Assembly (NCBI GenBank): GCA_948146395.1
Contig: OX411558.1
Span: 50,911,622-50,975,621 of the forward strand
Source of the DNA: Fragum whitleyi
Lineage: Eukaryota; Mollusca; Bivalvia; Cardiida; Cardiidae
DNA: 64,000 nt
Direction of reading: 5' to 3'
Made by a program: the position numbers and the translations under genes. This document shows positions 1 to 64,000 of this stretch, piece after piece; the stretch's first letter is position 1; every line of letters starts with the position of its first letter. A model generated the notes under the pieces. It was not told the DNA's origin. It made no database searches and was given only the letters and a program-made list of their open reading frames with translations.

Positions 1-426
1 GTTGCGATGTTTTAATTATTCACCAACGCTCAAATCATAAGAATGGGAGCGGGTGGTCGGCTTTTATCTTTTGTCACAGTCCACATAGTCTTTTATCCCA
101 TACATTCTTTTGAGGTCGCCTTCTGACTGCGTAATCATTTCAAATTCCCAGTTACGCCTATGTTTAATTCCAAATTCGAAAGCTGCCTGGCCTAAGGTTT
201 CAGCGAATGAGTTTTTAGAGAGTTTCTTTTCTTTATTTCGATGCTTGGGCAGGGCCAAGTCTTTACTATAGGGGCACGTTGTGAACAAACTTAGTTGAGG
301 CGCACATGTATGGTAATGTGAAATACTAACAAGGTGCCAAATTGTCACAAGATACGCCCGTCACACTGCTTAGTATAAACTGGGGGTTTGAATAGAACTG
401 AGGTTATTTTGAATGAATATTTTTTG
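1..426. other. Unassigned sequence left of repeat array
   Basis: No convincing gene is visible. A short minus-strand reading frame (64-348) has no recognisable domain and no homopolymer-free hydrophobic or cysteine pattern that would support it. The stretch runs directly into the 156-bp repeat array. Confidence 0.4.
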
Positions 427-1500
427 CACCCATGTAGTTTCATTATCCTAGCTATTATACTTTTACAGATATACTCCGGACAAGATTCAAGTCTGAAAAA
501 CGACAAAGGGCAATAACTCAAAAAATAGGCCAGGTAGAGTTATGGTTCTTGTGCACTGCACTCCCCCTTGATGACATCTATACACCCATGAAGTTTCATG
601 ATCCTAGCTATTATACTTTTACAGATATACTCCGGACAAGATTCAAGTCTGAAAAAAAACAAAGTGCAATAACTCAAAAAATAGGCCTGGTAGACTTATG
701 GTTATTGTACACTGCACTACCCCTTGGTTAGATCTATACACCCATGCAGTTTCATGATCCTAGCTATTATACTTGTAGAGATATACTCCGGACAAGATTC
801 AAGTCTGAAAAACAACAAAGGGCAATAACTCAAAAAATAGGCCAGGTAGAGTTATGGTTCTTGTGCACTGCACCTCCCCTTGGTGAGATCTATACACCCA
901 TGAAGTTTCATGATTCTAGCTATAATACTTTTACAGATATACTCCGGACAAGATTCAATTCTGAAAAACAACAAAGGGCAATAACTCAAAAAATAGGCCA
1001 GGTAGAGTTATGGTTCTTGTGCACTGCACTCCCCCTTGGTGAGATCTATACACCCATGAAGTTTCATGATCCTAGCTTTTATACTTTAAGAGATAAACTC
1101 CGGACAATATTCTAGTATGAAAAACAACAAAGGGCAATAACTCAAAAAATAGGCCAGGTAGAGTTATGGTTCTTATGCACTGCACTCCCCCTTGGTGAGA
1201 TCTATACACCCATGAAGTTTCATGATCCTAGCTATTATACTTTAAGAGATATACTCCGGACAAGATTCTAGTATGAAAAACAACAAAGGGCAATAACTCA
1301 AAAAATAGGCCATGTAGAGTTATGGTTCTTGTGCACTGCACTCCCCCTTGGTGAGGTCTATACACCCATGAAGTTTCATGATCCTAGCTATAATACTTTA
1401 AGAGATATACTCCGGACAAGATTCAAGTCTGAAAAACAACAAAGGGCAATAACTCAAAAAATAGGCCAGGTAGAGTTATGGTTCTTGTGCACTGCACTCC
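427..1500 (+). repeat. Tandem array, 156-bp unit, about 7 copies
   Basis: The phrase AAGTTTCATG recurs at 591, 747, 903, 1059, 1215 and 1371 (one copy with a one-base change), giving an exact 156-bp period. Each unit also has an ATACTCCGGACAAGATTC block and a GGCAATAACTCAAAAAATAG block. Units differ by only a few substitutions. Because 156 is divisible by 3, chance open frames run across units; these are not genes. The array is the core of the element that ends at about 1690. Confidence 0.95.
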
Positions 1501-1690
1501 GCAATGATGAGAAGAATATAATTGCCAAGTTTGAAGTCAATCGGACTTCAAGTGACAGAGTTATGCTCCGGACAAAGAAGTGGACGCCGCCGGACGCCCG
1601 GACGCCCGGACGCCCGGACAACCGGACGCCGGACGCCACGGGTGATCCCATAATACGTCCCGTCTTCGACGGGCGTATAAAAAGGAAAGT
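1500..1690 (+). mobile_element. Terminal part of tandem-core element, with GC-rich hairpin
   Basis: After the last 156-bp unit comes unique sequence, a short GGACGCCC minisatellite (about 1585-1637), then a hairpin CCCGTC-ttc-GACGGG (about 1667-1682) followed by CGTATAAAAAG. The same terminal sequence, in the opposite orientation and with a shorter minisatellite, is at 63764-64000, so this is the defined end of a dispersed element. The plan (tandem ~160-bp core, hairpin end) recalls the bivalve 'pearl' type of non-autonomous elements; that assignment is inference. Confidence 0.7.
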
Positions 1691-1699
1691 TGTCTACCT

Positions 1700-2350
1700 T
1701 CAGTATTTTGCGTTAACTATTAGCGGTGTATTACCCGGTTTACGTTAAAAAACAAGGTGAAACGTGTTTCCCGCTTTACTAAATACACATCCGCTAGCCA
1801 TGCGAAAAAGACCGAAGACTTCTGATGAAATGTATTGACCAGTGGTGAGAGAGGACGTGTTTTTGGACGCTCTGATCTATGGTGTAAAAAATTGTGAATT
1901 TTTGCCAGATATATGATGAAGGTGACTCTAGTGTTTAAATTATGGAACTAGGTTGGGATTTAGTACATAAGTAGTGTTTGATAGGTATGTGGTAGACGCA
2001 GAACTTGCATTTTTCATACTTGAAGAGGCCAAAAGTATCTTAGTCAATGAGTAAAAGGATAATTAAGGATAAAACACTATAGCCTTTTTCGCTTGGATAA
2101 ACAATTTATTCAACTGAAGTATGGTTTCATCGAGCGATTGATGATTTCTAACGGTGCATTTGAACAAAGCGTTCACTTTGACTTTGAAAACTTTAAAAGT
2201 ATGGTGGCCTAGAAGCGATCATTTGGATAAAAGATATGAACTAAACTTGATACTACACTTCGACATTTTTGAAAGGAAAGGAGAACTCCGAGAAATACCC
2301 ATATATGTATATGTAACTATTCAAAAGGGTTAATTGATATACTGTGGAAA
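1700..2350. other. AT-rich spacer, possible LINE 5' UTR
   Basis: No reading frame or repeat stands out. The right part presumably includes the 5' UTR of the LINE that begins coding at 2351, but its 5' boundary is not visible. Confidence 0.3.
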
Positions 2351-3631
2351 ATGGGAATAAGCTTAGCACAACACATGGCAAGAATCGGGGCCTTTGATCT
2401 TTGTCGAAGACCATACAAAGGTAAAAGAAATCAAAGCAAGGCATATAGTTCATACGTGAAGGGATCTAACATTCACCTTCGAACATTTTGTACGTGCATT
2501 GTTATCCTTGGAATACTACTGGCAATTAGAACAGGCCTAGAATTACATCATTCGTTTGTCTACGAGTGGTACCAGGAAGCAGAAAATAGTAGATACAATC
2601 TCAATGTCGACGATATACTCGGGGAAAAGTTTGGTATATTTGAGTCATACATCGAAAATAGATTGTTACTCTCTTCGGATGTCGAGCTAAATCCTGGACC
2701 GGTAGAAGGTAATGGAGTTGACCAGATATTGGAAGCGATCAAAAGTAGCGAGACACGAGTCCTAAACGAGATCTCGCTCGTTAAAGAGGATATAACAAGT
2801 CTTAAAAAAGATGTTATCAAAATAAAAGAAAATTGTGAAAAAGCAGACAAAGAAATCACTTTGATCAAAGAAACACAGTCTAATATGAAAGCAGAAATAA
2901 GGTCGAACAAATATGATGTGAATGTGGCTTTAGAGCAACAAGAACATCTCCAATTGGATGTTGAACATTTAAATGATATGATGGAACAAAAAGAAGCCGA
3001 AATAAATCTTATTAAAGCACACATGGATAAAATGGAGCGTTTCAGCAAACGGAATTCAATGAGAATATTTGGTTTAAGCACAACTTTTAATGAAAACAGG
3101 ACTTCCCTGGAGAACCAAATAGTGAATGAAGTATTAAAAGTTGCAAGTCCCGAAAATGATTGGAATAGATCTATTATAGAGAATGCATACAGAGTAAATG
3201 GAAGTGAAGGACCCTACATGACAATACTAACATTAAAAGATGAAGAATCAAAGTCGAAAGTTTTTGCGGGTCGGGATAGACTGAGAGAGAATAATATAAG
3301 GATAAGTGATGACCTCACAACGAGACAAAGAGATGAACTGAAAAGATTAAAAGAGCGAGGTCAAATAGGCTATTACAGAAAGGGAGAGTTACATGTTAGA
3401 GCACCGAAACCATTATCTGTGCAAAAAACAAGAGTGTTTAAAAAAAGTGTAAGAAGAATAAGTAAACCTGAATTCCAGGAAATACAAGATGAACAAAGAG
3501 AAGTAAGCGAAAACAAACATAATGATAATGATTCAGATATGTCAATCAACCCATATGAAATTTCGACAGACAATGAACAAGTTGTAGATGATCACGACAT
3601 TTGTGATATAAATAGGTCAGGATCGGCATAG
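2351..3631 (+). CDS. LINE ORF1 protein (2A motif, coiled coil, nucleic-acid-binding region)
   Basis: A 426-codon ORF1 of an APE-type non-LTR retrotransposon. The start is an ATG in purine context (AAAATGG). Residues 1-44 are basic; 45-61 form a hydrophobic, membrane-like segment; 110-117 are DVELNPGP, the signature of 2A peptides, so translation would release residues 1-116 and restart at P117. Residues about 125-225 are rich in K/E/L/I heptads (coiled coil). Residues about 235-345 contain an L1-ORF1p-like region ('RIFGL', 'NAYRVNG', 'TRQRDELKRL'), suggesting an RRM-like plus C-terminal RNA-chaperone domain. The tail is acidic. The stop is TAG followed by CAATTA, and ORF2 continues in the same frame. 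No frameshift or internal stop is seen, so the copy looks intact. Confidence 0.88.
   Translation: MGISLAQHMARIGAFDLCRRPYKGKRNQSKAYSSYVKGSNIHLRTFCTCIVILGILLAIRTGLELHHSFVYEWYQEAENSRYNLNVDDILGEKFGIFESYIENRLLLSSDVELNPGPVEGNGVDQILEAIKSSETRVLNEISLVKEDITSLKKDVIKIKENCEKADKEITLIKETQSNMKAEIRSNKYDVNVALEQQEHLQLDVEHLNDMMEQKEAEINLIKAHMDKMERFSKRNSMRIFGLSTTFNENRTSLENQIVNEVLKVASPENDWNRSIIENAYRVNGSEGPYMTILTLKDEESKSKVFAGRDRLRENNIRISDDLTTRQRDELKRLKERGQIGYYRKGELHVRAPKPLSVQKTRVFKKSVRRISKPEFQEIQDEQREVSENKHNDNDSDMSINPYEISTDNEQVVDDHDICDINRSGSA
2648..2701 (+). promoter_or_regulatory. 2A ribosome-skipping motif inside LINE ORF1
   Basis: Codons 100-117 end in DVELNPGP, matching the D(V/I)ExNPGP consensus of 2A recoding peptides, preceded by a leucine-rich run (RLLLSS) as is usual. 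Skipping would occur between G116 (codon 2696-2698) and P117 (2699-2701). 2A-like sequences are known in APE-type LINEs of several invertebrates, including molluscs, so the motif fits the element class. Activity is inferred, not shown. Confidence 0.88.
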
Positions 3632-3640
3632 CAATTAATA
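3626..3640 (+). promoter_or_regulatory. Leaky stop context UAG-CAA-UUA between LINE ORF1 and ORF2
   Basis: ORF1 ends GCA-TAG at 3629-3631; the next six bases are CAATTA. This fits the UAG-CARYYA readthrough consensus defined from tobamoviruses. ORF2 follows in the same frame (2351, 3632 and 3716 share one frame) with no other stop until 7093. The first in-frame ATG of ORF2 (about 3858) lies after the catalytic endonuclease Glu codon at 3758. Readthrough giving a 1580-residue fusion is therefore the simplest expression route. Confidence 0.8.
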
Positions 3641-6600
3641 CCCATCCAGGAATCAAACGTTAAAATCGTCGCATGGAACATCGAAGGCATTAAGACAAAA
3701 GCAAAGGATCTAGATGTGTTGCGCTTTATAAGAGAATTTGATATTGTTGCTCTATTAGAGACGTGGGAAGAACGTGTCGATGAAATAAAAAATCTTTTGA
3801 CAAACTTTTCATGTTTTCATCTTAGCGCTTCTAAACGATCCAAATGGGGTAGAGCGATGGGTGGTATGATTGTGTACGTCAAGAACTATCTAACACGATT
3901 TATTACACGAATGAATAGTGATTCTAAGTTAGGAATAAGCTTTAAAGTAAAAGGTGAATTATTTAATCTCAACAGGGACTGCATTATTTCATTCGTATAT
4001 ATCCCACCAGAAAAATCACCATTTTATGAAGATTTTATGAGTAGCGGAATAAAATTAATGGAAGAAGAATTCGTAGAATATGGTCTCCTTGAAGGGTTGC
4101 CGATAATAATAATGGGCGATCTTAATTCTAGAACAGCAAAGTATCAATCCAAAACGGTTATCGAAGAAAATGGCAATTTTGAAATTGACGAGGAAAGTTA
4201 TCCACGGCAGTCACTAGACACAAAGACCAATAAATTTGGAAAAGATCTTCTTGAGTTTTGCACTGTGCACAATGTGATAATTTGTAATGGTGCTATTCCT
4301 GATGACAATGATAACGGGAACTTTACCTACATGAGTTCAAATGGGGATAGTGTGATCGACTATATGCTATGTTCCGAGAATATAATCAACATAATTGATC
4401 ATTTGAGCGTGGGAATAAATACCGAATCATCACACTTCCCGATAATTTGCAAAGTTAGAAGTACATTGAGTTACAAAGAAAACAAACGTAGGAAGGTTGA
4501 TAAGATAATAAACAACAAAACAGTTAGATTTGAATTTAACTATGACAATGTAATACAATATAAACGTAACCTAACATTTTCATTTTCAGAACAATTTATA
4601 GCTTTCTTTTGTTCTAAGATTGACAATGTAGAAAATGACATCAGTGAAATCATAAACGATTTAGATCAATCTTTACTAAAGTGTGCAGATATATGTAGAA
4701 AAGAATCAAAATCACGTGTTAATTGCAACCCGAAATGGTTCGATTCAGCATGCCAACAATTAAAAAAAGACAAATATAGAGCTTTAAGACGGTACAGGAA
4801 CGTAAGTTCAACCCTTAATCTTGAACAATTTAAAAAATCAAAACGCGTCTTCAAAGCAGAATGTAACAAGAAAAAGCAGGCTCACCTCAAGCAATCACTT
4901 GATGAACTCATTACTTCTCATAATGATTCAAAGTCGTTTTGGAAACGTCTGAAGACTATGACAAAGAAAAGTCGACCTGATAACACTATAACTATGGAGG
5001 AATGGACGCGACATTTTGAACAACTGTTCAGTACAGGACAAAGCGTTACTAATAATACAACCAATGCAGATGAAACACAAAATGGTGAATTAAATGCACA
5101 TGTTGATCTAGATGATGTAAAGAATGAAATATTTAATGCAGATATTTCAAGTGAAGAAGTATTAAAAGCAATTAATGATCTAACCAATGGAAAAAGTGGA
5201 GGTATAAATGGAATTACGCCAGAATTCTTTAAATACGGTGGAGAGGTGCTGTTAAATATACTCGTTCGACTTTTCAATAGAATCTACAATACAGGAGAAT
5301 ACCCGACTGCTTGGACTATTGCAATAATCGTCCCCTTATATAAAAAAGGTAACACCAATGAACCCGAAAATTATCGAGGTATTTCGCTTCAAGACATTCT
5401 TAGTAAGATATATTCAAGTGTCCTAAACAGACGTCTAACCTTCTACATGAACATGTACAACATCACAAGTGAAGGTCAGGCAGGTTTTAAAGCGGGATAT
5501 TCAACTATAGTTAACGCCTTTATTTTAAATTCAGTAATATCCAAGGCTCTTAATAGACAGCATGGGAAAGCATATGTAGCATTCGTAGATTTCAAACAGG
5601 CATTCGATACGGTCAACAGGGAAAAATTATGGTCAGTTCTACAAAAAAATGCCATAGGTGGAAAATTATTTAGGTCAATCAAAAGTATGTACAAAATTGT
5701 CAAAGCAAGAGTACGATCGAACACGTTACTCTCAGAACCACTTACTTCGTACAACGGACTTAAGCAAGGCTGTAAGTTATCACCGGCCTTATTCCTACTT
5801 TACATTGATGAGCTAGCGCACGTGATTAATGAAAGTGGAGATCTCAGGGGAATACAATTATTTCCGGATATAGTTCAAGTATTAATACTCCTGTTTGCGG
5901 ACGATATAGCCTTAATTTCAGATACGATTCACGGACTACAAAAATTACTAGACAAACTATACAGATTTAGTGTGACAAGTGGACTAGTCGTTAATATATC
6001 AAAAACAAAGGTAGTTGTGTTTAAAAGGGGAGGTAATCAGTCAAGAAAAGAAATATGGTATTACGGACAAGAGAAGCTAGAAGTCATTCGCAAATTTAGT
6101 TATGTTGGACTATTATTCTCACAACAAAACTCGTTAAAGATAATGGCCTCCGAGCAAGCAATTAAAGGCAAAAAGGCATTAATTTCAATTTTGTCAAGTC
6201 TTTATGAATATGGGCAAATACCTGGCCATGTATTTTTCAAAATATTTAATACTAAAGTTTTACCAATCATATTATACGGGTCAGAGTTATGGGGCTGTAT
6301 GGACCATACGAGTGTTGATAGAGTACAATTATACGCTTGCCGGAGGTATATGTGCGCTAAGAAAACATCGCCAGTTGCAGCAGTACTCGGTGACTGTGGC
6401 CAATATCCGATACAAATTGAATATCAAAAACGATGTATAAAATACTGGTTAAAGGTGTTGAATATAGAAGAAAATAGATTGGTCCGAAAGTGTTATGAAA
6501 TGTTAAGGTGTTATGACCAATCAGGATGTATAAACTGGGTAACGCATGTTCGATCAATTATCCAAAAATGCGGATTTGGTTACATATGGGAGAGTCAGAC

Positions 6601-7093
6601 GGTCACAAATATAAATCTTTTTATCACGGAATTCGACCAGAGATTGAAAGACCAATACCTACAAGGATGGTCTGCTAATCTCATGGAAAATCAAAGACTT
6701 CAATGTTATAAATCATTCAAGACAAGTTTTCTTCATGAGCCCTATTTAGACATTTTGAATATAAGAAAATTTAGGAGATCGATGTCGAACTTTAGGTTTT
6801 CCTGCCATAATTTGAATATTGAAAAGGGTAGACATTTGAATATTCCAGTAGAAGAAAGACTATGTAAAATGTGTGGTTCAGATATAGAAAACGAATACCA
6901 TTTTCTTCTTAAATGCAGTGTTTTGGAAGACATAAGACAGAGATTCCTACCTAAGAAATTTGTGGACAACCCTTCACACCAAAAATTCAAAATTCTAATG
7001 TCTTCAAACAAAGAAAGTATTATAATCGCTGTCGCTTCATTTATTTACTATGCGAATATGAAGCGCACAGAAATGGTCGGAAATCAGGCATAA
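3632..7093 (+). CDS. LINE ORF2: APE endonuclease and reverse transcriptase
   Basis: 1153 codons read from the base after the ORF1 TAG. Numbering from Q1: the AP-endonuclease-like domain starts at 'KIVAWNIEG' (about 11); Glu43 in 'LLETW'; 'MGDLN' with Asp163 and Asn165; 'SVIDY'; and 'ESSHFP' with His268, where the usual SDH is SSH. The reverse transcriptase spans about 500-800: 'NGKSGGINGI', 'LYKKGN', 'NYRGISL', 'FVDFKQAFDTV', 'GLKQGCKLSP' and the catalytic 'FADDI' (F755). Near the C terminus a Cys1078-Cys1081-His1090-Cys1095 knuckle follows 'IEKGRHL'. There is no RNase H. This places it in the CR1/L2/RTE-like assemblage; the exact clade cannot be fixed by eye. The protein nicks target DNA and copies the element RNA (target-primed reverse transcription). 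It looks intact. Confidence 0.9.
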   Translation, partial: QLIPIQESNVKIVAWNIEGIKTKAKDLDVLRFIREFDIVALLETWEERVDEIKNLLTNFSCFHLSASKRSKWGRAMGGMIVYVKNYLTRFITRMNSDSKLGISFKVKGELFNLNRDCIISFVYIPPEKSPFYEDFMSSGIKLMEEEFVEYGLLEGLPIIIMGDLNSRTAKYQSKTVIEENGNFEIDEESYPRQSLDTKTNKFGKDLLEFCTVHNVIICNGAIPDDNDNGNFTYMSSNGDSVIDYMLCSENIINIIDHLSVGINTESSHFPIICKVRSTLSYKENKRRKVDKIINNKTVRFEFNYDNVIQYKRNLTFSFSEQFIAFFCSKIDNVENDISEIINDLDQSLLKCADICRKESKSRVNCNPKWFDSACQQLKKDKYRALRRYRNVSSTLNLEQFKKSKRVFKAECNKKKQAHLKQSLDELITSHNDSKSFWKRLKTMTKKSRPDNTITMEEWTRHFEQLFSTGQSVTNNTTNADETQNGELNAHVDLDDVKNEIFNADISSEEVLKAINDLTNGKSGGINGITPEFFKYGGEVLLNILVRLFNRIYNTGEYPTAWTIAIIVPLYKKGNTNEPENYRGISLQDILSKIYSSVLNRRLTFYMNMYNITSEGQAGFKAGYSTIVNAFILNSVISKALNRQHGKAYVAFVDFKQAFDTVNREKLWSVLQKNAIGGKLFRSIKSMYKIVKARVRSNTLLSEPLTSYNGLKQGCKLSPALFLLYIDELAHVINESGDLRGIQLFPDIVQVLILLFADDIALISDTIHGLQKLLDKLYRFSVTSGLVVNISKTKVVVFKRGGNQSRKEIWYYGQEKLEVIRKFSYVGLLFSQQNSLKIMASEQAIKGKKALISILSSLYEYGQIPGHVFFKIFNTKVLPIILYGSELWGCMDHTSVDRVQLYACRRYMCAKKTSPVAAVLGDCGQYPIQIEYQKRCIKYWLKVLNIEENRLVRKCYEMLRCYDQSGCINWVTHVRSIIQKCGFGYIWESQTVTNINLFITEFDQRLKDQYLQGWSANLMENQRLQCYKSFKTSFLHEPYLDILNIRKFRRSMSNFRFSCHNLNIEKGRHLNIPVEERLCKMCGSDIENEYHFLLKCSVLEDIRQRFLPKKFVDNPSHQKFKILMSSNKESIIIAVASFIYYANMKRTEMVGNQA

Positions 7094-7470
7094 TAGATAT
7101 AAAACCCCGTAGCATCTTTTTTACAAACAGATTGATTAGATGTTTCTTTAATGAATCTGTATATAAAAAGCTTGCCACTGTGAGCAAACTTCATATTGCC
7201 TTTATTCTATTAAACTGATGATTTCGGGTGTATATATCAAGTAACTGACATTTTGGTTGCTGAAACCTTATATTTCTTTTCGATAAGGGCATGCGACCAC
7301 CATTGACGTAGAATTATTCTTACATATGCTTCATATATGAGTAACATTATTTTCAAAAGTACAAATGTCAAACTGGTTCAACTAAATAAAAACTGTATTT
7401 GACCGTTTTGCATAAACTGTAAATTGTCAAACGAGGAGAAATTAATTACTTCATTCATATTTTATGTTGA
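7094..7470. other. LINE 3' flank with partial MITE-like sequence
   Basis: No gene. Around 7275-7300 is a fragment ('GATAAGGGCATGCGACCACC') related to the CGACCAC-bearing repeats that follow. The beginning is probably LINE 3' UTR. Confidence 0.35.
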
Positions 7471-7479
7471 AACAATGTT

Positions 7480-8370
7480 TTTTCGTATAACCTATCTTAA
7501 TGAATGATTATATGTTATCCATTTGAAAGTTATGATGAAGTTCATAGTAAGGTATACATTAGCTGATAAATTTCAATTAGTCATTCCTGTTCAAGGTACC
7601 TAGTTTACTAAGCGATCAAGTTTATTGATCGACCGTTTTAAAAAATTCCCTTCTGTAAATTAAAATATCTTAAAAATAGATATATTTTGTCAGATATATC
7701 TTGCAAATATATAAATCGTATGTGGTTAAAACTCATTGGAGTCGTCTCATGGAGAGAATTCTTTTGAGATTTAACAACATAGCATTATTGAGAAATTCAC
7801 AATAGCATAAATATTTAGTCGAAAAGATGCTGCTAATTTATGAACAAGAGTGTACTAAGCGACCACCCCCTTTAAAGACCGCTTTAGCGTGGTCCTGTAT
7901 GTGGGCACGTAAGACCCATTTAACTGTAATCAATTATAATTGTTTTTTTCTATAATCAATCTAAATGAATGATATTATCCATTTAAATGCTTTAATTTAG
8001 TTCATAGTTAGTTTTATAAACGCTGATATTCGACAATTAGTCAATCTCACTCAAGTGACCAAGTCTACTATGCGATCATTTTTATTGGGCGACCGTTTAA
8101 ATTTCCCTTCCTTCAATAAACATTTCTTAAAAAGGAGATGTACTTTGTCGAGAATATTTGTGCAAATGAATCCTGTGTGGTTGAAATTCACTAGAATCGT
8201 CTCACGGAGTCGATTCTTTTGAGTTTTAACAACATAGCACTATTGAGAAATCAACAATAACATAAATATTTAATCGAAAAAAAATATTTTTTTTTCTTAT
8301 TTGTGAACAAAGCATGTACTAAGCGACCACCCCCTTACGGGACCGCTTTTTAGTGTTCCCGTATGGGGTT
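7480..8370. repeat. Two imperfect tandem copies of a ~460-bp MITE-related unit
   Basis: 7480-7930 and about 7950-8370 align over their length: both contain TGTACTAAGCGACCACCCCC (about 7853 and 8312), 'AATCGTCTCACGGAG'-like blocks, 'TTTTAACAACATAGCA' and a terminal GACCGCTTT. The same ending (GCGACCA...GACCGCTTT) occurs in the TA-flanked MITE at 41876-42213, so they are probably relatives inserted in or after the LINE 3' UTR. Confidence 0.7.
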
Positions 8371-8699
8371 GATTAATACCCAGTTTTCTGTATTTAACTA
8401 TTAATGTTGCTATGAACTAAGTTTAGAAGCTTTGACTTAAAGAATCCCACGGATATTATTTAAGGAAAAGTAGATAAAATAATTTTGGGAGAAATATTGT
8501 TGGATGAAAAACGTTTGCTTCAAGCGTTTTTCAAACTTTCAATATTGTTCCCATTTATATACTCTGCTTAAATGATAGTTTTTAGGACTGATTAAGAAAA
8601 GATATTATTCAAACGAAATTGCTAATATTAAACATGATATTTATATAGACATTTATTCAAATAATATAAGACTAATTCTTCTGGGTAAGTTATTAATAT

Positions 8700-8805
8700 C
8701 ACCACTGTAGTAGATTGTTTTGTAAATGTATGTTTTGTAATTTGTATTGGGCCTACGGCCTTACATCAATAAACTATTTGTATTGTATTGTATTGTATTG
8801 AATAA
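8700..8805 (+). mobile_element. Probable 3' end of the first LINE
   Basis: A GGGCCTACGGCC hairpin is followed by a polyadenylation-like CAATAAAC and a short TTGTA microsatellite (about 8776-8801). Hairpin plus AATAAA plus short tandem tail is the typical end of CR1/L2/RTE-like LINEs, and the second LINE in this window ends in a similar way. The assignment to the element at 2351-7093 is inference, because the MITE-like copies lie between. Confidence 0.5.
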
Positions 8806-8837
8806 GATTTCAAGGACAAGGAAGTTAATAATAAGAA

Positions 8838-8842
<5 letters not shown>

Positions 8843-8891
<49 letters not shown>

Positions 8892-8893
8892 TG
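8843..8893. repeat. (TA)n microsatellite followed by poly-T
   Basis: An uninterrupted TA run is followed by about 20 T and GCAG. It lies between the LINE end and the TRIM-like gene. Confidence 0.9.
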
Positions 8894-9232
8894 CAGTAAT
8901 TGGACTTAATTTTATAACCGCTTGTAAGTTTTTACAAACTTTTAATTCACAAATTCAGTATTTCTTCTCTATTAACTTGTGGCTATTATAGTAATGATAA
9001 CTTAATAATTGTATTTGTTTATAGATGTCTACAAATAGTATTGTCTTGAAATTTAAACATTTCATAGCTTCGAGAGTCGGTCCTTTTATAAATCAAACCC
9101 CAATTCGCTCTTCAAATGTAAACCAATGGAACTGAAACAAGCGAAATCTTGAAATTGTAACGTAAACCTTTTTCTCAATAAGGCCTTTCGTTGTCAGTAC
9201 AGTGACTTTAAAATCATTATCTTTTCAGCACC

Positions 9233-10930
9233 ATGGCGAGTGGATCGCGATCCATTTCTAAAGGATCGGAGGAAGCCTTTCTCTACGAGTGTGACCCATG
9301 CAAGTATCAGGAAATAACATCAGAAGCAAAAGCGTATTGTACAGTTTGTACTGAATATTTATGTGAGAAATGCAAAATATCACATAAAGGGTCAAAATTG
9401 TCACGTGATCACAAACTGCTGAAAGGAAATGAAATGAAATCTGTTTCAATGACAACCAAATCTAATGAGACAATTTTATGTGATACACACAAATCGATGT
9501 GTATCAACACATATTGTAAAAACCATGATGACGTCATTTGCGGCACGTGCAAAATAACCGATCACATGAAATGCGCCACAACTGACGTAAGCGATCAGAA
9601 AAAGAACGTGAACATAGCAAAATCTATTGACAAAGTAACTAAATCTTTCATGGATTTAAAACACCATATGAAAAACTAAAAGAGACACGAAAAGCAGATA
9701 TAAATGAACTCAGGGCTCAACTCGGTAAATCCCTTGAAGATATGAGAAATATGCGTAAAGAGATCAATCAAGCTTTGGACAAATTAGAAAGAAAGTTTGA
9801 AAAAGAAATTAAGGAAATTGAAGCACGTATTAGAAGTGATATTGAAAATCACGTGACTATAGCCGAAGACGCTCTGCTTCAAATTTCGAATCAATTGAAA
9901 TATCTTGGAGATTGTAGAAAAACAAAAAATGACGACGTAAAGTTTGTTTTCATGAAAAGGGCTGAGAAAATCGTAGATAAATATGATCGCACTTTGTCAA
10001 CGGTTCGACAGACCATCCATCCAATCCAGATACAATTCCGAGCAAATGACGTCATAAGTGACGTCATACAACAACTTAATTGCATTGTCCAGAACTTTAG
10101 AAAGCCACAAACATCCTCAACATCCTCCCACAACAAGTGTACAAAGATCATCGTCTCTGTTACAGATGTCTGTCGTTGATAAGCGGGAGATTGATGTAGG
10201 TGTGGGACGTATACTTGACTGTACGTTTATGAAGAGTGGACATCTAGTACTGACATGTAGAGAGGAAGGGCTTATATTACTGGATGAAAGTTTTAAGGTC
10301 CAGTCTAAGTTATCCGTTGAGTCATCGAATGTAGCCGCCATCAATGAGAATGAAGTCGTTGTTACACAAGGTGATGATAAACTACTACGAGTACGACTGT
10401 TTCCAAAGATGGTTGTCGTGACAACAGTTAAGATGGATAGACAGTGTGATGGTGTAGACGCGTTTAATAATGAGATCTATGTGGTCTGTGATGATGGTGA
10501 TGCTTATGAGGAAGTACAGGTACTCAATATGGAAGGGAAGATACAGAGAAAGATTGGTGTCAACAATGCTGAATGTATACAAGATATGAAAGTAAGCCGA
10601 GATGGAAGTAAAATATTTGTATCTGATGTTGGTACTAACAAGGCCACGTGTCTGAATCAACATGGTCACGTGATCTACGAGTACTCAGATCCAGACTTAA
10701 AGAAACCACGCGGACTTTACGTGGACGAGGATGACACTCTATTAGTGTGTGGGCAGTACTCCAACAATATCCATATGGTAGGACGTGATGGTAGTAAAAT
10801 AAAGGTTTGGTTGACAAAGAAGGATGGTATGGAGTATCCATGTTGTATATCTTATAGACAAAAAGATGGATGTCTGGTTGTAGGGTTGTATGGTAAAAAC
10901 GCCCTTGCTTTTAACATCAAGTTGGAATAG
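9233..10930 (+). pseudogene. TRIM-like B-box / coiled-coil / beta-propeller gene, two frameshifts
   Basis: The start ATG sits in a strong context (CACCATGG) just after TCTTTTCAG, a possible 3' splice site of a 5' UTR intron. Frame A (9233-9679) encodes two B-box zinc fingers: a first with Cys pairs 'CDPC', 'CTVC', 'CEKC' and a second 'CDTH...CGTC'. There is no RING. The coiled coil ('KEINQALDKLERKFEKEIKE') continues one frame over (to about 10179). The beta-propeller/NHL-like C-terminal part ('GHLVLTC', 'GSKIFVSDVG', 'KPRGLYVDEDDTLLVCG') returns to the first frame and ends at 10930. Domain order matches TRIM2/3/56-like proteins (ubiquitin-ligase and innate-immune family). One indel lies near 9660-9680 and another between about 10060 and 10180. 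Either this is a recent pseudogene or the assembly has two indel errors; the otherwise clean frames favour a young event. Confidence 0.72.
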
Positions 10931-11264
10931 CTTAACCCACAGTATTCACATGGTAGGACGTGATGGTAAAAAAAGATCCGTTTTGTTTACAGAGATGGAT
11001 GGAGTGGTTGCTCCATATTGTTTATCTTACAAATTTATAATATATAATTTATAAAAAAAAAAGCACCCTGTTCTACAGATCCTCGAGTGTCTTTCAGGTT
11101 TTACAAATACACTCAATACAGAAAGTAGTGCGATATACCCTGCTGTCTTAAAGCTATTACAGAAAATGTTGTAATTATACAAACAACGAATAAATGTGAA
11201 CGGAATGTATTATGTAGACTGTACCAGCACAGGTAATATCAGGTTATCTTATCGATCGTCCAAT
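10931..11264. other. Spacer downstream of TRIM-like gene
   Basis: Contains a short near-repeat of the propeller coding sequence (about 10950-10970, 'GGTAGGACGTGATGGTA', also at 10779-10795), hinting at a truncated extra propeller blade. Otherwise no gene. Confidence 0.4.
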
Positions 11265-11482
11265 CAATCAATCAATTATTTGATTTTTCATTCGCGATCA
11301 TTTAGTCAGTCCACCAAACTGTCAGTTCATCCACCATCCATCCATCCATCCATCCATCAATTCACCCATCCGTCCGTCCGTCTTTCCATTCATCCATTCA
11401 TTCATCCATCTATCCATTCATCTATCCATCCATCCACCCGTCATTCATCCATCCATCCATCCATCCATCCATCCATCCATCC

Positions 11483-11565
<83 letters not shown>

Positions 11566-11665
11566 CAAATATAAATACATCCATCCATCCCAACATACAT
11601 CCCTCCATCCCTCATTCCATCCATCCATCGGTCCATCCATCCATCCATGATCCATCCACATACAT
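11265..11665. repeat. Compound (ATCC)n/(ATCA)n microsatellite
   Basis: Long runs of ATCC units with variants flank a pure ATCA block at about 11475-11563. The open frame across it is a by-product of the tetranucleotide repeat and is not a gene. Confidence 0.95.
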
Positions 11666-11939
11666 ACATATTAATTTCTATTCGTACACTGTATGGTATT
11701 GCATTTCGTTTCGGCAATATCATGCGCAATTGTAAATCTGAGGTTTCATGCGGATGTTTTCATCTGAGTGTAAAAAACTTATCATGACTTCATATTTATA
11801 GTCAAATATGTTTTGTAGCACTTTGATGTATTTATGTCATGTGAGTTTTATGTTTCTTTTAATGTTTGTTTCTTTCATTGGAATTATATATGCTTATCTT
11901 CTTTAAAGGAGGAATAATAAAGTATATTTATCAACTAGA

Positions 11940-12160
11940 TATCGGATTTAAAAAATTCTTTCACGCGAAGGTAGATTGATCATTCTAGATTCAGAACTTG
12001 AATAAGGAAAGTGCGAAAAATTCGATCCTAGTCAGTCTGCGCAATCCGCGCAGTCTGACTAGGGTCGATACTTTACACACTACCCAGATGGTACTTTTTC
12101 GCATGACGGGTCACAAATGGTTTCCCTCTGTTGGCGCGTAAATGCAAGTGCAAATTGGTC
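11940..12160. repeat. Dispersed repeat with CAGTCTG hairpin
   Basis: 12024-12066 forms a hairpin (CCTAGTCAG ... CTGACTAGG) around GCGCAATCCGCGC. It is followed by 'ACACACTACCCAGATGGTAC' and 'GCATGACGGGTCACA'. Related pieces occur near 29345-29440, 32400-32440, 58600-58800 and 62650-62735, so this is a dispersed short element. Confidence 0.6.
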
Positions 12161-13010
12161 GTTTGGTCACGGACGTAAAATTTTATGATGAAATTTTCAC
12201 AAGCCAATAAGACTTTACAACCAATGACTGGACTTGAAAATGTACCCTATAGTTACGACGTTTTGATCATTCACCAACGATAGGCTATAGGCCTATAGAT
12301 CTATCTATAGGCCTACTTTTTAAAGCGAATTTTTTTTTTTTTTCATCTGACACCGACCGTACGGGTAAGTGCGTATACCGACTGTGCGTAGTTGATGGCC
12401 GCACGTAGTTGATAATGTTCTATTTCACCGTCTGAATACACCTGTGCGTAGTGTTTCAGATGGTAGGATGACTGCATGCCGCTGACGGTGGTCCTTGTGA
12501 AAATAATTTCATAATTTTACCGAGCCTGTATTTAACATTACCACGACTGGATTTTCTTGTTACCTCCCTTTAATTATATATACTACAAAGATGTAAATAA
12601 ATGCACTAGATATGAAATATGTTATCTACTTAAAATTGAAAAAAATAATAATAACATAAAAAATAGGGTAAATTTTCTACAAAATGATTTTATGGCAAAA
12701 TAATTTGAATTATTTACGTGTTTATGAATACATTTAGAAAAAAATACATATATTAAATTTCCGTCTTTTGAGTCTTTTCCACGTCGTGCTTCGGCGCGAC
12801 AACAATGTTTTCTCTACCGACGCGTCTCGTGGAATTCGTGAGATCGCGCTACTCTTTTATGAGTCCAACCGCGGGTTCGTGACTCAAATAATTTCCGTGG
12901 CCTCTTACATTATGATGAAAGAAAATCTCGTTGATGTTACCATAAAGTAAATATGGAAGATAAGTTATGCAAAAAATAAACTGATCGGAGGATTTTGTAT
13001 TGCATATATA
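12160..13010. other. Unassigned AT-rich sequence
   Basis: A short GC-richer patch (about 12340-12480) and low-complexity A/T sequence. No supported gene. Confidence 0.35.
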
Positions 13011-13155
13011 TATAATACGTACTTAGTGTTTTGTATGAGAAAAAATATCTAACGAGGTTGGGGGAATTGATCATTGTCGAGGCTCTGCCGAGACAATTAT
13101 CTATTCCCACAACCGAGTTAGATATTTTTTCATACATTACACTAAGCATGTATTA
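13011..13155. repeat. 145-bp imperfect palindrome
   Basis: The left arm (TACTTAGTG ... GAAAAAATATCTAACGAGGT) is mirrored by the right arm (ACCGAGTTAGATATTTTTTC ... CACTAAGCATGTA). The centre is TTGTCGAGGCTCTGCCGAGACAA in nested form. This is a small foldback/MITE-like palindrome; the open frames on both strands are shadows of its symmetry. Confidence 0.85.
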
Positions 13156-14180
13156 TATTTATCTTATAACCTCTATTTGCCTTGTTTTCGTAGATCGGTT
13201 TCTAACAGAAATGCAAGTTTCTAAAACTAACCGCATTATATCATTGTTCTAAAAGTAACTATTTGATATCATAAAAAATATCATACGGGATGTTATCATA
13301 CGGATATTTGTGTAGTTTTGAGATAAAATTCCGCCCCAATCAGACTTTATTCATGGATACACCAACGCGAAAATGAAATTATTTCCTATGGAACATGATT
13401 CAATTCTGAAACTAGTTTTATTATCCTTCTCTGGGTGTAAAAAATGTTTATTACATTTTTCGGGTGTAACCGTGATTACTGAAAAGTCAATAATGATTTA
13501 GAGATAAGAATTTCACATTAAAACACGTGACATGTGAATTTTATTGCGAATAAAGTCACTCTATGTAATTTCTTCGTTTTTCATATAGACCAATCGTGTA
13601 ATGATTAACATTTCATATTGTGGCGATATTAAAGAGAATATTAGCGATTGATGATTCGTGTAGTTATGAAATTGAAAGAAAAAAAACACCGTAATCACGG
13701 CGATTAGTGTGACTAGCCTTTTAGTTTCATACATCCATGAATTGAAACAATAATCAATAATCATATGTCATAATTTACTCGTACGCGAAAATGTAAAAAA
13801 ACAAGCAATCCATAATCAGGAGACAAACTGTCAAAAAAACGTGGTTTATTTGAACCGAACTTGACCAACTACTCAATGACGTCATTTATCCGCCAACTTA
13901 AGCAATCTCAATGAAACTATCGAGTCTACGGAACAACTTCGCTATCACTACAGACAGGGGCGTAACGGTAGGTTTATATAGTTGATCTGATTTCAGTTAT
14001 CAGATTGCAATTTACAAAAAAAAAAAAAAAATAGTATACTGACGTCAATTAAAAAGGTCTCGGCCATATAGAAATAGGCGATTATTTACAAAAGACACAT
14101 CACACGTTAGAAATTCTTTCTTCATATTGAAGACAAATTTATTGCAACCCATTTCACACAATAACTGTTTGTGAATCAGG
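13156..14180. other. Unassigned sequence
   Basis: No gene is supported. Short A-runs and several TGACGTCA-like motifs (about 13876, 14040) are present without context. Confidence 0.3.
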
Positions 14181-14436
14181 CTCAGGGCCCAAGGTTATAA
14201 AACTTTTCTCAGGCTCAGGCTCAATTTTCTCAAATTTTAAATTAAAATAAATGTATGAAAATAAAAGATAATATTAATAAGTTGTTATTTATAACAACTT
14301 ATTAATATCATCTGTTATGTTAATGCATTAAAATGAGTAATAAAACAGAATAACGGCTTGAATCTAAAATTGAAAATTGAGAAAATTTTGAATTGAGCCT
14401 CAGAAAAGTTTTATAACCTCGCGCCCTGAAGAGGAT
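14181..14436. mobile_element. MITE-like inverted-repeat element with inner AT hairpin
   Basis: Left end CAGGGCCCAAGGTTATAAAA with CTTTTCTCAGGCTC is inverted on the right as GAGCCTCAGAAAAG with TTTTATAACCTCGCGCCCTG. Inside is a second perfect-looking hairpin, AATATTAATAAGTTGTT ... AACAACTTATTAATAT (about 14270-14312). A relative of the inner hairpin occurs at 42597-42648. Confidence 0.75.
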
Positions 14437-15569
14437 TAATTCAGCTTTAAAGATGGGTGCTCCCTATTTCGGGACATTGTGGTGCTGATCAAAATGACTG
14501 AAGATCAAAGCATGAGCCATGAATTTTGTTCATAGGGTTTGGTAGAATACAACATCTTTTTTCTGCGCGATTCACAGCTCGTTCCTGAACAGTATAAGAC
14601 CTATGAAAACGTCTACGGTAACGTCATCCACGGAATACCAGACGCGTTCTCTATGGCAAATTAACCGAAAAAACGGAAGCTGATAATGGTTTTGTTTGGG
14701 CTCAATTTTACTTGAAAATTGATAAACTCTGTAACTCGAAGTCCCGCAAACGGATTGGCTTTGTCTGTATTTAAGAATAGTCAATGACGTTGAGCTACGA
14801 AAGTTATGTGAACTCAGGTGAATCCGAGATCTGGCATGGCGATTTCTCAAAATACTTCAATTTTCTGATTGGCCTTGAACCCTTATTAATGCCTTTGCCA
14901 GAGATTTGGAAAGCAAATACTGCCCGGATGATTCAGTACGTCAAGCGGACGTTGTCAGGTGGGATTGCCTTGTCGTACAGACGTCACAAGCGGCCTACAT
15001 TGACCTTGATCAACTTCTAACATTCATAAGACGCACTAATTTAACAATTGTCAGACCTAACTCAATTTAAGACTTAAATACATTTTTATGGATACGACCC
15101 TATTCCAAGAGTTCAATTTTACTACCAATAATCGTTTTATCGCATTTGCAATGAAAAAAGTCGGAAATTTTTAAATCTTCTAGCGTGAATCACTGGCATA
15201 TCGAATGCTTAAAACACGTGTGTTAAGTTTTGTTTCGAGGCAAAAATGTCTAGAAGGCGCACGTAATCATGGCTCGAAACTAGTGACCACTACTCATGTT
15301 TATGCATAAAAATTAACAAAGTTGAAATCTTTTCATTTTGACATATGTAAAGGAAGTTTTATCATAGTTAGCCTTTATTTTTCACGATGTAAAATTCCAC
15401 ACAGGAAAGGAAATTCCAAATTTTCATTGATGTCGCGTTTTTCTTGACGTCAGTATAATTATATTCAATACCGTTTCACGGTAATAAATTGATATGAAAG
15501 CCTGTGTAAAGCCGAGTAGAAATGCTGATCAGATTTTTGTACACTGAAGAAAGAAATGTTTGTTTGTTT
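14437..15569. other. Unassigned sequence
   Basis: Short open frames exist on both strands (14572-14850 minus, 14784-15020 plus) but show no recognisable domain, splice structure or homology to other parts of the window. Confidence 0.3.
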
Positions 15570-15595
15570 GTTTTTTTTTTTTTTTTTTTTTTTTT

Positions 15596-15634
<39 letters not shown>

Positions 15635-15650
15635 GGGGGGGGGGGGGGGG
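15570..15650. repeat. Poly-T tract joined to poly-G tract
   Basis: About 64 bases almost all T (one GG interruption) are followed directly by 17 G. Similar T-then-G junctions occur at 39537-39562, 57983-58009, 58162-58188 and 59014-59053. Confidence 0.9.
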
Positions 15651-16771
15651 TTGGACCAGTGTAGAAACATTTTTCGAAACTCACAGTGAAGACGCATGGT
15701 TTGGAACCGTGTAGAGCAAGCAGAACGGCTTTGTTAAATAATGACTTTGTCGTTATCTTTTGAGAGTAACCGTATTCTTATTTCGTCTATTGACATTAGA
15801 GGAATGTCTCATCATGAGACGTTCAGGCTAATTCTAAAATTGTATCGAACTTCAAGGATTCGAGACCGTACTCGTGCTGAAAATGTCGTGGACAAATTAT
15901 TAGTTCTAGATTTTTTTATCATTACAATTTCATTTCAATTAATTTTGCCCATGGATTTCAATGTTGTTTACTATATTTTTTACAATGATATTTACGTCGT
16001 AAAAATTTTCAATGGGAGACTTCGCAGTGAACTGATGCTTTAAAGCGTAACGTAAGTGAAGTTACTTTTTGCAGTGTAAAATCGGAGAAAAAAATATACG
16101 CGTTTAATTTGAAACAACCATATGTCATATTCTGAATTATATTGGAAAAGGTGATTAAAATGTGAATAACTTTCATGTTTGAGTTCGCATCAAATGTTTT
16201 CAGGATGTAGAATCTCTAATTACAAATAGAAATCAATTTTGCATAAACAAAAGCATTGGATTTCCGAATAACTTATAAAATGTACATGTATATAAAAAAG
16301 ATAAAAAGACTTGGTATTGTTGGTCTTCCTATACTATAAACTCATCAAAACCGAGGAGAATTTCTTACTCAAATTATATCGATTAGTATTTCATTTTTCT
16401 GCCAGTAATTTTGAAATAATCGATAAAACATGAGACTCGCAACGTAAAACGTCCTTAAAATGAGGAAGCGTGACATTTTTTCAGACTCTTTAAGCATTCT
16501 CGTATTTAGCGTTTAATTCACAAAATATACATTGTTATTCATGTATATTTTTTTTAAAAGAATGGACTGACCATTTTTTCTAGTTTAATTTTCATTTGAT
16601 TGAATCGACATTTTAAAGGAGTTTAGTTACTCCTCGCTTAAATGGTGCGAAAAAAATGATGTAATTTCAAAAAGCGTGACATTCAGTTTGCAGACTTTTT
16701 CACACGAAAATTTTGTAATTAATTAAGACACGCATTTTATCCAAATTCAAACTGAAGAAATAAAAATCTGA
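15651..16771. other. AT-rich spacer before second LINE
   Basis: No ORF1-like frame is visible upstream of the second LINE, which therefore seems 5'-truncated or has lost ORF1 beyond recognition. Confidence 0.4.
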
Positions 16772-19700
16772 CTATGTTATGTTAGCATCCTTCTATGGAA
16801 TGTACAAGGTTTGAAGAATAAACTAACAGATAATGATTTTTTGACAACGTTAAGACAGTATGACTTTACTTTTTTCACAGAAACATGGGGCTCAAACATG
16901 AGCAATTTTAACGTAGAAGGATATGAATGTATAGCATGCCCGAGGCCTAAAACTAACAAAAGGGCCAGGCGAAATAGTGGTGGAATAGCGGTACTTTATA
17001 AGAGTACTCTTGTAAAAGGAGTAGAAGTGTCAAAAATAAATTGCAATGGTATAATGTGGTTAAAACTTAAAAAAAGTTTTTTCAATTTTGATAGAGACAA
17101 ATACATTTGTACGTGTTATATCCCCCCAGAAGAGTCTTCTGTATATAAAAATGTTAACTCAGTATTACATGACTATGATTTCTTTGAAACATTGAATTCT
17201 GATATAGGTTATTTTAGTTCGATCGGCGATATTATTTTGACAGGTGATTTCAACGCGAGGACGGGGAACTTGTCCGATTGTATACTTAATGAAGATTTGA
17301 ACAACTTTATCGATATACCCCTTAATACATACTCGGGGAATATACAGTCAAGACAGTCACGTGATCAAACAGTCAATGCGTAGGGTAGGAAGTTATTAAC
17401 CCTTTGCAAAAATAACGATTTATCAATTTGCAACGGTCGATTAGATCGCGGTGAGTTCACCTGTCATAATACTATCGGTACAAGACTAGGACAAAGTGTC
17501 GTAGACTATTTAATTGTAGAAAATATTAGCTATTCTGATATTATTTCAATGCAAATAGGGGAAATAACCGAATTTTCAGATCATAACTATATTGAATACC
17601 GGGTTAAATGCGGAAATGATTATTCGAAAGGTAACACATGTTTTCAATCCAATAATAAAGAAATCAAGAAGATAGTTTGGGACAGCTTAGATAGAGAACA
17701 AATGAATAATTTGCTTCTTGAATACAGTCCTAAATTCAAAAATGTAACCGATCGATTACATAACACAGATATTAATATCAACGAAAGTGTAGAAGCTTTT
17801 TCAAACTTAATTTACGAGTTATCTTATGCCATTAATGGCAAAACTATTTTCACAAGCGGGACAAAATTACGCAAAAAGTGTAACCCCTGGTTTAATGAAG
17901 AATGCAAACTTTACAAATCTAAGTTCCACGACGCCAGGAGACTTTATAAAAACTCGCCAAGCGAAACAAACAAAACAAATTTTCTTCTGCAGCGTACGCT
18001 TTATTAAAAACAGAAACGGAAAGCCAAATCAAGATATTTCACAAACGAAAAGATAAAATTAAATGAAATGTCTTCCAAAGATCCTAGAAATTTCTGGAAA
18101 TATATAAATAGCATCAAAAATAAAAACATATCCGATAAAAACGATATAAGTCTATCCGATTTCAAAACTTTTTTCGAGACGTTAAGTACGAACAAAAATC
18201 AAAGTACTGACAGAACCGATATCCAAAACCATGATATCAATGTTGATTACCTAGATCGCCCTTTCAGTGCAGAAGAGATATCTAACACCATTAGAACACT
18301 GAAGCGCAATAAAAGCGCAGATTTCACGGGTAATATAGCCGATTTTCTCATAGATGCTAATGATTTTATAACACCACACCTTGAGATTATTTTTAATAAA
18401 ATATTTGAAACTAGCAATTACCCTGAGTCATGGGGTAAAGGTATCATAAATCCTATATATAAGAAGGGTGACCCAAACGATCCTTCAAATTATCGAGGAA
18501 TAACATTGGTTAATGTTACTGGGAAACTTTTCTCCCTAATCCTACGCAATCGAATTAATAAATGGTGCGAGTCTCAGTCAGTTTTTGATGAAAACCAATT
18601 TGGATTTAGAGATAAGAGGAGCACAATGGATTGCGTATTTTTATTACATACAATAATCCAGAATGTGCTATCGAAAAAGCAAAAGCTATACTGTGCATTT
18701 GTAGACTATGAAAAAGCTTTTGATTCCGTGGACAAAAACATATTGCTAACCAAACTCATAAAAACAGGAATAAGTTCCAAAATGATAAAGATTATCAAGT
18801 CAATGTATAGCCAAGTAAAGGCTTGCGTTAGACATAGAAGAACGAATGTTCTCTCAGATTTTTTCGATGTATCAATAGGTCTTAAGCAAGGTGATCCTCT
18901 GTCAACGACATTATTTTTACTCCTCGTTAATGATATAAGCGAAAGCTTGAAAGACGATAATCAAAATAACTTAAATGAAGAACTCTTACCATTTTTTAAT
19001 CTACTTTTTGCTGATGATATAGCGCTATTCTCGACAGAACCCGATGCTTTACAGGTGAAATTAAACTGCTTAAACGAATATTCCAAAAGTAGTGGGCTGA
19101 AAATCAATGTTAACAAAACTAAAATTTGTATATTCGAGAAAAGAAAAAGTAACTCTAACTATACCTGGAAAATTGACAGTGAAGCTATCGAAATTGTCCC
19201 TTCCTTTTCTTACTTAGGTGTACTTTTCCATTACACGGGAAATATGATTCATTCCGTGAAAAACTTAATAGAAAGAGCAAATAAAGCCTATTATAGTATC
19301 CTAGCTTTATTTGACAGACTTAGCCTAGATTTTAAAACAAAACTAAATATTTTCGAAACGATGGTTATGCCGATCTTATTGTATAGTTCTGAAATTTGGG
19401 GAATATATGGTTACAAAGATATAGATAAAATTCAAATCAAGTTCTATAAATATTTACTCGGAGTGAAGAAACAAACCCCAAACTCTGCAGTGTTCGGGGA
19501 ACTTGGAAAATACCCACTTTCAATATTAGCAAAAGAGAGGGCAATTAAATATTATTTGAAAGTCATGAATAACCCGAATTCATCGATGAGCCATTTGTTT
19601 AAAACACAGATCGAAAAAAAAATACAAAAATTCCTGGGCTGAAAAGATCATTTATAATTTACAACATTTAGGTCTCAACACTTTAGTTTACAATTTCAAT

Positions 19701-20174
19701 CCCGAGATAAATTACTTCAGAATAATACAACAGCGCATTAAAGACCAATATTTACAATTATGGTCTAGCAATCTCAGGGAAAGCAATAAACTTGCCTTAT
19801 ATAGAAATTACAAAACAGAATTCAAATTGGAAAAATACTTAGAATTAAACATAAGCACCAAACTTTTAAATCAGTTTGCTAGATTTAGACTTAGTTCACA
19901 CGATCTCGAAATAGAAAAGGGTAGACATTTAGGCATTGATAGAGAAAATAGAAAATGTAAATTATGTAACCTCAATTCGCTAGAAACCGAGTATCATTTC
20001 TTGATGTGTTGCACAAAATATACAGAATTACGCAAAAAATATTGCATCAAACAGTCGTGGCCCAGCTTGAACAAATTTAACTCCTTAATGTCCACACAAA
20101 AAGAAAAACAACTTTACTCACTTATGAATTTCATATATCATGCAATGAAGATAAGAAAAGAAGTTTTATCTTAA
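16772..20174 (+). pseudogene. Second LINE, ORF2 (endonuclease + RT), decayed
   Basis: One frame opens at 16772, directly after a TGA at 16769. Endonuclease motifs in order: 'SILLWNVQG', 'FTETWG', 'CYIPPEESS', 'LTGDFNART', 'SVVDY', 'FSDHNY'. RT motifs: 'IYKKGDPNDPSNYRGIT', 'FVDYEKAFDSV', 'GLKQGDPLS', 'FADDIALFS'. The C-terminal 'EIEKGRHLGI' and Cys-knuckle ('CKLC...EYHFLMCC') match the first LINE in position and type, so both belong to one broad clade. Lesions: in-frame TAG at 17381-17383, in-frame TAA at 18005-18007, and a one-base frameshift in the A-run near 19614-19622, after which the frame resumes to 20174. No ORF1 is recognised. The copy is dead unless these are assembly errors. Confidence 0.87.
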
Positions 20175-20500
20175 CATGTAGTATTCTACATACAAAACGC
20201 AACTGCTATAAGTAAAATTCGCTATTGTGACTCGTCGATTGCATACGAATGTATTGTAATCACAAGTCATAGTAGCGTATTCGAGTTATACCTTGCATAT
20301 AAGACATCATTAAAACACAGTATTTAAAACTTGTTTCACACATGTTTATTTGACTGCATTTGTATATTGTTAATCTGTTTTTTGCCTATTTAATTGTATA
20401 TGTTTGCCATATTGTGTAAATGATTTATGGCCAAAGGCATTATCTTTGCCGAATTGCCGAATAAAGAATAAAATAAAAAAAATAAATAAAATAAAGATTT
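20175..20500 (+). mobile_element. 3' UTR and tail of second LINE
   Basis: The sequence ends with ATGGCCAAAGGCAT, then AATAAAG and an A/T-rich short-repeat tail (AAATAAAATAAA-like, about 20460-20498). This resembles the hairpin plus AATAAA plus microsatellite end at 8750-8801. Confidence 0.7.
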
Positions 20501-21298
20501 GAAAGTTGACCTTTCTTAAATATAGTTAGATTTAACTATTTCCTTCATTTTGTTTTATCAATTTTACGTTGAAAATTTTTAGTCGTCTTTTTTTTTTTTT
20601 TTTTTTTTTGCTTCATTTTAGCAGCGTTACACTTTCGGTAATTTTATTCACGTGAAGAGATCTTTGCAAAATTTTATCTGATGATAAAGAGCGTATCCGT
20701 ATTATGCGGCATTTTTAACATGTTTTAAAAGAAAAGCATGTTACGCGTTACATCCGCTTTTTGCGATTTTTAATCAAATTAAACTTGATGTTATTTTTTT
20801 ATTCACAGCCATGGGTATTAGAATTTAGTGTCTATAAGATCTAGCTTTCTGAAAGCTTCAAAATGATCATGTACACTCATGAATATGCTGTTTTAGGCTG
20901 TCATGACAGCGATATCAGTTTAAATTAAAACAAAAATACGACTGAATTTATAAAATAGCCCGACGTTACTGTGACGTCTCATGCGAATTTGAACAATTAA
21001 GTGATCGATCGCGTCGACGTCATTTTCTATGGCCTAGTAAACGTCATTTTCATGATAAATGGCACATGCAAAAATTATTTTATCAATGTTATTTACGTAA
21101 CGACATCTACGTATTTGCCAGATCTTTTTATCCATAACTTTGTTTTTGGCGTAGGCCATATCGATATTGGCGTCAACTTTTATTTTATCATTCATTGAAA
21201 AAAAACTTTATTTTTACAATTGAAATTCAATGAGGCTATGTCCTCGCGAGCATTACTGGCAGACACTGTATTTTTTTAATTTTTTTTTTGTTGTTATT
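20501..21298. other. AT-rich flank left of the LTR element
   Basis: Poly-T (20589-20609) and short open frames only. The last ~30 bases are a TTG-rich simple repeat into which the LTR element inserted. Confidence 0.35.
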
Positions 21299-21303
21299 GT
21301 TGT
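21299..21303 (+). repeat. Target-site duplication, left copy (GTTGT)
   Basis: GTTGT immediately precedes the 5' LTR and immediately follows the 3' LTR (36222-36226). Five bases is the usual length for Ty3/Gypsy. Caution: the left flank is TTG-rich, which raises the odds of a chance match. Confidence 0.65.
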
Positions 21304-21472
21304 TGTTATGTTCTAGCAAAAGCATTACAGCTACATCTATTTATGGTAACATTACGTATAGCTCCTTGTTATTTTAATAAATACATTGTCCGGTCCTAGT
21401 TAGTTAGAGTTTGTTAATAAAGCAGTAAACACCATCTATGTGTTGTTCTACATCCAACCCTAGGTTATAACA
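21304..21472 (+). repeat. 5' LTR of Ty3/Gypsy element (169 bp)
   Basis: It starts TGTTAT and ends ATAACA, a short terminal inversion with the canonical TG...CA. It contains AATAAA twice (about 21378 and 21417). Read side by side with 36053-36221 I find no difference in 169 bases. It is short for an LTR but within the range of Mag/SURL-type elements. Confidence 0.95.
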
Positions 21473-21474
21473 TC

Positions 21475-21487
21475 TGGCGACGAGGAT
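21475..21487 (+). promoter_or_regulatory. Primer-binding site, tRNA-Ser(GCU)-like
   Basis: TGGCGACGAGGAT begins two bases after the LTR. It is complementary to ATCCTCGTCGCCA, the 3' end expected for animal tRNA-Ser(GCU) with CCA. The tRNA identity is from general knowledge of that tRNA, not from a search. Confidence 0.8.
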
Positions 21488-21590
21488 TAAAACGATTTAA
21501 ATGTAATTAAGGATACATACGGACTAGCGCAATACGTTAACTTTATAAAGTGGATGGATTACGATACTTTATAATAAAATACGTAAAAGG

Positions 21591-22163
21591 ATGGCCCTTA
21601 GTAATTTACCGAACTTTCCGTCATTTGAGGTGGACGCGGATAAGTCAAATTGTGGAACAAGATGGGAGAAATGGGTTTCGAGGCTAGAAAACCTGTTTGT
21701 TGGATTAAATATTACGGAAGAGGCACAAAAGAGAGCTCTGTTACTTCACTATGCGGGTGAGAAAGTCTTTGATATATATGAAGCTCAAAAAGGCGACGAC
21801 GACGGCACGACTTACGATGGAGCGAAAGAGGTTTTGGACACATACTTCGCCCCACAAAAGAATGTCCAGATGGAAATTTTTACGTTTAGGTGTCATAAAC
21901 AACAGGAATACCAGAGTTTAGATGAATTTGTCATGGAATTAAGAACTCTTGCTAAAAACTGTGACTTTGAAAATGTGGATAAAGAAATATTACAGCAAGT
22001 TATTCAGAATTGTCGTTCTAATCAGTTACGGAGAAGGGCGTTAAGGCAACCCGACAAAGGTTTGCAAGATATTTTAACTTTAGGCAGAATGTTAGAACTT
22101 TCCGAAAAACAAGCCTCAGAAATTGAAACAGAGAACTCCAGTCAACTCTGTAAATCGAGGTAA
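21591..22163 (+). CDS. gag: Ty3/Gypsy Gag (capsid part)
   Basis: 190 codons from ATG at 21591 ('MALSNLPNFPSF'). It has the capsid-like helical pattern of Mag-type Gag: 'RWEKWVSRLENLF', 'KRALLLHYAGEKVFDIYE', a central 'FTFRCHKQQEYQSLDEFV', and 'LRTLAKNC...ILQQVIQNC'. The nucleocapsid zinc knuckles are not in this frame but at the start of the pol frame, so making a complete Gag also needs the frame change. The stop TAA at 22161-22163 is reached as AGG-TAA-G; a +1 shift there enters the pol frame. The protein assembles the particle that packages element RNA. Confidence 0.88.
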   Translation: MALSNLPNFPSFEVDADKSNCGTRWEKWVSRLENLFVGLNITEEAQKRALLLHYAGEKVFDIYEAQKGDDDGTTYDGAKEVLDTYFAPQKNVQMEIFTFRCHKQQEYQSLDEFVMELRTLAKNCDFENVDKEILQQVIQNCRSNQLRRRALRQPDKGLQDILTLGRMLELSEKQASEIETENSSQLCKSR

Positions 22164-25100
22164 GGGAAAATTTCGCAAGCCTCTCCCGAAAAGCAAGATG
22201 ACACCAAATACCAAAAAAGGACATAGGACAACGCCTAAACATAAGTCACGTGATGATGCCGCAAATCTATGTAGGAATTGTGGGTACGAATTTCCGCACA
22301 CGAAAGCGCCTTGTCCAGCTAAAGGGAAAACCTGTAACCTATGTAAAAGGATGAATCACTTTGCTCGCTGCTGCAGGAATCGTGGGAAAAAAGTAAATGA
22401 GGTGACAGACCCAGAACTACAGTCAAGTTCGGAAGACGAGTTCAGTTACAACATATCAGTTAACAGTGTTTGTAATACCAAGTCACCCAAAACAGAAATA
22501 ATACTTAACAATACTCAGATTAAGGCGACTATTGACACAGGATCGAGTGTTAATATAATCGATGAAAGAGCCTTTGCTACTCTAGGAAAGCCTAAGTTGC
22601 AAACAAGACACTTACCGAAACTAATTCCTTACGGTGGTGGACAAACTCTCAAAGTTCTCGGAAGTTGCAAACTCACGATAGAGAAAAATAATAAAATGAT
22701 GGTTGAGAAATTTTTCTTAGTTAAAGGAAACTATGGCACTCTTTTGGGTTACGAGACGGCTAGTGCTCTCGGAGTTGTGAAAATTGTGCAACCTATCAAT
22801 ACGTCTGACTCTATCGAAACAAAATATCCTGGCATATACAAAGGTATAGGAAGGTTAAAAGGACAAACAGTTAAACTACACATCAATAAAGATGTTAAAC
22901 CGGTAGCCCAGAAAAATCGAAGGACACCCTTTCACTTGAGGCACAAAGTTGAAAAGGAAATTAAGAAGCTCTTGGATGACGACATTATTGAAGAAGTCAA
23001 AAATCAATCGACACCATGGGTCTCAGCAATTGTAACCCCGCCGAAGAAAAATGGAGATGTTCGCATTTGCATTGACATGCGCGAGGCAAACAAGGCTATT
23101 GAAAGAGAAAGACACCCCATGCCGACGATCGACGAGCTAATTCACGATCTGAATGGAGCTATGGTCTTCAGTAAGCTAGATCTTGCTTCGGGATACAATC
23201 AGTTGGTCTTAGACGAAGAATCGAGACCGATTACTACATTCATTACGCATCTTGGATTATTCAGATACAAACGACTGAATTTTGGTACAAATTCAGCTTC
23301 TGAAGTATTTCAGAAAACAATAAGTACGGTGATACAGGGGATAAACGGTGCGAAAAATATCTCGGATGACATTCTGGTGTACGGAAAATCGAAAAAGGAA
23401 CATGACATTGCACTTGATATGGTATTCAAGGCATTACATAACAGTGGTCTAACGTTAAACAAAAAGAAGTGTGATTTCGACAAATCAAACGTTACGTTCT
23501 TCGGAGTAGTCTTTGGAGGTTCCGGAATATCTCCAGACCCAATCAAAGTGGAGGCAATCAAACAAATGGAAAGACCCTTAAATGTGTCAGAATTACGTAG
23601 TTTCTTGGGCATGACAGCTTATTGCTCTAGATTTATTAAGAATTACGCTTCAGTTACGGAACCCTTACGGAAGCTAACGCGTAAAGAGGTCGAATGGTCT
23701 TGGGAAGAAAGTCAGCAAAATGCTTTCGAAAAACTGAAAAACGAACTTTCCAGTGAAACGGTTATCACATACTTTGATCCAAATCGGAACATAGAACTCG
23801 TTACGGACGCATCGCCAGTGGGACTATCTGGTATATTAACTCAAGAAGGCAAAGTCGTAGCATACGCTAGTCGCGCGTTAACTCAAACCGAGACGAGATA
23901 CAGCCAAACAGGAAGAGAAGCATTTGCAATTGTATGGGCATGTGAACACTTCAGCATGTATCTAAAAGGTGCGCCATGTTTTACAGTTGTCACCGATCAT
24001 AAGCCATTGACGACTATTTGGACAAAGAAACAACCGCCGTTACGCATTGAACGTTGGGGATTACGTTTACAACCGCTTAAACTAAAAATTGAATATAGGC
24101 CTGGAAAAGACAATCCATCAGATTACATTTCACGACACCCTTTGAAAATCGATCAGGAAACTCGAAATCTAGCCGAGGAATATGTTGCATTTGTTTGCGA
24201 GGAATCGGTCCCAAATGCGATGACTATGGACGAAATCAAAAATGCGTCAATCAATGACCAAACAATACAAAAAGCTATTGAATACACGAAATCTGGGAAA
24301 TGGTACGAATTAAAGACACTCGAGGTCAACGATGACATTAATTTGGAGGAACTACTTTCTTTGAGAAATGTTAAAGACGAACTTACTGTTCATTGTGACA
24401 CTGTTCTTTTGAAAAACGACAAAATCGTTATGCCAAAGTCGTTACGATCAAAAGCAATCAAATTAGGCCACGAGGGACATCAGGGATTATCGCGAACAAA
24501 AAGTTTTATACGATCAAAGGTATGGTTTCCGAATCTCAACGCTGAAATCGAGCACGCGATTCAGGGATGTATGGCGTGTCAGGCTAATACAAAGGAGTCG
24601 AAGCCGAGGGAGCCGCTTAGAATGTCTGAAATGCCTTCTGGTCCATGGCAAAACCTCAGTGCCGACTTCTGTGGTCCGTTAGATACGGGGGAATATCTGT
24701 TGGTGATAATAGATGAATATTCGCGATACCCAGTGGTGGAAATTATTAAATCAGTTTCTGCTAATTCTGTGATTCCGGTAATAGATAAGGTTTTATCTGT
24801 GTTTGGTGTGCCGGTAGTGATGAAAACGGATAACGGTAGTCCGTTCAACAGCTATCAGTTTAAAAGTTATGCTAAGAAAATGGGTTTTGTGCACAGGAAA
24901 ATTACACCATTGTGGCCAAGGGCAAATGCTCAGGCAGAGTCATTTAATAAGCCTTTAATTAAAAGTGTGAGATCTGCAAAGTTAGAAGGAAAAAAGTGGA
25001 AAGAAGAAATGTTCAGATTTCTCAGGCAATACAGAGCAACACCTCATACTGTAACAGGTTACTCTCCTTTTCGTTTATTATTTCAGCGTGAGGCAAGAAC

Positions 25101-25575
25101 TCGCTTGCCACAGGCAGTTGTAGCTAACGAAAAAAGGGTTAACATTGATGAACACGCAAGGACAAATGACGAAAAAAGCAAATCCTATAGCAAATTATAT
25201 CAAGATAACAAAAATCGAGCGATCGATAAGAATATCGCACTTGGAGATAAAGTCTTGCTCTGTAATGGCGATAAATCTAAAATGAATACAAGTTTCAAAC
25301 CAGTTCCATATAAGGTCATAAATAAAAAGGGTCCGATGATTACTGTTGAAAATAATGGTCATAGGGTAACTAGAAATTCTTCATTTATGAAAAAGGTTTC
25401 TGATAAACTCTCTGGTCCGAAACATTTCACGGTGGAGGAGAATGACTTAATGGAAGACGAAGGATTTGACAACGTTATAGATACTGGAACTGATAAAATC
25501 TTGAATGAAAGGCCAATTCGAAATCGACGTTCGCCAAAGTATTTAGACGATTACGTGTGGAAAGGAAAACGTTAA
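22123..25575 (+). CDS. pol: Ty3/Gypsy NC-protease-RT-RNaseH-integrase polyprotein
   Basis: Open from at least 22123 (overlapping gag by 41 bp, +1 relative frame); 1150 codons counted from there, probably entered by frameshift, not by its own start. Two zinc knuckles: C50-C53-H59-C64 and C71-C74-H79-C83/84. Aspartic protease: D138 in 'IDTGSS'. RT: 'VFSKLDLASGYNQ' (D353) and 'ISDDILVYG' (D415-D416); Ile-Ser in place of Tyr-x before DD is usual in the Mag/SURL lineage. RNase H: D562 in 'VTDASPVG'. Integrase: H783-H786-C816-C819 zinc site, then D848, D903, E939 with the classic 35-residue spacing. No chromodomain and no env follow. No internal stops, so it may be functional; it copies RNA to DNA and integrates it. 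Confidence 0.95.
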   Translation: MKQRTPVNSVNRGKGKFRKPLPKSKMTPNTKKGHRTTPKHKSRDDAANLCRNCGYEFPHTKAPCPAKGKTCNLCKRMNHFARCCRNRGKKVNEVTDPELQSSSEDEFSYNISVNSVCNTKSPKTEIILNNTQIKATIDTGSSVNIIDERAFATLGKPKLQTRHLPKLIPYGGGQTLKVLGSCKLTIEKNNKMMVEKFFLVKGNYGTLLGYETASALGVVKIVQPINTSDSIETKYPGIYKGIGRLKGQTVKLHINKDVKPVAQKNRRTPFHLRHKVEKEIKKLLDDDIIEEVKNQSTPWVSAIVTPPKKNGDVRICIDMREANKAIERERHPMPTIDELIHDLNGAMVFSKLDLASGYNQLVLDEESRPITTFITHLGLFRYKRLNFGTNSASEVFQKTISTVIQGINGAKNISDDILVYGKSKKEHDIALDMVFKALHNSGLTLNKKKCDFDKSNVTFFGVVFGGSGISPDPIKVEAIKQMERPLNVSELRSFLGMTAYCSRFIKNYASVTEPLRKLTRKEVEWSWEESQQNAFEKLKNELSSETVITYFDPNRNIELVTDASPVGLSGILTQEGKVVAYASRALTQTETRYSQTGREAFAIVWACEHFSMYLKGAPCFTVVTDHKPLTTIWTKKQPPLRIERWGLRLQPLKLKIEYRPGKDNPSDYISRHPLKIDQETRNLAEEYVAFVCEESVPNAMTMDEIKNASINDQTIQKAIEYTKSGKWYELKTLEVNDDINLEELLSLRNVKDELTVHCDTVLLKNDKIVMPKSLRSKAIKLGHEGHQGLSRTKSFIRSKVWFPNLNAEIEHAIQGCMACQANTKESKPREPLRMSEMPSGPWQNLSADFCGPLDTGEYLLVIIDEYSRYPVVEIIKSVSANSVIPVIDKVLSVFGVPVVMKTDNGSPFNSYQFKSYAKKMGFVHRKITPLWPRANAQAESFNKPLIKSVRSAKLEGKKWKEEMFRFLRQYRATPHTVTGYSPFRLLFQREARTRLPQAVVANEKRVNIDEHARTNDEKSKSYSKLYQDNKNRAIDKNIALGDKVLLCNGDKSKMNTSFKPVPYKVINKKGPMITVENNGHRVTRNSSFMKKVSDKLSGPKHFTVEENDLMEDEGFDNVIDTGTDKILNERPIRNRRSPKYLDDYVWKGKR
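22156..22164 (+). promoter_or_regulatory. Candidate +1 frameshift site (TCG-AGG-TAA-G)
   Basis: The gag frame reads TCG AGG TAA; pol continues as AAG after skipping the T. A slowly decoded stop codon in the A site is the known driver of +1 shifting in several systems. The actual slip position within the 41-bp overlap is inferred; a one-base indel is the alternative. Confidence 0.4.
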
Positions 25576-26208
25576 AAACAGACATACTTTTATTTGTTTC
25601 AAGTTAAGAAAGGAATAAGAAAATACTAGTGTTCATGCGAAGAATATTGCTCCCTTTTAAGAAATGCACCGGAGACCGTAGATAGGTGAAATGAGCACTG
25701 GACTAATGCCATAAATCTGACTTGTTATCCGTTAATAGCCATTACTCCCGCGGTTTGTTTTCTTTAGTCAGCTAGGGGGTCGGGGCTGATTCTTAATGTC
25801 CTGTTATATCCACTGCACATCAATATCCAGGAATAACTTGTGTTAGTGTCTAGTTTGTCTCAAGATCTTATCTTGGAATTTTAATATGTTTTGTTCCTTT
25901 AAGAAACTCTGTTAAACATGAACTTACAACACATCCAGACCGCTTACATTTTGAAGAAGATTCGAATGATTTATTTAATAAATTGATAATATGCAATTGG
26001 CAACGTTGTATAGTAAAACCCAAACTTGAATTTTGAAGTTAATTACATATTTTTTTCTTAACAAAATCCTTTTATAAATTTCGTCTGCCTTGTAACTAAA
26101 GTTTGTACTGTAGTTATGATGTTATGATTGCTTTTGTCTTAACTATATATGGTAGCCGGTTTATGTGTAAGGAGTTTTGTTCTGCCTTGTCGTACAAGCT
26201 AGCTTTTT
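25576..26208. other. Post-pol interior of LTR element, non-coding
   Basis: Just after pol there is a purine-rich run (about 25607-25626) but no LTR follows it, where a standard element would end. No open frame of note. Confidence 0.45.
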
Positions 26209-26210
26209 AT

Positions 26211-26275
26211 AGCAACGCGGTATAGCTCTCGCTTTTGGACAAAGAGGTCCTTGGTTCGGATCCTAACGAAGTTGC
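26211..26275 (+). repeat. tRNA-like sequence (SINE head or tRNA relic)
   Basis: Internal promoter-like boxes: 'TATAGCTCTCG' (A box-like) and 'GGTTCGGATCC' (B box-like). The ends GCAAC and GTTGC pair as a short acceptor-like stem. It is not a clean tRNA cloverleaf. Confidence 0.4.
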
Positions 26276-28279
26276 ATATTTATTTACCGGGGACATTACC
26301 TGTAAAAATATTGACAGGGTATTGTTTTCTGGAACTCTGTGACAACTAAAGAGATGTTTAGGGTTGTAATTACAGCCTGTGATTTCTTTTATTTAAAAAT
26401 AATGCATGTATGTCTTTAGGTCGAAAATTTATTTTTTTTTAAAGAGAAATAGTATTCAACAAATTATAATTATCAACTTTCATAGTTAGAAAAAAACTTC
26501 AGGTAGAGTGCTTCCATTCTATATGTACCGGCAAATTTTCTACCATACATGCATAGACAAGAAACAGGTGATTATTTTACTGACACCTAAAGCAATTATT
26601 TAAGTTTAAATTTTACGAAACTGGCATTCTTGGGTTAGTTGCCATGGTGATCACCATCAAGCATAGGAGGTTGTAATGAGCACACACATTTCAAAGACAT
26701 AGACACATTACACGAACACTTTAGTTAAGAAATTTCTCCTGTTTCAAAAATATTTTTTGACAACAAAAACATTAACTTCACATCTATTTCAAACAACAAC
26801 ATTTGAATTGAAATGTGAAATCCGTGTTTTGACTGAAAGAAACCTCTATAATCATACTAGTGACAAAACTGAATTTTGATATTTAAAGGATAGCAAATTT
26901 TCGTGTAATGTGATTGGCTTTCTCTATATGTATCAAGTACAAAGGATATCACTTTTTAAAGCACTAGCATTGAACAACATTGAGCTAGTGAATACAAAGT
27001 ACAAGTTTATTGTAGAACGAAACTTAGTCATACACTAAGGAAAACTGACAAATCGAGATTTCCCCAAAATGTCAAAGTTTAGATTTTTATCGTTAAATTA
27101 ACCGACGTGATAATGAAGGACATGTAATAAAATGTCGCTTACTTAAGTAGAGCCACCGTCGGAAGGCATCAGGCTCGAAATCATGGAAGGGATGGGGTGG
27201 GTGGGTTGGGATGAGGATCATATTTCTTATATCCCATAGCTTCCGATATATGCATTACATCAGCGGGTTTAAAATCGTAAATCTATGTGGAATGAGTGGC
27301 TGGAGATTCGGAAAGCATATATCTTCGTAAGAGGAATACCAGGAACTCATGGTCAGTAGCCCCAGCTTCCGAGATATGACTGGAAAATTGTTACAAAGCG
27401 ATGTAAAGGCTTATTTCAATAAAAAAATCAATTGTAAGTTAAGTTATAATTGCACACCCTGTTTACCTTTTTGATTCGAAGCATCATGAAACCATCGAAA
27501 GAAGTTCCATTCGGTCTGAGTTAAAATAGTTAGTCCGCACAGCTGGTAAAGCCTGACAGGGATCGTTACTTTTCGCACTTCCAAGATAACCCCTTATTGC
27601 CAGGTCACAATTCATGTAAAAAACCAGCTTCATGTACAGGATGTTAAATGCACTCACCGCGAGCAGAATCCAGGCTAGTGATCGTTCAATTTCGGACATA
27701 CCGAGTTCGCTTTCAAAAATGACAGGCTGGTGGGCAATCCATAATTTGAATACAAAAAAAGGTTTAACGTTGTAGGTTAAAAATCGTTGAGAGTTGAAGA
27801 ATCCATCGTCGATATTGTTATGCTAGTAAGGAAGCCCGCCGATCATCGTGAGTACCCTAAGTAGGCAATGTCTTCAATTTTGGAAAACATACATCAACAT
27901 CGCTAATTGTGTTCATCCTGAACAAAATTTGCGATATAGGAATACCTCCCATTAAATTCACTCAAAACTCGATCCACACACTCATTCAATTTCATTCCTA
28001 AATCATTTGAAAAATTTTCACCTTGTCAATTTCACGATGTTGTTAACTGTAGAAGCAGATAACCATGGGTATTCTCGTAGCAAGAGTCGTCGCTAGCGCG
28101 ATTTGGGTTGCAGAAAAAAGGGGAAAACATCAGAATCAAGCCTCCATATTTGAATTATATACGGGGTTAAAAGATTCATTTTTTTTCTTCTTTCCCGTTA
28201 ACATAAGGACATATTTTCTTTCGCTTTCTTTCCAAGACAAACGAGTAAATATTGATAGAGATTGTATATTGACTTTCTT
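26276..28279. other. Non-coding interior of LTR element
   Basis: No convincing gene. A 71-codon minus-strand frame (27484-27699) has a hydrophobic N-terminal stretch but no other support. 27300-27380 shows weak similarity to the SINE body ('GAGGAATACCAGGAA'). Confidence 0.3.
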
Positions 28280-28556
28280 TGATTGATTGATTGAATGGAG
28301 TTTAACGCCGCTTTCAACATTATTTCAGCTATCGCGGCGGCACGAGCACCTAACAATGGATTCCTGTTATTTCTCTCACCAGTACAACCATTACATCCTT
28401 TCCTAGCCTCCAGCTACTATCTCACATAGGTCTACGATTATCAACCCATTGGTGAGGGACAAATTGTCGGAAAGAATGAGTGCCGCCGTCGGGGATCGAA
28501 CCCGGGACCTCTAGAATGACCGTCCGTCGCGCTACCAACTGCGCTATGACGGCGGC
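28280..28556 (-). mobile_element. tRNA-derived SINE, apparently full-length
   Basis: Read on the minus strand: a 75-nt tRNA-like head (28556-28482) with perfect 7-bp acceptor arms GCCGCCG/CGGCGGC, A box 'TAGCGCAGTTGG' and B box 'GGTTCGATCCC'. The body contains 'GACCTATGTGAGAT' and 'TAGCTGGAGGCTA', and the tail is a CAAT repeat at 28280-28295. Head-like sequence most resembles elongator tRNA-Met. Truncated relatives on the plus strand are at 46470-46682 and 41516-41615. Confidence 0.85.
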
Positions 28557-30400
28557 TGTAAAGTTTTGAACAAAGAAAGAAGGGCAAACTGGTGGTAAAG
28601 GAGAGCAAAAATGTTTGTTGTCCTCTTTTTCTAATATAGCCCATTTTTTGGTACGACAAGATGAAAGGGCGGATGCATATGTCGTATGTTCCTCGTACGC
28701 TGAAAGACAAAAGACAACGCGGATCAATAAATTTTAAACGATAATTACATACACATGTACGCTTACAAATCATCTTTTCGATGCATTGTAAGATTTTCAT
28801 ACGCTTTGCATTCTCAATTCATCCGTTAGTGCAGTGGCACCGGGCCTTAGACCTTTGAAGGAGAAAAGTTGTGCATAAGAACCACAACATTCTTGTTGCA
28901 AAATTTTGGGATTATTGTCCTTTGTGCTATTATTATGACTCAGATTTTTTTCCGGAGCATCTCTGTATGTAAATTTGCTATCAACTTCAAGCTTCAGTGG
29001 TGAAAAGATCCTTTAAAATGATATTACAATGCACAGGAACCATAACTATTCCCTGTTTGATTTTTGAAGCTATTGAAATTTCTATTTTGTATTTAAAATG
29101 AAAATATTTTATCGAAATTAAGGAACTAGTTTATGAAAGAAAGCGAGATGGAATATACAAGTCTTGCAATTTATGTGATAAGTAATGCAAAAATGACCTC
29201 CCGGGAACTTCGTAAAATAAATATCTTAGAGAGATATTGGTTCCAGTAGAGGGTCAGCCGGTGTTCGCATTTCAAAGTTTTTCTTACTGGAAAGAAGAAA
29301 GATCATCACAGATTCAGAAAAAAAGCCAAAGGCAAAATGTTACGCCTGTGAACAGTCCGCACAGTCTGGCTATGATTGACTCGTCACGCAATACCAAGAA
29401 GATTCCTTTTCGCCTGACGGGTCATATTTGCAACTCACTTCTCTTTTCACAAGATCATTTAGAATGATGCATTTTCTTTTTTTGGTGTGAAAACGAAACA
29501 TTTTCCTCGAATACATGTTATCCATGTAATCCAAGATTCTAAAGCTACATGTATATGGATTCAATACCAGCTGCCCTTTTTAATGACCATTACATGTAAT
29601 TAATAGTTCACAAATTTAGTGAGATATGTCAAAATACCTCCGTTGCCATAGCTACAATTCATACTGGAGGTTGTTTTCAGTTTTGCCAAACATCTTAAAC
29701 TTTCCAATACTTTTATGTATGTCTGACAAAATCAAGAATCTGATATACCAATCGAGTAGTCAAAATGATACACCTCACATGCATTTTGTTTTAAAATCCG
29801 ATTTAAAGTGTATGTTGCTAAATGTACTATCAAGAGACTTTTTTATAACAGAAATATTATGAAACAATCGTATGTGATGTAACCTTTAGTAATAATACTA
29901 ATTTCAAAACGTTTTATTTTTGCGTAATGGCGAGAAATTGAGAGATTAAAATTTGAAGACTTTGATCAGAATGTGCGGATGCAGAGACAGATCTGAGTCT
30001 GGGTGTTACGCACATGTAGAAAAAAAAAAAACCATCAGGAAGGATTATGCATTTTTCAGACATGTTGACTTGCGAGAAAAATTTAGTGATCATATATTTT
30101 TCTTGCTTTCCTTTCTTTTTCTTAATATTTCAATAGATTCGTTATTTAACCAATACATTGTGCTTAGAATTGCGTATCTATTTTAACCAACAGAGCAGAA
30201 TAGATTTTTGTAAGTCGACTAGTACAAAGCAGACAAGAGTCATAAAAAAGAGGGTTCCTGGCACTTTATCGGATAGTTTTGCGAGTCCTAATTACCATAT
30301 GGGAGTCTCGGACTCGAAAAAACTGCTCATCTTAAAACCATGGTCATATTTAAGACATATTTCTATTTTGACAATTTCTTATACCGGTATGTGTCCGTAA
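28557..30400. other. Non-coding interior of LTR element
   Basis: Short frames only. 29345-29440 contains a relative of the CAGTCTG / GACGGGTCA dispersed repeat seen at 12024-12120. Confidence 0.3.
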
Positions 30401-30930
30401 AGCCTAGTTTACATTTGGATTAAGGAGCCCGTACGGCGCCCGTAACTCGCCACAATTCAAAAATCGTGCGACGAACGAGCAGCGACATACGGTGTCCATG
30501 CGATCATCGCATGGTTTTACGGGTGTCGCAGAACCTTGCTATTTTTTATAAGAAATAGGAATACAAATTTTTAAAATTGCAAGACCGTACGGAGAGCGTA
30601 GTCCGTAGACATGTCGTCTAGACATCGCATGATCGCCGCACGGACATCGAAAGGCTACCGTATGATGTTTTGCCTGTAAGTATAGAACGGATCATCCTAG
30701 GGTCCCCGCGCGGGTTCCGCCCAATGGTTGTACGGCGGCTGCACTGTCTACAGTGTATAAAGTTGTCAAATCGCACAATTCTCGAAGCGGGGGTCGCACA
30801 TTTACCTTGCGATGGCCGCAAGGGTACCTCAATGATTCTTGTGACAGCTTTATGAAACCCGTGCGGACACCGCGCGATTTGTGAATCGTGGCAATATCGT
30901 AAGGCGATCGTGGCAAATGTTAACTAGGCT
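30401..30930. mobile_element. PIF/Harbinger-like MITE (530 bp, TAA flanks)
   Basis: Termini AGCCTAGTTTACATTTG (left) and its inverted counterpart CAAATGTTAACTAGGCT (right). Three-base TAA occurs on both sides (30398-30400 and 30931-30933), matching the TWA target duplication of PIF/Harbinger. The interior is GC-richer than its surroundings, full of short inverted CGTACGG/GCGATC motifs, and has no transposase. The short frames inside are shadows. Confidence 0.8.
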
Positions 30931-30933
30931 TAA

Positions 30934-33083
30934 AGCAGAGAAGAAGAAATGCGTTAGTGTTACTCAGTTATTAAATGTAGAATATGTATTTGCAAATTCC
31001 TCAAACTTGAGAAAAAATGGGGATACCAGGTAATGGTTTGATGCCCCCTTATTCGACATCCATGTTCTTGCTGACCTGCATAATATAATTAATGGATCGC
31101 CCAACTATTGCAAATGCAGTCTATTTTGGTTATGTTATTTTAAATACCATATGAAATTCTTAGCATGATACTCAACCGGTTATTACCGGGACTCTAAAAT
31201 CATATCGTCTGTGAGCGACCAAAATCTCATATAGCCCCAGTGTATTCAAGCCGTAAAAACGAGGTTTAAGTCTCTAGCCGACGATATACCAAAATTTATT
31301 GTTACAAGAATTTAAACCATGATTTTGAACATTTCAGTGCAATAATTTAACTAAGTTTGATTGCTATTCTCTTGTACGTTTTTGTAAACACTTTTTGTAA
31401 TATTGTTTCGGTGGCCTAAATTGTGCAATATATATATATATAAATCTTATTCGTAAATACCCAAGTACTCACAGAAATTAGCTGATACCCTTTTTTAACC
31501 TTTTAAGTACTAGATCTCCTTTTTGTAGAAATATGCTCAAATAATTCGATTTTGTGACATTTCCATTTCGGAAATAGTATACCTACCTCAATAGAAAAAA
31601 TGGTGAATGAACATATAAGCACAAAACTGTATTATAAAGTCTCGAAAACAATATTACCAATGTACGACAAAAACCTCGTAACTCACGTTCTTTCAAGCTG
31701 TAGATACGAGGTTTAAGCCTTCCGCTTACGATATACCAATTTTACTACTGAGAATTGCATCATGGGTGGTTTTGAAATTTCCCAGGCAATGGTTTGATTT
31801 TATCTATGACTGTTACATTGAACTTGACACTATTCAGTGAAAATATTAACGGTAGTCTAAATATGACCGAAACGGCGGCACATATCTTTCTTAGTAGTGC
31901 TGATGGAAGAAATACCAGGAATATAATGTTGGGTGCTCCAACTGTCATGTTATACATGAAAAAAATACAAAAAAAACCCAACCTTAGTTGCACCATCTAT
32001 AGAAATCATATTTTCGAGGTAGCTTTTTCGACCTTTGCAGAATAAGATCAATTACGACGACAGACATTCAATGATCAAAAAGGCTCGTCCCCATGAAACA
32101 CCATGTGCTCAGGTGAGCTGAAAGTTAGCTGAACATTCAGGAAATAGAAAACGTTAAACATAAACAGTGTTCAGGATAGCGTGCGGCCTACCTTGAACAT
32201 ACCGGACGTTGGCGCTTTAAAACTGATATTTTAAAATAAATAGATGAATGCTTCAATGTTTCATCATAAACCATGACAGAAAAAAATCTGCCATATTTGT
32301 TTGCCATACTCAGCATGTCGCTCGCCAATCATCGTTTGCATTTCAATAAATGAATACTGAATAGATTTAGAACATTTTCCAAAAGTAAAAAGGTTAATCT
32401 CGGTCAGTCCGATCATTTTGCACAGTCTAGTCAGGATTTGTATACATTTTTTTTAAATAAGAGCCTTCGAACGTTTTAAGTAACATTTTTGCGTAAATGA
32501 TGAAATGTATGTTCTTGTGTATGAAAGGAAGCGAGACATTGACTAATGTTCGGCATTATCATTTATAGAAGTTTAGGCGTGAAAGCATTCAACAACGCAT
32601 CATCATATCTCTGAACACCCACCCCACCCCCCAACTCATCTTTCCAAAAAGAAAGATCGTAGAGCTTCCACGGGGCGCATTTCCTTCTATTTACTTCAAA
32701 TTTTGTTTTCTTTCCAAAAGGCTCTAAGGCCACATGTTAAATTCGAGCCGCAATCATGGTTCCAGATGTGTTATCTATGGGAATGAAATGACCATTGCAT
32801 GTAATTAATTGTTGGACATATCAAATTTTGATTGCGTTGCTATGGTTACAATGGAAGAAAAAACAATATTTTTCCCAACAAGTGTAACATCTTAGCTTGT
32901 TAAATAAAATACCGAACTTTTAAGAGAGTCGATTCAGGCTAGCTCAACGGTAACGATTTTGGCTGCAAATCCTGGGTTGAGAGTTCGAACAACGACTTGG
33001 CAAGATTCATACGGCAAAATTAACAAAAGTCTTTGTGACACGAGTCATTATTCTCCAACCTAGCACGTTTGATAATTAGTACG
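30934..33083. other. Non-coding interior of LTR element
   Basis: Direct near-repeats around 'ACGAGGTTTAAG' plus 'ACGATATACCAA' (about 31260-31295 and 31700-31740). A palindromic 'GTGCTCAGGTGAGCT' at about 32105-32121 resembles the left end of the 46897 element on the opposite strand. A tRNA-like patch lies at 32930-33000 ('TAGCTCAACGGTAA', 'AGTTCGAAC'). No gene. Confidence 0.35.
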
Positions 33084-34060
33084 CTTAAGGTTCATGTAAA
33101 GTGTTTGAGACCCAATATTTAGGGCACTTCATTAGCCAAGAAAACGCAGTATGTCCAGGTAAATTATATATCAAAATGAAGCTATTCGTGAGCACTAGCA
33201 GTTAGGCAACATAAGACCGCCATAGCTATAGCGGTATAGCCAAAACATTGTGGAAAAGGGTCATTTTGTACAGAACAAGCAACTGCATGACGGTTGCATA
33301 ATATTGCCCCGTATTTTAACAAAGTACAGTCTGAAGTACCACCCAGGTAGTGCTACAACCTTAAATATAAAACTCAGTCTCAAAATGCTCTTTTGAAACA
33401 ATCAATTTCCATTTATTTTGTCAACATACATGTCAAACCGGTTTGGTCTGTTTTCAAAATAGATGTAAGGTATGGTGCAACATCACACCATAATAACGTG
33501 AAATATTTTCTGCGATTTATTTCAAATTATATTTTTTTTAAATTCAATGATCTACAATATTACTATATATTTATAATTCTGTGAAATAGAAATTGATATA
33601 TTGCTAAACAACCTTACAGGTATATAAACAATTAATGTCTATTTATGTTGTGATAACACACCATACCCTAAAAAGCTCTACACGTTTACAAAATTAGAAT
33701 GACATATATGACATATGTGTTTATAAAATAAGCCAAAATAAATTGCTTGCATAACTACGTTTTGGGGCTGAGTTTTATACCAATGGTTGTAGCACTACCT
33801 GGATGGTACTTTAGGCTAGGCTTTGTTAAAATATGAGCCAATTTTATCCAACAGTCATGCAGTTGCTTGCTCTGTACAAAATGACCCTTTTCTACAATGT
33901 TTTGGCTATACCGCTATAGTTATAACAGTCTTAGGTTTTTCAACTGCTTGTGCTCATAAATAGCTTCATTTTGATATATAATATTCCTGGACATATTGCT
34001 TTTTCTTGGCAAATGAATGCCCTTAAAATTGGGTCTCAAACACTTTACATGAATCTTAAG
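33084..34060. mobile_element. Foldback element with ~293-bp inverted arms
   Basis: Left arm 33084-33377 and right arm 33768-34060 are imperfect reverse complements throughout: left CTTAAGGTTCATGTAAAGTG matches the right end CACTTTACATGAATCTTAAG, and 'GGTCATTTTGTACAGA' matches 'TCTGTACAAAATGACC'. A 390-bp AT-rich centre separates them. No transposase. Long-armed foldback or MITE of unknown superfamily. Confidence 0.88.
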
Positions 34061-34359
34061 AGGAATAAGCAGTTGATGACTCGGACGAAATATTGTTAAT
34101 CTTCCGCTGGTGTGAGAAACGAAAGAAAATCATGTGATGGTCACTAGCCGCCGCAATATAACTGTGATAGTGTTAAAAATGGCATTTAACCTTATAAAAA
34201 CAAACAAGTCAATTTCGTAGAGGATTCGTAGAGGATTTTTTTAAATCTATTTGTATACAATAAATCTTCTGTTTTAATATTTTTTTATTTCTTGTTTTAT
34301 AAAATAAACTCTACTACAAGTATAACTACATAATCGGAAACTTTCGGAACAAAAATGTG

Positions 34360-34365
34360 GAGAGT

Positions 34366-34397
<32 letters not shown>

Positions 34398-34401
34398 GAG
34401 G

Positions 34402-34495
<94 letters not shown>

Positions 34496-34630
34496 AAATA
34501 GAGAGAGATGAAAAGTGAGAGAGAGAACAAGAAAGAGAGGGCATGCAGACAAACAGACAGACAGAGAGTGAGACAGACAGAGAGGCGGAAAAAGCAAGAG
34601 AGACAGAAAAAGAAAAGAGACAGGAAAAGA
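34360..34630. repeat. (GA)n microsatellite
   Basis: About 130 bases of nearly pure GA/AG are followed by degenerate purine-rich and CAGA-rich sequence. The three overlapping minus-strand serine/leucine-rich frames are artefacts. Confidence 0.95.
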
Positions 34631-34639
34631 TAAATTTAG

Positions 34640-36040
34640 ACAGATAGAGGAGAAGATTGGTTAGGATATTTTTGTAATTTTTTTTAACAAAACGATAGAA
34701 GATGACAAATTTCAAACTGAACGATCGATCCTGGATCGTTCCAGAAATCAGCATGGGAAAGAATTATGTTTAATCTTCCCTTTTACCATAACCCATTACC
34801 ATATTACAATATTCCAATGCCTTACTGCTATTACATGATCTCTTTCGCAGAAATAGTCTTATTGAAAAAAATCTTTGCACGTTGTTAATTGAAAAAAAAA
34901 AAAAAAGCATTTTGAAGACGGTATTTCCCGACTGCATTTCTAATCAACCTTTGATCGATTCAATCCAATCTTTTGAGCATTTTTTTTATTTTCTCAAATT
35001 GTCTTATTTTTAAGGTTTAATATAAAACTTTACAACTAAAGTTCAATACTAGACCTACGTATTGAAAAATTTGTGACGAAAGCAAGAATTTATGTTTTTT
35101 TTTTTTTTTTTTTTTTTTTTCTTTTTGATTTCTGTGTATTCCTGAAGTAACGTATAATTGTTATTTAAATAAGTTAAAGAAATAGAATCGAATACCATAA
35201 AGAAAACTAAGTATTACAACTATTTCTACTTTAAACTGGCCATTTGTAAGCAATGATAAAGTGAAAGACCAGGCAGACAATGAAAATATGTCCAACAATC
35301 CGACTGAATAAATTTATGGCTTCTCGGTGCCCATCAGGGTAATTAAAACCGCATACATAACAAAGACGAGACGGTCTACTGTTCTCAGACAATTTTAATG
35401 GGATATTAACGGACAATCAGAGAGATAGGGTCTTTTTGCTATTATTTCTTAAAAGGGAGTTTTGGTACAGGATATTCTTGGCATGGATAATTTGTTTTCT
35501 AAAGTTTTTGTCTGGTAACGATCTAACTCATTTAATTGATAAACTACAGTACGTTTTTATTGCCGTTCTGAAAATATGACATTTTACAGAATTTACCTTA
35601 TTTCTAGAAAAACGAAAAAGTGAATTGACTGAACATATAAAGTTTTATGATATAATGGACAATTATTAATCATGTATATTCATATCATATATTCATAAAA
35701 TAAGGTGTTTGTTTTATTCGAAAATGTTTAGTCTTAAAGTAATGTTAAGAAATTGGTTCGTTCAGGTAAAAGTACTGTACAATATTTGTTAGGCGTAACA
35801 CCCAGTTTACTCAGGATTGGAATGTTTTGTTTATCAAATTAATTGTCATTAATGGTATCATATTGCATTGTCTGCTAAACAATAAGGTGCTCAGATTATA
35901 TAGGCTAGTTCATAAAATGTATTCCACAAATTGAGCCGAAACTTTTGTGTTGGGTTACACAAACATTTTGGTAGAAATTGTGTTTATTATCATTTTCAAC
36001 AATTTTGCGACTGTTTGCAATTTAGTCAAATTTTATCTAA
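34640..36040. other. AT-rich 3' interior of LTR element
   Basis: Poly-T at 35096-35120 and small frames only; nothing supported as a gene. Confidence 0.35.
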
Positions 36041-36052
36041 CTTGGGGATGGA
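36041..36052 (+). promoter_or_regulatory. Polypurine-tract-like run before 3' LTR
   Basis: CTTGGGGATGGA abuts the LTR's TGTTAT. Nine of the last nine bases are purines except one T. This is the expected position and composition for plus-strand priming, and supports this LTR being a true 3' LTR. Confidence 0.6.
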
Positions 36053-36221
36053 TGTTATGTTCTAGCAAAAGCATTACAGCTACATCTATTTATGGTAACA
36101 TTACGTATAGCTCCTTGTTATTTTAATAAATACATTGTCCGGTCCTAGTTAGTTAGAGTTTGTTAATAAAGCAGTAAACACCATCTATGTGTTGTTCTAC
36201 ATCCAACCCTAGGTTATAACA
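36053..36221 (+). repeat. 3' LTR of Ty3/Gypsy element
   Basis: 169 bp, reading identical to 21304-21472, followed by GTTGT. It ends 206 bp upstream of the GORASP start codon. Confidence 0.9.
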
Positions 36222-36289
36222 GTTGTTATTTATGTTCGCCATCATGCTTGTTTCTACACTTGACACTTTTTAACTACACTGTACCAGAT

Positions 36290-36320
36290 GAGCGACACAT
36301 GCCCTTGGGCCTCTTGTTTA
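36290..36320 (+). repeat. 3'-end relic of hairpin + CTCTTGT element
   Basis: GAGCGACACAT, then GCCC-tt-GGGC, then CTCTTGTTT. It has the same end structure as at 48104-48136, 61224-61255 and 37280-37307. The rest of the element is not seen to its left, where the LTR element now lies. Confidence 0.6.
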
Positions 36321-36339
36321 TTCAAGGGAGGCAACTACA

Positions 36340-36427
36340 TTGAACCGGAAGTACGCCATTTATGCCGTTTTGCCACGTTTAGGCCGGTCAATGTTTACAT
36401 ATTGAAAGTCAATTTTCTCGTTTCCAG
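36340..36427 (+). promoter_or_regulatory. Probable GORASP proximal promoter / 5' UTR
   Basis: ACCGGAAGTA at 36344-36353 is a consensus ETS/GABP site typical of TATA-less housekeeping promoters. TTTCTCGTTTCCAG directly before the ATG could be a 3' splice site of a 5' UTR intron. Function is inferred from position. Confidence 0.45.
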
Positions 36428-36490
36428 ATGGGTGGATCACAGAGTTCGGAAGTGCCCGGTGGTGGTACAGAAGGATACCATGTGTTGAGG
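36428..36490 (+). CDS. GORASP2: GORASP (GRASP55/65) coding exon 1
   Basis: Golgi reassembly-stacking protein, a peripheral cis/medial-Golgi protein that links cisternae through PDZ-like GRASP domains. The exon encodes 21 residues, beginning 'MGGSQSSEVPGGGTEGYHVL'. Gly2 is the N-myristoylation site of the family, and the GGGTEGYHVLR stretch is a hallmark of GRASP proteins. The donor is AGG|GTAAAT and the phase is 0, joining 'VQENSPG' of exon 2. Most invertebrates have one GRASP gene, so the vertebrate 2/1 distinction does not strictly apply. An LTR ends 206 bp upstream. Confidence 0.95.
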
Positions 36491-37138
36491 GTAAATTGTC
36501 CTTCTTAGCACTCATACTTGTATCAAAATTGCGCTTCCAGTGAAACTGTCAAAATGTTTTTTTTCAGAGAAAATGTGGGTGGGGTAAGAAGTATTTAACG
36601 CCAGACCTAATGACTGTTTTTTTGATAAGCATATTTCTTTCTTAAATTTGAAAAATCTTTAAGTCTTATTATGTTTGTTTGTATATATGGCTATTTTTGT
36701 ATTGTCTTTACTCAGATTTGTATAAAAGACAACTTTTCTACATCTGATCATAAGGGCTTCCATTACCTTAAGTTATGAGGTTTTGGTAGCTTAACACATT
36801 AAAGTTGTTGCTATGTCCACATGGTCTAAAATGACTTCAGAAATTTAATGACATGTATGGAAACAATTGTGCAAATTCAACAGCCCATGGTAAAACAGTC
36901 CTAAATACCAATACACCCTGAGCCATGCAGTTTCAGCATATCATACAGTAGATGAACCAGACATGTGATATCTCCCGATCTTGGCGTATCCTCCCGATAT
37001 TTTACCCTTCCCCCCGCTCTCCTGATTGGGAGACCATTTCTCCCTACCTGAAAAAAATCGGGGGAGCCAAAAATGCAAAATCTCCGGTCTGAAGGCGCGA
37101 ATGGAGAGGGAGAAATCCATTATCGGGTAAAGCGTTGT

Positions 37139-37307
37139 TTTTATGCCCCCGATAGGGAGGCATAATAAATTTGACTTGTCCGTCTGTCCGTCCGTCTGTC
37201 CGTCCGTCCGTCATTCCGTCCAAAAACTTTAACATTGGCCATAACTTCCTTATTACTATCAAAGCGGTGTCGGGGGCATTGTCATCTTACAGTGACAGCT
37301 CTTGTTT
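37139..37307 (+). mobile_element. Short hairpin-ended element (TATGCCCCC...CTCTTGTTT)
   Basis: The left end TATGCCCCCGATAGGGAGGC forms a hairpin, then a TCCGTC-rich minisatellite, then GTCGGGGGCAT pairs with the left-end CCCCC, then ACAGTGACAG and CTCTTGTTT. It shares its final CTCTTGTT with the elements ending at 36320, 48136 and 61255. Confidence 0.65.
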
Positions 37308-37889
37308 CTGTCTGGAAGCGTCATCGTATATCGTTGTCAGTTAGATAGATCATTGCCAACAAAGAGGTGCTACTGTACCAATCACCCTTCTCATCATTAT
37401 GACGATCAACAATATTGACCTTTCTTAGAAACAAGATCTAAACCGGTATTACTTGAAAACATAAAAATGGAGTGGAGACAAGTTAAGCTGTGATTAGATT
37501 TTACCACCTGTTTTGAAAATTTAAAATAGCTGTAAACACAGTAAATTTCCGCCTTATTTTAATATCCTATTCCAATAAGCCTCTAAAAAGTTCCACTTTA
37601 CGCGATAAGGGTCATGAAGGAAAAGGTGGAACATGATATGCAAAGCGACGCGTCACACGTCCTTGGTAAAATTAGGCGGTATCGCAGAAAAACCCTTGTG
37701 TCGTAACACGTGATTGAGTAAAACGAGAAGCGGTCATGCTTTAATTTCAACGCAGATAATTATTCAGTAGATCTACGTATGTTTTATGGTCAATTTTATA
37801 AAAAATAATTGAAAGTAAAACTGCCTCAAACGTTCTCAAATTGTCATTAAAATTTAATATTTGATATTGAAATTAAAGAAGCATCAGAC

Positions 37890-38159
37890 ATTCGCTTTTT
37901 AAATGCAACTGCGATTTCACCAGATCCTTGCTGGGGTCGTTTGAGAGTTTACACACAATTTATAAATCTCGACCCTCTTTCTCCAAATTTGAATCGAATC
38001 AAGTTATTTGTCAACACAAATGTTCCAGATTTGAGAATAGAAAATTGTGGTTTGGCTCTTTACAGCTCACTCAGAGCTTCTCAGAAAGCTAATCAACATG
38101 GATTAATATGCCGAGAGGTAGCTCTTTCACATCCCGATTTCTACCGTGTTCGTCTTTAA
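37890..38159 (+). other. Unrecognised coding-like fragment
   Basis: An open stretch of about 90 codons ('RFLNATAISPDPCWGRLRVY', 'NLNRIKLFVNTNVPDLRIEN', ending 'PDFYRVRL'-stop) has protein-like composition but no family I recognise. It lies in GORASP intron 1 and may be a transposon or retrocopy remnant. Confidence 0.25.
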
Positions 38160-39644
38160 CGTTCGCGAAATCTGAATCTGTCGTCCGTCATTTCATCTTT
38201 TATCGTCATTTTGCTATCAAATACATTTAATTTTAGCGTAGTTCAGTAGCAGTGAGTGCCAGTTACTATTAATTGGTCTGTCTTTTCGTCCGTCTATCCA
38301 TCTGTCAACAAGTATAAATCACCTATCCTAGTCATCAGATTTCATACACAAACTACACAGAGATGATCCTTAGGACAAGGCCTTTCAAAATATTTCACAG
38401 AATAATGTAAATTATGAAGAACTCTGGTTGCCATGGCAACAGAGGGAATAAAACGTCTCCAAATACGAGGCCTAAAATTTCATACTTTACATAAAGCTGT
38501 ATTGCACAAATGCAGTATTACCTTATTCTTTACTATCAAACCACTTGAAAGTTCTCTCAAATAAAGATAAGCCTTGTGTTTTGGGCTTCAAGATTACTCA
38601 AAGAAATAAAGAAAAACTATAACAATCTCCTCCTAAATTGCAAGGCTTGCATCTTTTAAATTTGGTAAGATATTTTTTTCTACTGATTATCTACTAAATA
38701 AACCCCTATATTGTGGGTTCCTGAACTTTGCATAGAAATGAAAAAATAATTTGTAACATCTATTTCTCTGAAATTATAAGACCAAATTCTGTAGCAATGC
38801 AATACTATCCTCTATCAAAACACTTTAAATGATAAACTTCTTCCAGTAAAAAAAAAAGAATCTCTTATGGAAGGTTTTATGATAAATTTTTGGTCCAGAC
38901 ATGCATTGCTGAAAACCCCTTTTTAGCTACAACGTGCGTTCCGCAAAATCTCCCTAAGCTTTCCTTTGTTTATTTCAACTAGTCTACATTTCACTGCAAG
39001 TCTTTCTTGCTAGCTGATTTAGGCTATATGATTTATAATGTATTAAGTGTGGTAATAATCAAATTTGGCGAACCCGGCTGAATTTCAAAATAATATGGAT
39101 TCAGCTGCGTAACGCGTAAAGGCAGCTACGCGCCTGCTATTGCATTTGTCTCTATATGCATGAAAAGATCGGGTTTGAGTTAGGACTACAATGGAAATAA
39201 GATCCTTCCTGTCTTTCTCTAGTAGACGAATAAAAATCAGTACTGGGTTTTATTATTAACATCAACAAAATAGGGTCCAAAGAACTCAATCATTGGGATT
39301 TTAGGGTTCCTTTCTTAAATTTTGGGAGTCTCTCCTTTAGTTATAGACTTTTTTTAGGCTATAATCTTATATTTTGAAGATTTAGAGCTATTCCCTGATT
39401 TAAGGTAGAGAAATTGATAAAAATGTATAATTATTTGCAGTTAACCTCAGAAAAGAATTGAAGACTTATACAGCAACCTTCATTTCCTTTCTGAAGTGGA
39501 TCCCAAAGAGCCTATGGGACTCACATCAAATAGTTTTGTTTTTTTTTTGGAGGGGGGGGGGCGCAAAACCTGTGTTCCTTAAAACCCTGCAGTATTTGCA
39601 CACCCGAACTGCGAAGTCAACAATAATTTAACTCTTTATTTTAG

Positions 39645-39725
39645 GTACAAGAGAATTCCCCAGGTAGCACTGCTGGTCTTGAGGCCTTCTTTGATTTTAT
39701 TGTTGCCATTGGCAACACTAGATTG
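39645..39725 (+). CDS. GORASP2: GORASP coding exon 2
   Basis: 27 codons, 'VQENSPGSTAGLEAFFDFIV' then 'AIGNTRL'. This is the core of the first PDZ-like GRASP subdomain, including the conserved AGLE-FFDFI strand. The acceptor is TTATTTTAG|GTA and the donor TTG|GTGAGT; phase 0 at both ends. Confidence 0.96.
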
Positions 39726-41278
39726 GTGAGTAACACTCTTGTATATTTACCATTGTCATGTAAAATGAATTCAAAATTGTCCTGAGGCGCTTTTGTTAAA
39801 GTCAGTGAGATTTTTAAACTCACTAACAAAGATTTATAAGATAAAGTGTTTGTTACAGTGAGATTTTAAAGATTCTAATAAATAAATAAATAAAGTTGAA
39901 GCGTTCATTTGAGCAAGATATTTTGGATGCTGTATAAGAATCTTTCCAATGCTATATTCAGAAATGAAGCTTAAACAAGTAGTCTTGACAATGTTTAATG
40001 TTTTCAATCAAAATAATGAAAATCGTTGAATAAGATTCATTTTTGACGTCTTAAGAATATCAATTAGAGGGATTTTTAGTCTCGCTCTAAAGAGCAAACC
40101 TTCTTTGATAGGATTTGTAGACATAGGACAGCCTACACATATGTGAAATCTAAATTGAATCTGTCTGATCCAAGTCTATATCACCGGATTTTCCTTTTTA
40201 AACCAGAAAAGTTTTAAACTAACTTTTCAATGTAAAAACTGACTCGCCATTTGTGCATCCAGTGCTTTTAGAAATTTGTTTCTACTGCAAATTTGCAAAG
40301 GTTTAAAATTGTATTCCAGCGTTCGACACTAACTTTTGAGATAAAGGAGTCAAACGGACTCCCAACATATCAAATGAAGGAGTCCAAGCTCAAATTAGGG
40401 AGTCCAAATTTTCATATTTTGGAAAGAAAATTGTGAAAAAGAAGAAATTGCATGTGACAAGCAATTTCTTCTTTTCCACTAAAATTCCCCCAGAATTATA
40501 AGATGGGCTTCTATCCAAATAATAAGTTGATTCAACCAAATGTTATATGCAACAACTTTTGTATATAAAAAGATCAGAGTCTATGATATATAGAGTTTAT
40601 AGTTAGAAACTAAGGACATTTCTCTGTTCATTTGTTTGAGGAAATATTCTGTGACCAAGGAGTCCTGACTTGCAAAGTAAAGGAGTCCTGTCCACAAAAT
40701 TAGGAGTCTTGGACTCCCGGACTCCCCTTAGTGTCGAACCCTGTATTTTGTATGGTTTAATTTTCAATCCCAATTGCAATAAGTGAAAAAAATTTGTCTG
40801 TTGAAAGCTTTTTGACTGGTACTTGGTTAAATTTCAATTTATGAATGAGACATGTCATACAAAAAAGCTTTGTGAATAATTGTGATAATCCAGGGTGTAA
40901 ACATTGAGCAAAATAGACAGCCACATACTGTAAATATAAAGTTACATGATGGTCTACAGATACTTTGACACCTTCTCTATCTACTTTATGCATAGTGAAG
41001 ACTCTGGTCAGACTGTGCCCATGCACAGGCTGGTCAGAGTCTTTGCTTTTCGCATATTTGAAATTGTTGGAAATGTCACACACAGGCTAATGTTGGTGAG
41101 GTGTAAACATTGAGCAGCAAAGACAGCAATATACTGTAAATATAAAATAACCTGATTGTCTACAGATATTTTGAGACCATATCTCTAAGTGCATAGTGAA
41201 AACTCTGGTCAGAGTGTTTGCTTTGCGCATATTTGAAATTGTTGGAAATGTCACGCACAGGCTCATTTTGTTTTTCAG
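39726..41278 (+). other. GORASP intron 2
   Basis: GT...AG intron of 1553 bp. Its right half is a tandem duplication (40895-41275). Confidence 0.92.
40895..41275. repeat. 206-bp tandem duplication in GORASP intron 2
   Basis: GTGTAAACATTGAGCA begins at 40895 and again at 41101. The copies share 'ATACTGTAAATATAAA', 'CTCTGGTCAGA' and 'TTTGAAATTGTTGGAAATGT'. The second copy is shortened in the GTCAGA region and ends just before the exon 3 acceptor. Confidence 0.88.
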
Positions 41279-41436
41279 AATCAGGACAATGACACACTAA
41301 AAGAGTTGTTGAAGGCAAATATAGAGAAACCAGTACAGATGTCCGTCTATAGTTCTAAAACACAGAATGTCAGAAACCTTCAGATAACCCCTAGTCATAG
41401 CTGGGGCGGACAGGGGCTGCTAGGGGTCAGTATAAG
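41279..41436 (+). CDS. GORASP2: GORASP coding exon 3
   Basis: 52 codons plus two bases: '[20 protein letters not shown]', '[12 protein letters not shown]', '[18 protein letters not shown]'. It contains the end of PDZ1 and the linker into PDZ2; [16 protein letters not shown] is a near-invariant GRASP signature. The acceptor is TTTTTCAG|AAT and the donor AAG|GTAAAT; it ends in phase 2. Confidence 0.97.
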
Positions 41437-41798
41437 GTAAATATCAATGATCTGGGGGGGGTGTGTGTTTATGTCCCCTATTGAAAGATTGGAATCCAGC
41501 TTGAGATTAGGAAAGGATGGTGAGAGAAATATCAGGAATCCATTGTTAGGTGCTCCAGTCGCCGCAATATAACTGAATAAATGTTGAAAGCTGCATTAAA
41601 CTCCATTCAATCCGATCTCAGCCTACACTGCCTACTTTTACTTAATTATTGTCGGATAAACTTGAGCCAGATCAGTTGAAATGTCAAAAACAAAAGCTTA
41701 TTTGTTTAAAACCAAATTTAATTTAGCAGGATATGACCTAACATATTAAGAATTGATTCACTTGTACATACATTATGGACATTTTCTATCTATTCCAG
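41437..41798 (+). other. GORASP intron 3
   Basis: GT...AG intron of 362 bp. It includes a 3' fragment of the window's SINE family at about 41516-41615 ('GAGAGAAATATCAGGAATCC', 'GCTCCAGTCGCCGC'). Confidence 0.9.
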
Positions 41799-41844
41799 GT
41801 TCTGTTCTTTTGAAGGAGCCAATGAAAATGTTTGGCATATTCTG
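41799..41844 (+). CDS. GORASP2: GORASP coding exon 4
   Basis: 46 bases: one base completing Arg, then 'FCSFEGANENVWHIL'. This matches the start of the second PDZ-like GRASP subdomain. The acceptor is CTATTCCAG|G and the donor CTG|GTAGGT. It ends in phase 0 before the 20-kb intron. Confidence 0.96.
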
Positions 41845-41875
41845 GTAGGTTGGCGTTGTTCATTTTCTACATATA

Positions 41876-42213
41876 CAGTCGATATTGCTTGAGCGACCAT
41901 GTCTATTAAGCAAACAATTTTATTAAGCAACCATCATAAAAATTCCCTTCACCGTAAGCAAAATCTCTGAAAAAGAGGACATTCTTAACGAAAAATTTGT
42001 AATTGCTGAATCTTATGTTGTCAGAGCCCATTAGAATCGTCTTAATAATGGGTTCGAACATCACAAGATTCAGTACGACTTGATCGACAATCTTTAAATG
42101 GTATCAAAAATGAACTGTCACATTTATCATAGTATTTCATATTAAGCGACCATTCCCTTAAATGACCGCTTTTTGGTGGTCCCTTAAGTGGTTGCTTAAC
42201 ACAAGTTTTACTG
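41876..42213. mobile_element. Tc1/mariner-type MITE (338 bp, TA flanks)
   Basis: Flanked by TA on both sides (41874-41875, 42214-42215), starting CAGT and ending ACTG. The inverted ends continue imperfectly (left CAGTCGATATTGCTTGAGCG; right side ...GTGGTTGCTTAACAC). The GCGACCA ... GACCGCTTTTTGGTGGTCC block is shared with the repeats at 7480-8370. No coding capacity. Confidence 0.8.
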
Positions 42214-42220
42214 TACATCT

Positions 42221-42292
42221 ATGGCTTAGCGCGAAACAGTTGAAACTGCCTATATGTTTATAGGCAGTTACAACTGTATCGGGCTGAGCCAT
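42221..42292. repeat. Palindromic hairpin element, copy 1
   Basis: ATGGCTTAGCGCGAAACAGT ... ACTGTATCGGGCTGAGCCAT with central AACTGCCTATA/TATAGGCAGTT arms. A second copy is at 63171-63250. Confidence 0.85.
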
Positions 42293-42596
42293 CGATATAG
42301 GATCTATAATGAGATTTATTTGAGAAAAGCTGATCTTAACCCAGTCTAGAATTCAAATGTTTATATGGAGCAAGGCTCATCGCGCTTAATAACTTTTCTA
42401 ATCTAGACAAGGTTAAGATAAGCTTGTCTCAAACAAAGTCAAGTAACAGATTCATTTTCTAGCATAAATACCTGTTTTGTTCGTTAAAATCTATGTTTTG
42501 AATGATAATGATATAAATACCACATATATAAATGCCTAAGATTGCATGATTTAGAATGATATCTTACACATGTGTAATTCAATATATGTAGGAACA

Positions 42597-42648
42597 TAAA
42601 AGATAATATTAATAAGTTGTTCTTTATAGCATCTTATTGATATCATTT
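42597..42648. repeat. AT hairpin module related to 14265-14315
   Basis: ATAAAAGATAATATTAATAA then GTTGTT...ATCTTATTGATATCAT; the first 26 bases match the MITE-like inner hairpin at about 14263. It directly precedes the tandem-core element at 42651. Confidence 0.7.
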
Positions 42649-42650
42649 TT

Positions 42651-44075
42651 AGCTCCACTGGCCGAAGGCCAGCGAGCTATTGTCATGGCGGGGTGTCCGT
42701 CGTGCGTCCGTGCGTCCGTCCGTGCGTGCGTGCGTAAACTTTTCTTAAAACATCTTCTCCTCCTAAAGCAATAGGTGGATTTTGATGAAACTTGGCCAGA
42801 ATGTTCCTTTGGTGACCCTCTTCTAAAGTTGTTCAAGAAATTTGGATTGACCCCCAAATATGGGCGTGGCAGGGCGGGGCTTATTTTGAGCCCGAAATCT
42901 TTGAAGGACATCTCCTCCTGAACCATTGGGCCAATTGTAATGAAACTTTACCAGAATGTTCCTTGGATGACCCTCTTTTAAAGTTGTTCAAGAAATTTGG
43001 ATTGACCCCCAAATAAGGGCGTGGCAGGGCGGGGCTTATTTTGAGCCCGAAATCTTTGAAGGACATCTCCTCCTGAACCATTGGGCCAATTGTAATGAAA
43101 CTTTACCAGAATGTTCCTTGGATAACCCTCTTTTAAAGTTGTTCAAGAAATTTGGATTGACCCCCAAATATGGGCGTGGCAGGGCGGGGCTTATTTTGAG
43201 CCCGAAATCTTTGAAGGACATCTCCTCCTGAACCATTGGGCCAATTTTAATGAAACTTTACCAGAATGTTCCTTGGATGACCCTCTTTTAAAGTTGTTCA
43301 AGAAATTTGGATTGACCCCCAAATATGGGCGTGGCAGGGCGGGGCTTATTTTGAGCCCGAAATCTTTGAAGGACATCTCCTCCTGAACCATTGGGCCAAT
43401 TTTAATGAAACTTTACCAAAATGTTCCTTGGATGACCCTCTTTTATAGTTGTTCAAGGAATTTGGATTGACCCCCAAATATGGGCGTGGCAGGGCGGGGC
43501 TTATTTTGAGCCCGAAATCTTTGAAGGACATCTCCTCCTGAACTATTGGGCCAATTGTAATGAAACTTTACCAGAATGTTCCTTTGATAATCAGACCCTC
43601 TTTTAAAGTTGTTCAAGAAATTTGGATTGACCCCCAAATATGGGCGTGGCATGGTGGGGCTTATTTTGAGCCCAAAATCTTTGAACGACATCTCCTGAAC
43701 CATTGGGCTGATTATAATGAAACTTTATCAGAATATTCCTTGGGTGACCCTCTCCTTAATTTGTTCAAGAAATTTGAATTGCCCCCCACCCACCCCCCAA
43801 CCCCCAAAAAGCGGCGTGGCTGGTTGGGGCTTATTTTGAGCCCGAAATCCTTGAACGACGCCTCCTTCTGAACCATTGGGCCAATTTCAATGAAAATTTA
43901 CCAGAATATTCCTTGGATGACGCACTTTGATAGTTGATCAAGAAATTTGGAATGACCCCCAAAAAATGGGTGTGGCAGGGTGGGGCTTTATCCGAATGTT
44001 CCTTGAATGACCCTTTTCAAAAATTGTTTGGGAAATTTTTATTTGCCCATAAACATGGGACTGGCAGGGCAGGCT
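42651..44075 (+). mobile_element. Tandem-core element with 155-bp unit (~8 copies)
   Basis: Left hairpin 42651-42678 (AGCTC...GGCC-gaa-GGCC...GAGCT) preceded by TTTTT. Then comes a GTGCGTCC minisatellite and about eight units of 155 bp, each with 'TGAACCATTGGGCCAATTGT', 'ACCCTCTTTTAAAGTTGTTC' and 'GGGCGTGGCAGGGCGGGGCT'; the last units are more degenerate. The overlapping minus-strand frames are repeat artefacts. The right end near GGCTTGTTTTTT is not sharply defined. The first unit resembles the first unit of the 46897 element. Confidence 0.85.
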
Positions 44076-44585
44076 TGTTTTTTTTATTTTTATCCACATT
44101 TTGCGTTGTTTGTCTTTTTATTTATTGGCTGTGATTTATTTTCGCACTTCTTACATATAGTGCAGAATTAAAACTCCATATATAATTTTCAAAACAAATA
44201 AAATACATTTTGTAAGCGTAATTTCAGTTTTCTACAATCTAGACCTTAGATTGTTTTCACACCTGTCATTAGAGATATATTTCGCGTACCAGTTTTTCAC
44301 ACATTTCACACATTTATGCCAGGTATATCAACCAAGGTCTTAAACATTGTCTAATACATCAAGCAAATCTGCCTTGCTCTCATGAGGAATGATTTTTTTC
44401 ATTTTTTTATGACGAATATTGGCAGTGGATTAATTTTGGCTCATCTTGTCTTGACCGCCAATATAGCCAAAGTGAAACCAATGCCAAAATTAACCCGTTT
44501 TTGTAAGAACTTTTGAACTCATCATTTATCACTATCCAGCCTCTGTGGTGTCACTGAATTGCTGTGCTCTTCTTTTTATTTTCAG
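44076..44585. other. Intronic spacer
   Basis: No repeat or gene stands out. The last ~40 bases are a pyrimidine-rich tract ending TTTTATTTTCAG. Confidence 0.35.
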
Positions 44586-44701
44586 ACATAAAACTACTAA
44601 ATACAGATCATTATGAAGAGGAAAATTGGAAAGGAATCAACTGTCATTTTGGACATGTTCAAGCAGTCCATAACTTTGATTATACTCACGTACCTGAGTA
44701 G
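44586..44701 (+). other. Exon-like terminal coding fragment, unrecognised
   Basis: After CTTCTTTTTATTTTCAG the sequence reads, one base in, 'DIKLLNTDHYEEENWKGINC' and 'HFGHVQAVHNFDYTHVPE', then a stop at 44699-44701. It is out of phase with GORASP exon 4, so it is not a simple alternative GORASP end. Its His-rich protein-like character suggests a relic last exon of another gene or transposon. I do not recognise the family. Confidence 0.3.
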
Positions 44702-46469
44702 CCCCTTGTATAAAGTGTCCTTAAATCTATTTAAAGATTCTCATGTATACTTCTACAAAGAATTTTGTTTACATGTATATATGGTAATCTATAAATTTTG
44801 ATAGATTGTACCAGGTGAGAGAGCAAGCAAATGTTTGGAGGTTTATATGAACTATATATCTTTCTCGTTTTATATCTGTGAATAAGGGAGAAAGATATAA
44901 ACTAAATAACTAGAACAAACTTATAATCTATCAATAGTGTAATAGAAGGGCTTCAGACTGAGAGATACCGCCTTGTTGATGACGGAACAAAGATTTCTTT
45001 TGAGATCTAAATTCATAATAATTTTGAGATTTTTTTTACTTTTCTTTTTAAGATAAATTATATTTCATAACTATCTTCATACAATGAAAAGTTACAATTG
45101 CATAGTTTAAATTAAATAAATGAATTCAAATTAAAACTTTACATTTGAAGTAAATATTATGTTGAAGTAAGGCTTAAGGATTTTTAAAGATTATAACATT
45201 CAATTTTCAGAAAGTGGATTTTTTTGGAATGGGAAGCGATACAGCTTTGATATTTCACATTTGTATTGCTTATGATAACACCTTATAGTTGATACTAAAG
45301 TCAAGGCTATCAGTCAAGGTCAAGGTCATATTCTCAAAGTCACTTAATTTCATCATGAAAACTTTAATATGACCCTTTACTTTTGATTAGTAAGTGATAT
45401 ATCCATCATATTTCACATGTGCATTGCTTGTGACAAGAACTTTCTATAGGTACCAAATTCAAGGTAGCAAGTCAGTCATTTTCAATGTCAAATAAGTGTA
45501 AAATTAAAACTTAAATATTTCTTTGCAGTGGTAAAAGATACAGCTTTCATATTTCACAAGTGAATTGCTTGTTGCAAGACATTTCAGTTGATACCAAAGT
45601 CAAGGTAATCAGTCAAGGTCATATTCTCAAGGTCACTGTTTCAAAATGATTGGGGGGCATTGGTGTTTCTGAAACATTTCTTGTTTTTATTCTAATACTC
45701 TTTTTACCTAAGCTTAGACATTTTTTGTTTTTGTTTTACACATTTCAATATCAATTGTTCTTTCCTTTTCAGATCATAAAGAAGAAATTTAGTAATAATT
45801 TGAACACTATACTGTACTATTGAAATTTTGAATTTGTGAATTCCTGTGTGACTTGAACTGTTATGTCAATGAGCATATGTGCTTCTGACATTTATTGACT
45901 TAAATTGTGCTTGTTTGTGTAGACTTTTATATTATAGTGTATTATTTAAGTGTTATTTGAGTGATTTTTGATTAGTTGAATTAAACTCTTGACTTTGGGG
46001 ATCAGTGTGCATCATTTGGATTAGGTCGATTGGATAAGGATTGGTTGGATGCTGAGGTAGACTGGAGCCTGGAGTTGTCGATGAATTAACATCAGTGATC
46101 TGTAATCCTGTAACATAATTTGTAAGTTGATTTTTAGCTTGGCTTTTAATGAAAAAAAAAGTCAAACTATTGTCACCACCTTGGCAGCAATGGTGTAAGC
46201 AGATAGGTTGATGTGAAAATTTTAATATCAGTCTTTAACTGTAGCCAAGCCTAAGCACACACATTTGGTACTCTTTTTTTAGTTTTTGATGAGAATATAG
46301 AATACTATTGTTTTATGAAGCACTGCAAACTGTTGAAAACAATCAACATTTTTTGAGGATTAGTCTTTAAAAAGTGCATCTTTTCATAATGTTTTTTACC
46401 ATGAGAAATATTCTTGTTTATTTTTTATTGTTCAAACAGGTAATAACCACAGCTGCAAATAAAGTGGAT
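44702..46469. other. Intronic spacer with weak internal repeats
   Basis: 45230-45640 contains three loose repeats of 'ATTTCACATTTGTATTGCTT...TCAAGGTCATATTCTCAA', a degenerate tandem element. No gene is supported. Confidence 0.4.
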
Positions 46470-46682
46470 GGTGGCACTCATTCTTTCTGACAATTTGGTT
46501 CTCAGCAATGGGTTGATAATCGTAGACCTATGTGAGATGGTAGCTGGAGGCTAGCAAAGGATGTAATGGTTTTACTGGTGAGAGAAATACCAGGAATCCA
46601 TTGTTAGGTGCTCCAGCCGCTGCAATATTACTGAAATAATGTTGAAAGCAGCGTTAAACACCATTCAATCAATCGATCAATC
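46470..46682 (+). mobile_element. SINE copy, head missing
   Basis: It begins exactly where the tRNA-like head of the 28280-28556 SINE ends ('GGTGGCACTCATTCTTTCTG') and continues with the same body ('GATAATCGTAGACCTATGTG', 'GTAGCTGGAGGCTA') to a CAAT-type tail. 5' truncation fits retrotransposition. Confidence 0.85.
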
Positions 46683-46896
46683 TACTTGAATAAGAAATTA
46701 TAGGGTTCTGTTATGGAAAAAGAGATGATATATCACTTCCTTGTTTTCTATACAACAATCTATACCAACACATTATTAAAACATCTTCTAGTTATGCCTA
46801 GACAACCCTTCTAGTTTCCATCATGAAGCATTTAAAGTAAAAAATTATTTTCACCAGATGGATTGGTATTGTCCTGATATGATTCAGCTCATTTTT

Positions 46897-48136
46897 AGCT
46901 CAACTGAGCACGAAGTGCTCAAGGTGAGCTATTGTGATCGTAGAATGTCCGTCGTCAGTCGTGCGTCGTCCACAATTTCTTTAAACATCTTCTCCTCCTA
47001 AACCAGTGGGCCAATCTTGATGAAACTTGGCAGGGATGTTCCTTGGGTCAAGCTCTACCAAAGTTGTTCAAATAATTGAAATCCGCCCTTAACTTTCCCT
47101 TTACCCTTAACAAAAAGGGTGAAAATATGAAAATCTTTAAAAATCTTCTCTGAAACCAGAAGGCAGACAGCTTACATATTTGCTATTTAGCATTATCTAG
47201 TGGACCTCTACGAAGTTTGTTCATATCAAGACCCTGGGGTCATATTTGGGCTTTGCCCAGGCCCAACCCTTTTTACATAGAATCAAATAGCAAAAATCTT
47301 TAAAAATCTTCTTCTCTGAAACCAGATGGCAGACAGCTTTCATATTTGGTATGTAGCATCACCTTGTGGGCCTCTACAAAGTTTGTTCATATCAAGACCC
47401 TTGGGTCATATTTGGGCTTTGCATGGGTGCATCCCTTTATCTCTTATGAGCACGAAGGATAAAAAAATGAAAATCTTCAAAAATCTTCTTCTATGAAACC
47501 AGAAGGCAGACAGCTTTCATATTTGGTTAGTAGCATCATCTAGTAGACCTCTACCAAGTTTGTTCATATCAACACCCTAGGATCATATTTGGGCTCCACC
47601 CGGACGCAACCCTTTTTACATAGAATCAAAGAGAGAAAATCTTTTAAAATCTCCTTTAATCAAAACCAGAGGGCACACTGCTTTCATTTTTGGTATGTAG
47701 CATTATCTAGTGGGCCCCTACCAAGTTTGTTCATATCAAGATCCTTGGGTTATATTTGGGCTCCACCCGGGCGCATCCCATTCAGCTCATCTGAGCACAA
47801 TGGGTGAAAAAAGGAAAACCTTCAAAAATCTTTTTCTTTGAAACCAGATGGCTGACAGCTTTCGTATTTAGTATGTAGCATTATCTTATGGACCTCTTCC
47901 AAGTTTGTTCATATCAAGACCCTGGGGTCAAATTTGGGGTCCACCTAGGTGCATCCCTTTTTACATAGAATCATAGAGCAAAAAGGCATATCTGTCTTGC
48001 TCTACGCTGAAAACGTACCATGGAATCGATTTAAGGCAATTATCTTCTTTTTGACATCTGCCTTTCCAATTAATGTGATGTCTCAGGGGTCAAAGAGACT
48101 CAGGTGAGCGATCTAGGACCATCTTGGTCCTCTTGT
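46897..48136 (+). mobile_element. Non-autonomous hairpin-ended element, ~160-185-bp cores
   Basis: The left end after TTTTT is a 34-nt hairpin (AGCTC ... GAGCAC-gaa-GTGCTC ... GAGCT). The core repeats carry 'CAGACAGCTTTCATATTTG' at about 47164, 47329, 47506, 47664 and 47848. The right end is GAGCGATCT, hairpin AGGACC/GGTCCT, then CTTGT. It abuts the splice-acceptor-like sequence before the Helentron ORF. It has no coding capacity and resembles Helentron-associated (HINE/pearl-like) elements. Confidence 0.72.
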
Positions 48137-48159
48137 CATTTTCTATTTTCAGTTTGAAT

Positions 48160-51100
48160 ATGCCTCGCAAGAAGAGCTGGAGAAGAAGTAAAGCAAGAAG
48201 AGATGCTCTGGAGAGATGCACAGCTGATCTGGGTGTCTTTGAACTATCAGATGGGGGCCCATCCCACCCTTTACCTGCATCTGTTTTGGATGAAACAGAT
48301 GTAAGGCCATCTGTGTCTATAGAGGGCGTCTTTGGAATATCAGATGGGGGACTTGCCCACCCACAAAAACCATCTGTGTCTATAGAGGGCGTCTTTGGAA
48401 TATCAGATGGGGGACTTGCCCACCCACAAAAACCATCTGTGTCTGGAATTTGTTCTGAAACTGTTCTTGATACTGTTCATGAAACTTTTTGTGATACTGG
48501 AGATGATAAACCTACTGACTCTTTTGCTGATTCTAGACCTAGTGCTAGTGATGATACTGTTCCTGTTACCCATGTTACTGTTGAAGATAAAGACTTAAAC
48601 ACAATGATTTTTGGAACATTTCATCAAGGTAATCAAATGTTTGATTCATCCTCACGAAGCTTTCAATGTACAGCCAATGCCTTATGCTCGTTGGTATACA
48701 CAGACCTGAGACAATTTCAATCATCTCAATGTCTTGACAATGTTCTGATAGAAGGAGATAGATTACATAGAAGAATAGTGAGTAGTCTGAAAGCAAGGAA
48801 TGAGTTTCAAAGTTTGCTTTTGAATTTAGAGGAGATTCCAGATTCAGTAACTGTTTTTGATAGAACTATTTCTATTGTGAAAGGAAATATTGTATCTGGT
48901 GTATTTATTCAGAATACTACCAACATCCACTTACCATCACTTCACTATTCTCTTAATGAGACTTTCAAAACAACTTCTTATCTTTTATTTATTATTGGTT
49001 CAGTTTGTTCTGCAATTTTCAGAAAGGATGGTAAATATTGCATTTTTGATTCTCATTCACATGGTACTGATGGATTGTCAACTGATGACGGAAAATCATT
49101 ATTAGCTTCCTTTAGTTCATTGGATGATTTAGTTCTGTTCATGTATGCACTATATCAGAGTATGAACATCAATCTAAGTGAACAATTTGACATGCTGCCG
49201 ATCAAATTTGTTATAAGAAAATTTCCTGAATCTGATTCAACGGAGAATGATATTGAATCTATGGTTTGTTCACCTGAGAATCAATCTATATCTTTGATTG
49301 AGAGTTACTTTAAGGACCAATCAGTAAGACAAAAGCGCAAACAAGAAGTTGATAAGTTAGATTATGAAACTGTACATGAATGTAAAAGACTAAAAAGAAG
49401 AGAATATATGAGAAATTATAAAAGAGAACAGCGTTTAGATAGTAAAAAAAAGCTGAAAGAATGTTTAATGACGAAAGAATCTATGAAGAAAATTAGACAG
49501 GATCCAAAGAGACAAGGAAAGGAACGTAGTATGACAAATATTTCAATGAAAAAAGCACGACAAGATCCAGAAAGACAAATTACAGAACGTAGTATGACCA
49601 ATATTTCAATGAAAAAAGTACGAAAAGATCCAGAAAGAAAAATCATAGAACGGAACATGACCAATATTTCAAAGAAGAAAGCAAGACAAAATCCAGAAAG
49701 ACAAGTCAAAGAACGGATCATGACAAATTTATCAAAGAAGAAAGCAAGGCAAAATTCAGAAAGACAAGTTAAGGAACGGAATATGACTATTATCTCGATG
49801 AAGAAAGCAAGACAAAATCCTGAAAGACAAGTCAAAGAAAGGATCATGACTAATATATCGAAGAAGAAAGCAAGACAAAATTCAGAAAGACAAGTTAAGG
49901 AACAGAATATGACTAACATTTCGATGAAGAAAGTAAGACAAAATCCTGAAAGGCAAGTCATAGAAAGGCTAATGACAAAGATCGCCAAGCAAAAAGTTAG
50001 AAAAAATGAAGAAAGAAACAAGAAAGACAGAATATTAACAATGAAATCTATGCACAAGTGCCGCTCTAGTAAATTATACAAAGACGCAGAAAGGCTTAAA
50101 AAACAAAATAAACGTGCATCAAGATCTTATTCAAATAAAGAAAACGAAAGAAATAAGGATAAACGCCAATGTTTGAGATCTAATTTAGATTATAGGATGA
50201 AAGAAAAGTGCAACAAAAGTTCAAAACGACATGGTATTGATATAGGAGATTGTGTTGAAAAGTTCCAGAAAAATATTTCAAAGGGTCCTGTTTATGTTTG
50301 TTCATGCTGTAACCAAACATGGTTTAAACATTCTGTTGTATCATTTGAAAAAATAAAATCAAAATGCACTTCTGATGCAGCTGAAAGGTTTTCTACTGGC
50401 TACATCTCTGTTGATGGCTGCGAATGGCTGTGTAAAACTTGTTATGAAAAAATTAAACTTAACAAAGTTCCACCAATGTCTGTTTATAACAAGAATGAAT
50501 TCCCTGTACGACCAATTGAACTCAATTTACATCAGCTAGAGGAGAGGTTAGTGTCTTTGAGAATTCCATTTATGCAGATAAGAGAATTACCAAGAGGAGG
50601 TCAATTGTCTGTAAAAGGAAATGTTGTTAATGTTCCTGTGGATATTCAGCCTGTCATACATAGCTTACCTAGGACATTAGATAGTCACTATACAATACCT
50701 GTGAAGCTAAAGAAAAAACTTTCATACAATAAATGTGATTTCACAGAAAACATCAGACCTCTGCATGTTTTAAGTGCTCTTCATTGGCTGGTGAAGCATA
50801 GTGTGCTGTATAAAGAATCTGGCATTAAAATAGATGATGAATGGATACAATCAATCACTTCAGATTGTAGTGATACAGTAAAGGAATTTTTTGGTACTGC
50901 CATTGATGGTGAAAATAATGAAGAATTAGATTGTGGTGATGATGTGAATTATGACTCTGATCAATTCAGTGAGGTTGATGAGACTGAAAAGGTTATTGGT
51001 AATAGTGATACTTTGCTGGATGTTGCGGATCCTACGAAAGACAATGTTTATACTTTTGCTCCAGGTGAAGGTCAGACACCACTCAGTCTTTATCAAGATC

Positions 51101-54100
51101 CTGATGCTGAATACTTATCATTTCCAACTATTTTTTGTGGACAGAGACGAATTCCAAATGATGACAAATATGTTCCAATTCATTTTAGTGATACATGCAA
51201 GTTAGAACTTCGACATATTGATCGCAGAGTAGCATCCAATATTCCTAATATCTTCTTCAAATTAAAGAAAGTTCAACTGAAACAAATTTCAGACAAAGTT
51301 CATCTTGCTTTAAGAAGATGCAAAAAAGAAGGGAAAACATTTACTGCCTCACAAATGCTTGATTCAAATTATCTCCAAAGTGTCGTGAGACTAGATGAGG
51401 GATTTTATATATTCAGAAGTTTAAGAAATTCACCTCCATATTTTGAAGCACGTAAAAAAGATGTTTTTGCAATGATTAGACAACTAGGACTACCAACTTG
51501 GTTTACATCCCTTTCATCAGCAGATACTAGATGGCATGATCTACTGAATATGCTTTCTGAAATAAACGATGGAAAATCACTGTCTGAGAAAGATATAGAT
51601 GGGTTGACTTGGATTGATAAAACAAAACTTGTGCAGAAGGATCCAGTTACTTGTGTAAGGTACTTTGACAACAGAGTACAGGAATTCATCAATACTGTCC
51701 TTCAAAGTCCCCATGATCCATTAGGGAAAGTAATAGATTATTTTTATCGAGTTGAATTTCAGCAGAGAGGTTCACCTCATATCCACATGTTACTCTGGAT
51801 TGAAAATGCTCCTAGATATCACGAAAGTTCGTTAGAGGACATAACCTTATTTATAGATAAGTATGTATCTTGTGAGAAAAATCCTGATCAACAACTTGTA
51901 GAACTGCAAGTCCATAAGCACTCTAAGTCTTGTAGAAAGAAACAGAAATCAATCTGTAGATTTGGCTTTCCAATCCCTCCAATGAAAAACACAACTATAT
52001 TAGAACCCTTGAATGACAGTAAAGACAAACAGCATTACAAAAATTTATTTGATGAAATTCAAAAGAAATTGGATGAAATGAAAGATACAAATATTACACA
52101 CGATGAATTCTTAGCTCAGATCAAAGTTATAGAGGGTGATTATATGAAAGCAATTCAAAGCTCTTTGAATGCTCCAAAGGTCTTTCTGAAAAGAAGATTA
52201 AGTGAGGTTAGAATTAATGCATACATGAAACCTATTCTAAATGCTTGGGGTGCAAATCATGACTTACAATTTGTTTTAGATCCCTATGCTTGTGCTGTAT
52301 ATATAGTGTCCTATATTAGTAAAGCACAGAGAGGAATGAGCATTCTCATGAATGAAGCATGTAAAGAAGCTAGAAGAGGAAACATGGATCTCAGACAACA
52401 GGTTAGACATATTGGAAATAAATTCTTGAATAGTGTTGAGGTTAGTGCCCAGGAAGCTTGCTACTTACTTTTGCAACAATCATTGACAAAGGCCTCTAGG
52501 GATGTTGTTTTCATTAATACTTCTTTACCTGAAGACAGAACATTTCTACTTAAGTCTAAGGAATCTCTCAAAAAACTGTCAACAAACTCTACTGATATTG
52601 AAGCAGATAATATCATTAAAAGATATTCAAAAAGACCAAGAGCACTTGAGAATTGGTGTTTAGCAGATTATGTTTCTCAGCTTGATATCAAATACAATGA
52701 AAGCATTTCAACTTCAGAAAATTCAGGACAAGGTTATTCTGAATCATCAGTGGACAAAGCTGAAGCCGGGGAAGACAATGAAAACATTGGTATATATTGT
52801 AATGATGATGAGATACTAGACACAGTCACAAATAGCAGTGATTCAAATGAGGATAAAAAATATTCCATACCTGGAGGTAGACTTGTTCTCAAAAATGGAA
52901 TTGTTAAAAGTGAAAGGAAACGTAGAAAAGTCATAAGATATGTAAGATTCACAAAGAAGACTGACATTGAACAGTTTTGTAGAGAAAGGTTGCTTCTATT
53001 TAGTCCATGGCGAGATGAAAGTATTGATTTGAAACAAGGCCATAAGTCTTACCTATCAAGATACAGATCTATTAAGAGTTCTATAGAGCACAAGGCTTTA
53101 CAGTATGAACAAAATGCTGATGAACTAGATGATGCAATGGAACGAGCACAGAGTGAGGAAGATTTTGATAGTGTTGCCCCAGGTACAGAGCAGTCTGAAC
53201 AGGATGATGCAGATATAGGTGCTAAAGATAGTGAAAGTTTCATGTTCTTTGACCCTGATAGACCCGAAAATCAGAGACAAGTTGATATTGCTGGAGAGTT
53301 TGGTTTAAGTGTTGCTTCTGTAGATATAAGTGTCCGTAGGAAAACAATGTCAGATGTTGAATACAGGCAATTGATAAACTCACTCAATACAAAACAGAGA
53401 GAATTTTTTATACACGTTTTCCAAACCATTAAGTGTACTGAACAAAAATTGAAAGTTTTTCTAACTGGTGGTGCAGGGGTAGGAAAATCTGTTCTTGTTA
53501 GTGCACTATTTGAAGCTTTGCAACGTTACTTGACATCTGATCCTGGTGATAATCCTGAGAATTGTAGAGTTCTGCTCTGTGCACCCACGGGTAAAGCTGC
53601 TTTTCATATAAATGGTGTAACTTTACATTCAGCTTTCCGCATTCCAGCTAGCCAGGGTTATGATTGTACACCGCTGAGTAGTGACACTTTAAATACACTT
53701 CGAACAAAATATAAGGACTTATCAGTTGTTATGATAGATGAAGTGTCCATGGTTGGAAATAATATGCTAAAACTGATAAATGAGAGATTAAAACAAATAA
53801 AGGGTTGTGATGTTCCATTTGGTGGTTTGCATATGATATTCATTGGAGATCTATTCCAGCTAAAACCAGTGATGGATGGTTGGATATTTGAAAATTTGAG
53901 ATCAAGCTTTGGGCCTTTAGCCACTAATCTATGGCAGGATTTTGTCAAGATGCATGAACTGGATGAGATCATGAGGCAAAAAAATGACAAGCAGTTTGCA
54001 GAGATTCTCAACAGGTTACGAGAAGGAAATCACACAGAAGATGATATTGACATTTTGAAAAAGAGGTTGACTGATGTTACTAGTACGGAATACCCACAAA

Positions 54101-55488
54101 ACACAACACATTTATTCAATACAAATGATAAAGTAAACAATTTTAATGTGAGAAGCTTTCTAAATAATGATAATGAAAAAGTAAACATTCCTTCCCTTGA
54201 TCATGTACTAGGAGATGACAATGTGACTGTAAAACAACAACTTGTATCAAGATTACCGAATGATTCAACACACACTGCTGGTCTTAGTCAAATGGTAGGA
54301 ATATGTGTTGGAATGATTTATGACCTGTGTCTTAATCTTGATGTAGATGATGGATTAGTAAATGGGTCGTCTTGTGTTGTAGAAAAGATTGAAAACAGAC
54401 AAAAAACTACTACAAGACCAAGTATTATATGGGTTTCCTTTAATGATGATAAAATTGGAACATTATGGCGCTCAAAGTACAAGCATTTGTATCATAGTGC
54501 TATCAATCTGTTGTGGACACCTATTTTTGATTGTAAGAGAAACTTTGTATATTTGAGAAAGACTTTCGTTAGAATACAGATCCCTTTAAGACAGTCAACT
54601 GCAAAAACTGTCCATAAATCTCAAGGAGACACCCTGAGTCAGGTTGTAATAGATATGGATGGGAAACGTGTATTTCCACATGCCCATTATGTTGCTATAA
54701 GTAGATCAAGATCCCTAGAAGGACTTTACATTGTAAACTTGAATGAGAGTAAAATTTCTGTCTCTAGTAAAGTAAAGGAAGAAATGATTCGTTTAAGAGT
54801 ATCACGAAAATTAGAATTGTGTTACACTCCTGTTTACATGATCAGTGACACTCATTTTTCCTGTCTTTTCAACAATGTGCAGTCGTTCAGAAGTCACAAG
54901 GACGAATTATTTTCAGATCCAAATGTAAAAGCTGCAGATTGTATATGCTTATTGGAAACTTGGTTAACTGCAAATGATTCTATCGATTTAGTGCAAAGAA
55001 CAGGATATCAAATTGTTAGAGCTGATGGGAAACAAATAGGAAATAATCGCCCTCACAGAGGAATTCTTGTTTATGTTCGGGACACCATACATATTTCACA
55101 CAGCTTTTCTGTTGTGAGAAGGAATATTGAAATGATAGTTGTAGAGCTTGTGGTTCAAAATAAAGAAATAGTGATTGCTACAGTGTATAACTCACCTGAA
55201 TCCTGTATGGCTGACCTAAAGATATTCCTAACTGAGAATTTAAAGGCCTTCAAAGGAAAATGCCTTTTTATACAAGGTGATTTCAACATAAACACATTAG
55301 ATAGAACTACAGTTGTTGAGAGTTTTATGCAGGATTTCTTCAAATGCAAACAGCTCGTAAAAAAACCAACCCATTATTCTGGGTCATTAATTGATCATAT
55401 TTACAGTAATATACCCTTGGCTTTCACAGATGTTATAGAATGTGTCTGGTCTGATCATTCAATGGTTTATGCTGCTGTGCCCAAGTGA
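48160..55488 (+). CDS. Helentron (Helitron with endonuclease) replicase, 2442 aa
   Basis: The start is ATG at 48160 ('MPRKKSWRRSKARR'), just after TTTTCTATTTTCAG, possibly a 3' splice site. Domains: a 21-residue duplication (about 50-91); a cysteine-protease-like domain (C170 in 'FQCTANALCS', D297-x-H299 in 'IFDSHSHG'); a basic 21-residue repeat (about 430-630); Cys clusters ('VYVCSCCNQTW', 'WLCKTCYEK') and a DUF6570-like stretch; Rep HUH motif H1207-I-H1209 with Y1381 and Y1385 ('YACAVYIVSYISK'); SF1/Pif1-like helicase with Walker A K1776 ('GGAGVGKS'), Walker B D1860-E1861, 'GDLFQLKPV' and 'TVHKSQGDT'; a C-terminal APE-like endonuclease with E2266, 'GDFN' (D2374, N2376) and 'SDH' (D2432, H2433). 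It nicks, unwinds and moves DNA by rolling-circle transposition. Every catalytic residue checked is present and there are no internal stops. It lies in GORASP intron 4. Confidence 0.95.
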   Translation: MPRKKSWRRSKARRDALERCTADLGVFELSDGGPSHPLPASVLDETDVRPSVSIEGVFGISDGGLAHPQKPSVSIEGVFGISDGGLAHPQKPSVSGICSETVLDTVHETFCDTGDDKPTDSFADSRPSASDDTVPVTHVTVEDKDLNTMIFGTFHQGNQMFDSSSRSFQCTANALCSLVYTDLRQFQSSQCLDNVLIEGDRLHRRIVSSLKARNEFQSLLLNLEEIPDSVTVFDRTISIVKGNIVSGVFIQNTTNIHLPSLHYSLNETFKTTSYLLFIIGSVCSAIFRKDGKYCIFDSHSHGTDGLSTDDGKSLLASFSSLDDLVLFMYALYQSMNINLSEQFDMLPIKFVIRKFPESDSTENDIESMVCSPENQSISLIESYFKDQSVRQKRKQEVDKLDYETVHECKRLKRREYMRNYKREQRLDSKKKLKECLMTKESMKKIRQDPKRQGKERSMTNISMKKARQDPERQITERSMTNISMKKVRKDPERKIIERNMTNISKKKARQNPERQVKERIMTNLSKKKARQNSERQVKERNMTIISMKKARQNPERQVKERIMTNISKKKARQNSERQVKEQNMTNISMKKVRQNPERQVIERLMTKIAKQKVRKNEERNKKDRILTMKSMHKCRSSKLYKDAERLKKQNKRASRSYSNKENERNKDKRQCLRSNLDYRMKEKCNKSSKRHGIDIGDCVEKFQKNISKGPVYVCSCCNQTWFKHSVVSFEKIKSKCTSDAAERFSTGYISVDGCEWLCKTCYEKIKLNKVPPMSVYNKNEFPVRPIELNLHQLEERLVSLRIPFMQIRELPRGGQLSVKGNVVNVPVDIQPVIHSLPRTLDSHYTIPVKLKKKLSYNKCDFTENIRPLHVLSALHWLVKHSVLYKESGIKIDDEWIQSITSDCSDTVKEFFGTAIDGENNEELDCGDDVNYDSDQFSEVDETEKVIGNSDTLLDVADPTKDNVYTFAPGEGQTPLSLYQDPDAEYLSFPTIFCGQRRIPNDDKYVPIHFSDTCKLELRHIDRRVASNIPNIFFKLKKVQLKQISDKVHLALRRCKKEGKTFTASQMLDSNYLQSVVRLDEGFYIFRSLRNSPPYFEARKKDVFAMIRQLGLPTWFTSLSSADTRWHDLLNMLSEINDGKSLSEKDIDGLTWIDKTKLVQKDPVTCVRYFDNRVQEFINTVLQSPHDPLGKVIDYFYRVEFQQRGSPHIHMLLWIENAPRYHESSLEDITLFIDKYVSCEKNPDQQLVELQVHKHSKSCRKKQKSICRFGFPIPPMKNTTILEPLNDSKDKQHYKNLFDEIQKKLDEMKDTNITHDEFLAQIKVIEGDYMKAIQSSLNAPKVFLKRRLSEVRINAYMKPILNAWGANHDLQFVLDPYACAVYIVSYISKAQRGMSILMNEACKEARRGNMDLRQQVRHIGNKFLNSVEVSAQEACYLLLQQSLTKASRDVVFINTSLPEDRTFLLKSKESLKKLSTNSTDIEADNIIKRYSKRPRALENWCLADYVSQLDIKYNESISTSENSGQGYSESSVDKAEAGEDNENIGIYCNDDEILDTVTNSSDSNEDKKYSIPGGRLVLKNGIVKSERKRRKVIRYVRFTKKTDIEQFCRERLLLFSPWRDESIDLKQGHKSYLSRYRSIKSSIEHKALQYEQNADELDDAMERAQSEEDFDSVAPGTEQSEQDDADIGAKDSESFMFFDPDRPENQRQVDIAGEFGLSVASVDISVRRKTMSDVEYRQLINSLNTKQREFFIHVFQTIKCTEQKLKVFLTGGAGVGKSVLVSALFEALQRYLTSDPGDNPENCRVLLCAPTGKAAFHINGVTLHSAFRIPASQGYDCTPLSSDTLNTLRTKYKDLSVVMIDEVSMVGNNMLKLINERLKQIKGCDVPFGGLHMIFIGDLFQLKPVMDGWIFENLRSSFGPLATNLWQDFVKMHELDEIMRQKNDKQFAEILNRLREGNHTEDDIDILKKRLTDVTSTEYPQNTTHLFNTNDKVNNFNVRSFLNNDNEKVNIPSLDHVLGDDNVTVKQQLVSRLPNDSTHTAGLSQMVGICVGMIYDLCLNLDVDDGLVNGSSCVVEKIENRQKTTTRPSIIWVSFNDDKIGTLWRSKYKHLYHSAINLLWTPIFDCKRNFVYLRKTFVRIQIPLRQSTAKTVHKSQGDTLSQVVIDMDGKRVFPHAHYVAISRSRSLEGLYIVNLNESKISVSSKVKEEMIRLRVSRKLELCYTPVYMISDTHFSCLFNNVQSFRSHKDELFSDPNVKAADCICLLETWLTANDSIDLVQRTGYQIVRADGKQIGNNRPHRGILVYVRDTIHISHSFSVVRRNIEMIVVELVVQNKEIVIATVYNSPESCMADLKIFLTENLKAFKGKCLFIQGDFNINTLDRTTVVESFMQDFFKCKQLVKKPTHYSGSLIDHIYSNIPLAFTDVIECVWSDHSMVYAAVPK
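48307..48432 (+). repeat. Perfect 63-bp tandem duplication in Helentron ORF
   Basis: CCATCTGTGTCTATAGAGGG starts at 48307 and 48370, with a partial third start at 48433. In protein this repeats a 21-residue unit ('PSVSIEGVFGISDGGL' core); a diverged earlier unit ('LGVFELSDGGPSHP') precedes it. Confidence 0.95.
49468..50040 (+). repeat. 63-bp (21-residue) basic repeat in Helentron ORF, ~9 units
   Basis: The consensus is like 'MTNISMKKARQNPERQVKER' with an extra residue per turn. The Met, Arg-Gln, Pro-Glu-Arg and Lys-Glu-Arg positions are kept. It is strongly basic and helical, and probably binds DNA or forms a long helix between the protease-like and Rep parts. The minus-strand open frame across it is a shadow. 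Confidence 0.9.
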
Positions 55489-55647
55489 AGTTGACAACAT
55501 GTTTCCATAAAAAATGAATAATAAAGTTACATCAGAATGATACACACTACCTGTAAATTGGTTGTTAAATCAGAGATAAAGGTATATAGATATATGTAAG
55601 CAATTCAACTTAATGATCATTTTGAAATTTCACCCGTCCTTGATTTT

Positions 55648-55676
55648 GCATTGTCTGCTGCTCTGGCAGACAATGC
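55648..55676 (+). repeat. Hairpin downstream of Helentron ORF
   Basis: GCATTGTCTGC and GCAGACAATGC form an 11-bp stem (loop about 7) 160 bp after the stop codon. Helitron-type elements carry a hairpin just inside the 3' end, so this is a candidate 3' terminus. It lacks the CTCTTGT ending of the non-autonomous elements. Confidence 0.45.
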
Positions 55677-55679
55677 TGG

Positions 55680-56745
55680 TGGTGAATATAGGTATGGGTG
55701 ACCACCATGGAAATAAGAAAGTACTAAAAAGAAAATCGCTGTGCTAAAGGTAGTCCAACCCAAGTGAAAAATTTTGAAATCGGCATGACTTTTTTGGGTG
55801 ATTTCTTTTTCCCTTTACAGTGTTAGTTGAAGGTATTAACATAGTAATTTTTCCATTGGTTATGTTATTGCAGTGCTGAACTGTTTTTAGTACCTAAACA
55901 TTGTATAGGAAATTAAGACATTTCAGTACATCTACAACAATGACAAAAAAAAGAACATTTCATCAAACCAAATTATAGTGATGCCTCCCAAAGATTTTTG
56001 ACATTGTGCTGTTGTCAAAATGATTTATGAGGAGTGTACTACCATAACCAATGTAATTCATATTCATTTTTCTATCTTAATTGAAGAGAAAATCAAAATT
56101 GGTATAACTACCCTAACACTTGTCAATTTGCTGAACTGTTTGACAAGAGTTATTGGAATTAATTGTTTAGCTCATATGTACTGGCAGATCTAATGATCAA
56201 AACCACCTATCAGTCTTGAGAAGTCATGGTTTTTCATGAATTTGATTTACATAAGAATTATTGCTTAAGATACAAGATATTTTGTGAAATGCTTTTTATG
56301 AAATTAGTACTGCACAACAAGGTTTAAAATTCTTTTCTCTTTGTTCCCAAAATCAAATGGATCATTTGCATATTGTTTTACCTTTGTTTGTCTGTCTGTA
56401 TGTCTGCAAAACTTAATACAACAACAACAACAAACATAAAATTGGGTTATAACTTCCAGCCTATTCAAGATAAACTACTCATTTTTGGCATGGTGATAGG
56501 TCTCATGAATACCAATCTGCAGATACTGAGGCAAAGTGTCATAATCAAAGTTTTTAACAAAATTCAGTTTCTTGGGCATTCAAGTTTCACTTATATTCGT
56601 CCAGGCGCTGGTGGGGGTAATTAGTCAGTTTCATGGCAGTTCTAGCTCTGCAGGACCATTATAAAAAGATAATGATACCGTGATGATTATATATGTAGCT
56701 GTGACATGAGAAGTACCATCTGGGTAGTGAATAAAGCATCTTGTC
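55680..56745. other. Intronic spacer
   Basis: No gene. A 56373-56624 plus frame contains an ACA/ATC-repeat and no domain. Confidence 0.35.
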
Positions 56746-56940
56746 GAGCCAAGGGTTACGAACGTTTTACTTATCTTACCCTTGGCTGATTGAATGGGTA
56801 ATTTCTGTACGCGTGACGTCACAGAACGGAAAACGAGAGGGACCAATCAGTTACCTTCTTACAAAAAGGTCCGACAGCGGGAGGTATGTTAGATCAATAT
56901 ACCCCGCGGCTACTTTCCAGATGTGATATTAACCCTTAGA
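56640..56940. repeat. Dispersed repeat with inverted CCAAGGGT arms and CRE
   Basis: GTACCATCTGGGTAGTG at about 56712 is inverted relative to the 12079 copy of the ACTACCCAGATGGTAC motif. AGCCAAGGGT ... ACCCTTGGCT (56747-56786) forms a hairpin. TGACGTCA, a full CRE, is at about 56815. Probably a mobile-element fragment. Confidence 0.45.
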
Positions 56941-57982
56941 ATTGCGCTTTACCCCTTCAGTTTTAGGTAATTGTGACACTTAGCAAGACTGAAATACACA
57001 ATCACAAATTCTGATCGAAATTCCTATATCTGTTCAAATGACAACATATCTTTTTAATAATTTGATGGTACATTGAAAGGTTCTCAAATTCTTCTTTTTC
57101 TACCCTTGATGACAGTGTATTACGATTTTTCAATATTTATTTGAATTTTCAAGTTATTCAATCAATCAATACCTGTTTAAGTTTTCAATGTTTTAGACCT
57201 TATCGATGGCATACTCCAATATACTAGAATGCATCTATATTGAAGTACGCGAAATTTAAAATTTGGAATAAATTCAATAATTAAGCCGTCTTATAAATAG
57301 AAATAATTTAGAAATGATAATTTACTTGTATTTTCATATGAATTCTTTTATTCGGGAGTTTTTCTCCTTCTTTTCCAGCAAACTTTTCTTTTAACACAAA
57401 AATGACAAGAGAAATAAAGAGAATAAAATATGAAAATAAATAAATAAATAAAGAAAATAATAGAACAATTTTTAGTAAAAATCCTCTATCTGTGTAAAAT
57501 AAATCTCGTGTGAGAATATTGTGGAAGCCGAAGAATTAATCAATTTATTTGTTTATGTTTATAATTTGTCTTCATTATCTATTTGTTTGTTTATTTATTT
57601 GAATTAATTTTTATTTGAAAAGTACCCATATTGCAGGTAGTCCAAATGTTACGATAAATTAAAAACTTAGATTTGCTAGGAAACAACTTATTCACGACGA
57701 TAAAAACAAAAAAAAAAATCACACGCAATGTCCAATCCAAATCGAATTGCACATGTATTTGTAATTAAAAAGGGGTTATTTGATTTTTATCTCTAATACG
57801 AGATATACGTGATTTAATGTGGGGTAGTCCAAAATCTCGTGGCTACAGCTTATTCAAGTTATGATTAAGTAGTTTTGCCGCCCGTTGACTATATTCTATG
57901 TAGTATAGAAATATATTTGCTTTCAATAAAAAAAACAACAAAAAAACCTGGCCATTAATTTCATTTATATTTATTTCATACA
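56941..57982. other. AT-rich intronic spacer
   Basis: AAATAAATAAAT-type low complexity at 57430-57450. No gene. Confidence 0.35.
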
Positions 57983-58188
57983 TTTTTTTGAGGGGGGGGG
58001 GGGGGGGGGAAGAGAAGGCTTTCCAAAATGTTCTTTTATGGAACAAAATGGGGGATAGATTAACTCAAAATCATTTCATGTTATTTTTGTAAGTCGGCAA
58101 AAATACAAAACGTGTGAAAGATAATGTCTGAATTCCCAAACTCACATTTTTTATCTAATTTAGGGGGGGGGGGGGGGGGGGAGGGGAG
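57983..58188. repeat. Two poly-G tracts (57983-58009, 58162-58188)
   Basis: Each is a short T or A/T run passing into 17-19 G. They are potential G-quadruplex formers and also likely assembly trouble spots. Confidence 0.85.
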
Positions 58189-58528
58189 AGCTTTGGAAAC
58201 ATTCACGGTGGACAATGAGGAAAATTTCGGCTTACTATTCCTATCATTCTGATAATAAGGAACTGATTTATATTTTGTTGATTTTATAAATCTATCTGTC
58301 ACCGAATAAAAACGTACTAAAAAGCTAGCGTCTTCGATGCGACGTATTTTCTTTATCCAAGAATGAAGGGTTATCTACACAGTCGTCGGAATACAACAGG
58401 TTGCCATAGGGATTAAAAGGTACCGATGTCGTTTGTAAGAAGCTCTCTGATTGGCAGTCACAGAAATCGCGTTTGACCTTTTGATTGGCCGGCTAAAAAT
58501 AAATCGTACAGAAAATACCTATTCATTC

Positions 58529-58576
58529 AGTCAAGGGGTATTCGAGAAGATCTTGTCGATTCGATACCCCTTGACT
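58529..58576. repeat. Hairpin with 13-bp perfect arms
   Basis: AGTCAAGGGGTAT at 58529-58541 and its exact inverse ATACCCCTTGACT at 58564-58576, loop 22 nt. Confidence 0.85.
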
Positions 58577-58589
58577 CGTGAAGATGTGA

Positions 58590-58810
58590 ATAAAGTGTCA
58601 ACTCCAGTCAGACTGCACAGACTGACTAATCTTTTTGCAATTTGCTTATTTTCTGAATCTAGAAGGATCCATCTTCCTTCCTGTTAAAGAATTTTTAAAT
58701 TGCAACCTCTGGTTAACTTATGCTGGACCAAAACTTTTTTTTAGATACTTACTTTACAGAGTTACCAGGTCGTTTCTTTTCACATGACAGGGTCACATTT
58801 AATTCCCTGC
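58590..58810. repeat. Fragments of the CAGTCTG / CATGACGGGTCA repeat
   Basis: CAGTCAGACTGCACAGACTG (about 58598) and 'TCACATGACAGGGTCACA' (about 58779) match the order of motifs at 12024-12120, with an interruption. Confidence 0.5.
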
Positions 58811-59013
58811 ATTTTGCTTAAACATTTGTTTCACATTCTGCTGTTGTTGTGTGTTTTTTTTTGTGGTAAAAAAAAAATAGTCAGGAGAAAATCCTGTTCA
58901 AATTTGTCTTGACAATATGTTAATTTGATGACATTTTATTATGTACCATATGATTAACAGATGAGCATTGTGAAATTAAAAATGTGATTTTAATGTTTAA
59001 TGAGTGTGTGTGT

Positions 59014-59053
59014 TGTTTTTTTTTTTTGGGGGGGGGGGGGGGGGGGGAAGGGG
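59014..59053. repeat. Poly-T to poly-G tract
   Basis: About 13 T followed by about 20 G, then AAGGGG. Confidence 0.9.
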
Positions 59054-60157
59054 TGTTTTTAGATGAATTGTACTGTTATGTCAAACTATGATTGAAATTT
59101 AGCCTTCTGGACAAAAGTTTTGTTAAAATAAATGTCAAAAACACATACTAGTGTAAACTAAAAGAAGACTATAAAAGTGAATGTCACTAGTGTAGACAAA
59201 CATCATGAAGTGATATTTTCTGCGAAAAAAGGGATTTTTTTGCCATAAATGAAAAATCCCCATTAGTATATAAATTTATAAACTATTACAAGGTAAAGAG
59301 TTTACTATTCGGCTGTTTCTTTATATTATGTGTTACTTGTTTTATATATTTTGATAGAAGCACTGCGAAAATTCTGATAGAGCCTCATGCTCTTTTACAA
59401 CCACATCCTCCTTTTTGATTGTCAAGATCAACCATTTTTTGCAAGAGTTTCTGAAATCTTGAAGCCTTTTAAACAGCCCACTATACCCACTTAATTAATG
59501 CTTCAAACACATCCACCTTTTGTTGACATGATTGCAGCATTGATTAAGTGGCATCAGTTCAAATCTATTGTAAGTGCCAATAGATTTGCACTGAACCCTC
59601 AAATAAGAGCTACAGATCAGGTATAGAGAAGTCAATTATCTATGTTTCACCTTCAGTTTTGGTCTTGATATGTACTGGTACTAAACCTCCAGTATATAGT
59701 GTTTTTAACATTTTTCAACTAAACAAATCTGTAGCCTCTAAATAAAGTCCACCCCTTCTTATAGAATTTTGATTATTGTAATAAACCCTAGGCTTATATT
59801 AGAGGTTTTATGGTATATATAGTATTGTTTTATTCCCACTTCCTTAAATACAAGACAAGAATGTGCAAGACTTTTGTCAGTGTGCATGCATTGATGCATA
59901 TTTATGTAAAAATGAAACTTGAAAAAAACAGATTTTATTCTATGCTATATTGAATCAGAATTACATGTTTATGTTTACAGTGAGTGGGTCTTTTTTATCA
60001 TGAAAATGAATACTTATAGGGTTTTTAAACTGTAATTAATGCATATTGCACTCAAAACAGGTCAAGTCAAAGCAGAAAGGTTTGGTGGCCTGTGCAAGAT
60101 AGAATGATGATTGGACACATCAAATATTCTATTTTGAAAAAGGGGTCCTGTCTGGCA

Positions 60158-60235
60158 TGGTAGCGAGGATGCCTAACTCAATACTTGGGAGAAGTCCCAA
60201 GTATTGGGATCGGATTCCATCCAAGCTGCAAGGCA
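60158..60235 (+). repeat. tRNA-like/SINE-like fragment with 11-bp hairpin
   Basis: AATACTTGGGA-gaag-TCCCAAGTATT is a perfect 11-bp stem at 60181-60206, flanked by 'GGTAGCGAGGATGCC' and 'GATCGGATTCC', reminiscent of A and B boxes with a long variable arm. Confidence 0.4.
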
Positions 60236-60854
60236 TGCGGGTATAGCCTTTGGCAAGCTATTTCAGAGCCCCAGCCTAGTGATAAATAATTATGTATAGA
60301 AAATGCATAAGTTTGCTTAATTCTATTAACATATACTCAATAATTATACCTACCTTAATGTCAATAAAAGATATAATGAACTGTGGTTGTGCATGTCAAA
60401 AAATGAGAAAATTTGGATGTAACACATGCATCATACAAATAAAAATGCCACATGCTATGTGTTTTATAAGTTCAGTGTATTAATGACCTATTTGGATTTT
60501 ATATTGTACATGCCTCTTTAAAAAACTGAAAATATATTGATATTAAACTTTTGATGTAACATATGCTTGACATTAATAACAATACCACATGTTATGTGTT
60601 TTATAAGTTCAGTGTAATAATGACCATAGTATTTGGATTGTTTATTGTACATGACTCTTTGAAATACTGGAAACATTTCCATATTAAACTTTTTAATGGT
60701 AACCTGTGTTTTGTTGAATATTATATACCAGAATCAGCAAAATAAAAGCATTGTAACTATACTGTAGCTTAAAGCTCAAGGCCATGTTGTGAAAATTCAC
60801 CAGTTCCCACGCCAAATGTGTTGGCCAATGAAAGAACCGCGATTGACAGCCGCT

Positions 60855-60924
60855 CCTTGGAAATCAAACTCATGACCTTTGGGCCAAGAGGCAGATACTC
60901 TACCTCTAGACCACAGACACCACA
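60855..60924 (-). repeat. tRNA-like SINE head
   Basis: On the minus strand: 'GTGGTCTAGAGGTAGAGTAT' (A-box-like) and 'GAGTTTGATTTCC' (B-box-like). Likely a tRNA-derived SINE relic. Confidence 0.45.
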
Positions 60925-61223
60925 AATGTAAGGCATCCTTAGGTAGAAATAATATTCACATTACACAAAATTGTTGTCATTCTACCATGCTATGTTATAG
61001 TGTTTTTTCAAGGATTTATATCCATTAAAACTTTTCTACCTGATATATTAAGAAAGTTTATCTATTTAGAATCAATACTTATATTCTGAAATAAGGTTTT
61101 CCATTTTAGATTTAACATACACTAGTATCAGCTTTTCTGACCATCTCTTGGCTTCTTCACGAATTTTCTTGTAAACTTCCCAATATGACGAGTTTCTCAC
61201 CAATAGATATATATATGCCAGTG

Positions 61224-61255
61224 GAGCGATACAGGCCCTCTTGGGCCTCTTGTTA
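61224..61255 (+). repeat. 3' end of hairpin + CTCTTGT-type element
   Basis: GGAGCGATACAGGCCC-tctt-GGGCCTCTTGTTA: the same GAGCGAT lead-in, hairpin and CTTGTT end as at 48104-48136. The left part of the element is not recognisable. Confidence 0.65.
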
Positions 61256-62125
61256 TGTCATTACATTTATAACACTATAACAGCATAGTTAAAGCTTTAA
61301 TCTCAAGTTTAAATTTGAGAAAATATTCAGTTGAACATGAGAAAAGTTTAATTAAGTTTGTTACGATACCAGTTGCCAAAATATCTGTAATCTCTGTAAT
61401 AATTGAATGTGGTGTTTAGCTTTATACAAACCAAGAATTTGTTTATCCAGCCTAATTCCCCTACTGATCAAGCTGGATTTAAGTCAAACGGCGTGTATAT
61501 CAGGGAAGAGAATTCCTGTGACACAAAATTTTTAGACCTGTCCAAATTCAAAGCTTTTGCAGACGAAAATTAAAAGTGGATTTAATTTGAAAAATAACCC
61601 TTCAGTAAGGTAGAAAATAGTGTGGAAAAAGAAGAAATTGCTTGTTACAAGCAATTACTTCTTTTTTACAATGTTTTCTCAATTATTGAATCACAGGGAC
61701 GTAAAAACCAGGGATTGAACAGGAAAGGGTTAAACATGACCAAGTTAAATGCAGTTTAAGGCAGAGAAGGTGAAAAAATGTCAGGAACTTGGTTGGTGTG
61801 TCATTTCTTTTAAAAAATCTGCTGATGAAAAATTATTGTCAACCAAGAAAAAATTAACTTGGCCGTCAATAACTTTTTACCGGCAAACTTATAAAAGATC
61901 TACCGCATCTAGCTAATTCCTGGGGCTTTTCAGTCTTTTCTTCAAACCATTTTCAAATCAGTCCAGTTTTTACAGAATTTTCAAAAAATGTCAAAAGATT
62001 TGTGTCACATGATAACCTGTTTTGTATACCATTGGTGTAGACTGGGATTCTGTATGTATAAACTAACAAACTGTAAGTGTTGAAAGTGATGATGAACAAC
62101 TAATAAATAATTCATCATTTTACAG

Positions 62126-62212
62126 GAAGTCCAGCCAAATTCCCCAGCAGATCTGGCCGGTTTAAAGTCAAACACTGATTATATTATTGGTGCAGATTCT
62201 GTTTTACACGAG
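62126..62212 (+). CDS. GORASP2: GORASP coding exon 5
   Basis: 29 codons, 'EVQPNSPADLAGLKSNTDYI' then 'IGADSVLHE', the middle of the second PDZ-like GRASP subdomain; the NSPA-LAGL and DYIIGAD strings are family hallmarks. The acceptor is TTTTACAG|GAA and the donor GAG|GTATGA; phase 0. The following exon is not in the window, so the gene continues past 64000. The first 145 residues are encoded here. Confidence 0.96.
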
Positions 62213-63170
62213 GTATGACTTATTTCACCCCGTATCTTGCTGAATTCAAATTGTGGCCAGTCATGCCAAAAGAGACCATATGGGACCCCTGAACCCTTGT
62301 CATGCTGGACCTGGAGTATTTCTGCTTGAGGTATCTATACCTCCATATGGCAGGAGGTATAGATAAACATCAGCCTGATGTTAGTCTCCATCACCTGTTT
62401 CTCACTTTCAAACCAGAATTGTCAATAGCTTTAGTTTTTAAAATGAATATTGACCAAAAGTAGGTACTTTCATTGCTTTTTGCCTTTTGATTTTGACGAA
62501 AAATTTTAGCCAATATTTATTCAGCATGACAAGGGTTAAAATAGATATTTGAAAAATGAATTGGTTCCTGCAGAGGTCAGCTGGAGATGACATTTAGATG
62601 ATTTTCGTTTCATGAAAAAGCCAAATGGGAAAATTTTCAGCCTTAGTCATGCTGCCCATTTTGCGCAGTCTGACTTGGATAGACATGTTACACACATATC
62701 AGATGGTCTCTTTTTGTGTGACAGGCCACTATTTATTTCAAACAAATTACAAAATTATGTTGCATTTCAATAGATCTTAGTCTATCCTGTGTGCTAGAGC
62801 TTTGTGTACAGCCGAGCTTTAGATTGGTTTTGCCTATTGTGGGCCGCATGACCCTCACCCAGGAAATTGAGGGGCCAATTTTTCAGAACCATGGGTCACA
62901 CTTTATTTCTTTGTTTTCTATTGATATGGTGATTTTGGTTGTCAGATCGAAAGAATTGCATTCATATCATATCAATAGATATTGCAATGAATATGGAAAT
63001 ATGTGTACTTCTATGCCTATTGGAAGCTGCCTTGGGATAGGAAGGTCCAGGGATTGAATTCTGACCAGACCATGAGAATTTTTGAATGTAAAAGAAAAAA
63101 AAAAGACTTGTGCCTCTCAATAAGGTGTTTAAATGAGAACTTGTGAGTGTGGTTAATGCTGTTGCCATGT

Positions 63171-63250
63171 CAATGGATCAGTGCGAAACAGTTGTAGCTG
63201 CCTATAAACATGATTATAGGCAGTTACAACTGTTTTGCGCTGAGCTATTG
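63171..63250. repeat. Palindromic hairpin element, copy 2
   Basis: CAATGGATCAGTGCGAAACA ... TTTTGCGCTGAGCTATTG with AGCTGCCTATAA/TTATAGGCAGTT arms; homologous to 42221-42292. Confidence 0.85.
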
Positions 63251-63350
63251 ATGTGTAAACAGTAGACTTGCAATAAAATTGTTAGGGTAAAAGCATCTAG
63301 TTGTGTGAGTATTTATAACTTTTAAAATTTTACTCTTTCTGGACAATTAG

Positions 63351-63532
63351 TGTTTCTCAAATCTGGATCATATCTTGACAATTTTTCAATCTATCCAATT
63401 TGTTTCAAACAATCGAATGATGAAAGAAATTTAGAAAAAATACGTCTAAAAAATAGCATGTTCGCAGGATTTGCAGATCAGCAAATGCTAAATGCACCTG
63501 TTACTATATTTCATGTTTCAAAGGCCAGATCG
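63351..63532 (+). other. Exon-like open stretch, unrecognised
   Basis: Bounded by TTACTCTTTCTGGACAATTAG and GTGAGT. It encodes 'FLKSGSYLDNFSIYPICFKQ', 'SNDERNLEKIRLKNSMFAGF', 'ADQQMLNAPVTIFHVSKARS'. It begins in phase 2 and ends in phase 0, so it does not join GORASP exon 5 in frame (that reading meets a TAG). No family recognised; possibly an exon of a nested gene or a transposon. Confidence 0.3.
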
Positions 63533-63763
63533 GTGAGTGATTAATCAACATAAAATAATCATTCCTGAGGGTTTTAATAACACAATCATAATCTACAATC
63601 TAATATATGAATCTATTGTTTGTATCTTATAGTGCTTATTAAGTGGCTTTTATAAAGGGAATTGGCTTTTTCAGATGTCATTATTAGTCTATTTCCTAAT
63701 AACTACCAAAGTTTCACATTAAACCTTTTGTCACATCAAAAATATTTTGGACTTTTTAAACGC

Positions 63764-64000
63764 CCGTCGAAGACGGAACATATTATGGGATCACCCGTGG
63801 CTTCCGGGTGTCCGGCGGCGTCCACTTCTTTGTCCGGAGCATAACTCTGTAACTTGAAATCTGATGGACTTCAAACTTGGCAATTGTATTCTTCTCATCA
63901 TTGCAGAGTGCAGTGCACAAGAACCATAACTCTACCTGGCCTATATTTTGAGTTATTGCCCTTTGTTGTTTTTCATACTAGAATCTTGTCCCGAGTATAT
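63764..64000 (-). mobile_element. Tandem-core element, inverted copy (truncated by window)
   Basis: On the minus strand it reproduces the 1500-1690 terminus: hairpin CCGTCTTCGACGGGCG, 'CACGGGTGATCCCATAATA', 'CCGGACAAAGAAGTGGACGC', then part of the 156-bp unit ('GGCAATAACTCAAAATATAG'). The minisatellite is contracted relative to the left-edge copy. Confidence 0.92.

Follow-up and report, generated by a model that had tools for sequence, protein, structure and literature searches.

The stretch of DNA analyzed here, 64,000 nucleotides from the bivalve Fragum whitleyi (hereafter the window), carries a LINE whose two open reading frames, ORF1 and ORF2, share one reading frame. A single frame runs from the ATG at 2351 to the TAA at 7091, and its sole in-frame interruption is a TAG at 3629-3631. 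The features of this element, followed by a second LINE, are:

2351..2698, + strand: ORF1 leader (MGIS...RIGAF), ending at the 2A glycine, with a hydrophobic segment at about 2471-2527
2678..2701, + strand: 2A (StopGo) motif DVELNPGP, with a predicted skip between G116 and P117
2699..3628, + strand: post-2A ORF1p, with a coiled coil and a LINE-1-ORF1p-like region, based on homologues and a profile match to 2ykp/2yko
3629..3631, + strand: in-frame TAG, putative readthrough stop, based on the sequence and on relatives
3632..3637, + strand: CAATTA, preceded by A before the TAG and matching the type I CARYYA context as defined in PMC3542737
3632..7090, + strand: ORF2, with an APE-type endonuclease (Pfam 3671-4378) and a reverse transcriptase (5345-6067)
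6863-6916, + strand: C-terminal Cys/His motif of ORF2, recognized by eye
7091..7093, + strand: ORF2 stop TAA, followed by a TAG codon, as read in the sequence
16772..20174, + strand: broken LINE without upstream ORF1, belonging to a second group in which copies from the genome have in-frame stop junctions

The ORF1 frame is open from 2273 and, from the ATG at 2351 to its end at 3628, encodes 426 residues. ORF2 (1,153 residues) follows in the same frame. The first in-frame ATG downstream of the TAG is found 228 nt on, at 3857 (ORF2 residue 76), beyond the invariant endonuclease Glu at residue 43; hence, no ATG precedes this Glu in ORF2. These data confirm two statements of a preliminary description of this DNA, namely that ORF1 and ORF2 are co-linear in frame across a single TAG followed by CAATTA, and that ORF2 lacks an ATG ahead of its catalytic Glu. 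ORF2 gives Pfam matches to RVT_1 (6e-33) and Exo_endo_phos (6e-11), and its best relatives of solved structure are LINE-1 ORF2p. With an APE-like endonuclease, a reverse transcriptase and no integrase match, the element is an APE-type LINE. Pfam returned for ORF1 just coiled-coil-type noise under the cut-offs. An ORF1 profile (A2) matched the LINE-1 ORF1p structures 2ykp and 2yko (human) at 8e-7. Relatives of ORF1 were found in Ruditapes and Dreissena, and a RIG motif lies close to the ORF1 start in 9 of 9 ORF1 homologues. Some genomic copies are 5'-truncated, two 99% copies matching the query from window positions 3520 and 3570 onward only.

Several other elements are present in the window. 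Two tandem arrays, with units of 156 and 155 bp, occupy 427-1500, just upstream of the LINE, and 42785-43988. Overlapping open frames at 9212-10930, the first of which has a B-box zinc finger, probably derive from a host gene of the TRIM type that has introns or breaks. At 21549-25575, an LTR-type gag (PNMA-like) and a pol (reverse transcriptase, RNase H, integrase) overlap in different frames, so that frameshifting rather than readthrough would be needed there. Finally, a 2,469-residue open frame at 48079-55488, with Helitron_like_N, DUF6570 and PIF1 helicase matches, corresponds to a Helitron-type transposon; it contains 63 bp tandem repeats and, by eye, an endonuclease-like C-terminal tail.

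At the junction of the two ORFs, the window reads A-TAG-CAATTA. On the two strands of the window, CARYYA follows 5 of the 1,603 TAG triplets and CAATTA follows 2. Among the 40 listed stops that end open frames of at least 100 codons, the CARYYA context is found at TAG 3629 alone. TAG-CARYYA is rare in the window, yet a lone case is little proof. In the genome of the same animal, the window family has three copies (about 99% identical), all with TAG CAATTA, two of them truncated inside ORF1.

Relatives of the element were collected from two sources. The first is the 1.22-Gb assembly of the animal's own genome, where an endonuclease query scored 137 matches among 3,655 candidates. It includes a region (C2:99942173-100100757 of G000) with ten near-identical LINE endonuclease matches, about 17-20 kb apart, near a contig end. 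The second source is a search with an ORF2 profile, in which public bacterial MAGs and assemblies of symbionts yielded 16 loci; these are probably host or other eukaryotic DNA, and nine of them were inspected. Three of them span the ORF1/ORF2 boundary: L001 (Alviniconcha symbiont bin), L004 (Bathymodiolus symbiont assembly) and L003 (bin Cli_8). In all three, an ORF1-like frame and ORF2 are in the same frame with exactly one stop, a TAG, between them, and ORF2 ends with TAA. The likeness of L001 ORF1 to LINE-1 ORF1p is weak (E 0.06), and L004 ORF1 shows no sequence likeness to it. The seven closest ORF2 proteins (943-1,181 aa) all lack ORF1 within the same predicted protein. Two scans of viral contigs revealed no relative of the element, and a plasmid search gave one distant match. 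In total, 93 junctions were read, 90 from the 137 scored matches of the own genome plus L001, L003 and L004. They form 37 clusters at 75% identity over 150 nt; these clusters are related by descent, and some (e.g., L031, L071, L073, L101) represent decayed copies from larger families.

The 2A-type leader is widespread among these relatives. D[VI]ExNPGP follows a hydrophobic leader in 13 of the 15 families with a long ORF1 (it is absent from L087 and L004) and occurs in 9 of 9 ORF1 homologues. The pairing of a 2A motif with the stop junction is not peculiar to the element of the window. LINEs with 2A-type ORF1 leaders were reportedly described by Odon in 2013, a study cited in PMC4981915, and the element studied here likewise places D[VI]ExNPGP between an N-terminal hydrophobic leader and ORF1p. 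For LINEs with such leaders, in-frame readthrough of the ORF1 stop is not known to have been reported. A 2A sequence that doubles as a signal sequence is documented for sea urchin NLR genes in the text of PMC4981915.

The position of ORF1 relative to ORF2 was determined by tblastn in the 37 clusters. A detectable ORF1 is present in 30 of them; it is in frame with ORF2 across one stop in 24 and lies in a different frame in the other 6. In the remaining 7 clusters, ORF1 was not detected. Each of the 6 other-frame clusters has fewer than 50 open codons ahead of the stop, and these clusters look broken. At the 54 loci with at least 150 open codons before the stop, ORF1 is in frame in 51 cases, gives no match in 3 and is never in another frame. 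One copy, L031, carries the 3' motif described below with no stop before it and has its ORF1 out of frame; it is a broken copy. Cases contradicting the preliminary description, that is, full-length relatives with a sense codon at this site or with ORF2 in another frame, were sought: the 54 long-ORF1 loci contain none of the latter kind, and the only stop-less copy with the motif is L031. In the relatives, a single same-frame stop is kept, and the exceptions are broken copies.

This conservation bears on a rival explanation, in which the TAG would be a decay mutation in a once-fused ORF1-ORF2 frame. Many copies in the genome are broken, as such an explanation would have it, and L031 has no stop. 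However, the two 99% copies share the same TAG, and a stop is found at the same site in many distant families between long frames, for example with at least 400 codons before it and more than 1,100 after it. A decay mutation, already contradicted by a stop kept across distant families, was rejected, and we give it next to no credence.

The frame also bears on termination followed by reinitiation at or near the junction, maybe at a non-AUG codon, which would yield a separate ORF2 protein. PMC5972666 describes coupling between stop and restart for SART1, gives it as a proposal for L1 and notes that its calicivirus version tolerates non-AUG codons. A conserved element at a constant distance from the stop, such as that presented below, would also suit this mechanism. 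Yet reinitiation needs no shared frame, and no locus among the 54 has its ORF1 in another one. Moreover, no start codon is conserved 3' of the stop. An in-frame ATG precedes the first endonuclease motif in 5 of the 31 clusters where this motif was found and is missing in the other 26; in L004, about 90 open codons separate the stop from the endonuclease match, again without ATG. Reinitiation could account at best for the fixed-distance signal, and we regard it as unlikely.

In contrast, readthrough of the stop accounts for the in-frame ORF2, for the absence of ATG in most clusters, for the kept stop and its mostly TAG identity and for the signal at a fixed distance. The 24 clusters picked by ORF1 frame have TAG in 21 cases and TAA in 3, and the 27 clusters picked by the 3' motif have 22 TAG, 3 TAA and 2 TGA. 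In the latter set, the base after TAG is G in 20 of 22 clusters, and TAA (3 clusters) is followed by T or C. In the 17 families whose ORF2 end was also read, TAG is the junction stop in 13 and the stop of ORF2 in 3 (Fisher p 0.0016); given the common descent of the families, the clusters do not count as independent trials, and this value is a guide. TAA is usually the tightest stop, and its occurrence in three clusters is a point against readthrough, as are the five clusters with an ATG ahead of the endonuclease motif and the stop-less L031.

The 3' signal was recognized as GGYC located exactly 6 nt past the stop (position +10) in 80 of 93 loci and 27 of 37 clusters; the longer GGYCRARGY is found in 59 loci. 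Since the 27-cluster set was picked by GGYC itself, the invariance of +10 to +13, of the Gly codon (GGY, 27/27) and of the Arg codon (CGN, 14/14) in this set is circular, and the counts were therefore repeated on the 24 clusters picked by ORF1 frame alone. GGYC is at +10 in 23 of these and GGYCRARGY in 17, the sole cluster without GGYC at +10 being the window family. Information content reaches 1.06 to 2.0 bits at +10, +11, +13, +15 and +17 to +19, and 0.54 to 0.86 bits at +12, +14 and +16. Elsewhere between -8 and +30, the stop and the motif excepted, values are 1.03 bits at +4, 0.94 at position 28 and at most 0.59 at all others. L004 has no GGYC at +10. L062 reads TAG-CAAAAC followed by the motif, which is thus compatible with a CA start.

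In frame, the motif encodes Gly-[Gln/Arg]-x, with a biased choice of codons. Gly is encoded by GGY in 23 of 23 cases (GGY represents 59% of Gly codons downstream), Arg by CGN in 12 of 12 (AGR represents 59% of Arg codons downstream) and Gln by CAA in 11 of 11 (67% downstream). This bias suggests a constraint acting on the RNA, and the fixed 6-nt distance would tie the motif to termination. In the 303 kb of these loci, GGYCRARGYY occurs at 70 sites. At 62 of them, near-identical copies included, the spacing from a preceding stop is exactly 6 nt (49 TAG, 12 TAA, 1 TGA); the 8 others are L031 and seven sites away from the junction. At the stop that ends ORF2, no GGYC is found at +10 in any of 17 families, the single site flagged by the script being GGAC. 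In the family of L106 and L103, the junction reads TGA-GGTGTA-GGCCATGGCC; the motif is kept with a UGA stop and about 41 codons separate the stop from the endonuclease match.

The sole consensus structure predicted for 25 own-genome clusters is a hairpin, with a stem of three base pairs capped by a loop of four bases. Column shuffles gave an equally good structure in 0 of 100 cases for segments from +4 to +40, +60 and +90, and in 1 of 100 for the 10-mer alone, the 5' arm being part of the selection. The three pairs form in 24, 27 and 23 of the 27 motif clusters; all three together are not possible in four of them (L055, L058, L001 and L003). The hairpin shows no two-sided covariation, and a covariation scan of column pairs gave nothing convincing. 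A search for a downstream partner of the motif or of its loop, in seven segments from +20 to +120, showed no convincing enrichment (lowest value: 25 of 200 shuffles reach the observed one), and Rfam gave no match for 5 loci at E 0.5. GGYCRARGYY may be recognized by its sequence just as well as through a structure.

These data also bear on a removal or recoding of the stop in the RNA, either by A-to-I editing of UAG or by use of TAG|G as a 3' splice site. Two points favor this explanation: an amber stop is known to be edited in another system, and TAG|G resembles a 3' splice site. However, TAA and TGA are found at the same site, no conserved pyrimidine tract is present upstream of the stop, and the consensus fold of the 25 own-genome clusters has no long duplex within 90 nt. 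Splicing and editing were rejected on these three grounds; recoding of the RNA is in our view highly improbable.

A stop junction also exists in the second LINE group, that of the broken element at 16772..20174. There, 150 matches were scored among 2,395 candidates and 20 short junction pieces were taken. In 18 of them, a C-terminal ORF1 domain, recognized by eye, is in frame before one stop, and the stop lies 6-9 codons ahead of the endonuclease match. Leaving out of the column counts L112, which has no ORF1, and L115, which duplicates the L114 junction, 18 distinct junctions remain, 16 with TAG and 2 with TGA. GGYC at +10 is found in 0 of the 20 pieces, a point which, like its absence from L004, weighs against the proposed mechanism. 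Downstream of the stop, the sequence is rich in purines and shows no fold in common.

The hexamer of the window must be considered in this context. According to the preliminary description, ORF2 is made by stop readthrough in a tobamovirus-type context. The idea of readthrough is strengthened by an in-frame junction kept across distant families. The hexamer, on the other hand, is not supported as the conserved device: TAG with CARYYA is found in 3 of 93 loci, the three near-identical copies of the window family, and most relatives have the other 3' signal. In a tree of the N-terminal region of ORF2 (29 rows; end branches with a median of 0.79 changes per residue), the window family is placed, together with P0001, a 55% identical protein from another record, among motif-bearing families, and the motif-bearing L003 falls in the outer group, with a midpoint root and 8 of 26 inner branches open. 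Read most simply, both the stop junction and, within the group, GGYCRARGYY are old; the window lineage would have lost the latter and now has CAATTA. On this tree, one stimulator seems to have been exchanged for the other in the window lineage.

Overall, we consider it very probable that this APE-type LINE makes ORF2 by programmed stop-codon readthrough, as a minority ORF1p-EN-RT fusion. Frame, stop identity, motif, spacing and conservation are established by comparison. In the proposed mechanism, the ribosome would start at the ORF1 AUG and make the hydrophobic leader, which would be released at 2A. It would then continue through ORF1p, and most ribosomes would terminate at the in-frame UAG. 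A minority would insert an amino acid at UAG and go on, yielding the fusion of ORF1p with the endonuclease and the reverse transcriptase. The stimulator would be A-UAG-CAA-UUA, a type I context, in the window family. Most related families would instead use the compact RNA element GGYCRARGYY, exactly 6 nt past the stop and usually after UAG-G, which could fold into the small hairpin described above at the edge of the mRNA channel of the ribosome.

With somewhat less confidence, we extend this proposal to a superfamily of animal LINEs, which would probably express reverse transcriptase by programmed readthrough via a hitherto undescribed cis-signal, stop-N6-GGYCRARGYY, replaceable by a tobamovirus-type CARYYA or by a purine-rich context. 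Together with the 2A leader, one AUG would then give the leader, ORF1p and the ORF1p-EN-RT fusion, and the ratio of reverse transcriptase to ORF1p would be set by termination efficiency, as in gag-pol. Among the papers listed by full-text searches of an open-licence library, no title or start of abstract reports readthrough of a LINE ORF1 stop. Translation of ORF2 from the RNA of two-ORF LINEs is understood for few elements, and a selectively kept in-frame stop with a signal of about 10 nt would add readthrough, in parallel to retroviral gag-pol. About two dozen or more naturally occurring variants (TAG, TAA and TGA; three 3' contexts) would be available for dissecting stop bypass by the animal ribosome, and the signal could serve to find host genes sharing a GGYCRARGYY-type element.

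Several known systems can be compared with the junction described here. SART1 and LINE-1 are likewise two-ORF LINEs that need a translational device for ORF2 (PMC5972666). Their ORF2 has its own AUG, whereas here it is in frame and, in most clusters, without ATG before the endonuclease motif. In the LTR retrotransposon Tca2 of Candida, gag and pol are split by a stop with a possible 3' pseudoknot, as outlined in PMC2194720; unlike the LINE studied here, Tca2 is an LTR element and its stop is UGA.

Known readthrough signals are classified in PMC3542737 as type I (UAG-CARYYA), type II and type III (UAG-G with a 3' structure). For type I, the very string of the window, A-UAG-CAA-UUA, is tabulated there for tobamoviruses, and in these and other viruses a replicative enzyme is encoded in frame downstream, as in the element of the window. 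CARYYA is also active in a mammalian reporter, with about 15% readthrough in the OPRL1 context, as given in PMC4132726. However, the carrier here is a LINE, not a virus, and the putative type I context is seen in one LINE family (three loci). Type III, found in gammaretroviral gag-pol and in Tombusviridae, resembles the majority of the related LINE families, which likewise combine UAG-G with a compact 3' element, and, as in gag-pol, the product of the LINE would fuse a nucleic-acid-binding protein to reverse transcriptase (PMC3542737, PMC5009743). The LINE element, about 10 nt long, begins 6 nt past the stop vs. a spacer of 8 nt in the gammaretroviral accounts; it has no downstream pairing partner found within 120 nt, and UAA and UGA versions exist. 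Finally, the table of PMC3542737 lists benyviruses under UAG-CAA-UUA as well as UAG-GGG, which parallels the change of stimulator proposed for the window lineage.
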